Origin: a virus
Length of the DNA: 26,882 nucleotides
Direction: 5' to 3' (one strand)
IMG/VR virus record: IMGVR_UViG_3300006030_000090
Span: 1-26,882 of that record
Below are positions 1 to 26,882 of the stretch, one piece after another. Numbering within the stretch: the stretch's first letter is position 1; the number at the start of each line of letters is the position of its first letter. The notes beneath the pieces are model-generated. The model made no database searches. It saw nothing but the letters and a program-made list of their open reading frames with translations, and was not told the DNA's origin. The position numbers and the translations under genes were made by a program.

Positions 1-231
1 AATGAACTAAACAAAAAATGGATCGGTACTCTTTGGGAATTGAATGGCTTTGACGAAGAAGTGAAGCCGGAGTTGGTTCGCGGCGACATCATTCCAGTCA
101 ACCTTGAGGAGCTTGGTAAGTTTATCCGTGACACTGGCCTTCTCACTTCAATGGACAGTGAAACTGAGAACTTTATTCGTGAAGTGGCTGGTATGCCATT
201 AATTGCAGATAGACGCGGGGATGTTTTGTGA
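1..231 (+). CDS. Phage portal protein, C-terminal fragment (5' end outside window)
   Basis: The frame is open from base 1, so this is the last 76 codons of a longer gene; the TTG at 40 is only an internal codon. The tail contains a Trp-Glu-Leu-Asn-Gly block, a conserved-looking 'DIIPVNLEELGKFIRDTGLL' stretch and 'FIREVAGMPLIADRRGD'. This pattern (a Pro-rich segment, a helix ending in Gly-Leu, then an acidic residue cluster before Gly-Met-Pro) resembles the C-terminus of Mu gp29/DUF935-type portals. A portal is expected here because a MuF-like minor head protein follows. In the capsid a dodecameric portal sits at one vertex and is the DNA entry and exit channel. The family call rests on a short fragment and on gene order; only the C-terminal 76 residues were available. 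Confidence 0.6.
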   Translation, partial: NELNKKWIGTLWELNGFDEEVKPELVRGDIIPVNLEELGKFIRDTGLLTSMDSETENFIREVAGMPLIADRRGDVL

Positions 232-434
232 GCGCAGAGATCATAGATATTAGCATATTGCTTGCTGTTAAAAATATGAGCGACTGGCGTTTGCAAAATT
301 TTCTATGGTATTTTACTCACTGTAAAAACGGACAATGGACTGGAAATATGCGGGATAAATTAGAGGATGCCTGCATAAAAGAAGCCAGCAGACGCGGTGT
401 TAATTGCGAAGGAAATCTAAAAATTGGCGAGTGA
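228..434 (+). CDS. Small unknown protein between portal and minor head protein
   Basis: This is a 68-residue ORF starting with GTG that overlaps the portal stop as GTGA and ends 11 bases inside the next gene. Coupling on both sides supports real translation. The product is rich in Trp, Asp and Cys (Trp at 20, 27 and 37) and has no transmembrane segment or signal peptide. A purine-rich GCGGGG stretch lies just before the GTG. I do not recognise the family. Position suggests a head-related or cotranscribed accessory protein, but nothing in the sequence gives a function. Confidence 0.6.
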   Translation: MSAEIIDISILLAVKNMSDWRLQNFLWYFTHCKNGQWTGNMRDKLEDACIKEASRRGVNCEGNLKIGE

Positions 435-1392
435 TAAGCAAAGAGCAAAGGAGATAGATGAATTACTATCGACCATCGAACCTAAATTCAGGAGGGCGTT
501 CGAGGTTGGTCTTACAAGCATGTCAGAAAATATTTCTATCTCTGGAATTGAGGATGCCATTGCTCGCGGAGATTTCAATACAGCAATTAATCTTATCAAT
601 GAAACAATCGTTGCCACTGCATTCATAGAGTTTCAAAGAGAGATACAGAACGCTGTTCAGGCTGGCGGTGATATAGCATCACGTTGGGCTAAGGCTGATA
701 AGATTGTGTTCTCACTGAATGTAACGGAAAGTAACACAGCTAGATTTATCAACTCGTATCAGGCCGATAAAATCAGGGAGATCACGGAAGATTTTCAAAA
801 CGTACTTGGTGAAACCATTAGAAATGGGATTAATGAAGGTCTTGGGCCGCGTGAGATAGCCAGACAATTCAGGAGCAGTATAGGTCTTACGGTCAGACAG
901 GAGCAGGCGATAAGGAACTATGAGAAATTACTTCGTGAAGGCGATAGTGGCGCTCTTGATCGTGCGCTTCGTGATAGAAGGTTTGATCGTTCTGTGGCTG
1001 AATCTATTGCTGGGAGAAGACCGCTGACGGAAGATCAGATCGAAAGAATGATCCAGAGATATAGAGATAAATATATTAAATATCGCGCAGAAACAATAGC
1101 CAGAACTGAGGCTGTCAGGTTGGTTAGTGTTGGACAGACAAGGTTTTGGGAGAGTCTTGTCGAAGAAGGTAAGGTTGAAAAAGAGGCTGTATATAAAAAG
1201 TGGATTGTGACTCAGGATGGCAGATTGAGAGAGAGTCATGCCTCGATTCCAAGACTAAACCCAGGTGGCGTTCCGATGAATGCCGCATTCATGTCAACGC
1301 TTGGGCCGATTAGATTCCCTGGTGATCCCGCTGCTCCAATAGCGAATGTCGCCAACTGTCGCTGCGCTCTCTTTTATAAAGTGAGGGTTTAA
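424..1392 (+). CDS. MuF-like minor head protein (phage head morphogenesis)
   Basis: The 322-residue protein has an N-terminal helical region (about 1-200) followed by a C-terminal Mu gpF/SPP1 gp7-like domain. Diagnostic elements are 'ARTEAVRLVSVGQTRFWES' near 225-243, 'KKWIVTQDGRLRESH' near 257-271 and the closing Asn-Cys-Arg-Cys motif near the C-terminus. Family members are minor capsid proteins encoded next to the portal; they associate with it and are packaged in small numbers, some being ejected with the DNA. The start is TTG at 424, preceded by AAGGA about ten bases upstream. It overlaps the preceding small gene by 11 bases. Length is ordinary for a stand-alone MuF protein without a C-terminal toxin domain. 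Confidence 0.9.
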   Translation: MASDKQRAKEIDELLSTIEPKFRRAFEVGLTSMSENISISGIEDAIARGDFNTAINLINETIVATAFIEFQREIQNAVQAGGDIASRWAKADKIVFSLNVTESNTARFINSYQADKIREITEDFQNVLGETIRNGINEGLGPREIARQFRSSIGLTVRQEQAIRNYEKLLREGDSGALDRALRDRRFDRSVAESIAGRRPLTEDQIERMIQRYRDKYIKYRAETIARTEAVRLVSVGQTRFWESLVEEGKVEKEAVYKKWIVTQDGRLRESHASIPRLNPGGVPMNAAFMSTLGPIRFPGDPAAPIANVANCRCALFYKVRV

Positions 1393-1393
1393 A

Positions 1394-3334
1394 ATGACAT
1401 ACATCAAAAAAGCATCGTCACAGGATGGAGGGTCACTATCTGAGGTCAACACCACAACATCAACACTTGGCGCTGGTGAAATTTTTACTGGCGCGTGGGA
1501 GCGAAATGGATTTCCAGATATTATCTGTTCATGCAAATCCAGCTCTGCTGGAACGCTTTACTTTGATTTCAGCAATGACAGACAGAACGTAGACACATTT
1601 CCGTCTGCTGGATTTAGCGTAGCCGCTGGTATTCATGAATTTCACAATGCGGTTAAAGCGCCGCGATGGGTCAGGGTTAGATTTGTGAATGGGAATACAC
1701 CGCAGACATACTTTCGCTTATTTACGTATTATGGTGAGTTTAAACAAAATAATGCCCCCATTAGCAATAACATATCTGACGATTCTGATGCGGCAGTTGT
1801 GAAGGCTGTTTTAGCTGGCATTGGGAATACGAGTGCTATAGTAACAGATCACCACGCATTGCAAGTAACATTTCCGAAAGAAGGCAAGACAGCCTTTGGA
1901 GATACTCTTGTAAGTCAGATGTCTCACGAAATTATTTTGGATTTTGTTTATGGTATAAATACAAAAGCAGTGCGGGTAAGGGAAAATAAGATTGGCTCTG
2001 TGACTTCCGCAAATTCTTTAGCTGTTGTTTCATCTGGGGCGCAAACAAATTCAAGCGGGGTTTTGATTTCGAGAGAGTATTGTCGTTACCAACCTGGTCA
2101 TGGGTGCAGATTTCGATTCACTGGATTGTTCAGCACAGGCATTTCTGGTTCAACGCAAGTTATAGGATGCGGAGACTCCGCTAATGGTTTTTTCTTTGGA
2201 TACAATGGAACCAGTTTTGGAATCCTGCACAGAAAAAATGGCAGTCCAGAAATAAGAACGCTAACTATTAATACGAAATCAAGCACAGCGGAAAACATCA
2301 CAATTACTTTGGATGGTCAATCAACAGGGGATGTTATCGCCGTAACAAATGGCGCTGATGCCACAGTCACGGCCAGCGAAATAGCGGCGTATGATTATTC
2401 CGATATTGGCCCAGGATGGGATGCTTACGCCGTTGGCAATACAGTTATATTTATTTCATGGGATTCATCGGTTCATACAGGATCGTATTCTTTATCTGGG
2501 GCGACAACGGCAGCCGGAACATTCTCCCAAACCGTAGTTGGTGTTGCCCCAAATGAAACTTGGATAGCTCAGGAAAGCTGGAATGGGTTAGATATTTTTG
2601 ATGGTAATGGGCTAACAGGAGTGACGCTTGATCCGACAAAAGGGAATGTATTTCAGGTGAGCTATCAGTGGTTAGGTTTTGGCGCGATATATTTTTATAT
2701 AGAAGACCCTGATGATGGCGAGCTTCATAATGTTCATACGATAGAGTATTCTAATGCGAATACAGTACCATCTATTTCTACGCCATCTTTGCCGTTTTCA
2801 ATGGAATCTAAAAACACCACAAACAATACATCTGTCGTTGTAAAGGCCGGATCATGCGGCGCTTTTACTGAGGGATATGCTGAAACATCTGGACTTTCTG
2901 TTGGAATATCTGCCTCAAAAACTCTGGCTACAGCCAATGAAACCCCCGTATTAACAATAAGAAACAAGACAGTATTTAATAGCAAGATTAACAAAACAAG
3001 AGTAAAAATTTTGCTGATTTCAGCATCGGTTGAACATACTAAAGCGGTTCAGTTAAAATTTTATTCTAATACAAAATTGGTCGGGGCTTCCTTCTCGGAT
3101 ATAGGCACAACAACATCCGTTTTGCAAAAAGATACAAGCGCGACATCATTTAGTAATGGAACTGAATTATTCACATTGTCTTTAGGACGAACTGGAAACC
3201 AGTTAATAGATTTAACCGGAGATAGGTTTATTGGCAGATTGCAACCAGGCGATTCTATCACTGTCACAGCATTACCTAACAGTGGAACCGGAGCCGATGT
3301 TAATATATCATTTCATATAGTAGAGTTGTATTAG
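1394..3334 (+). CDS. Large putative virion protein, beta-rich, Ser/Thr/Asn-rich
   Basis: This 646-residue protein is unlike the usual occupants of the gap between minor head protein and protease. It has almost no charged clusters, many Ser, Thr, Asn and Gly residues, and alternating hydrophobic patterns typical of beta-sandwich virion proteins. A segment near 230-300 ('GHGCRFRFTGLFSTG', then 'GFFFGYNGTSFGILHR') resembles a motif I associate with large phage structural proteins displayed on particles. The last 130 residues look like another beta domain. ATG at 1394 lies one base after the previous stop, with GAGGG upstream. Likely role: a capsid-attached fibre or decoration, possibly a glycan acceptor; this is inferred from composition and place. 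No enzyme motif was found. Confidence 0.6.
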   Translation: MTYIKKASSQDGGSLSEVNTTTSTLGAGEIFTGAWERNGFPDIICSCKSSSAGTLYFDFSNDRQNVDTFPSAGFSVAAGIHEFHNAVKAPRWVRVRFVNGNTPQTYFRLFTYYGEFKQNNAPISNNISDDSDAAVVKAVLAGIGNTSAIVTDHHALQVTFPKEGKTAFGDTLVSQMSHEIILDFVYGINTKAVRVRENKIGSVTSANSLAVVSSGAQTNSSGVLISREYCRYQPGHGCRFRFTGLFSTGISGSTQVIGCGDSANGFFFGYNGTSFGILHRKNGSPEIRTLTINTKSSTAENITITLDGQSTGDVIAVTNGADATVTASEIAAYDYSDIGPGWDAYAVGNTVIFISWDSSVHTGSYSLSGATTAAGTFSQTVVGVAPNETWIAQESWNGLDIFDGNGLTGVTLDPTKGNVFQVSYQWLGFGAIYFYIEDPDDGELHNVHTIEYSNANTVPSISTPSLPFSMESKNTTNNTSVVVKAGSCGAFTEGYAETSGLSVGISASKTLATANETPVLTIRNKTVFNSKINKTRVKILLISASVEHTKAVQLKFYSNTKLVGASFSDIGTTTSVLQKDTSATSFSNGTELFTLSLGRTGNQLIDLTGDRFIGRLQPGDSITVTALPNSGTGADVNISFHIVELY

Positions 3335-3343
3335 GAGATTATT

Positions 3344-4246
3344 ATGCCGTATTCAAATATTTCAGAGCTTCCAGCGTCAGTGAAAGATAAGATTAAGGAC
3401 GAAAAGAAACTTCGTCAGTTTATGCATGTTATTAATAGCAGCATAGAGGCTGGCAAAGATGAATCTACCGCGTTCGCTTATGCTTGGGCTGCTGTGAAGA
3501 AAAACACTCCAATGGATGCCATAGGTGATTTGCCGGATAATGTGAGGGCAAAGATACCAAGCAAAGATGGCAAGGAAATTTTTATGAACGCATACAACTC
3601 TGCCTATACTCATGGGGCAGATGAGTTTGTATGCTTCGCTCGTGGATGGGCTATGCTCGCAGCGATGGGATATACGGCAGATGAACAAGGTGAATGGAGG
3701 CCAATTTTGGAACAGCAAGAGGAAAATATGTTCAAGAGATTTGTTGAATGGATAAAGAAAATGAATACCAAGATTACGATAGAAGTGTGTGATGAGGAAA
3801 AAGAAGATTCGTCCGAAACTGAAATGGAATCCGAAGGTGATGTAGAGAAAAGCGAAGATTTCTCAATCGAGGCCACGATTACAAAGATCGATGATGAGCA
3901 GCGCCTTATTTATGGTTGGGCTTCTATCATCGAGGAGGACGGAAAAACCGTTGTAGATAAGCAGGGTGATGTTATTGACGTTGCCGATCTGGTTACAGCA
4001 GCACATGATTATATGACTGAAAGCCGTGAAGCTCATGAAATGCACGAGGGGGTGAAAAAGGGTGAAACGGTTGAGAGCATCATCTTCACAAAAGAAGTTC
4101 AGGCAGCCCTTGGTATTGATCTGAAGAAAGTAGGTTGGTTTATCTGCCAAAAAATATCGGATGATAAGACATGGGAAGCAATTAAGGCTGGCGATATTAA
4201 GAGCTTCTCAATCGGCGGTTCTGGTAAACGGGTGGCTATTGAGTAG
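3344..4246 (+). CDS. Prohead protease: ChaB-like repeats fused to XkdF-like serine protease
   Basis: The 300-residue protein has two ChaB-like helical units at about 3-53 and 59-119. The second carries the typical 'LPDNVRAKIP' entry, an Ala-Tyr-Asn-Ser-Ala-Tyr centre and a closing Gly-Glu-Trp-Arg-Pro. An acidic linker (about 147-172) leads to an XkdF-like/peptidase S78_2 domain at about 173-300: 'VDKQGDVID' at 204-212, candidate catalytic His231 or His234, and 'KSFSIGG' at 286-292 with candidate catalytic Ser287 or Ser289. Such proteases cleave scaffold and sometimes the capsid protein during head maturation. The start ATG has a clear AGGAG (TAGGAGATTATTATG). It precedes the scaffold-like gene by one gene, as expected for a maturation protease. 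Confidence 0.85.
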   Translation: MPYSNISELPASVKDKIKDEKKLRQFMHVINSSIEAGKDESTAFAYAWAAVKKNTPMDAIGDLPDNVRAKIPSKDGKEIFMNAYNSAYTHGADEFVCFARGWAMLAAMGYTADEQGEWRPILEQQEENMFKRFVEWIKKMNTKITIEVCDEEKEDSSETEMESEGDVEKSEDFSIEATITKIDDEQRLIYGWASIIEEDGKTVVDKQGDVIDVADLVTAAHDYMTESREAHEMHEGVKKGETVESIIFTKEVQAALGIDLKKVGWFICQKISDDKTWEAIKAGDIKSFSIGGSGKRVAIE

Positions 4247-4286
4247 CGCATTATATCAGAAAAACATTTAATTACAACGCTATAAG

Positions 4287-4304
4287 ATACTAATTATTTA
4301 GTAT
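4287..4304. promoter_or_regulatory. AT-rich inverted repeat upstream of the phosphoesterase gene
   Basis: ATACTAA and TTAGTAT form a perfect 7-bp inverted repeat around a 4-base TTAT centre, within the 110-base gap between the protease and phosphoesterase genes. There is no GC-rich stem or T-run, so it is not an intrinsic terminator. It could be an operator or part of an AT-rich promoter region. Function is unproven. Confidence 0.3.
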
Positions 4305-4356
4305 ATCCTTGTTTCAATTAGCGCCGAACAAGAGCGCGACTGAACAGGGAGATTCC

Positions 4357-5517
4357 ATGACATTTGGAGTTGAGCATACACCGGAGAATGAAAAAATTGC
4401 TCTGGTGCGCGAATACTTAGAATCTGGTCTTGGCTACAGAAAATTCTTCGATAAAAATAAAGGCAAAATTCCAGTACGGATACGACAATTCGGTGATTGG
4501 TGTCATAAGTACCGTGATGTAGCCAAGCTAAAGGACGGATACGTTCCAGAAAGACACGAGATTAAAGGTACATCAACCCTCTATGATTCTGAGGGTAATG
4601 TAAAAATGACTTGGGTAAAAACAAGCAAAGAAATAGAGGATGCCAAGGCAGTAATGTTAGCTGCGCTGGATGAAGCTAAAGAAGATTTACCAAAGATCAA
4701 GGATATTAAAAGGCCGAAAAAGTGGGATGAAAACCTTGCTGCCGTTATACCTATCGGTGACGCGCACTTTGGTATGCTGGCATGGCATGAGGAAACTGGC
4801 AATGATTTTGATCTTAATATAGCCAAGCGCGATTTGTGCGGCGCAATGAAATATCTGATAGATAGTGGCCCTGCTTGCGATACGTGCGTTATAGCCAATG
4901 TTGGAGATATGCTTCATTACTCAACAATGAAACCAATCACAGAAGCAAGCGGACATGTCTTGTCAGCTGATAGCCGCGCTCAAAAAATGGTTCGTGTTAC
5001 TGTTTCTGCGCTGCGATTCGCTATAGAGTACGCCGCACAGAAACATAACAAGGTGGTTTGTATCAATAGCTCAGGCAATCATGACGGCCTATTGGCACAT
5101 ATCATGAATATCATGTTGGCTAATATATACGAAGGAAACAAGAGAATCGCTATTATGGATCAGCCTACCAGCAGACATTATTTCCAGCATGGCAAGGTTC
5201 TTATTGGCGTTGTTCATGGACACCAAACAAAAGATCGTGACTTGCCGGGAATCATGGCAACTGAAAGGCCAGAACAGTGGGGGCAAACAAAGCATCGCAC
5301 ATGGATACGCGGACACCACCACCATGACAGCAGGGTTGAATATAATGGCTGTATTGTTGAACAAGTACGCACACTAGCCGCTGGCGATGATTATGCTGTC
5401 AGTAGCGGATTTCTTTCTGGCAGGGATATAAAACAGATTCTATTCCATAAAGAATTTGGAGAGGTAGGCAGGAATATTTGTGGAATTGATTTACTGAGAT
5501 CATTGCAGGTTGAATAG
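4357..5517 (+). CDS. Metallophosphoesterase with N-terminal helical (HTH-like) region
   Basis: The 386-residue protein has all calcineurin-like phosphoesterase motifs in order: Gly-Asp-Ala-His (134-137), Gly-Asp-x-x-His (183-187), Gly-Asn-His-Asp (240-243), His-Gly-His (287-289) and Gly-His-His-His-His (319-323). These coordinate a two-metal centre that hydrolyses phosphoesters; the substrate cannot be read from sequence. Residues 8-55 are predicted helical and resemble the small HTH-like N-terminus of phage phosphoesterases sometimes called DNA repair or exonuclease-like, so a nucleic acid substrate is plausible. I chose ATG 4357 over an in-frame TTG at 4309 because AGGGAG lies just upstream of the ATG. 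The gene has a 110-base leader and its own terminator, making it a small transcription-like unit inside the head operon. Confidence 0.88.
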   Translation: MTFGVEHTPENEKIALVREYLESGLGYRKFFDKNKGKIPVRIRQFGDWCHKYRDVAKLKDGYVPERHEIKGTSTLYDSEGNVKMTWVKTSKEIEDAKAVMLAALDEAKEDLPKIKDIKRPKKWDENLAAVIPIGDAHFGMLAWHEETGNDFDLNIAKRDLCGAMKYLIDSGPACDTCVIANVGDMLHYSTMKPITEASGHVLSADSRAQKMVRVTVSALRFAIEYAAQKHNKVVCINSSGNHDGLLAHIMNIMLANIYEGNKRIAIMDQPTSRHYFQHGKVLIGVVHGHQTKDRDLPGIMATERPEQWGQTKHRTWIRGHHHHDSRVEYNGCIVEQVRTLAAGDDYAVSSGFLSGRDIKQILFHKEFGEVGRNICGIDLLRSLQVE

Positions 5518-5560
5518 GCTATTTACACACAGTATTCTTTCTGTCACAATACTATTACAA

Positions 5561-5580
5561 ATGCCCTTTCGGGCGTTTTA
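5561..5580 (+). terminator. Intrinsic terminator after the phosphoesterase gene
   Basis: ATGCCC and GGGCGT form a 6-bp stem (one T-G pair) around a TTTC loop, followed by TTTTA. It sits 44 bases after the stop codon of the phosphoesterase gene, on the + strand. Confidence 0.7.
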
Positions 5581-5600
5581 CGATGAACATACCGATGAAC
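5580..5600 (+). repeat. Paired CCGATGAAC-type direct repeat, copy 1
   Basis: Two copies of an ACGATGAAC/ACCGATGAAC motif stand 12 bases apart, directly after the terminator and about 41 bases before the scaffold gene. Similar pairs occur at 13079 and 18133. The ATGs inside are followed quickly by stops and do not start a gene. Confidence 0.45.
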
Positions 5601-5641
5601 AAAAAAACAGGCTGTAAGTCTGTGTAACGATTATTATTGGT

Positions 5642-6457
5642 ATGAAACGTAAAACAAAACTAACCAAATTAAAAATTACCGAAGTGTCCGGCGTAGATAA
5701 TCCTGCGAATCCGGGCGCTCATATTGCTTTTTGGAAACGTGGAACTGACACCAACGGAGAGAACGATATGGATGTACAAGAGCTAGCTAAGAAACTGGAA
5801 GAACTTACGGCGCAAAACGCAGAGCTTTCAGCGATGGCAAAAATGTCCGATGCCGAGAAAGAGTTCATGGCAAAAATGAAGGACGAAGATAAAAAAGAAT
5901 TTATGGCTATGGATGCTGAAAAGCGGAAAGAAACCATGAAGAAATCTGACGAATCGGAAGAAGCTAAAAAGGCTACTGCCGCCGCAGATAGTGAAACCCA
6001 AGTGGAGAAACAAACAATGTCCGATAAAGAAACTGAATCGGTTTCCAAGGCAGACTTTGAAGCGGTTCAAAAAGCTAATAAGGAACTGGCAGAGAAGGTT
6101 GCTAAAATGGAAGCTGACAAGGCTTACGATGCTTTTATTACTAAAGCATCCAAGCAAGTACCGTCACTTGCATCTGAGGCTAAAGCAGATTTCGCAAAAG
6201 CTCTCTTTGCTATGCCGCAAGACCAGCAAGATGCTGTGATTAAAGAACTGGTAGCTGCCGAAAAGATCAAAACTGAATACATGATCGAAAAAGGCACATC
6301 TGCCCGTAACGATGGTGGCGCATCTGAGCAGCTCGAAAAGCTGACCAAAGGCCACATGGAAGCAAACAAAGTATCGTACAGCGATGCAATGCTTGCAGTA
6401 ACTTCAACCACCGAAGGCGCTGCTCTCTATAAGCAAACGCTGGCTGGCTCTAACTAA
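5642..6457 (+). CDS. Putative scaffold / capsid assembly protein
   Basis: The 271-residue protein begins with a basic stretch and the signature 'KITEVSGVDNPANPGAHI' (about 11-28), a motif found at the start of many phage protease/scaffold proteins. The rest is highly charged, Lys/Glu/Ala-rich and predicted coiled coil (about 43-110 and 128-165), with a helical C-terminus. This composition, and its place before the decoration and major capsid genes, fits an internal scaffold removed by the protease encoded two genes upstream. Two in-frame ATGs have their own purine-rich leaders: residue 43 (base 5768, CGGAGAG upstream) and residue 126 (base 6017, GTGGAG upstream), so shorter products are possible. 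The upstream start is kept because it includes the conserved motif, although its RBS is weak. Confidence 0.75.
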   Translation: MKRKTKLTKLKITEVSGVDNPANPGAHIAFWKRGTDTNGENDMDVQELAKKLEELTAQNAELSAMAKMSDAEKEFMAKMKDEDKKEFMAMDAEKRKETMKKSDESEEAKKATAAADSETQVEKQTMSDKETESVSKADFEAVQKANKELAEKVAKMEADKAYDAFITKASKQVPSLASEAKADFAKALFAMPQDQQDAVIKELVAAEKIKTEYMIEKGTSARNDGGASEQLEKLTKGHMEANKVSYSDAMLAVTSTTEGAALYKQTLAGSN

Positions 6458-6469
6458 GAGGTATAACAC

Positions 6470-6865
6470 ATGACTCTCGCATTTGAAGAAGCACTGCGTT
6501 GCATCTCGCTTCCGGCTAACGCTGATCTCTCCACGAAGCAGTATTTCTTCGTAAAGATCACCAATAGTTCCGGCACTGGCCGGGCTGCTGTTGCTGGCGA
6601 TGGAGAACACGCTGTTGGCGTACTACAGAACAAACCTGACGCTGCCAACGAAGTCGCGACTGTCGCTATCAGTGGCGTTTCCAAGGTCAGCGCTGGTGGT
6701 ACGATCACGGCTGGTCAGCCTGTAGCATCTGATGCTGCTGGCGAAGCTGTGGCCGCTGCTACTGGTGACATCATCCTTGGTACAGCTTTGCTGTCCGCTG
6801 ATGATGGTGATCTGGTTCCGGTTCTGCTGGATGCTCGTAACGATCTGTCGAATAACAACGTGTAA
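6470..6865 (+). CDS. Capsid decoration / cement protein (DUF2190-like)
   Basis: The 131-residue protein is rich in Ala, Gly, Val and Asp and has the repeating short-strand pattern of DUF2190-type capsid decoration proteins: 'VKITNSSGTGRAAVAGDGEHAVGV', then 'VSKVSAGGTITAGQPVASD', then 'GTALLSADDGDLVPVLL'. These small proteins bind the outside of HK97-fold capsids and stabilise them. It starts at ATG 6470 with GAGG upstream and sits between scaffold and major capsid genes, the usual place. Codon choice is strongly biased toward CTG, GGT, GCT and CGT, as in the capsid gene, consistent with high expression. No hydrophobic segment is present. Confidence 0.85.
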   Translation: MTLAFEEALRCISLPANADLSTKQYFFVKITNSSGTGRAAVAGDGEHAVGVLQNKPDAANEVATVAISGVSKVSAGGTITAGQPVASDAAGEAVAAATGDIILGTALLSADDGDLVPVLLDARNDLSNNNV

Positions 6866-6880
6866 TAAGGAGAACTAACC

Positions 6881-7876
6881 ATGCCTAACCCGACAAGATC
6901 AGACGTTCACGTTAACAGGCCGCTTACGAATATCGCATTGGATTTTACTCAGTCGCAAGACAAGTTTGTTTCCTCGCGTATCTTCCCGAACGTGCCTGTT
7001 AAGAATCGCTCTGATAGCTACTTCACCATTGATCGTGGTGATTTCAACCGTAATCAGGCTCGCCTTCGCGCTCCTGGTACTGAATCTGCTGGTAACGGAT
7101 ATGATGTATCGACTGCAACGTATGCTTGCGATGTTGTAGCGTTCCACAAGGACGTTGACGATCAAATTCGCGCCAACACAGACGCTCCGTTGATGCCCGA
7201 TATGAGCGCAACGAAGCTGGTTACGACCCAACTTTTGATCTATCGTGAAAAAGATTGGGTAACGAACTACTTCGCTGGCGGTATCTGGACTATAGACTAT
7301 GATGGTAACTCAACTGGCCCGACTGGTGCTACGAACGAAGTTTACTATTGGAGTGACTATACGAACTCCGATCCGATCAGAGATGTTCGCACAGTTTGTA
7401 CGTCAGTACAGGAATCGACTGGCTACCGTCCTAACGTGATGGTAGTTGGTCGCGCCGTTCTTGATAAGCTACTGGATCACCCAGATGTAATTGATCGTGT
7501 AAAATACGGTCAATCCAGCGGTAATGTTGCTATGGCTAACAAACAAATCCTTGCCCAACTTTTTGATGTAGAGCGCATTGAAGTAATGAGCTCAATCGAA
7601 AATACGGCAGATGAAGGCCAGGCGAACAGCCATAGCTTTATCGGTGGGAAAAAAGCCCTGCTGGTTTACGCTCCGGATGCTCCTAGCATCGATACTCCGT
7701 CTGCTGGCTATACGTTTAGCTGGACTGGCTACACAGGTGCTACGCAGAACGGTATCCGCATCAGCAAGCTCCGTATGGAGCATCTGAAATCTGATCGTGT
7801 TGAGGGTGAAATTGCCTTCGATCACAAACTGGTTTCCGCTGATCTTGGCGCTTTTTTCGACACAGTGATTGCGTAA
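6881..7876 (+). CDS. Major capsid protein
   Basis: The 331-residue protein has the features of an HK97-fold major capsid protein of the unprocessed, short N-arm type. It opens 'PTRSDVHVNRPLTNIALDFTQ', followed by 'FVSSRIFPNVPVKNRSDSYF' and a central 'REKDWVTNYF' helix. The region about 185-215 ('GYRPNVMVVGRAVLDKLLDH', then 'VIDRVKYG') is a recurrent capsid-protein pattern. The gene has a very good Shine-Dalgarno (AAGGAG) before ATG 6881, strong codon bias, and a strong terminator 17 bases after its stop. It assembles the icosahedral shell and follows its decoration gene directly. No long N-terminal delta domain is present, which agrees with a separately encoded scaffold. Confidence 0.92.
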   Translation: MPNPTRSDVHVNRPLTNIALDFTQSQDKFVSSRIFPNVPVKNRSDSYFTIDRGDFNRNQARLRAPGTESAGNGYDVSTATYACDVVAFHKDVDDQIRANTDAPLMPDMSATKLVTTQLLIYREKDWVTNYFAGGIWTIDYDGNSTGPTGATNEVYYWSDYTNSDPIRDVRTVCTSVQESTGYRPNVMVVGRAVLDKLLDHPDVIDRVKYGQSSGNVAMANKQILAQLFDVERIEVMSSIENTADEGQANSHSFIGGKKALLVYAPDAPSIDTPSAGYTFSWTGYTGATQNGIRISKLRMEHLKSDRVEGEIAFDHKLVSADLGAFFDTVIA

Positions 7877-7892
7877 ATAAAATATTTACTTC

Positions 7893-7922
7893 AAACGGGG
7901 GCTTTACCGCCCCCGTTTTTTT
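7893..7922 (+). terminator. Strong intrinsic terminator after major capsid gene
   Basis: AACGGGGGC and GCCCCCGTT make a 9-bp GC-rich stem with a 6-base TTTACC loop, followed by a run of seven T. It marks the end of the highly expressed capsid unit and separates it from the accessory island. Confidence 0.93.
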
Positions 7923-7961
7923 GTTTACAATGAGTTAAATATTAATGATTCGAGAGGGCAT

Positions 7962-8426
7962 ATGGCGCGATACAGTCAATCTTTTTTCGATATTACTCAA
8001 CCGTTATTTGTCAGAAAAGAATTTGCTGGTAATAACAGGATTTGGTTGCCTGGTATGCTATTCGATTGGAAGCATTTCAAAATCGCCCCGCAACGTGTAA
8101 GGGCGTTATTCAGATCATCCTATATATGCCATGCAGCACAAGAATCTCTAGATGTTGAGGTGGTAATTACTAACTCAGAGCCAGAAAATCAAGACCATCA
8201 AATTAAGACAGACGATAATAAAGAACCAATCTCAAAGCAAACTAAATACGAAATCCGTCAAGTCGGCGGGCCATATTACGATGTAATTTCACCTGACGGA
8301 AAAACCGTAAATCACAAATCACTACATAAGAGCAAAGCAGAAAGTTTTGCCGCGAAGTTGAACAGTGGAGTTAATACCGATGAAGCCTCAACCACAGAAC
8401 TTGCCGGAGATACTGCAAACGGATGA
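7962..8426 (+). CDS. Unknown protein directly after the capsid terminator
   Basis: The 154-residue protein starts at ATG 7962 with GAGAGGG seven bases upstream. Its first half has many aromatics (Trp36, then a second 'FDWKHF') and the string 'RVRALFRSSYICHAA', which looks like a short folded domain I cannot name. A charged, Gln/Asn/Asp-rich linker (about 68-95) leads to a small beta-like C-terminal unit, 'YEIRQVGGPYYDVISPDGK', with a following Lys/Ser helix. The last 47 bases overlap the next gene. Function unknown. Short proteins just downstream of a major capsid gene are often head-tail joining or capsid accessory proteins, but no motif proves that here. Confidence 0.75.
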   Translation: MARYSQSFFDITQPLFVRKEFAGNNRIWLPGMLFDWKHFKIAPQRVRALFRSSYICHAAQESLDVEVVITNSEPENQDHQIKTDDNKEPISKQTKYEIRQVGGPYYDVISPDGKTVNHKSLHKSKAESFAAKLNSGVNTDEASTTELAGDTANG

Positions 8427-9015
8427 AATATATGTCCTGTTCGGTGGGCCATCTCTAAAAAATTTCGATCTATCAAGACTTAATAGCAAAACCGTACTGG
8501 CTTGCAATAAGTGTGCTGAGATGTATCCGGCTCAGGTCGTTATCAGTATTGATCCAACGTATATCAATACCAGATGTAAATTCCTACGTGATTACCCTGG
8601 ATATGTTTCTCTTGGATATAGAGCGACAGAATTTGGTGAGAATCAAAAACCTAACGATGCTGTGATAGGTGGTATAGATCCTGACTATCTATATTGGCAC
8701 GATAAGCGCTTTCCTGATCGTATGTCCACAATACCTAGTACGTTGTACGGACAGCATACCGGACATGCAGCGATAAATTTCCTGATGTTGCAGGGCTTCA
8801 AAACAATTCATGCCCTTGGACTAGACCTTAATGTTGCTGGTCATTGGCATGGTGGATATACGCACAGCAGGCAGCATAAAGAATGGCTGTTGAATTGGGC
8901 AGCTCATATTGATGGCTGTAAGCATCAGTTGGATGATGCTGGAATGAGGATTATTAATTATAATCAGAATAGTGCGGTGCGAAATTATGAGTTCGCATCG
9001 CTTGATAGTATATAG
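8380..9015 (+). CDS. MptE/DUF115-like 'GGPS' protein 1 (glycan-related)
   Basis: The 211-residue protein carries the hallmarks of the DUF115/6-hydroxymethylpterin pyrophosphokinase MptE-like superfamily, which includes Maf-type flagellin glycosyltransferases: 'GGPSLKN' at 22-28 after a beta strand, 'SIDPT' at 56-60, 'GHAAINFL' at 128-135 and 'ALGLDL' at 145-150. The layout matches the protein at 12392. In such folds the Gly-Gly-Pro-Ser loop contacts a nucleotide or nucleotide-sugar phosphate. I chose ATG 8380 because GGAG lies nine bases upstream; a GTG at 8365 is also in frame. It overlaps the previous gene by 47 bases. Likely a sugar transfer or activation step; substrate not determinable. 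Confidence 0.72.
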   Translation: MKPQPQNLPEILQTDEIYVLFGGPSLKNFDLSRLNSKTVLACNKCAEMYPAQVVISIDPTYINTRCKFLRDYPGYVSLGYRATEFGENQKPNDAVIGGIDPDYLYWHDKRFPDRMSTIPSTLYGQHTGHAAINFLMLQGFKTIHALGLDLNVAGHWHGGYTHSRQHKEWLLNWAAHIDGCKHQLDDAGMRIINYNQNSAVRNYEFASLDSI

Positions 9016-9212
9016 GGGGAGGAACTCGACTCCTTTCTTGGGCGCGGCAGAACGTCCATCAATGTTGCAGATGTGGATTGGAACGATCCCCCAAACTGTT
9101 TTATTGTTCTAGTCCATCAAAAGGTGCTGTTCCTTTAAAAGCATTTAGCACCAAATTTGCGAAAAATGGGAGCGCCCCCTGCCAAAGTGGGGGCATTTAA
9201 ATAGGAGCGAAA
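9016..9212 (+). other. 197-base structured gap between DUF115-like 1 and a small ORF
   Basis: No convincing gene is present. Three potential pairings are visible: GGGGGA (9016-9021) with TCCCCC about 65 bases later, GGTGCT (9123-9128) with AGCACC (9147-9152), and GCCCCC (9174-9179) with GGGGGC (9189-9194) followed by ATTTA. The last resembles a weak terminator or attenuator 18 bases before the ATG at 9213. It is the longest gene-free stretch in the window. It could be a regulatory leader or small RNA, or simply spacer DNA. Confidence 0.4.
9174..9198 (+). terminator. Weak terminator- or attenuator-like hairpin
   Basis: A 6-bp all-GC stem with a 9-base loop is followed by ATTTAA rather than a full T-run. 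It lies directly upstream of the RBS of the small gene at 9213, so it could lower read-through into the island. Confidence 0.35.
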
Positions 9213-9416
9213 ATGAGTATTGATGATTTAGCGAAGCAACTACCAGAAGATTGTGTATGGTATCTTGCCAAATGTCATAAAGATGATATGCAAGGAAAAC
9301 ATTACGCTGAGATGACAATTCGTGTTGGGAGTTCTGTTAATATGGAATTTTGTTATTCAGATACAGCATATGGAGCCATGTCTGGATTGGTAAACAAGGT
9401 ACTAAGTAAAAGATAG
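9213..9416 (+). CDS. Small unknown protein at the head of the sulfotransferase run
   Basis: The 67-residue protein starts with ATG behind an excellent AGGAG (AATAGGAGCGAAAATG) and stops one base before the sulfotransferase start, so the two are probably translationally coupled. It is a mixed alpha/beta protein with several Met and Cys residues ('WYLAKCHKDDMQGKHYAEMTI') and a C-terminal helix. There is no signal peptide or membrane span. The good RBS and tight spacing make it a real gene. No family is recognised. Confidence 0.7.
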   Translation: MSIDDLAKQLPEDCVWYLAKCHKDDMQGKHYAEMTIRVGSSVNMEFCYSDTAYGAMSGLVNKVLSKR

Positions 9417-9417
9417 A

Positions 9418-9969
9418 ATGATAATTAACCTACCAGATTTAAATGCTGTTTTTTTCTGTCCGCAGAAGGTTGCAAGCACGTCAATCAAGCAAGCGATTCT
9501 AAGGTCATTTGATGTGCCTGTTAAGGATGGAAAGAAATGGGAGAGGGATCATTCAATCAGCATTTCCGAGATAGAAGATGAGGATGTATTTGGATTCGTA
9601 AGAAATCCATTTGATAGACTGGTATCGTGCTATCACAATCAATGTATTAGCGAAAATAGATACGATCTTGGTAAGAGATGTAATTTCCATGATTTCGTGA
9701 TCTATGTTGTCGGCCAAAATCAAGACGAAGCAGATAAGCATTTTAAGCCACTGAGTAAGACAATACCGAATCATGTTACATTTATTGGCAGGTTTGAATC
9801 TCTACAGAGTGACTGGTCTTTTATAAGGTCACGCCTTCCTATGCTTTCACCACTAAAGCACGAAAATAAGACTAAAAACAGAAAGCACTGGTCTAAATAT
9901 TACGATTCCAGCACCTTAACGCTTGTCTATGAATACTATAAAAGTGACTTTGAAAGGTTTAATTACTGA
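9418..9969 (+). CDS. Sulfotransferase (PAPS-dependent, Sulfotransfer_2-like)
   Basis: The 183-residue protein has both PAPS-binding signatures in canonical order. The 5'-phosphosulfate loop is 'PQKVASTSIKQAI' at 15-27, and the 3'-phosphate site is 'FVRNPFDRLVSCY' at 60-72. Later 'FIGRFESLQSDW' (122-133) and a C-terminal 'YYDSSTLTLVYEYYKSDF' helix are typical of carbohydrate sulfotransferases of the chondroitin/heparan and bacterial Nod-factor type. The expected reaction is transfer of sulfate from PAPS to a sugar hydroxyl; PAPS would come from the host. There is no membrane anchor, so it should act in the cytoplasm. It is compact (183 residues against 230-300 in many homologues) but holds both motifs. 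It sits between a small ORF and a glycosyltransferase, suggesting the acceptor is a glycan made by its neighbours. Confidence 0.85.
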   Translation: MIINLPDLNAVFFCPQKVASTSIKQAILRSFDVPVKDGKKWERDHSISISEIEDEDVFGFVRNPFDRLVSCYHNQCISENRYDLGKRCNFHDFVIYVVGQNQDEADKHFKPLSKTIPNHVTFIGRFESLQSDWSFIRSRLPMLSPLKHENKTKNRKHWSKYYDSSTLTLVYEYYKSDFERFNY

Positions 9970-9970
9970 T

Positions 9971-10645
9971 ATGGCATATCCGCATATAATTGGTGAATAT
10001 GAAACACTTTCTGCCATAAAAGGTGGCATGTCCATTGCAAGATACGGAGATGGAGAATTTAATCTTGCTGGTTTTAGAAAGTGTGTGTCACAGGAGGCTG
10101 ATAGAAAGTTACAGGCAGAGTTACAACAGATATTGCAAAAGGGATCTAATGGCAAATTGGCTGTGGCTGTACCTCCTCTTGATAACACTGGGCGACTGCC
10201 AGAGGGAAAAAAACGTGATTTCTGGACAAGGCAGGCGAAGTCAGTTTCAAAGCACCTAAATCCAAAAGCTAAATATTATAGCAGTTTTATTACAAGATCA
10301 GATAATGCCCCTTGGATCGACACGCCGGAATTCTGGAATGGCCTTGTTGATCTGTGGCGCGACAAAGATATAACTCTTGTTATAGGCTCTGAAAGGAGTC
10401 TGTGCGAACGTAATATATCTGAGGCGAAAAGTGTAAAATATGTTCGTGGGTTGTACAGAGATTCGTACAGAGAGATTGACAGGGTAGAAAAAGAGATACG
10501 AGATGCTGGAAATAAAACCGTTATTCTATGCCTTGGCGCAACAGCAACGGTTTTGGCTTATAGATTGTGTAATGATTTTCATGCTCTCGATCTCGGTCAT
10601 ATCGGAATGAAAAGAATGTTTATGAAGGGGCGCGGCCTTGTATAA
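9971..10645 (+). CDS. GT-D-fold glycosyltransferase (DUF1792-like)
   Basis: The 224-residue protein has the GT-D family signature 'SIARYGDGEF' (21-30), whose Asp-x-Glu element is the metal or nucleotide-sugar site, and the conserved 'DLGHIG' (207-212) near the end. In between are a nucleotide-sugar-like 'ITLVIGSERSLCERN' strand-loop and a 'VILCLGATATVLAYRL' segment. GT-D enzymes add sugars to serine-rich repeat glycoproteins in Gram-positive bacteria; phage members are also seen. I chose ATG 9971 over an upstream in-frame start because it follows the sulfotransferase stop by one base and the conserved domain begins there. It overlaps the next gene by eight bases. The donor sugar and acceptor are unknown. 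Confidence 0.82.
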   Translation: MAYPHIIGEYETLSAIKGGMSIARYGDGEFNLAGFRKCVSQEADRKLQAELQQILQKGSNGKLAVAVPPLDNTGRLPEGKKRDFWTRQAKSVSKHLNPKAKYYSSFITRSDNAPWIDTPEFWNGLVDLWRDKDITLVIGSERSLCERNISEAKSVKYVRGLYRDSYREIDRVEKEIRDAGNKTVILCLGATATVLAYRLCNDFHALDLGHIGMKRMFMKGRGLV

Positions 10646-11276
10646 CGTAGTATTCAATTCTCAATATAATCTATGGGTTCCAGCGGACGAACCAAGGCTC
10701 CTGCAAAAAGATTGGTTTGAAAAAACCATGAGGACAGTCGGACGTGATACAGATTTCGTCATCAGACGAAGTAAACATAGAGTCTGCGTTCAGGCTGGTG
10801 CTTGCTTTGGCATTTGGCCACAGCACTTGTCAAAGACATACGAAACTGTAATTACATTTGAGCCAGACCCAGTTTTGTTTGAATGCGTACGGCTAAATAC
10901 AAATGCGCTAAAAGTCATGGCTATGAATTCTGCTGTAGGAGCTAAGCAAGATTCTGTGCTTTTCTATAGAGCAAAGCATGGAACCAGCACAACTGTTCCC
11001 AATCCAAATAACACACCAACCGAAACGTACAAGGTTCATCAGGTGACAATTGATAGCCTTGATCTAGAGGTGTGTGACGCAATATTTCTTGATATTGAGC
11101 GTGGAGAGCCAGATGCATTGCGCGGAGCGGCTGAAACTATTAAAAAATTCAAGCCACCAATTCAGGTTGAGATGCACGATAAAAGCAAGGATGAAATTCA
11201 TTCAGTTTTAACTGGAATGGGATATGTTATGGCCGAAAGAGTTGGAAGTAGAGATATGGTATATCTCCATGCATGA
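10638..11276 (+). CDS. FkbM-type SAM-dependent methyltransferase
   Basis: The 212-residue protein matches the FkbM methyltransferase fold: motif I region 'VCVQAGACFGIWPQHL' (49-64), acidic SAM-ribose site 'FEPDP' (74-78), and 'IFLDIERGEPDALRGA' (149-164), which corresponds to the usual Lys-Ile-Asp-Val-Glu-Gly motif. FkbM family members O-methylate sugars and polyketides. Motif I is unusual: Gln52 stands where Asp is common ('VDVGAN.G'). The start is TTG 10638, eight bases inside the previous gene, with GAAGGGG seven bases upstream. Gene order suggests it methylates a sugar placed by the GT-D enzyme. Its stop overlaps the next start by eight bases. Confidence 0.85.
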   Translation: MYNVVFNSQYNLWVPADEPRLLQKDWFEKTMRTVGRDTDFVIRRSKHRVCVQAGACFGIWPQHLSKTYETVITFEPDPVLFECVRLNTNALKVMAMNSAVGAKQDSVLFYRAKHGTSTTVPNPNNTPTETYKVHQVTIDSLDLEVCDAIFLDIERGEPDALRGAAETIKKFKPPIQVEMHDKSKDEIHSVLTGMGYVMAERVGSRDMVYLHA

Positions 11277-11880
11277 TTTTGTAATTGGTGATGATGAGTA
11301 TAAATATCTCTACATTCAATGCGGGGATATAGCGCACATCAATGATCGTAAAAATTGGCACACAGCATACAACAGGCGTATGAACAGATTGTACGAATCT
11401 CTTAAACCATTCCTCCCATTGCAATGTAATAGCATACTTGATATCGGCTCTGGGCTTGGTGGGGTTGATGTCCTGCTATCAAAGCACTACGCAGGAAGTG
11501 CGAGCGTGGAGCTTCTTGATGGTGAGAGCGATCTTCCAGTGGTAAATAAACACGCGGAAACATTTTCAAACCATGCTGTCATGTCTGGATTTCTGTCAAA
11601 AAACGGTGTCAAAAACTTCTCATTATCTTCTCCGCAAAAATACGACATTATACCACGCGATTTGATAGTTTCTTTTTCGGCATACTGCTTCCACATACCA
11701 GTTGATAAGTACCTGAAATTAATAGTAGAATCATCAAACGATGATACTGTATGTATATTCCGAATCAGGGATGGCAAGAATTATCTTGAAGTGCTTAAAC
11801 AATATTTTCCAAACGTAAGAATTGTCAACGAGCAAAAAAAGGGCGACATCATATGTCTTTCAAAAAGTACGGCTTTATAA
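11269..11880 (+). CDS. Class I SAM-dependent methyltransferase A
   Basis: The 203-residue protein has motif I 'ILDIGSGLGGVDVLLSK' at 56-72 and a following acidic loop ('VELLDGESD') consistent with SAM binding. The middle is a Rossmann-like alternation with 'DLIVSFSAYCFHIP' as a motif IV-like strand, and 'CIFRIRDGKNYLEVL' near the end. I chose ATG 11269 over in-frame codons further upstream because it overlaps the FkbM stop by eight bases, like its neighbours. It contains no DNA methyltransferase catalytic motif (no Asn/Asp-Pro-Pro-Tyr, no Pro-Cys), so a small molecule or sugar target is more likely. It overlaps the following methyltransferase by 28 bases. Confidence 0.8.
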   Translation: MHDFVIGDDEYKYLYIQCGDIAHINDRKNWHTAYNRRMNRLYESLKPFLPLQCNSILDIGSGLGGVDVLLSKHYAGSASVELLDGESDLPVVNKHAETFSNHAVMSGFLSKNGVKNFSLSSPQKYDIIPRDLIVSFSAYCFHIPVDKYLKLIVESSNDDTVCIFRIRDGKNYLEVLKQYFPNVRIVNEQKKGDIICLSKSTAL

Positions 11881-12425
11881 GTGATGAATACAGGGTGCTA
11901 AACATAAAGCACCACATAAAGAAGCGCGATGAGCAAAAGCCTTGGGGCAATGATGGGAAGCACCACAGGAAACAGGTATCATCATTTTGTGATGAGCTTG
12001 TAGCAAAAACAGTTCTTGATTATGGTTGTGGCAACGGAAGTCTTAAAAGGTCTATGGAAGAAAACTACGGTAAAAAATACACGATCACAGAATATGATCC
12101 ATGTATCATAGGCAAGTGTGAGAAACGACCAGATAAATCTGATGTCGTGGTGTGTACAGACGTAATTGAACACGTTGAGATGGAATTTTTGAATAAGTTC
12201 ATCTACGAAATTTATAATAGATGCCTGAAGGGTTTGTATCTGACAATCTCTACGAGAGAAGCAAATGAGTTTTTACCGGATGGAACAAACGCCCATAGGA
12301 TTGTCAGGAGTTCAGAGTGGTGGATCAATAGACTTACAGAAATGAAGATTCCGATTGATCGTGCAGACATTAGAGATAAAGGGGTAACGCTATGGATCAA
12401 GAAACCTCAACCAAAAGAGATGTAA
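11853..12425 (+). CDS. Class I SAM-dependent methyltransferase B (Methyltransf_23-like)
   Basis: The 190-residue protein has motif I 'VLDYGCGNGSLKRSM' (54-68) and motif III/IV 'DVVVCTDVIEHVEMEFL' (97-113), the Asp-Val-Ile-Glu-His signature of Methyltransf_23/Ubie-like enzymes. The C-terminal 'LYLTISTREANEFLPDGTNAH' is close to small phage methyltransferases of glycan clusters. No target-recognition domain is present. It starts at ATG 11853, with AAAGGG upstream inside the previous gene, and overlaps the following gene by 34 bases. Like the two before it, it probably methylates a sugar or metabolite. Having three distinct methyltransferases in a row suggests several positions on one glycan, or different sugars. 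Confidence 0.84.
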   Translation: MSFKKYGFISDEYRVLNIKHHIKKRDEQKPWGNDGKHHRKQVSSFCDELVAKTVLDYGCGNGSLKRSMEENYGKKYTITEYDPCIIGKCEKRPDKSDVVVCTDVIEHVEMEFLNKFIYEIYNRCLKGLYLTISTREANEFLPDGTNAHRIVRSSEWWINRLTEMKIPIDRADIRDKGVTLWIKKPQPKEM

Positions 12426-13036
12426 TTATCATAGCTGGTGGCCCGTCAGTTAAAGACATTCCAGCAGCAACTCTAAAAGATTACGGGTATGTCATTGGCG
12501 TAAACGAAAGCGCGATCTTGTTTCCTTGTGATGAGGCTTTGTCTATGGACAGGCTTTGGATGGAAGCAAGGTATGAGCAACTACAGTGGATGGAGATACC
12601 GACATTTTTTAGGAGGTGCGCCTGGAAGGTTGGTATTGAGTGGCCAAATCTTACTCAGTTTAATGGTGATATAAAAGCTAGTGGACTATCAGATAGCAGA
12701 GATACTCTTTTTGGCAGGAACAGTGGCCAATGTGCTATCAACAGGGCGTATCACATAGAGCCAGATCGTATCTTTCTTTTTGGTTTCGATATGAAGTCAG
12801 ATAACAAATCTCATTATTTCTATGACCAGTCAGACCTGGTCGAAAAGAAGCGTGGGTTGACTAACAAGAAAATCAAGCCACCAACCGACACAAGATATTT
12901 GGAATGGATGCCAGCGTTCAAATCAATAGCCAGTAAACTTTCCGAAAGCGGAATAAAAACATATAACGTATATCCAGATAGTGCGGTACAGGATTTTGAA
13001 AAAATATCATGGAGCGATTTTAAGAGGATGTTTTGA
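12392..13036 (+). CDS. MptE/DUF115-like 'GGPS' protein 2 (glycan-related)
   Basis: The 214-residue protein has the same motif order as the protein at 8380: 'IIIAGGPSVKD' (12-22), 'SMDR' (51-54), 'SGQCAINRA' (111-119) and 'IFLFGFDM' (127-134). The two are clearly the same fold, but sequence identity looks low, so they are divergent paralogues or independent acquisitions. In the superfamily these motifs sit around a nucleotide or nucleotide-sugar pocket. ATG 12392 has AAAGGGG upstream and lies inside the previous gene by 34 bases. It probably acts on the same glycan pathway as the neighbours; no substrate can be named. Confidence 0.74.
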   Translation: MDQETSTKRDVIIIAGGPSVKDIPAATLKDYGYVIGVNESAILFPCDEALSMDRLWMEARYEQLQWMEIPTFFRRCAWKVGIEWPNLTQFNGDIKASGLSDSRDTLFGRNSGQCAINRAYHIEPDRIFLFGFDMKSDNKSHYFYDQSDLVEKKRGLTNKKIKPPTDTRYLEWMPAFKSIASKLSESGIKTYNVYPDSAVQDFEKISWSDFKRMF

Positions 13037-13078
13037 TTGACCGGATTGGGTTTTCGTGTGAAGATTCAGTATCTAGAA

Positions 13079-13099
13079 ACCGATGGAGTTACCGATGAA
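13079..13099 (+). repeat. Paired CCGATG-type direct repeat, copy 2
   Basis: ACCGATGGA and ACCGATGAA stand 12 bases apart. The second copy contains the ATG of the lipoprotein gene and the first supplies its GGAG. Compare the pairs at 5580 and 18133. Confidence 0.45.
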
Positions 13100-13187
13100 A
13101 TTTAGTGATCTTATGCAGGCATTTCTACTGCTTTGTTTTATTCTTTCCGTATCAGGATGCACAGCTAGAATTTGGGGTTTTATCTAA
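13095..13187 (+). CDS. Minute lipoprotein (30 residues)
   Basis: ATG 13095 has GGAG seven bases upstream and opens a 30-codon frame whose stop TAA ends directly before the next ATG at 13188. The product starts Met-Lys, has a hydrophobic core 'MQAFLLLCFILSVSG' at 7-21 and a lipobox Val-Ser-Gly-Cys with Cys22. After signal peptidase II cleavage only nine residues (Cys-Thr-Ala-Arg-Ile-Trp-Gly-Phe-Ile) would remain on the lipid anchor. Candidates are a superinfection-exclusion or receptor-blocking lipoprotein (as T5 Llp is in principle), a small envelope peptide, or a Rz1-like spanin, which is less likely as no Rz gene surrounds it. It was found by eye, being shorter than usual gene-calling limits. 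Confidence 0.65.
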   Translation: MKFSDLMQAFLLLCFILSVSGCTARIWGFI

Positions 13188-13979
13188 ATGAGCGATCATT
13201 ATTATGTAATTTACCCGTACTACGAGAATCCAAAAATGCTAGAAAAGCAAGTTGAGAATTGGAACCGTTTTAGTGGGGATTTGCAGAAAAAAATTACATT
13301 TATCTTGGTTGATGATTCAAGTCCGATATATCCAGCGGCAGAAATATTCAAGGAATTACGTCACAGAAAAATTCTGTTCAGGGTAAAAGAAAACATTCCG
13401 TGGGCGCAACATCACGCAAGGAATGTTGGTGCGCTTGAGGCTGGAAAGCACTCAAGAAAAAACTACGATATTGCTAATCCGTGGTTGCTGATGTCTGATA
13501 TGGACATCATCATTACACCTGAAGCGATGAATGACATTGTTGAGAAATGTACTGACGCAACACGCTATCATACATTTGAGAGAAAATTTATTGGTGGAGC
13601 GAGGGAGCCAAAATATCATTGCAATACATTCCTAGTGAAGCATGATAACTACTGGTCTATCAACGGATATGACTGCGATTACTGCGGAACGTATGGCGGT
13701 GATGGAAGGTTCCTACAGCAACTTGAGCAGGTGGCTCCACAACTTCATCACGGATACTCAAGTAGGCATTTAAAATCATATGTTGAGTGTACTGGTGATC
13801 CAATCACTTTATTCGGATACGAATCGAATGTCGTATCTGATGCAAACACTACTGAGTGGGAACGTAAGAATAGCGAGTTCCACGAAAAATACAGGGCGAT
13901 ATTGGCAAATAAGAAACAACGTGGAGATGAAAGAAGTAAAAATCCTATTAGGTGGGGGTATGAGGAGGTTGTTCTGTGA
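13188..13979 (+). CDS. Family 2 (GT-A fold) glycosyltransferase
   Basis: The 263-residue protein shows a GT2 layout: 'VIYPYYENPKMLEKQVENW' near the start, the nucleotide-binding 'ITFILVDDSSP' (36-46), and the Asp-x-Asp motif 'LMSDMDIII' (101-109). A C-terminal acceptor/catalytic region 'WSINGYDCDYCGTYGGDGRF' (156-175) corresponds to the Trp-x-x-x-Asn-Gly-Tyr-Asp-x-x-Tyr pattern of bacterial GT2 enzymes. Both metal-binding aspartates are present. It is short and soluble, with no membrane segment, so it should use a nucleotide sugar in the cytoplasm. The start lies right after the lipoprotein stop and it ends in a GTGA junction with the next gene. Confidence 0.85.
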   Translation: MSDHYYVIYPYYENPKMLEKQVENWNRFSGDLQKKITFILVDDSSPIYPAAEIFKELRHRKILFRVKENIPWAQHHARNVGALEAGKHSRKNYDIANPWLLMSDMDIIITPEAMNDIVEKCTDATRYHTFERKFIGGAREPKYHCNTFLVKHDNYWSINGYDCDYCGTYGGDGRFLQQLEQVAPQLHHGYSSRHLKSYVECTGDPITLFGYESNVVSDANTTEWERKNSEFHEKYRAILANKKQRGDERSKNPIRWGYEEVVL

Positions 13980-15019
13980 CACTTGTGGTCATTGAATCTC
14001 CATACGCCGGAGATGTAAAAACACACACCGAATACGCGAACAGGGCGATTAGGGATTCTATCAATCGCGGTGAGCATCCGTTTGCCAGTCATATTCTTTA
14101 CACACAAGCATTGCAAGATTGTGATCCAGATCAGAGAAAGACTGGTATCAACTGCGGATACTCTTGGGGAAAACACGCTAAAAAAATTGCCGTTTACACA
14201 GACTACGGAATTTCAAATGGTATGCAGCAGGCTATGGGGTATTACAACAAAATTGGCATACCGATTGAATACAGAAAGATAGGGAAAAATATGGAGAAAC
14301 CGATTTCTATCGTTGTATTCAAGTGGAAGAAAGATGGATACAGAACGAAATTTACAGCCGATCATGTCAATCGCTTCTTTAGAATGATTGACCGACATGT
14401 TACAGTACCACATAGAAAAATTTGTATTACTGATGATTTTAGTGGAATTGATGACCGCATTGAAAAGATAAAATTGTGGCCGAATCCGTGTCCAAGGTAC
14501 GGTAACGAAATGAAGCCGAATTGTTTTTATCGGCTAAGAATGTTCGATCCTGAAATTAAGGAAATTGTCGGTGATAAATTTTGCTGGTTTGATCTTGACG
14601 CTGTTATTGTTGGGAACATAGATCACATTTTAACAGATCAGTCTGATTTCAGGATGTGGAGGGTAGATGGTGAGTTCATGCCATGTAACGGATCACTTTG
14701 CCTGCATACAGTTGGAACTAGGAGTCAATTCTGGAAGGAGTTCAGGGCTGATAAGGTTCACCCCGTAACTGGTCTTAAAGCGGCTGGATTCATTGGTAGC
14801 GATCAGGCTTACCTTGCAACAAAAATGACTCAGATTGAAAAAGACAATGGATTTGGTAAGGCCGATGGAATCTATAGCTATCGCTGTCACCTGAAAAAGC
14901 GCGGTATAAAAGATATACCGGAGGACTGTAAGATACTGTTTTTTCATGGCTTACAAAATCCTTGGGACGATGATATAGTGAAGAATAACCAATGGGCAAA
15001 GGAGTATATGTCGATATGA
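13976..15019 (+). CDS. DUF7768 domain fused to a phage glycosyltransferase
   Basis: The 347-residue protein has two parts. Residues 1-103 match DUF7768 (a nucleoside 2-deoxyribosyltransferase-like fold): 'IESPYAGDVKTHTEYANRA', 'GEHPFASHILYTQ', 'QRKTGINCGYSWG' and 'VYTDYGISNGMQQAM'. Residues 108-347 are a GT-like domain with 'WFDLDAVIVGNI' (204-215, Asp-x-Asp), 'PCNGSLCLH' (236-244), 'GSDQAYL' (274-280) and 'LFFHG' (321-325), the pattern of GT8-like enzymes in phages. GTG 13976 has a near-perfect GAGGAGG upstream. In-frame ATG 14291 (residue 106) has AGGG six bases upstream, so the GT could also be made alone. The fusion suggests the N-terminal domain supplies or processes a nucleotide or sugar-nucleotide. 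Confidence 0.82.
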   Translation: MTLVVIESPYAGDVKTHTEYANRAIRDSINRGEHPFASHILYTQALQDCDPDQRKTGINCGYSWGKHAKKIAVYTDYGISNGMQQAMGYYNKIGIPIEYRKIGKNMEKPISIVVFKWKKDGYRTKFTADHVNRFFRMIDRHVTVPHRKICITDDFSGIDDRIEKIKLWPNPCPRYGNEMKPNCFYRLRMFDPEIKEIVGDKFCWFDLDAVIVGNIDHILTDQSDFRMWRVDGEFMPCNGSLCLHTVGTRSQFWKEFRADKVHPVTGLKAAGFIGSDQAYLATKMTQIEKDNGFGKADGIYSYRCHLKKRGIKDIPEDCKILFFHGLQNPWDDDIVKNNQWAKEYMSI

Positions 15020-15171
15020 TTAAGTTTCCATTTAAGATTGTTAAACGTAACTATATTTCAGATATGGAAGCGGAGATTGATTATTTAGAGATATTGGTTT
15101 TAAGTCTGCGTAGTAAGCTAGAAAAAGCAGAGAAAGTAAAAAAAGACAATAAGAAAGTTAAAAAGAAATGA
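15016..15171 (+). CDS. Small basic coiled-coil protein
   Basis: The 51-residue ORF overlaps the previous stop as ATGA (15016-15019) and ends as ATGA with the next gene (15168-15171). Residues 14-41 look like an amphipathic coiled coil ('YISDMEAEIDYLEILVLSL'), and the last 15 residues are mostly Lys. It is too short for most gene callers. Coupling on both sides makes it credible as the last gene of the island, but function is unknown. Confidence 0.65.
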   Translation: MIKFPFKIVKRNYISDMEAEIDYLEILVLSLRSKLEKAEKVKKDNKKVKKK

Positions 15172-15608
15172 GCTGGACGTTTGATGATGCTGACATATCC
15201 ACAGACCTTGCAAAAGTAAGAGTCTTAATTGGTGATGTTGATACATCTGATCAGCTTCTATCTGATGAGATGATTAATTACTTCCTAACCGTTGATGATA
15301 ACGTATTTGGCGCTGCATCGTTGGCGGCAAAGTCTGTACAGGCTAAATTCGCAAGGCTGGCAGATACTACCATTGAGGGGGTGTCAGTCAAATACACGCA
15401 GAAAGCTGTTGCCTATGGTGATCTTGCTTCAGACTTGGCATCTCAGGCGCTTGACAATGACCTTCCAACCCCATCTGTATTCGGCGTTTCCAAGGATGCT
15501 ATCAGAGATCAACGTGATGATGATGATCGTGTCGGTGAGCGTTTCTATCAAGACCAATTTAGCAATCCACCGGAAGGGTCAATTAAGGTTGACGGACAGG
15601 ATGTGTGA
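15168..15608 (+). CDS. Head-tail adaptor (HK97 gp6-like connector)
   Basis: The 146-residue, mostly helical protein starts Met-Ser-Trp and shows 'VRVLIGDVDTSDQLLSDEMINYFL' followed by 'NVFGAASLAAKSVQAKFARLAD', the recurrent pattern of phage head-tail adaptor proteins (gp6/SPP1 gp15-type). The acidic 'DQRDDDDRVGERF' C-terminal segment is also common in them. These form a dodecameric ring under the portal that extends the DNA channel and accepts the stopper. It restores the canonical head-to-tail gene order after the accessory island. Confidence 0.87.
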   Translation: MSWTFDDADISTDLAKVRVLIGDVDTSDQLLSDEMINYFLTVDDNVFGAASLAAKSVQAKFARLADTTIEGVSVKYTQKAVAYGDLASDLASQALDNDLPTPSVFGVSKDAIRDQRDDDDRVGERFYQDQFSNPPEGSIKVDGQDV

Positions 15609-15880
15609 TGCTTAGAAACGATGTGCTTGATACAGCAAAGGGTCTTATTAATGGTGAGCGTCAAGAGCAATACGGCTCTCCGCAGGCTAATTTTCAGCGT
15701 ATTGCAGATATGTGGAACGCATATTTGCCAGATCATGTAAGAATTTGTGCCGCAGACGTTGCGGTGATGATGACTCTTGTTAAGGTCGCAAGACTCTCGA
15801 ATACAATCAGTCATGCCGATTCGTTTGTGGATGCCGCTGGATACCTTGCGCTTGGAGCAGAACTGTCAGAGGCCAAGTAA
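15608..15880 (+). CDS. DUF6378-like protein
   Basis: The 90-residue helical protein has the DUF6378 pattern: 'GERQEQYGSPQANFQRIADMW' (18-38), then 'DVAVMMTLVKVARLS' and 'HADSFVDAAGYLALG'. Related small all-alpha proteins occur in many phages and are sometimes compared with MazG-like nucleotide pyrophosphohydrolases, but their activity is not established. I chose ATG 15608, which overlaps the adaptor stop; a GTG at 15605 is also possible. It ends one base before the head closure gene, so it is embedded in the connector operon. Confidence 0.8.
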   Translation: MLRNDVLDTAKGLINGERQEQYGSPQANFQRIADMWNAYLPDHVRICAADVAVMMTLVKVARLSNTISHADSFVDAAGYLALGAELSEAK

Positions 15881-15881
15881 T

Positions 15882-16229
15882 ATGGCTATAGAAAAACACG
15901 CAACAAAACTTATAAATGATCTGGGGAAAGACCTGACACTGAGAAAGGTGACTGAGGGAACATATTCACCTAGCACCGGAGCCATTTCTGGGCAGACGAC
16001 CACAGATACAGACATCAAAGGTCTACTGCTATCATACAAAGACAAAGACTTCGAGGGAACACTTATCCAGCGTGGCGACAGGAAGATACTGATTCGAGCA
16101 TCAGATTCTGTTGTGCCAGAGGCGCAGGATATTGTGCTTGATAGCACAATTCAATATAGGCTGGTAGATGTAAGACAGGTTGAGGAATCTGGTGATGATG
16201 TGGTCTATATCTGCCAAGGTAGGCAGTGA
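15882..16229 (+). CDS. Head closure / stopper-like protein
   Basis: The 115-residue protein is beta-rich with 'GKDLTLRKVTEGTYSPSTGAI', then 'DIKGLLLSYKDKDFEGTLIQ', 'DRKILIRAS' and 'YRLVDVRQVEESGDDVVYICQ'. This strand pattern is that of small head-closure proteins (SPP1 gp16/HK97 gp7 group) that seal the portal after DNA packaging. It starts at ATG 15882, one base after the DUF6378 stop, and overlaps the next gene as ATGA. A longer in-frame stretch upstream is a shadow of the previous gene and was left out. Confidence 0.8.
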   Translation: MAIEKHATKLINDLGKDLTLRKVTEGTYSPSTGAISGQTTTDTDIKGLLLSYKDKDFEGTLIQRGDRKILIRASDSVVPEAQDIVLDSTIQYRLVDVRQVEESGDDVVYICQGRQ

Positions 16230-16657
16230 TGCCAGAAAACGAATTTAGCGCAGATATATCTAGGTTTGTGGCTAAGGTAACAACCAATACTGATAAGTTC
16301 ATGTTTGCGCTGTGCCAGGATATTGGTGAGGCGGTTGTACTCAACACTCCGGTTGATATAGGACACCTAAGAAGGTCTTGGACTGCCCAGATCGGATCAC
16401 CAGACCTTGACTGGCAAGCAGGAGAACCAAGGCCAAGCGTGGCGGTTTCAAATCCATCTGGTGATGCTATGTCTAGGATTATAACCAAGATACTTGGTGT
16501 TAAGGGCGGCGATGTCGTATATTATAATAATAACGTGCATTACGGCCCATATGTTGAGTTTGGAACGCAGCATCAGCAGGCGCAACACTTTGTTCAGGAT
16601 GCCGTTTCAAAGATTGATTCGATAGCTGAAAACGTAGCGAGTAAATTTAAGGTATGA
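16229..16657 (+). CDS. HK97 gp10-like neck/tail protein
   Basis: The 142-residue protein has the HK97-gp10-like signature: 'VLNTPVDIGHLRRSWTAQIG' (35-54) and the C-terminal 'VHYGPYVEFGTQHQQAQHF' region, whose Tyr-x-x-Tyr-Val-Glu-Phe-Gly-Thr motif is the most conserved part of the family. These proteins act at the head-tail interface during tail joining. Start ATG 16229 overlaps the stop of the head closure gene; a GTG three bases before is in frame. Confidence 0.9.
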   Translation: MPENEFSADISRFVAKVTTNTDKFMFALCQDIGEAVVLNTPVDIGHLRRSWTAQIGSPDLDWQAGEPRPSVAVSNPSGDAMSRIITKILGVKGGDVVYYNNNVHYGPYVEFGTQHQQAQHFVQDAVSKIDSIAENVASKFKV

Positions 16658-17082
16658 GTGATTCGCAGGACATACGCAGGGCTTTAGAGGGGCGGCTTAA
16701 TGGAGGCTCCTATACCGGAATTACTAACTCAACTGACATAGCTTGGGAGAATGTGCAATTTAACCCAACCGGAAAGTCCGCATGGTTGAGGCCAAAGTTA
16801 AGCATCACGGAAATCATACCAGCCACAGCCGATTCGACAGGGACGGAAAAATGGACTGGCGTTTTCTATGTTGATGCTTTTGTGAAAGAGAATACGGGCG
16901 GGACTGCCGTATTAGATGATCTTGCTGATGACGTTAAGGCAAGGTTTACAAAAGGATTACAGATCACTGAAAATAGTGAAATAATTAATATCAGATACTC
17001 ACAGAGGTATGGGTTCGTAAACGATTCGCCGTGGATATTTTGCCCATTGGCTTTTACTTTTTACGCATATATTACGCCTTGA
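16654..17082 (+). CDS. Tail terminator protein (gpU-like)
   Basis: The 142-residue protein starts with 'DIRRALEGRLNG' and continues with a beta-rich body, including 'SAWLRPKLSITEIIPATADST' and 'KWTGVFYVDAFV', and a helix 'AVLDDLADDVKARF'. This is the lambda gpU/DUF4128-like tail terminator pattern; a hexamer caps the tail tube and sets where the head attaches. It overlaps the gp10-like gene by ATGA and precedes the tail tube gene, as in classical siphovirus order. Confidence 0.85.
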   Translation: MSDSQDIRRALEGRLNGGSYTGITNSTDIAWENVQFNPTGKSAWLRPKLSITEIIPATADSTGTEKWTGVFYVDAFVKENTGGTAVLDDLADDVKARFTKGLQITENSEIINIRYSQRYGFVNDSPWIFCPLAFTFYAYITP

Positions 17083-17091
17083 CAAACCCTA

Positions 17092-17121
17092 TTGTGCCAC
17101 ATGTATCGCGCATGGTATTAT
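17092..17121 (+). promoter_or_regulatory. Candidate sigma70-type promoter for the tail tube gene (extended -10)
   Basis: TTGTGC (17092-17097) and TATTAT (17116-17121) are 18 bases apart, and TGG directly before the -10 gives an extended -10 (TGnTATTAT). It lies in the 77-base gap before the highly expressed tail tube gene. The -35 is poor, so the call rests on the -10. A consensus TTGACA at 17079-17084 lacks a good partner. Confidence 0.38.
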
Positions 17122-17159
17122 TCAATATAACAACCAGACCCAACAGGGGGAGAATTTAA

Positions 17160-18068
17160 ATGAGTTTCGCGCAGGGCGCACGTAGCCGACTTACCTACAT
17201 CCTTGAAAACACCTTTAATACCACACCTGGAAGCCCCGCAATGGTTCGGCTTCCCATTACTGGACACACACTCTCACTTCAAAAAGAAGGCATCGAATCG
17301 GCAGAGATTCGCCCAGACAGACAGGTGGCTGTATTCCGTCATGGAAACAAATCAATTTCTGGTAATATTGATGTAGAGTTTGCCCCTCTGAATTTTGATG
17401 AATTAATTGAAGGCGCTCTGTTTGGTGACTTTGACTCAGAAAACGAACTGCGTCTTGGAACCACATTTAAGTCTTTCACGCTTGAAGATGGTGCTCTAGA
17501 CATTGCTCAATATCGAGTATTTACTGGATGCGGTATCAATAGTATGTCTATGAGTCTTGCTCCTAATGCAATGGTAACTGCATCATTTGGTATCGTTGGT
17601 GCAGGCGCTGACGCTGTAAGCGGAGCCAGTATTGATAGCGGCCCAACGGAGCCATTATCAGATGATCCGTTTGACTCCTTCAGCGGCTCTATTAAAGAGG
17701 GTGGCTCAACCATCGCTACCGTTACAGCGCTTGATTTTACAGTTGAAAACGGTCTTAATCCGGCTTTCGTTATCGGTAGCGCAACGGCTCCACAGATGGA
17801 ATATGGTCGCGGCAAGGTAACTGGAAATATGACGGTTTACTTTGAGAACGCAACGATGCTGAATAAATTCATCAATGAAACAGAAACAAGCATTCAATTC
17901 ACGCTGACTGGATCAACCAGCTATACTTTTGACTTCCCCAAAGTAAAATACTCAGGTGGGGACATCCCGTTGAGCAGCGAGCAATCGCGCCTTCTGACGC
18001 TTCCGTTTGTTGGTTTGTATGAAGCTAACGCCGACTTTGGTACGGCGCTGAAGATTACTAAGGCATAG
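17160..18068 (+). CDS. Tail tube protein (major tail protein)
   Basis: The 302-residue beta-rich protein has typical tail tube strings: 'SRLTYILENTFNTTPGSPA', 'LSLQKEGIESAEIRPDRQ' and the paired-sheet 'NGLNPAFVIGSATAPQMEYG' with 'GNMTVYFENATMLNKF'. Tail tube proteins stack as hexamers along the tape measure to form the DNA channel. A strong GGGGGAG Shine-Dalgarno and an upstream promoter-like site fit high output, and a large terminator follows. The single-tube, no-sheath arrangement supports a siphovirus. Confidence 0.9.
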   Translation: MSFAQGARSRLTYILENTFNTTPGSPAMVRLPITGHTLSLQKEGIESAEIRPDRQVAVFRHGNKSISGNIDVEFAPLNFDELIEGALFGDFDSENELRLGTTFKSFTLEDGALDIAQYRVFTGCGINSMSMSLAPNAMVTASFGIVGAGADAVSGASIDSGPTEPLSDDPFDSFSGSIKEGGSTIATVTALDFTVENGLNPAFVIGSATAPQMEYGRGKVTGNMTVYFENATMLNKFINETETSIQFTLTGSTSYTFDFPKVKYSGGDIPLSSEQSRLLTLPFVGLYEANADFGTALKITKA

Positions 18069-18071
18069 ATT

Positions 18072-18129
18072 TACGGTAAACCGTAGGGGGTGTGGCTTCT
18101 TTCATCGGTTGGTCACACCCCCACTTTTT
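18072..18129 (+). terminator. Intrinsic terminator after tail tube gene, with upstream palindrome
   Basis: GGGGGTGTG (18086-18094) pairs with CACACCCCC (18114-18122), a 9-bp stem extended by two weaker pairs around a 15-base loop, followed by ACTTTTT. Just before it, TACGGT and ACCGTA (18072-18085) form a small separate palindrome. Partial termination here would lower chaperone and tape measure output relative to tail tube. Confidence 0.8.
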
Positions 18130-18132
18130 CAA

Positions 18133-18153
18133 ACCGATGAACAACCGATGGAG
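18133..18153 (+). repeat. Paired CCGATG-type direct repeat, copy 3
   Basis: ACCGATGAAC and ACCGATGGAG stand 11 bases apart, right after the terminator and just before the chaperone gene at 18162. The arrangement mirrors 5580 (terminator, then repeat, then gene). The GGAG in the second copy may be the Shine-Dalgarno. Confidence 0.5.
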
Positions 18154-18161
18154 ATAAGACT

Positions 18162-18548
18162 ATGGACTTTTCTAAACTTCAAGTATCTGACGATGCAGTT
18201 GAAATGCAACTTTATAATCCCGTTGATGGTACAAAATTGGACGGTGTTGTACTGCAAGTTATTGGCCAAGACAGTCAAGAGTACCGTGATTCTGCAAGAG
18301 TAATCCTGCAATCTGCCATTAAGAAAGCCCCCAAAGGCGATATTAGCAAGCTAGGCGCTGGTGATGATGAATACTATTCAGCAAAGCTAAAAGCCTTGCA
18401 CATAAAAGGATGGGCTGGCATTGAAGAAGATGGAAAACCACTTGAGTACAGTAAAGAAAATGCTCTTGAGTTGGTTAAAAAATATCCTTGGCTACGCGAT
18501 CAAATTGACGCATTTGTAGGTGATCGGGCAAATTTTATCAAGGGCTGA
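18162..18548 (+). CDS. Tail assembly chaperone, short form (gpG-like)
   Basis: The 128-residue acidic protein ('DDAVEMQLYNPVDGTKLDGVVLQVIG', then 'YRDSARVILQSAI') resembles lambda gpG-type tail assembly chaperones, which bind the tape measure protein before tube assembly. It lies between tail tube and tape measure genes, the fixed place of such chaperones in siphoviruses. Its stop TGA at 18546 comes ten bases after a slippery heptamer, so a fraction of ribosomes should shift to give the longer form described separately. Start ATG 18162 has GGAG upstream at 18150-18153. Confidence 0.85.
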   Translation: MDFSKLQVSDDAVEMQLYNPVDGTKLDGVVLQVIGQDSQEYRDSARVILQSAIKKAPKGDISKLGAGDDEYYSAKLKALHIKGWAGIEEDGKPLEYSKENALELVKKYPWLRDQIDAFVGDRANFIKG

Positions 18549-18949
18549 TAGATACAGCCCAAGCCTTTGCTGATAAATATTTCTATCTATACATCCCTGA
18601 TGAGGATGGAAATATTAAGGCCAGCCACTATTCACACCTAGAAGAACAAGGAATCTCCGTTCCAGAAGCGGAGATTCCTGACCTACCATATCTGATTCAC
18701 CATATTTGGTTGTGGTGGGTGGATATGAACATGGAGCGACCTAGCAACGGTATGTCGGTTATGGCGCTGACCTCAAAGTTCATGTATGATTATCTTAGCG
18801 TTTACGGCATAAAACCATTGCCTGTTGAGATGGAAATTCTCAAGGCAATCGACAGGGAATTTATAAGGGCTATCAATGGTAGAGTTCGCAACACTACAAA
18901 TAAGGGTGGACAGCAACCAAGTAAAGACAGCAAAAAAAGAACTTGCTGA
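18162..18949 (+). CDS. Tail assembly chaperone, frameshifted long form (gpGT-like), via -1 shift at 18530-18536
   Basis: The first 125 codons (18162-18536) are shared with the short form; after a -1 shift, reading continues from 18536 to the stop at 18947-18949. Predicted length is 262 residues. The T-part runs open without a stop through 'QGLIDTAQAFADKYFYLYIP', 'YLIHHIWLWWVDMNME' and 'YDYLSVYGIKPLPVEMEIL', has no start codon of its own near its beginning, and is thus best explained as fusion only. gpGT is expected to recruit tail tube to the tape measure. The end overlaps the tape measure gene by 74 bases. Signals are listed under the frameshift entry. This is inference from frames and signals, not measured protein. 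Confidence 0.85.
18530..18590 (+). promoter_or_regulatory. Programmed -1 frameshift signal with hairpin and possible pseudoknot
   Basis: The slippery heptamer A AAT TTT (18530-18536) is in the 0 frame of the chaperone gene. After a 5-base spacer, GGGCTG (18542-18547) pairs with CAGCCC (18555-18560). The hairpin's 7-base loop ATAGATA (18548-18554) is exactly complementary to TATCTAT at 18584-18590, so an H-type pseudoknot is possible; sterically one or two loop bases would stay unpaired. Confidence 0.78.
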
Positions 18950-21900
18950 TCTTGGATACCAAGCCAAGTCTGTTTCAAAAAATATTGATGGCGTAGGTCA
19001 TTCAGCAAATAAGACCGCGAATGCTCTTGGGTTTTTTAATAGATCAATATTTACTATGAAGAACCTTGTTGGAACAGTTATGGCGGTTTCCATTTTAAAA
19101 TCTGCTGATAATATGGCTATGCTTCGTGCCAGAGTTGAGCAAGCGACAGAGAGTAATGATGAGTTTATAAAATCATTTGCAGCCCTAAAAAAAATGTCTG
19201 GTGAAACCGGAGCTACCCTTCAGTCTGCCGTTGATGTATTTCAACGGCTGTCATTTTCAAGAAAGGAAATTAAGGCAACGGTAGATGATATGCTATCGTT
19301 TACAAAAACAGTGCAGAGCTTAGCTGTTGTATCAGGGACATCAACGCAAAATCTTGAGGCTGGTCTAAGGCAGCTTGGGCAGTCGATGTCTAGCGGATTA
19401 GTAAGAGCAGAAGAATTTAACTCATTACTTGAAAATATCCCTGCTGTTGCGAATATGGCAGCAGAAGGTCTTGGTCTTACAACTGGCCAGCTTCGTCAAC
19501 TTGTTATTGAGGGGAAACTGACATCAAAGATGATGTTTGATGTCATTAAAGGATCAGAGGGTGTTGTCAAGGCAATGATTGACGAATATAACTCTCATAA
19601 CATACTTCAAGTGTCATTTAATAAATTAAGACAGGAAATCGGAAATTACATCGATGATGTGAATCAGACATATGGAGTTACAGCATTCTTATCTGAAATT
19701 CTATCGTATATGGCCACACATTTACCGGAAGTAGCATCTGGATTTATGGCAGCAGCATCTGGCCTTGCTGCATTTATGCTGGTTATAAATATTCCAAAAC
19801 TAACTGCTCTTGTTGGTCTATTATCATTCAATCCGTGGCTTTTATTGGCAGGAGCTGTTGCGGCAACGACTGCTGCTTTAGTTCACTATGAACAAAAAAC
19901 TGGAAATGTGACAACTGCGGTAGAATCTTTAAATAGTAAACTACTAGAGGCTGCTTTTAATGCCACGAAACTTACATTCGCTCTTATGGGTATGGATCAA
20001 AATCAGGTTCCAAGTATAACAAAACAAAATTATAGCAGTATAAATCTTGGCTCTCCACGAATGACACCGTATGAAAAAGCGTCACTAGGATCGTCTGCGA
20101 TAGTGAAGTCTGGTGTAGAAAATCTTTCTGAAATTAATGTATTCGGGAAAAAACCATCAGAAATGGGACTCACTACCGTTCAGCAGCAAATGAAACTATT
20201 TAAAACTGCTATGGAAGAAAATCAAAAGGAAGCTAAAAAACTTTTTGATTCCCTGTCTAACGGAAATGGAAAACTTAGTGATGAACAAAAAGCCCTCAAC
20301 AAACTCATTGACCAGACAGCAACAGCTCAGGAAAAATACAATGCCACAGTAAAGGATCTTGAGAAACTTCGTGGATTTGCAAAAACCAAAGAGGAAATTA
20401 GGGCGATTGAACGTGCGCTTGTGGATGCTAAAAAGGAACTGGATGAAGTAACCCTAAAGGTTGAACTCGATAGCCCACTTGCCCAGAACTTCAAGCGCCT
20501 ATTTGAAGAAATTGATGACGGTTTTAAGGATGCTTTCAAAGATGCATTCGCAAAAACGGATGGTGGATTTAAGAAGATGATTGAGGGTTTTAAATCAACC
20601 TTCAAAAACCTACTTGCTGATCTAGCATATCAGGCTCTTGTTAGACCGATAATTGTTTCCGTACTTGGTGCTGCTGGTGGGTCTATGGGGCTATCTGGTC
20701 AGGCGATGGCAAGTATTACTGGAACGGCTGGTGGTGGTGGTATAGGTGGAATTGGAAATATATTCAGTCTTGCAAGGGGCGGGTTTTCACAACTTGGAAG
20801 CGGCATAGGAAATATTGGATTTGGTGGAACAACAATTAATAGCATCGGCGGAAGTCTTGGATTTAGTCCAGGAATGGCTCCCGGAATGTATGGGCCAGCG
20901 GCTCCTGGCACGATGTTTGGAGGGACAACATTGGGCGGCGCTCTTGGAGCCGCTGGTCTTGGTTTTGCTGCTGGTAATTTTCTAGGAATGATCGGTGGGA
21001 ATCGAACAGGAGGTAGCATTGGTGGTGGACTTGGTGCTGGTATCGGGATGGCTATTGGTGGGCCGATTGGTGGATTGATAGGCGGCGCTCTCGGTGGTGT
21101 TGGTGGGGGATTCTTCGGAGGCTCTGGGACACCAAGACAAACGCTTGGCGCAAATATTGGAGCCAGCGGAGTAACAAGAGCCAGCACAAAAGGTGGAAGC
21201 ATAAAAGATGCAAAATCATTTGGTGAGCAAATTTATGCTGCTCTAGGAGCCATAACACAAAAAATTGGAGCCAATATAATCGGTGGCTTTACAGCAGAAA
21301 CAAATATTGGAACAGAAGACCCAGGAACATTTTTCCAGTCTGCACGTCAAAAGCAAATGAAGGTATCTGGATCAAAGGGTGATGTTTTCTCAATAGTACG
21401 AGCTGCTATCATGGGGGGAAATGTCGGCGGCGGCGATCCGGCAGTGCTTGATGTACTTAAAAAATCACTATCAATCTCAAAAGATGTACAGCAAGTAATG
21501 TCTGATGTTGATTTTGCAATGTCAATTCTCAGCGATAAAAAAGTAAATCCGTTACAGGATGCATTGAAAGCGCTGGATGAGCAATTCAAGCAAATGCGTG
21601 ATCGTGCTGTGCAGCTTGGCTTGCCGCTGGAAAAAGTAAACGCTCAGCTTGCAGAACAGAAAGACGCTCTGATTAAAAACTTCCTGTCACCATTACAGGA
21701 GTTTTTAGATAGTCAGGCGTTGTCACAGGAATCCAGCCTATCACCCGTTAAGCGCCTATCAATGGCAAGATCGATGTTTGATGAAACTCTGTCCGCTGTG
21801 AACATGGGTGATTTCACCGATATGAATAAGCTGGCAGATCAAGCTAAGACATTACTTGATGTTGGACGTGATGTGTTCGCTTCGTCTGAGGCGTTTGCCG

Positions 21901-22121
21901 CGCTAGAATCATTTGTAAGACAATCAATCTCAGGTGTTGCTGGAAGCCTTGGCGCACCAGGTGCTTTAAATGATGAGGTGAGCCGCGATATAGTGCTATC
22001 AAATGCCAAGCAGACAAGCATAATGGAGCAGATGGCTCTTGAGCTTCGTGATCTTCGTGAAGAAAATATACAGATGCGTAAAGCAATGGAGCGCGTAGGA
22101 AACGCGCTGATGGCACAATGA
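18876..22121 (+). CDS. Tape measure protein
   Basis: The 1081-residue protein has the tape-measure N-terminal domain ('LKSADNMAMLRARVEQATESNDEF' near 74-97, 'GETGATLQSAVDVFQRLSFS', 'LRQLGQSMSSGLVRAEEFNSLLENIP'). Hydrophobic stretches at about 286-337 could become membrane-inserting after ejection. A coiled-coil region follows (about 430-560), then a long Gly-rich zone (about 597-753) and a helical C-terminus. At about 0.15 nm per residue a 1081-residue tape implies a tail near 160 nm, as in many siphoviruses. It starts at ATG 18876 (AAGGG upstream), inside the chaperone T-part. Tape measure proteins fix tail length and often help DNA pass the cell envelope. Confidence 0.95.
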   Translation: MVEFATLQIRVDSNQVKTAKKELADLGYQAKSVSKNIDGVGHSANKTANALGFFNRSIFTMKNLVGTVMAVSILKSADNMAMLRARVEQATESNDEFIKSFAALKKMSGETGATLQSAVDVFQRLSFSRKEIKATVDDMLSFTKTVQSLAVVSGTSTQNLEAGLRQLGQSMSSGLVRAEEFNSLLENIPAVANMAAEGLGLTTGQLRQLVIEGKLTSKMMFDVIKGSEGVVKAMIDEYNSHNILQVSFNKLRQEIGNYIDDVNQTYGVTAFLSEILSYMATHLPEVASGFMAAASGLAAFMLVINIPKLTALVGLLSFNPWLLLAGAVAATTAALVHYEQKTGNVTTAVESLNSKLLEAAFNATKLTFALMGMDQNQVPSITKQNYSSINLGSPRMTPYEKASLGSSAIVKSGVENLSEINVFGKKPSEMGLTTVQQQMKLFKTAMEENQKEAKKLFDSLSNGNGKLSDEQKALNKLIDQTATAQEKYNATVKDLEKLRGFAKTKEEIRAIERALVDAKKELDEVTLKVELDSPLAQNFKRLFEEIDDGFKDAFKDAFAKTDGGFKKMIEGFKSTFKNLLADLAYQALVRPIIVSVLGAAGGSMGLSGQAMASITGTAGGGGIGGIGNIFSLARGGFSQLGSGIGNIGFGGTTINSIGGSLGFSPGMAPGMYGPAAPGTMFGGTTLGGALGAAGLGFAAGNFLGMIGGNRTGGSIGGGLGAGIGMAIGGPIGGLIGGALGGVGGGFFGGSGTPRQTLGANIGASGVTRASTKGGSIKDAKSFGEQIYAALGAITQKIGANIIGGFTAETNIGTEDPGTFFQSARQKQMKVSGSKGDVFSIVRAAIMGGNVGGGDPAVLDVLKKSLSISKDVQQVMSDVDFAMSILSDKKVNPLQDALKALDEQFKQMRDRAVQLGLPLEKVNAQLAEQKDALIKNFLSPLQEFLDSQALSQESSLSPVKRLSMARSMFDETLSAVNMGDFTDMNKLADQAKTLLDVGRDVFASSEAFAALESFVRQSISGVAGSLGAPGALNDEVSRDIVLSNAKQTSIMEQMALELRDLREENIQMRKAMERVGNALMAQ

Positions 22122-23791
22122 TTTCAGCAAGCTCCATATCTGAGTTTGCAATAGGAGAGATGGATTCTTCCTATGATAATTCCGTGGCAGATGCCTTCAG
22201 GTTACTGCTGCAAGACCCAGAGGCGCACCTTATTTATCTTGTCGAGTTTAGTCCGTTCAATAATACATCGGCGCAATCATTAACTGGCGAGCTTCCTATA
22301 TCTACTGGCGCTATTGGTGAATTTGACACTACGTTTTACGGTGGCGTTGATACTATATATATTTCAGATGATGGATATATAACAACGTCAACTGAAACTC
22401 CGGCAAACACTAACTATCTTCCGTTGACAAACAATCCGCTGCAATTCGATGTATCTATTTTTTCAGGAGATAGTTTCCGTGGTGGCTCCCCGTCATTTGG
22501 ATCGATTAAAATATTGAACGGTGATGCTGAAAATGATGATCTTGTTGATTACTTTTGGGAAGGTAGATCTGTAAAGGTTTACGCTGGTGATCGTAGATTC
22601 ACAAGAAGTCAATTCACAAAAGTATTTGATGGTATATCAACCATCCTGGAACATACAGAAGATGAGATCACAGTAAACATTTCAGACAGATCTGGATTTA
22701 TGGATGATCCTATTGTGCAGGATATTTATGGTGGAACTGGCAGTACAGATGGTAGTGATGATATTGCTAACACGCCAAAGCCACTACTTTACGGCCAGTG
22801 TTATCGTATAGAGCCAATTCTTGTCGATGCCGCAAATCTGATCTATCAAATTCATGACGGCGCTATGCAGTCTGTTGATGCTGTATATGATCGTGGTGTT
22901 GCTTTATCAAGCGGTGGAGATGTTGCTGATATAGTTGCCGCGTCTGTTTCTGCTGGACAGTACAAAACACAACTTACTGGCGGCTACATCAAACTTGGCA
23001 GCACACCGGATGGGAGAATCACCGTTGATGCCAAGGGAGATAGTGAAGGAACGTATGTCAATACAATAGCCGATATATCTCAGAGAGTCGTCACTACAAA
23101 ACTTGGGTCAAATTCACTCCTGTCAACATACGTGGACGCTGGATCGTTCAACACTTTCGACTCTGCTGTTACAGGCATTTCTGGAATCTACATAAAAGAT
23201 CAGATGTCTGCCAGACAGATATTGGATGCTTTGATAATTCCAGTTCAGGGATATTGGACATTCGACCGTATTGGAAGAATAACAGTTGGTGTTCTAGATG
23301 AGCCAGGAACTGAGGATTACGAACTAACATCCTCTGAAATTCTTGACATACAGGCCATCAATACAATCCAGCCAGCATGGAGAATTAAACTTGGATATGC
23401 GCGGAACTGGTCGGTACAGAACGAGGACGATATAGCAGCGGCAGCAACAACAGCATATAGAGAATTTGCGCCAAATCAGTATAGGACTGCCATCAATGAA
23501 GATCGTAGCATTAGGGTCAAAACGGCCAAATTATTTGAGCTTGATTTTGAATCATTGCTTTTAAATAGCGCTGATGCAACGACTGAAGTCACTCGCATTG
23601 GGCGTATATATTCAGCAAAAAGAAACATTTATCGCGTCAAGGTTATGAACTTGCTGTTTAGGGTATTTATAGGTGATACTATCAAAATCACTCTCAATCG
23701 CTTTGGGCTAGACGCTGGAAGGAATTTTATCATCACTGGCATATCAGAAGATGTAGAAACTGGAACCACAACCTTGGAGCTTTGGGGATGA
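22118..23791 (+). CDS. Tail tip / hub-like protein
   Basis: The 557-residue beta-rich protein follows the tape measure gene in an ATGA overlap, the place of distal tail or hub proteins. It starts with a short exposed strand ('SISEFAIGEMDSSYD'), then 'DPEAHLIYLVEFSPF', 'SVKVYAGDRRFTRSQFTKVFDG', and a C-terminal block 'RIKLGYARNWSVQNEDDIAA' with 'GRIYSAKRNIYRVKVM'. These are reminiscent of baseplate hub or tail-associated proteins in phages with this tail organisation, but I cannot name a Pfam family with certainty. No lysozyme or peptidase motif was visible. It probably closes the tube and carries the fibre-bearing protein. Confidence 0.7.
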   Translation: MISASSISEFAIGEMDSSYDNSVADAFRLLLQDPEAHLIYLVEFSPFNNTSAQSLTGELPISTGAIGEFDTTFYGGVDTIYISDDGYITTSTETPANTNYLPLTNNPLQFDVSIFSGDSFRGGSPSFGSIKILNGDAENDDLVDYFWEGRSVKVYAGDRRFTRSQFTKVFDGISTILEHTEDEITVNISDRSGFMDDPIVQDIYGGTGSTDGSDDIANTPKPLLYGQCYRIEPILVDAANLIYQIHDGAMQSVDAVYDRGVALSSGGDVADIVAASVSAGQYKTQLTGGYIKLGSTPDGRITVDAKGDSEGTYVNTIADISQRVVTTKLGSNSLLSTYVDAGSFNTFDSAVTGISGIYIKDQMSARQILDALIIPVQGYWTFDRIGRITVGVLDEPGTEDYELTSSEILDIQAINTIQPAWRIKLGYARNWSVQNEDDIAAAATTAYREFAPNQYRTAINEDRSIRVKTAKLFELDFESLLLNSADATTEVTRIGRIYSAKRNIYRVKVMNLLFRVFIGDTIKITLNRFGLDAGRNFIITGISEDVETGTTTLELWG

Positions 23792-24567
23792 GTAACCTTC
23801 TTCTTGCAACACCCATATTGTCTGATGCGGCAACACTGACATCATCTACCGCAGTTGGTGCGATGGCAGTTAACAATCTGCAAAAGCGTTCGCTCAACAG
23901 AGTGTGGAGAATAACTGATTTATCGACTGGATATGTTGCTATAGATTTTGGCACAGCAACTGAAATAAACCTGATCTCACTCATAGGTCACAACGGAAGC
24001 TCTGCAGGAACCGTTACCGTAAAGGGCGGGACGACAAGCGCTGTCACGGATTACTCAAGTGGTGCATTAAGTCTTATTACTGGAACAGATCAAGGATACG
24101 ATCAGAATATATTCGTTCATAATTTCAGCGGTGGAACATATCGTTATTGGAAGTTAGAGTTTAGCGATGCAACAAACGTAGATGGATATTTACAGGCTGG
24201 CAGGCTTTATATGTCAATGAAGTTTCAGCCTGATGTAAATATGAGCTATAATCTGGCTGAAGGATTTATAGACAATTCTAGGGTGTCAAGAACTGTTAAT
24301 GGTGAGCCTATACCATTGCGCCGTGACCCCTATAGATTTGTAGAATTCTCGCTTGATTTTGGGAGTGAAACTGAAATGTACGGTACTCTTTATGACATAG
24401 ATCGTTTACGCGGTGCATCTAAAGATGTATTATATATCAGTGATCCGGCAGCAACGACACACTATCAGCGCCGATATGTTTATGGATTGATGACGGATTT
24501 AAAGCCGATTGTGAACAGGAATTTTCAAATATTTCAGAAGTCTTACAGGATTGAGGAGATACCATAA
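23788..24567 (+). CDS. Tail protein with galactose-binding (discoidin)-like domain
   Basis: The 259-residue protein starts at ATG 23788, overlapping the previous stop as ATGA. Its N-terminal half resembles a galactose-binding-like beta-sandwich: 'VAIDFGTATEINLISLIGHNG' followed by 'YRYWKLEFSDA', the classic strand pair of discoidin/F5/8 type C folds. The C-terminal half ('PIPLRRDPYRFVEFSLDFG') is a tail-type domain that may dock to the hub. It is a candidate receptor-contact or fibre-adaptor protein, just before the fibre gene. The ligand is unknown. Confidence 0.65.
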   Translation: MSNLLLATPILSDAATLTSSTAVGAMAVNNLQKRSLNRVWRITDLSTGYVAIDFGTATEINLISLIGHNGSSAGTVTVKGGTTSAVTDYSSGALSLITGTDQGYDQNIFVHNFSGGTYRYWKLEFSDATNVDGYLQAGRLYMSMKFQPDVNMSYNLAEGFIDNSRVSRTVNGEPIPLRRDPYRFVEFSLDFGSETEMYGTLYDIDRLRGASKDVLYISDPAATTHYQRRYVYGLMTDLKPIVNRNFQIFQKSYRIEEIP

Positions 24568-25700
24568 TGGCAGTAGTTTTAGGTGATCGCGTATTAGAAA
24601 CTTCAACAACGCAAGGAACCGGAACGCTTAATCTCGCTGGTGCTACCACAGGCTTTCAAACCTTTGTCGCAGCGGTTGGAACTGGCGCACAAGTTTCATA
24701 CCTGATTGATGACGGTACAGATTGGGAGGCGGGAATCGGAACCGTTACTGACGGAACGCCGGATACCCTGAGTCGTGACACAATATTGCAAAGCAGTAAT
24801 GCCGATGCTGCTGTAAATTGGGGATCTGGGACAAGAAACGTAAGGCTTACTGTTCCGGCTGGAATATTTCCGACACTTAGAAGTGCAAATATATTTACTG
24901 ATACTAATACATTCACTGGTGTTGTCGCCATTAATGGAACCGCTGCTACGGCTGCTGGTGTATCTATGGCAGAAGATACAGATAATGGAACAAATAAAGT
25001 TACGATTAAAGCTCCTGCAACATTAGCTGCTGATTACACCTTAACCCTGCCTTCAGACGATGGAACAGCGAATCAGCGGCTAACAACAGATGGAAGTGGC
25101 GCTTTAAGTTGGTTCACAACCAAGTCTACTCGCCAATATCTTACGTCAGGAACGGGGGCGACCTACACAACCCCGACTGGCTGTACAGCAATACTAGTTA
25201 GAGCATGGGGTGCAGGTGGCGGCGGTGGTGCTGCTGCAACTAATGCTGGTGCGACTGGTGGGAATACTACGTTCAACTCTGTTGTAGCAAATGGTGGGTC
25301 TGGTGGAGAGGCTGGCGGCTCCACAGCATCTGGCGGCGCTGGTGGCACTGGGGGATCTGGCTCTGCAACATTCAGGATGGCTGGTCACGGTGGGTTTGCA
25401 TCTAGAACCATTGGGGGGCATGGTGGAATAACCTCGCTAGGAGGCACATCGCGCACTGTTGGTTCAGGAACGCCTGCAAATGCCGCAGCAAACTCTGGAT
25501 CTGGTGGTCAGGGCGCTCCAACTGGCAGCACCACACAGACGGGCGGCGGTGGGGCTGGCGAGTATTTTGAACTTTACATTTCATCTCCCGCAGCGACATA
25601 TACATACACAATTACAGCGGGTGGGGCTGGCGGTGCTGCAGGAACAACAGCAGGCGGCGATGGTGGATCTGGCTTAATCATAGTTGAAGAATATTACTAA
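24567..25700 (+). CDS. Tail fibre / receptor-binding protein with poly-glycine tip
   Basis: The 377-residue protein has the N-terminal attachment pattern seen in many siphovirus fibres ('VLGDRVLETSTTQGTGTLNLAG', 'GIGTVTDGTPDTLSRDTI') and a shaft-like middle ('TFTGVVAINGTAATAAG'). Its C-terminus (about 207-377) is a glycine-rich block with many Gly-Gly-x units ('WGAGGGGGAA', 'GGSGGEAGGSTASGGAGGTGG', 'GGAGGAAGTTAGGDGGSG'). Such blocks resemble the stacked polyglycine helices of T-even gp38-type adhesins, in which loops between Gly stretches bind the receptor. The start overlaps the previous stop as TAATG. Confidence 0.85.
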   Translation: MAVVLGDRVLETSTTQGTGTLNLAGATTGFQTFVAAVGTGAQVSYLIDDGTDWEAGIGTVTDGTPDTLSRDTILQSSNADAAVNWGSGTRNVRLTVPAGIFPTLRSANIFTDTNTFTGVVAINGTAATAAGVSMAEDTDNGTNKVTIKAPATLAADYTLTLPSDDGTANQRLTTDGSGALSWFTTKSTRQYLTSGTGATYTTPTGCTAILVRAWGAGGGGGAAATNAGATGGNTTFNSVVANGGSGGEAGGSTASGGAGGTGGSGSATFRMAGHGGFASRTIGGHGGITSLGGTSRTVGSGTPANAAANSGSGGQGAPTGSTTQTGGGGAGEYFELYISSPAATYTYTITAGGAGGAAGTTAGGDGGSGLIIVEEYY

Positions 25701-25701
25701 T

Positions 25702-25770
25702 ATGGGATTTTTGATTGTCTGGCTATTAATGGGAATTTTTGTCGGAATAATCATAGGAATTATTATTTGA
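25702..25770 (+). CDS. 22-residue transmembrane micropeptide
   Basis: The frame from ATG 25702 to TGA 25768-25770 encodes 'MGFLIVWLLMGIFVGIIIGI' plus two Ile: one uninterrupted membrane helix with a GxxxGxxxG face (Gly11, Gly15, Gly19), typical of helix packing. Its last bases overlap the TTG start of the next membrane protein. The RBS is weak (GAAG, 13 bases away), so it could instead be untranslated leader. Function unknown. Confidence 0.4.
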   Translation: MGFLIVWLLMGIFVGIIIGIII

Positions 25771-26399
25771 TAACATATGTGTTATTAATCCCATATCTTA
25801 TGTTGGTGTCCAGAATGTGTGGTGGTGGTTGGCCAAAACTCCCACGATGGCTGAGGCAAGCACTATATGCCACACCATTTTCCATCATAACTTATGTGTT
25901 ATTACCAAACGCAGGAGCTATAACTTATATGTTATGCCTTCTGGCAGGCGCTACGGCCTTCGCTGGTAAGAGTTTGGGTAACGGGCGTGGTATCAGCATC
26001 GGAGAGCCAATGAAACCTGGAAGCACACCTGAGAGGGTGGAAATCCTAATCCTTTGGCTACAACCGCATATCCCGAACTGGCTGTATAAATGCCTGATCC
26101 TGCTGCTGGATGAGGCTGTGGTCTGGGTTGGTATAGCCGTAGCGGTATCTCCGTGGTTGATGTTTGGTGCGTTTGTCAGGCCGATTGCATATCTGATCGG
26201 GTGGGGTATCTGGATTTATGCGGAGAATAATGGATATATTCGCCGCACTCAAACATTAGAAAAGTCTGTTAAATATATATCATTTATGCCTGATTATATT
26301 GGTGTTCATACAGCTATAGGAGAATTCTTAACTGGATTCTTTTCTGGAATTATCCTTTATCAGATTGTGTATTTTATGTGGATACCACCAATGGTATAA
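25767..26399 (+). CDS. Phage integral membrane protein, unknown function
   Basis: The 210-residue protein has several hydrophobic spans (about 1-13, 35-65, 110-165 and 185-207) separated by short polar loops. Conserved-looking pieces are 'VSRMCGGGWPKLPRW' near 14-28, 'GKSLGNGRGISIGEPMKPG' near 67-85 and 'IGEFLTGFFSGII' near 184-196. I associate this pattern with phage-conserved membrane proteins of unknown role, near lysis or fibre genes. The TTG start has AGGAA upstream; ATG 25800 (residue 12) is an alternative. It may take part in lysis or exclusion, but no holin signature is evident. Confidence 0.75.
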   Translation: MITYVLLIPYLMLVSRMCGGGWPKLPRWLRQALYATPFSIITYVLLPNAGAITYMLCLLAGATAFAGKSLGNGRGISIGEPMKPGSTPERVEILILWLQPHIPNWLYKCLILLLDEAVVWVGIAVAVSPWLMFGAFVRPIAYLIGWGIWIYAENNGYIRRTQTLEKSVKYISFMPDYIGVHTAIGEFLTGFFSGIILYQIVYFMWIPPMV

Positions 26400-26400
26400 T
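26392..26400 (+). promoter_or_regulatory. Candidate extended -10 promoter before the holin-like gene
   Basis: TGGTATAAT matches the full extended -10 consensus (TGnTATAAT) and spans the stop codon of the membrane protein gene, 39 bases before the next ATG. The -35 region is poor. A second TATAAT lies ten bases further on (26405-26410), so the exact start point is uncertain. Confidence 0.42.
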
Positions 26401-26439
26401 CAGATATAATTACAATTACTAACTAAAATAGAGAGCATA

Positions 26440-26655
26440 ATGAAGCAGCACGTACAGGGATTAGTAGAAAACGCTCAGGTTCCAATCGGATATACAGTAG
26501 CAGGCATAACAGGATCAGCCCCAATCTGGCTAGATCAACTCACAGGATGGCTTCAGCTAGTTGCTGTGATCGTAGCAATTGTAGTTGGTATATCAACATA
26601 CAAATTAAATCAGATAAAAATTAAAGAAATCAAAAATAAATCTGATACGGACTGA
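26440..26655 (+). CDS. Small membrane protein, holin candidate
   Basis: The 71-residue protein has one clear membrane span at 37-53 ('WLQLVAVIVAIVVGIST'), a weaker hydrophobic N-terminal stretch (14-31) and a strongly basic C-terminal tail (Lys-rich, 55-66). This size and layout fit phage holins, which form membrane holes that release endolysin at lysis. GAGAG precedes ATG 26440. It lies downstream of the fibre gene with an extended -10 promoter of its own, but no endolysin gene is in the window, so the holin label rests on topology and place. Confidence 0.6.
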   Translation: MKQHVQGLVENAQVPIGYTVAGITGSAPIWLDQLTGWLQLVAVIVAIVVGISTYKLNQIKIKEIKNKSDTD

Positions 26656-26697
26656 TTTTCATGTATCATTCATCCAACCTAAACAATAGGAGGAAGA

Positions 26698-26882
26698 ATG
26701 ACAGATAAAGTTAATCATGGGCAATTAAAGGCTGGAATAATTAAGGTTCTATCTGAGAGCAAAACACGAATACCGGCTAGAAAAATCATCAATAAACTTG
26801 CTGATATAGGTATCTTCACAACCGATGATTCGCTTTTGGTAACACTTAACAAGATGTCACGAATCGGTAGCATCCACCGTGA
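26698..26882 (+). CDS. Winged-helix-like protein, N-terminal part (cut by window end)
   Basis: ATG 26698 has a perfect AGGAGG a few bases upstream and opens a frame that runs off the window after 61 codons. The visible part alternates helices in an HTH-like pattern: 'GQLKAGIIKVLSESK', 'PARKIINKLADIG', 'DSLLVTLNKMSRIGSIHR', as in winged-helix DNA-binding domains or small phage regulators. No hydrophobic span is visible. The remainder must be seen to say more. Confidence 0.6.
   Translation, partial: MTDKVNHGQLKAGIIKVLSESKTRIPARKIINKLADIGIFTTDDSLLVTLNKMSRIGSIHR

Follow-up and report, generated by a model that had tools for sequence, protein, structure and literature searches.

Most genes of the island that follows the major capsid protein (MCP) gene in the window (the whole stretch of 26,882 nucleotides analysed here) are part of a cassette that recurs, with order and place kept, in about a hundred environmental phages. 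The island comprises ten plus-strand genes, A to J (positions 8380-15019), mostly overlapping and devoted mainly to sugar, methyl and sulfate transfer. Judging from gene content and placement, it is probably a conserved glycan-assembly cassette, expressed late with the head-neck genes, whose products would build a short O-linked, methylated and, here, sulfated glycan on a virion protein. Virion glycosylation is already known in mycobacteriophages; what is new is the cassette, as a different variant.

Gene content and boundaries of the island

Families were assigned by comparing the island and flank proteins with Pfam, PHROG and NCBIfam profiles, giving the following features:

6881..7876, +, major capsid protein (Phage_cap_E; PHROG 1005, 8e-84); upstream boundary
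7893..7918, +, intrinsic-terminator-like hairpin (-19.1 kcal/mol, z -4.7, T tail) between MCP gene and cassette
7962..8426, +, 154-aa ORF 3' of the MCP gene, no family; its last 47 nt overlap the start of A
8380..9015, +, A, GT42/sialyltransferase-like (MptE/DUF115 superfamily; PHROG 4603, 8.9e-13; aligned with the H family)
9213..9416, +, B, 67-aa orphan ORF, no relatives found
9418..9969, +, C, sulfotransferase (Sulfotransfer_2, PF03567; 1.1e-19, 72 bits against a cut-off of 22)
9929..10645, +, D, GT-D glycosyltransferase (PF08759; 2e-26, 93.4 bits against a cut-off of 27)
10638..11276, +, E, FkbM-family methyltransferase (1.7e-12)
11266..11880, +, F, class I SAM methyltransferase (weak as a single sequence, Methyltransf_16 E 0.01)
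11853..12425, +, G, SAM methyltransferase (Methyltransf_23, 3e-9)
12392..13036, +, H, second GT42/sialyltransferase-like protein (PHROG 4603, 2.6e-16)
13188..13979, +, I, GT2 glycosyltransferase (weak as a single sequence; family profile about 1e-5)
13976..15019, +, J, DUF7768 (1-100) and GT8-like GT-A domain (110-347, DLD motif)
15168..15608, +, adaptor-like (gp6-position) gene (PHROG 1732, 9e-17); downstream boundary

Profile or family evidence thus recovered all the island genes named in the original prediction, at their predicted positions between the capsid and adaptor-like genes, and the mostly overlapping starts described there correspond to overlaps of 4 to 41 nt at six gene pairs (C/D 41 nt, D/E 8, E/F 11, F/G 28, G/H 34, I/J 4). 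The name 'adaptor' for the gene at 15168 is based on position and synteny, the function of PHROG 1732 being blank in PHROGs; it also adjoins J in three close relatives (L085-L087). A small ORF 3' of the MCP gene that overlaps A was seen in HK97-type relatives too, and the hairpin is a presumed terminator-like element. Six relatives of the window's MCP have only 0.4-0.8 kb at the same junction, and the same genes stand in the same order elsewhere, so that the insertion is real rather than a chance arrangement.

A and H had been described as two MptE/DUF115-like proteins. Both are present, although another name fits them better: PHROG 4603, matched by both, is annotated as sialyltransferase, and the predicted model of H (pLDDT 91.5) has the GT42 enzyme CstII as its top PDB match (E 2.2e-6, probability 1.00, TM about 0.5), followed by MptE (7e-4). 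Identity of H to this CstII / MptE (DUF115) superfamily is 17-18%, and in the A and H family alignments, inspected by eye, an equivalent of the catalytic His is not clearly conserved. The designation GT42/sialyltransferase-like is therefore preferred, GT42 itself not being proven. An MptE-like pterin enzyme was rejected, MptE being only the second fold match and the Pfam scores lying below cut-off.

The remaining glycosyltransferases were assigned as GT-D (D), GT2 (I) and GT8-like (J). In the D family the GDGE (DxE) motif is invariant; its profile matched GalT1 (PDB 4phr, E 1e-33) and the single sequence matched DUF1792 (8e-21). GT2 structures, GmaR among them, were matched by the I family profile at about 1e-5. 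The predicted fusion of DUF7768 with a glycosyltransferase was indeed present in J (DUF7768, 6.6e-29), the transferase domain being reassigned to GT8/GT-A (PHROG 1962, 3e-15), with GlyE and glycogenin as nearest folds. The DUF7768 part matched PHROG 355, nucleoside 2-deoxyribosyltransferase, and its fusion to J was found only in the window phage and its close kin (L085-L087).

Three different methyltransferases had been noted and were found, E and G by their profiles and F by the clear SAM motif of its family (LDIGSGLGGID). By reading, the sequence of C contains the PAPS-site-like stretches PQKVASTS and RNPFDRLVSCY. The gene content of full blocks was uneven, E occurring in 19 of 57, F in 40 and C in only two, so that the sulfotransferase is accessory and sulfation not a core feature. 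A D-G fusion was found in 42 related blocks.

Recurrence of the cassette and its capsid contexts

The search of related phages for the same genes at the same position, which had been suggested earlier, was performed with D and J as the only survey queries, loci being gathered by similarity to either protein and not by position. When J, D, H and C were each scanned as single sequences against viral data, few or no relatives came up, and alignment queries were needed. The survey yielded 127 non-redundant loci. Gene blocks were confined to one strand (126/126), the order D, I, J was kept in 55 of 57 full blocks, and the cassette stood between head and neck genes in 40 of the 49 loci with structural genes visible on both sides. 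The core order is A, D, F/G, H, I, J. Frames are open, and motifs of catalytic type are invariant at about 30-50% identity: DxE in D, DLD in J and the SAM motif in F. Gene order was nearly identical in S20, L088, L089 and L090. The island is thus an example of a widespread conserved cassette and not a one-off. No description of it was found in the open literature, subscription papers being mostly outside this search.

The cassette occurs with HK97-type, lambda-E-type and fused-protease capsids and in T7-like podoviruses, and the MCPs of its carriers form at least six groups at 30% identity. A prophage of Bradyrhizobium sp. JYMT SZCCT0428 carries it with a lambda-type head module, and in T7-like phages it lies 5' of the portal/adaptor gene and not 3' of the MCP gene. 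The junction was cassette-free in 72 of 79 HK97-type MCP relatives; in HK97 itself the adaptor directly follows the MCP. The D tree, with about six context changes for five contexts, largely tracks capsid type, so that independent placements number about five and not 40; the position of the cassette could in part be inherited with the structural module. In Caulobacter giant phages, related genes adjoin tail and lysis genes. The cultured Roseobacter phage CRP-9 has a methyltransferase resembling G immediately 3' of its coat gene.

It is conceivable, and proposed here tentatively, that HK97-type, lambda-type and T7-like environmental phages share one conserved pathway that O-glycosylates proteins of the capsid or neck, the glycan being sulfated in the present phage. 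We know of no earlier case of a sulfated virion glycan in a bacteriophage.

Proposed pathway and alternative targets

In the probable reading given at the outset, the cassette would be transcribed late along with the head and neck genes. Its enzymes would be active in the cytoplasm, where their substrate would be a freshly synthesised virion protein, the best candidate being a head or neck protein encoded on that transcript. Drawing on host nucleotide sugars, A, H, D, I and J would assemble a short O-linked glycan, to be methylated by E, F and G and, in the window phage, sulfated by C. The hairpin 3' of the capsid gene may let one transcript yield the enzymes at lower, catalytic amounts. What the phage gains is guesswork, probably a changed virion surface that affects stability, reduces sticking or alters adsorption.

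A methylated, sulfated glycan, probably on the virion, was also the original prediction. Apart from sulfation as a core feature, this idea was strengthened by the conservation of the cassette, by its location next to head genes in different capsid contexts, by the soluble nature of its enzymes, some of which (D and J) are similar to enzymes of protein O-glycosylation of the Fap1/PsrP type, and by the lack of membrane proteins and of thymidylate-synthase-type DNA-modification genes. Two candidate acceptor marks were rejected. A P/S/T/R repeat at the end of the small post-MCP ORF of HK97-type cassette phages, considered as acceptor or sequon, proved to be an artefact: it arises where the ORF overlaps the start of gene A and reads, in another frame, the stretch that encodes the GxGPS motif of A. 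Likewise, Ser/Thr C-terminal tails of MCPs are shared by cassette-free relatives, HK97 included, and compared with these the MCP C-termini of cassette phages were not distinctively Ser/Thr-rich.

The same enzymes might instead alter the glycans of the host surface at a late stage of infection, for instance so that progeny do not stick to debris or re-infect. Envelope glycans are substrates of FkbM, GT2, GT8 and sulfotransferase enzymes elsewhere, and an integrase in six of 21 relatives suggests that some may be temperate. This role nevertheless appears unlikely, as no membrane segment was found in any island protein and the island shows no gene for a flippase, a polymerase or an acceptor lipid, and as the cassette is located in the late head-neck block and keeps its place beside head genes across several capsid contexts. 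Modification of nucleic acid, giving phage DNA that is glycosylated or hypermodified, with DUF7768 taking part, can be proposed because DNA is a frequent target of phage glycosyltransferases and because of the PHROG 355 match. It is highly improbable: the thymidylate synthase family (PF00303), which includes makers of hydroxymethylated pyrimidines, was represented in none of 21 cassette relatives with positive controls working (the window itself being a fragment), and DUF7768 is joined to J only in the window phage and close kin. A Tet/JBP search of the cassette relatives was negative too, its positive control being likewise silent. DNA modification as the role of the cassette was thus not supported.

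Another explanation would be that the genes are cargo, either neutral or of recent acquisition, at a junction that tolerates insertions, and form no single pathway. The junction does accept other genes, with 6-10 kb of non-cassette genes in other relatives of the window's MCP, and the occurrence of C, E and F is variable. Conserved order, confinement to a single strand, D-G fusions and open frames with invariant motifs in D, J and F make this explanation quite improbable.

Comparison with known systems

Mycobacteriophages are reported to encode glycosyltransferases, which in cluster O adjoin an O-methyltransferase, and to carry glycans on capsid and tail tube (Freeman et al. 2023, as cited in PMC11256854, PMC11600133 and PMC12619734). 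Phage-encoded glycosyltransferases are common to both systems, those of the cassette lying in or beside virion genes. Compared with the mycobacteriophage set as described there, the cassette differs in its GT-D enzyme, paired GT42-like proteins, several methyltransferases and, here, a sulfotransferase. No mycobacteriophage was among the tblastn matches of D, H, I, C and a relative's J domain, the queries being cassette enzymes only.

Regarding Fap1/PsrP O-glycosylation, the GT-D domain of GalT1/dGT1 transfers glucose onto the glycoprotein Fap1 (PMC5063993); D is likened to this enzyme and the GT8-like domain of J to GlyE. Unlike those loci, the cassette contains methyl and sulfo enzymes, and no initiating pair of the GtfA/GtfB kind, accessory Sec component or serine-rich-repeat substrate was recognised among the island proteins.

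If the virion reading is true, protein glycosylation of virions would be widespread among environmental tailed phages as a strategy encoded by one recognisable gene set, and not a mycobacteriophage peculiarity; many uncultured phages would be sugar-coated, with a bearing on adsorption, stability and grazing. Very few cassette phages are present in culture collections. In a set of 50,697 phage records, the GT-D/GT2/GT8 set was found only in Tetraselmis viridis virus S20/SI1 (NC_020840, HQ632857, HQ632858), where the cassette lies between the MCP and head closure Hc1 genes. In contrast to the window phage, S20/SI1 has an HK97-type capsid and neither a sulfotransferase match nor a DUF7768 fusion. 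The glycan genes of S20/SI1 carry individual annotations, and no paper on them was found in the open literature. It is worth noting that a few cassette prophages sit in cultured bacteria, which makes the hypothesis readily testable.

Gene content of the island

The window, 26,882 bases long, is an uncultured virus record. Ten open reading frames (A to J), all on the plus strand, were placed between two structural genes:

6881-7876, plus strand: major capsid gene (PHROG 1005, Phage_cap_E)
starting at 15168, plus strand: adaptor-like gene (PHROG 1732)

Most neighbours among the ten overlapped by 4-41 nt, gaps being found between A and B (197 nt) and between H and I (151 nt). The gene content originally predicted for positions 8380-15019 was borne out by Pfam/PHROG-type family matches and ORF coordinates. 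Two gene labels were changed. The first was MptE/DUF115 for A and H: both matched PHROG 4603, and the AlphaFold model of H (pLDDT 91.5) had CstII as its top PDB match (E 2.2e-6) and MptE as its second (7e-4), which makes GT42/sialyltransferase-like the best description of the pair. D belonged to the GT-D family (E 2e-26; PDB GalT1 at E 1e-33 by profile), with a DxE motif invariant across its alignment, and the family profile of I (GT2) matched GmaR among others. The other change concerned the second domain of J, which was of GT8/GT-A type, matching pneumococcal GlyE and glycogenin at E 1e-6 (the model of the DUF7768 part was poor). No membrane segment was predicted in any island protein, and family profile searches recognised no sugar-nucleotide synthesis gene among them.

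Within all fetched loci, the in-frame fusion of DUF7768 (13976-14275) to the GT8-like domain was restricted to the window phage and its near kin L085-L087. Matches to J occurred in about 360 phage records, mostly from Vibrio phages, and those listed mostly covered the DUF7768 part only. Directly after the adaptor-like gene, a DUF6378 protein was encoded (15605-15880; 1.1e-31); several PHROGs of longer phage proteins, with the annotation 'phosphofructokinase', have this domain at their C-terminal end. A connection between this protein and the nearby nucleoside-deoxyribosyltransferase-like DUF7768 of J is possible.

Recurrence and genomic position

Searching phage records with the island by tblastn first retrieved Tetraselmis viridis virus S20/SI1, and three IMG/VR contigs (L088, L089 and L090) came from a scan of viral contigs, all with homologues of D, G, F, H, I and J in nearly identical order. 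Alignment queries based on D (A1) and on the J domain (A2) yielded 174 and 370 encoding stretches, the best 80 of each being kept, as well as 13 loci from bacterial genomes. Profile searches over all ORFs of the collected loci resulted in 127 non-redundant loci, and the gene blocks were on one strand in 126 of 126 cases. D, A/H, I and J occurred together in 57 blocks, 55 of which kept the order D, I, J; these full blocks contained E (19), F (40), G (51) and, in only two cases, a sulfotransferase. D was fused to the methyltransferase G in 42 blocks. Hardly any of 50,697 phage records contained the GT-D/GT2/GT8 set. Virus S20 (L082, NC_020840) has a recorded algal host and carries the terminase, HK97-type capsid and tail genes of a tailed bacteriophage; its host label looks doubtful.

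Since loci were gathered by similarity to D or J and not by placement, their position counts as an independent result. Where structural genes were recognised on both sides (49 blocks), 40 blocks lay between head (capsid/portal) and neck genes, six inside the neck block and three inside the head block. Most of the gene set, which the original prediction had proposed looking for at the same position in related phages, recurs, chiefly between head and neck genes. A naive binomial estimate assuming one junction in 50 gave 2e-59, but these loci share ancestry: the D tree mostly tracked capsid context (about six changes for five contexts), suggesting about five independent placements. In loci lacking recognised structural genes, PHROG-matching flank proteins were mainly head genes. 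The cassette preceded the head-tail adaptor/portal gene in a T7-like group, and in a Bradyrhizobium prophage (L241) lambda-type portal, protease, decoration and capsid genes were directly followed by a full cassette. Isolated partial cases in agreement with this placement were a sulfotransferase (CBW1004C-Prop1) and a G-like methyltransferase (Roseobacter phage CRP-9), each directly after the coat gene. Caulobacter giant phages were a counter-example, as their GT42-like and methyltransferase genes neighbour those for the tail and for lysis. In Caulobacter phage CcrSC (L333, 10897-15383), GT42-like, hypothetical and G-like methyltransferase genes were clustered between tail and endolysin genes.

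The junction downstream of the capsid gene

Capsid-to-adaptor distance was only 0.4-0.8 kb in six relatives with a capsid of the window phage's family (L002, L025, L028, L060, L061 and L076), while others carried 6-10 kb of unlike genes there. This junction therefore accepts cargo, which in the window phage consists of glycan genes. A gene family of the cassette was present in only one of 80 such loci, away from that junction. A sister clade (within L008-L081) had in its 6-10 kb stretch a conserved series of small genes (about 132, 90, 181, 65, 225 and 109 aa) followed by variable genes, with no cassette-family match. L150, a contig also of the window phage's capsid family, carried a cassette upstream of the head genes rather than behind the capsid gene.

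The capsid of the main cassette lineage was about 45% identical to HK97 gp5. Cassette genes were absent from 72 of 79 further relatives of this capsid (one of the 72 ending inside the capsid gene), and reduced forms consisted of A/H only or A/H with J. The capsid gene was separated from the head-closure gene by 0.3-1.1 kb without the cassette, where visible, versus 3-6 kb in carriers. In HK97, gp5 is directly followed by the adaptor gene, and a putative terminator is annotated after gp5. Just 3' of the window capsid gene, a strong hairpin with a T tail was found at 7893-7918 (-19.1 kcal/mol, z -4.7), past which read-through would transcribe the cassette at a reduced level.

Proposed function and candidate acceptors

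The enzyme dGT1 uses its GT-D domain to attach glucose to the Glc-GlcNAc of the glycoprotein Fap1 (PMC5063993). The island enzymes are probably soluble and would act in the cytoplasm on a co-produced virion protein. Their donors would be host nucleotide sugars, as proposed from the lack of a recognised synthesis gene, and the glycan would be methylated by F, G and E and sulfated by C. Modification of the host surface is a possible alternative, but membrane partners are absent and the genes belong to the late block of head and neck genes. Modification of DNA is unlikely: a thymidylate-synthase-family gene was found in none of 21 cassette records, and a Tet/JBP search, in which no positive control gave a hit either, was negative. 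Carriage as neutral cargo would leave the conserved gene order and motifs unexplained.

Virion glycosylation is known in mycobacteriophages, according to passages of PMC11256854, PMC11600133 and PMC12619734 citing Freeman et al. 2023. In contrast, the cassette has a different enzyme set, a conserved order and a broad distribution; the cassette queries tried matched no mycobacteriophage, and no published description was found in the open-access literature. Hence, we consider it a probable variant of already known phage virion glycosylation.

No acceptor was found among the window proteins, capsid tails and post-capsid ORF compared. The protein at 1394, an originally proposed acceptor, had the highest Ser/Thr content of the window proteins compared (22%) and was partly matched by a structural PHROG, but had no relatives among the ORFs of fetched loci and nothing ties it to the cassette. 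Ser/Thr-rich capsid tails were rejected as a cassette mark, being present without it too, and the C-terminal motif of the post-capsid ORF proved to be an overlapping-frame artefact of gene A. In HK97-type cassette phages (L123, 7251-7712, and similar), this ORF consists of a conserved N-terminal domain of about 50 aa and a low-complexity tail, the end of which overlaps gene A in another frame.

Follow-up and report, generated by a model that had tools for sequence, protein, structure and literature searches.

The open reading frame at positions 9418-9969 of the window (the whole 26,882-nucleotide stretch of viral DNA analyzed here) almost certainly encodes a PAPS sulfotransferase, and it belongs to a glycan cassette found repeatedly next to capsid genes in many phages. 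This membership was the main clue missed by the initial annotation. We hold with no better than even confidence that the enzyme, expressed late, sulfates the glycan of this cassette, and that it does so more probably on the virion, namely the capsid, than on the host surface. Taken by itself, action on the cassette's glycan is likely.

The reading frame lies on the plus strand, starts with ATG and is open over 183 codons to its stop, which is included in the coordinates. The product scores against Pfam PF03567 (Sulfotransfer_2) with E = 1.1e-19 and 72 bits (cut-off 22), with residues 16-183 aligned to profile positions 17-251 of 252, and is the sole PF03567 match within the 26,882-base record. 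It also matches PHROG 3347, ‘Galactose-3-O-sulfotransferase’, at E = 1.2e-11. Given the scores against PF03567 and PHROG 3347, the sulfotransferase motifs are not due to chance. The 5′-phosphosulfate-binding loop (9457-9486, plus strand) spans residues 14-23, CPQKVASTSI, and includes K17 and S22, while the 3′-phosphate-binding motif (9595-9633, plus strand) spans residues 60-72, FVRNPFDRLVSCY, and includes R62 and S70. Conservation of these motifs was counted over 59 viral sequences, consisting of the window protein and 58 viral relatives. In the 5′ loop, K17 is present in 57 of the 59 and S22 in 55. In the 3′-phosphate motif, RNPxxRxxSxY, the window protein has R62, P64, S70 and Y72, which are found in 59, 59, 57 and 45 of the sequences, respectively. 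E127 is invariant. Gln16 replaces the consensus Pro before the Lys of the 5′ loop, as it does in a Gloeothece relative. H108 occurs in 43/59 sequences, and it is a guess that this residue is the catalytic base. The family matches and the conserved motif residues thus agree with the initial annotation, which had proposed a PAPS sulfotransferase with both cofactor sites intact. The same annotation had regarded 183 residues as compact; viral relatives range from ~172 to 267 residues, so this length is not exceptional. It had also taken the lack of a membrane anchor to indicate a cytoplasmic acceptor. No anchor is seen, but this says little about the acceptor.

Phage structural genes lie on both flanks within one contig, with head genes at 424-7876 and connector and tail genes at 15168-25700 of the window, and for this reason the description of the sulfotransferase as phage-encoded holds. 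The left border of the cassette is the major capsid protein (MCP) gene (6881-7876; phrog_1005, E = 7.9e-84), and its right border is formed by head closure Hc1, neck and tail terminator genes (15777-17082; phrog_161, phrog_169 and phrog_179), all on the plus strand. The capsid protein is 49% identical to that of Pseudomonas phages RSP/KPP23 and 48% identical to that of Roseobacter phage RDJL Phi 2. In both KPP23 and the Roseobacter phage a gene of 585-651 bp directly follows the capsid gene, and short connector-region genes come next; in the window, a same-strand cassette of ~6.7 kb has been inserted and separates the MCP gene from the head-tail connectors. Since the right border recurs in three IMG/VR contigs, two at 100% DNA identity and the third at 76%, an assembly accident at this border is unlikely. 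Within the head block of the window, the gene at 4309-5517 belongs to the ‘DNA repair exonuclease’ family (phrog_704, E = 3e-102). In contig L091, whose capsid protein is 55% identical, a phrog_704 homologue is found after the capsid gene and adjoins a phrog_4603-like gene.

The cassette genes are all on the plus strand and begin with a sialyltransferase-like glycosyltransferase (GT) gene (8365-9015; phrog_4603, E = 9.7e-13). A 67-residue reading frame (9213-9416) that matches no Pfam or PHROG family has the lowest GC content among the genes compared (36%); its stop falls one base before the sulfotransferase ATG. One base past the sulfotransferase end is the ATG of a GT-D fold glycosyltransferase gene (9971-10645; PF08759, E = 2.3e-26), which has a longer reading frame from a TTG at 9923. 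Then come an FkbM methyltransferase gene (10638-11276; PF05050, E = 1.7e-12; phrog_8156, E = 6.7e-24), a gene with a weak class I methyltransferase match under the Pfam cut-off (11224-11880), whose homologue in the L202 cassette is 41% identical, and a class I methyltransferase gene (11853-12425; PF13489, E = 3.3e-9; phrog_24759, E = 2.6e-20). A second sialyltransferase-like GT gene (12392-13036; phrog_4603, E = 2.6e-16) is followed by a GT2-like gene (13188-13979), whose PF00535 match (E = 0.001) is under the cut-off and which has homologues in cassettes of the same type. The last gene (13976-15019) is a fusion of DUF7768 (PF24963, E = 6.6e-29) with a phrog_1962 glycosyltransferase (E = 3e-15), the GT part of which aligns to Tetraselmis viridis virus S20 and L202. 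The in-frame fusion itself is also present in L283-L285 and is not found in S20 or L202. DUF7768 overlaps a PHROG named nucleoside 2-deoxyribosyltransferase. The phage glycosyltransferase genes of the window include those for GT-D, the phrog_1962 GT and the two phrog_4603 proteins.

Related cassettes were gathered by scanning for relatives of the GT-D protein (180 found) and of the phrog_1962 protein (261 found). The resulting set comprised 110 distinct contigs with at least three cassette gene types, and counts include the window. The fetched stretch of 46 of the 110 shows both a head gene on the upstream side and, on the downstream side, a connector or tail gene; in 44 of these 46 the cassette lies wholly between the two. 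Because the contigs are related to one another to varying degrees, the 44 should not be read as independent events. The contigs were chosen by their sugar genes and not by head genes, so the head-connector position was not built in by the selection. The order GT-D, phrog_4603, GT2, phrog_1962 is kept in 33 of the 38 contigs that carry all four. A mostly order-conserved GT/methyltransferase cassette (8365-15019 in the window; L171, L202 and L203-L360) is present in dozens of IMG/VR contigs whose capsid types differ. Its position between capsid and connector genes does not hold in every case, as two of the 46 deviate (L298 and L252). L265 has its cassette upstream, not downstream, of MuF and an E-type MCP gene. 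In L206 and L218 the cassette adjoins terminase (TerL) and portal genes of another type. No head gene was recognized in 34 contigs, and the two of these examined by PHROGs adjoin terminase and portal/adaptor genes of another type. L215 has a tail protein a few kb downstream of its cassette.

Two cassettes resemble that of the window. Between its capsid gene and Hc1, Tetraselmis viridis virus S20 (NC_020840) carries GT-D, phrog_4603, methyltransferase, FkbM, GT2 and phrog_1962 genes, and IMG/VR 3300012925_000023 has nearly the gene order of the window, flanked by an HK97-type capsid gene on one side and a head-tail adaptor on the other. At the same position between head and connector genes, both carry homologous GT-D (43-48%), GT, methyltransferase and phrog_4603 genes. 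However, their MCP is phrog_10 (HK97-type) while that of the window is phrog_1005, and neither has a sulfotransferase or a detected DUF7768 fusion, both of which the window has. Among the other cassettes examined, only L213 has a sulfotransferase, placed within the cassette just before FkbM. With a single further cassette carrying one, sulfate is not needed for the core role of the cassette. We found no paper describing this glycan cassette in a literature search of incomplete coverage.

We also looked for relatives of the sulfotransferase outside this cassette type. No second copy turned up in IMG/VR when a portion of the gene was searched as exact DNA, and a single-protein scan of IMG/VR with the sulfotransferase gave no match, so that profiles were required; for the genome collection, a profile built from six sequences proved too diverse. 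The profile scan of IMG/VR showed at least 364 stretches encoding relatives, some on contigs that may be those of eukaryotic viruses. In tblastn against 50,697 named phage records the one match was Phage CBW1004C-Prop1, at 27% identity. A viral structure library contained the same fold in Ralstonia phage phiRSL1 (B2ZYD5), Roseobacter phage SIO1 gp5.1, several cyanophages, including Prochlorococcus phage P-SSM7, and giant viruses; phage S-T4 has it as well. Phage sulfotransferases have already been listed among auxiliary genes (PMC10580990, PMC8290583), and the first of these papers calls their function unclear. In view of the IMG/VR relatives, the named phages with this fold and these papers, the initial description of the gene as unusual for a phage fails. 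The window protein falls together with L045, L015 and L016 in an approximate tree, at modest support values of 0.73 and 0.86. Large viral contigs L018 (IMGVR_UViG_3300025809_002164), L066 and L025 contain tandem arrays of 5 to 9 sulfotransferase-like reading frames in ~12.5 kb.

The window sulfotransferase belongs to a capsid-linked subset of the viral genes. This subset emerged from a search that started with sulfotransferases, independently of the cassette, and spans several phages whose capsid proteins are unrelated. The sulfotransferase follows the MCP gene in L008 and L014 (phrog_24667 capsid) and in CBW1004C-Prop1 (phrog_334 capsid); in L045 and L053 it follows a phrog_10 capsid gene and is preceded by a phrog_4603 gene. 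In CBW1004C-Prop1 the sulfotransferase, gp47, lies between MCP and connector as in the window, but unlike the window this slot has no multi-gene glycan cassette. Portal or TerL genes adjoin or are near the sulfotransferase in L013, L009 and L016. A large remaining share of viral sulfotransferases has no recognized head gene nearby, and pooled neighbor scans gave further sulfotransferases, sugar epimerases, methyltransferases and terminases. Consequently, a capsid linkage of all phage sulfotransferases was rejected, and the linkage is limited to a subset.

From these observations we infer that the protein is catalytically active as a soluble PAPS-dependent sulfotransferase, which would move sulfate from host-made PAPS to a sugar hydroxyl. 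The acceptor would be a methylated oligosaccharide made by the neighboring glycosyltransferases and methyltransferases. In keeping with this, cellular relatives on plasmids are found amid glycosyltransferases, flippases and methyltransferases. The gene would be expressed late and the glycan made during particle assembly, and virions would then exit the cell bearing a negatively charged sulfated glycan. Because the cassette is in the head block between MCP and connectors, a virion protein, probably the capsid, would be the most likely final target. Phage glycosyltransferases are described as glycosylating capsid and tail-tube proteins (Freeman et al. 2023, cited in PMC12363180), and according to PMC12363180 the mycobacteriophages Che8, Corndog and Myrna modify capsid and tail-tube proteins with their own glycosyltransferases, a possible functional parallel. 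On gene position and this precedent, we consider it an evenly balanced judgement that the cassette glycan ends on the virion. We know of no report of methylation or sulfation in the virion glycosylation of Che8, Corndog or Myrna. The position in the head block could also be simply a tolerated insertion site, with the products acting elsewhere. The wider proposal, of a mobile, order-conserved glycan cassette at the capsid locus across unrelated capsid families together with a methylated and sulfated virion glycan in this phage, is put forward only tentatively.

O-antigen conversion genes alter the host surface and block re-adsorption by sister phages. The cassette and its sulfotransferase might similarly act on a surface polysaccharide of the host, either in lysogens or at a late stage of infection, with the same effect on sister phages. 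Cellular relatives of the sulfotransferase occur in surface polysaccharide clusters, and a GtrB-like O-antigen conversion gene lies near the viral sulfotransferase of L012. By Pfam and PHROG, however, the cassette has no identified acyltransferase, flippase, GtrA-like membrane protein or polymerase. The lack of an identified flippase, acyltransferase or GtrA-like protein disfavors modification of the host surface, as does the recurrence of the capsid-side position across head types. We regard this explanation as rather unlikely, but it is the leading alternative.

In order to examine the fold, an AlphaFold (AF2) model of the 183-residue protein was used (pLDDT 90.5, pTM 0.86). The model has the PAPS sulfotransferase fold. 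In Foldseek against the PDB the listed matches were sulfotransferase-fold proteins, the best at E 0.015, which is weak as an E-value, and probability 0.99. Upon VIA re-alignment, heparan sulfate 6-O-sulfotransferase gave Z 9.8 over 168 residues (rmsd 3.9) and heparan sulfate 2-O-sulfotransferase gave Z 9.5 over 160 residues (rmsd 3.6), and all 50 VIA matches listed are sulfotransferase-fold enzymes. The heparan sulfate 6-O- and 2-O-sulfotransferases (Sulfotransfer_2) are thus the nearest solved folds. The window enzyme shares their fold and both PAPS motifs but is viral, ~183 residues long and free of a membrane anchor. At the sequence level, phmmer of the sulfotransferase against the PDB gave chance matches only, and the 59-sequence profile reached cytosolic sulfotransferases at E 0.0025-0.0054. 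The predicted sulfotransferase fold is firm. It does not fix the acceptor, because cytosolic small-molecule sulfotransferases match the model at Z ~9, close behind the heparan sulfate enzymes. With the latter leading the fold matches and a glycosyltransferase cassette around the gene, the carbohydrate acceptor of the initial annotation is plausible. The matches to cytosolic enzymes leave a small chance that the protein acts on a target outside the cassette, such as tyrosine, a small molecule or a host lipid, but its sequence family is Sulfotransfer_2 and its recognized neighbors are all sugar or methyl transferases.

A role of the cassette enzymes in making a hypermodified DNA base or nucleotide, with sulfate as one component, is very improbable. 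Base-modification systems with glycosyltransferases and sulfotransferases have been mentioned for phages (PMC10829341), and the overlap of DUF7768 with a deoxyribosyltransferase PHROG fits this idea. However, the scanned window proteins revealed neither a base hydroxylase nor a TGT nor a thymidylate synthase-like gene, in a record that leaves much of the phage genome outside it since genomes of relatives are ~63 kb, and the genes preceding the cassette are for the capsid, not for replication. Hardly any weight is given to a recently acquired, unused or decaying gene, since the low GC content of the sulfotransferase (37% against 48% for the MCP, the lowest in the cassette after its 67-residue neighbor) and its absence from nearly all other cassettes are set against an intact reading frame, retention of all conserved motif residues and a start and stop tightly packed within the cassette.

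Sulfotransferases as an enzyme type were already known in phages, and the capsid-side cassette setting suggests a purpose for one of them. The recurrent capsid-side position, beside different head proteins and in a conserved cassette, makes the role of a phage sulfotransferase testable on virions. If sulfation of the cassette glycan on the virion is correct, environmental phage particles would have a surface charge and a glycan chemistry that the phage itself controls.
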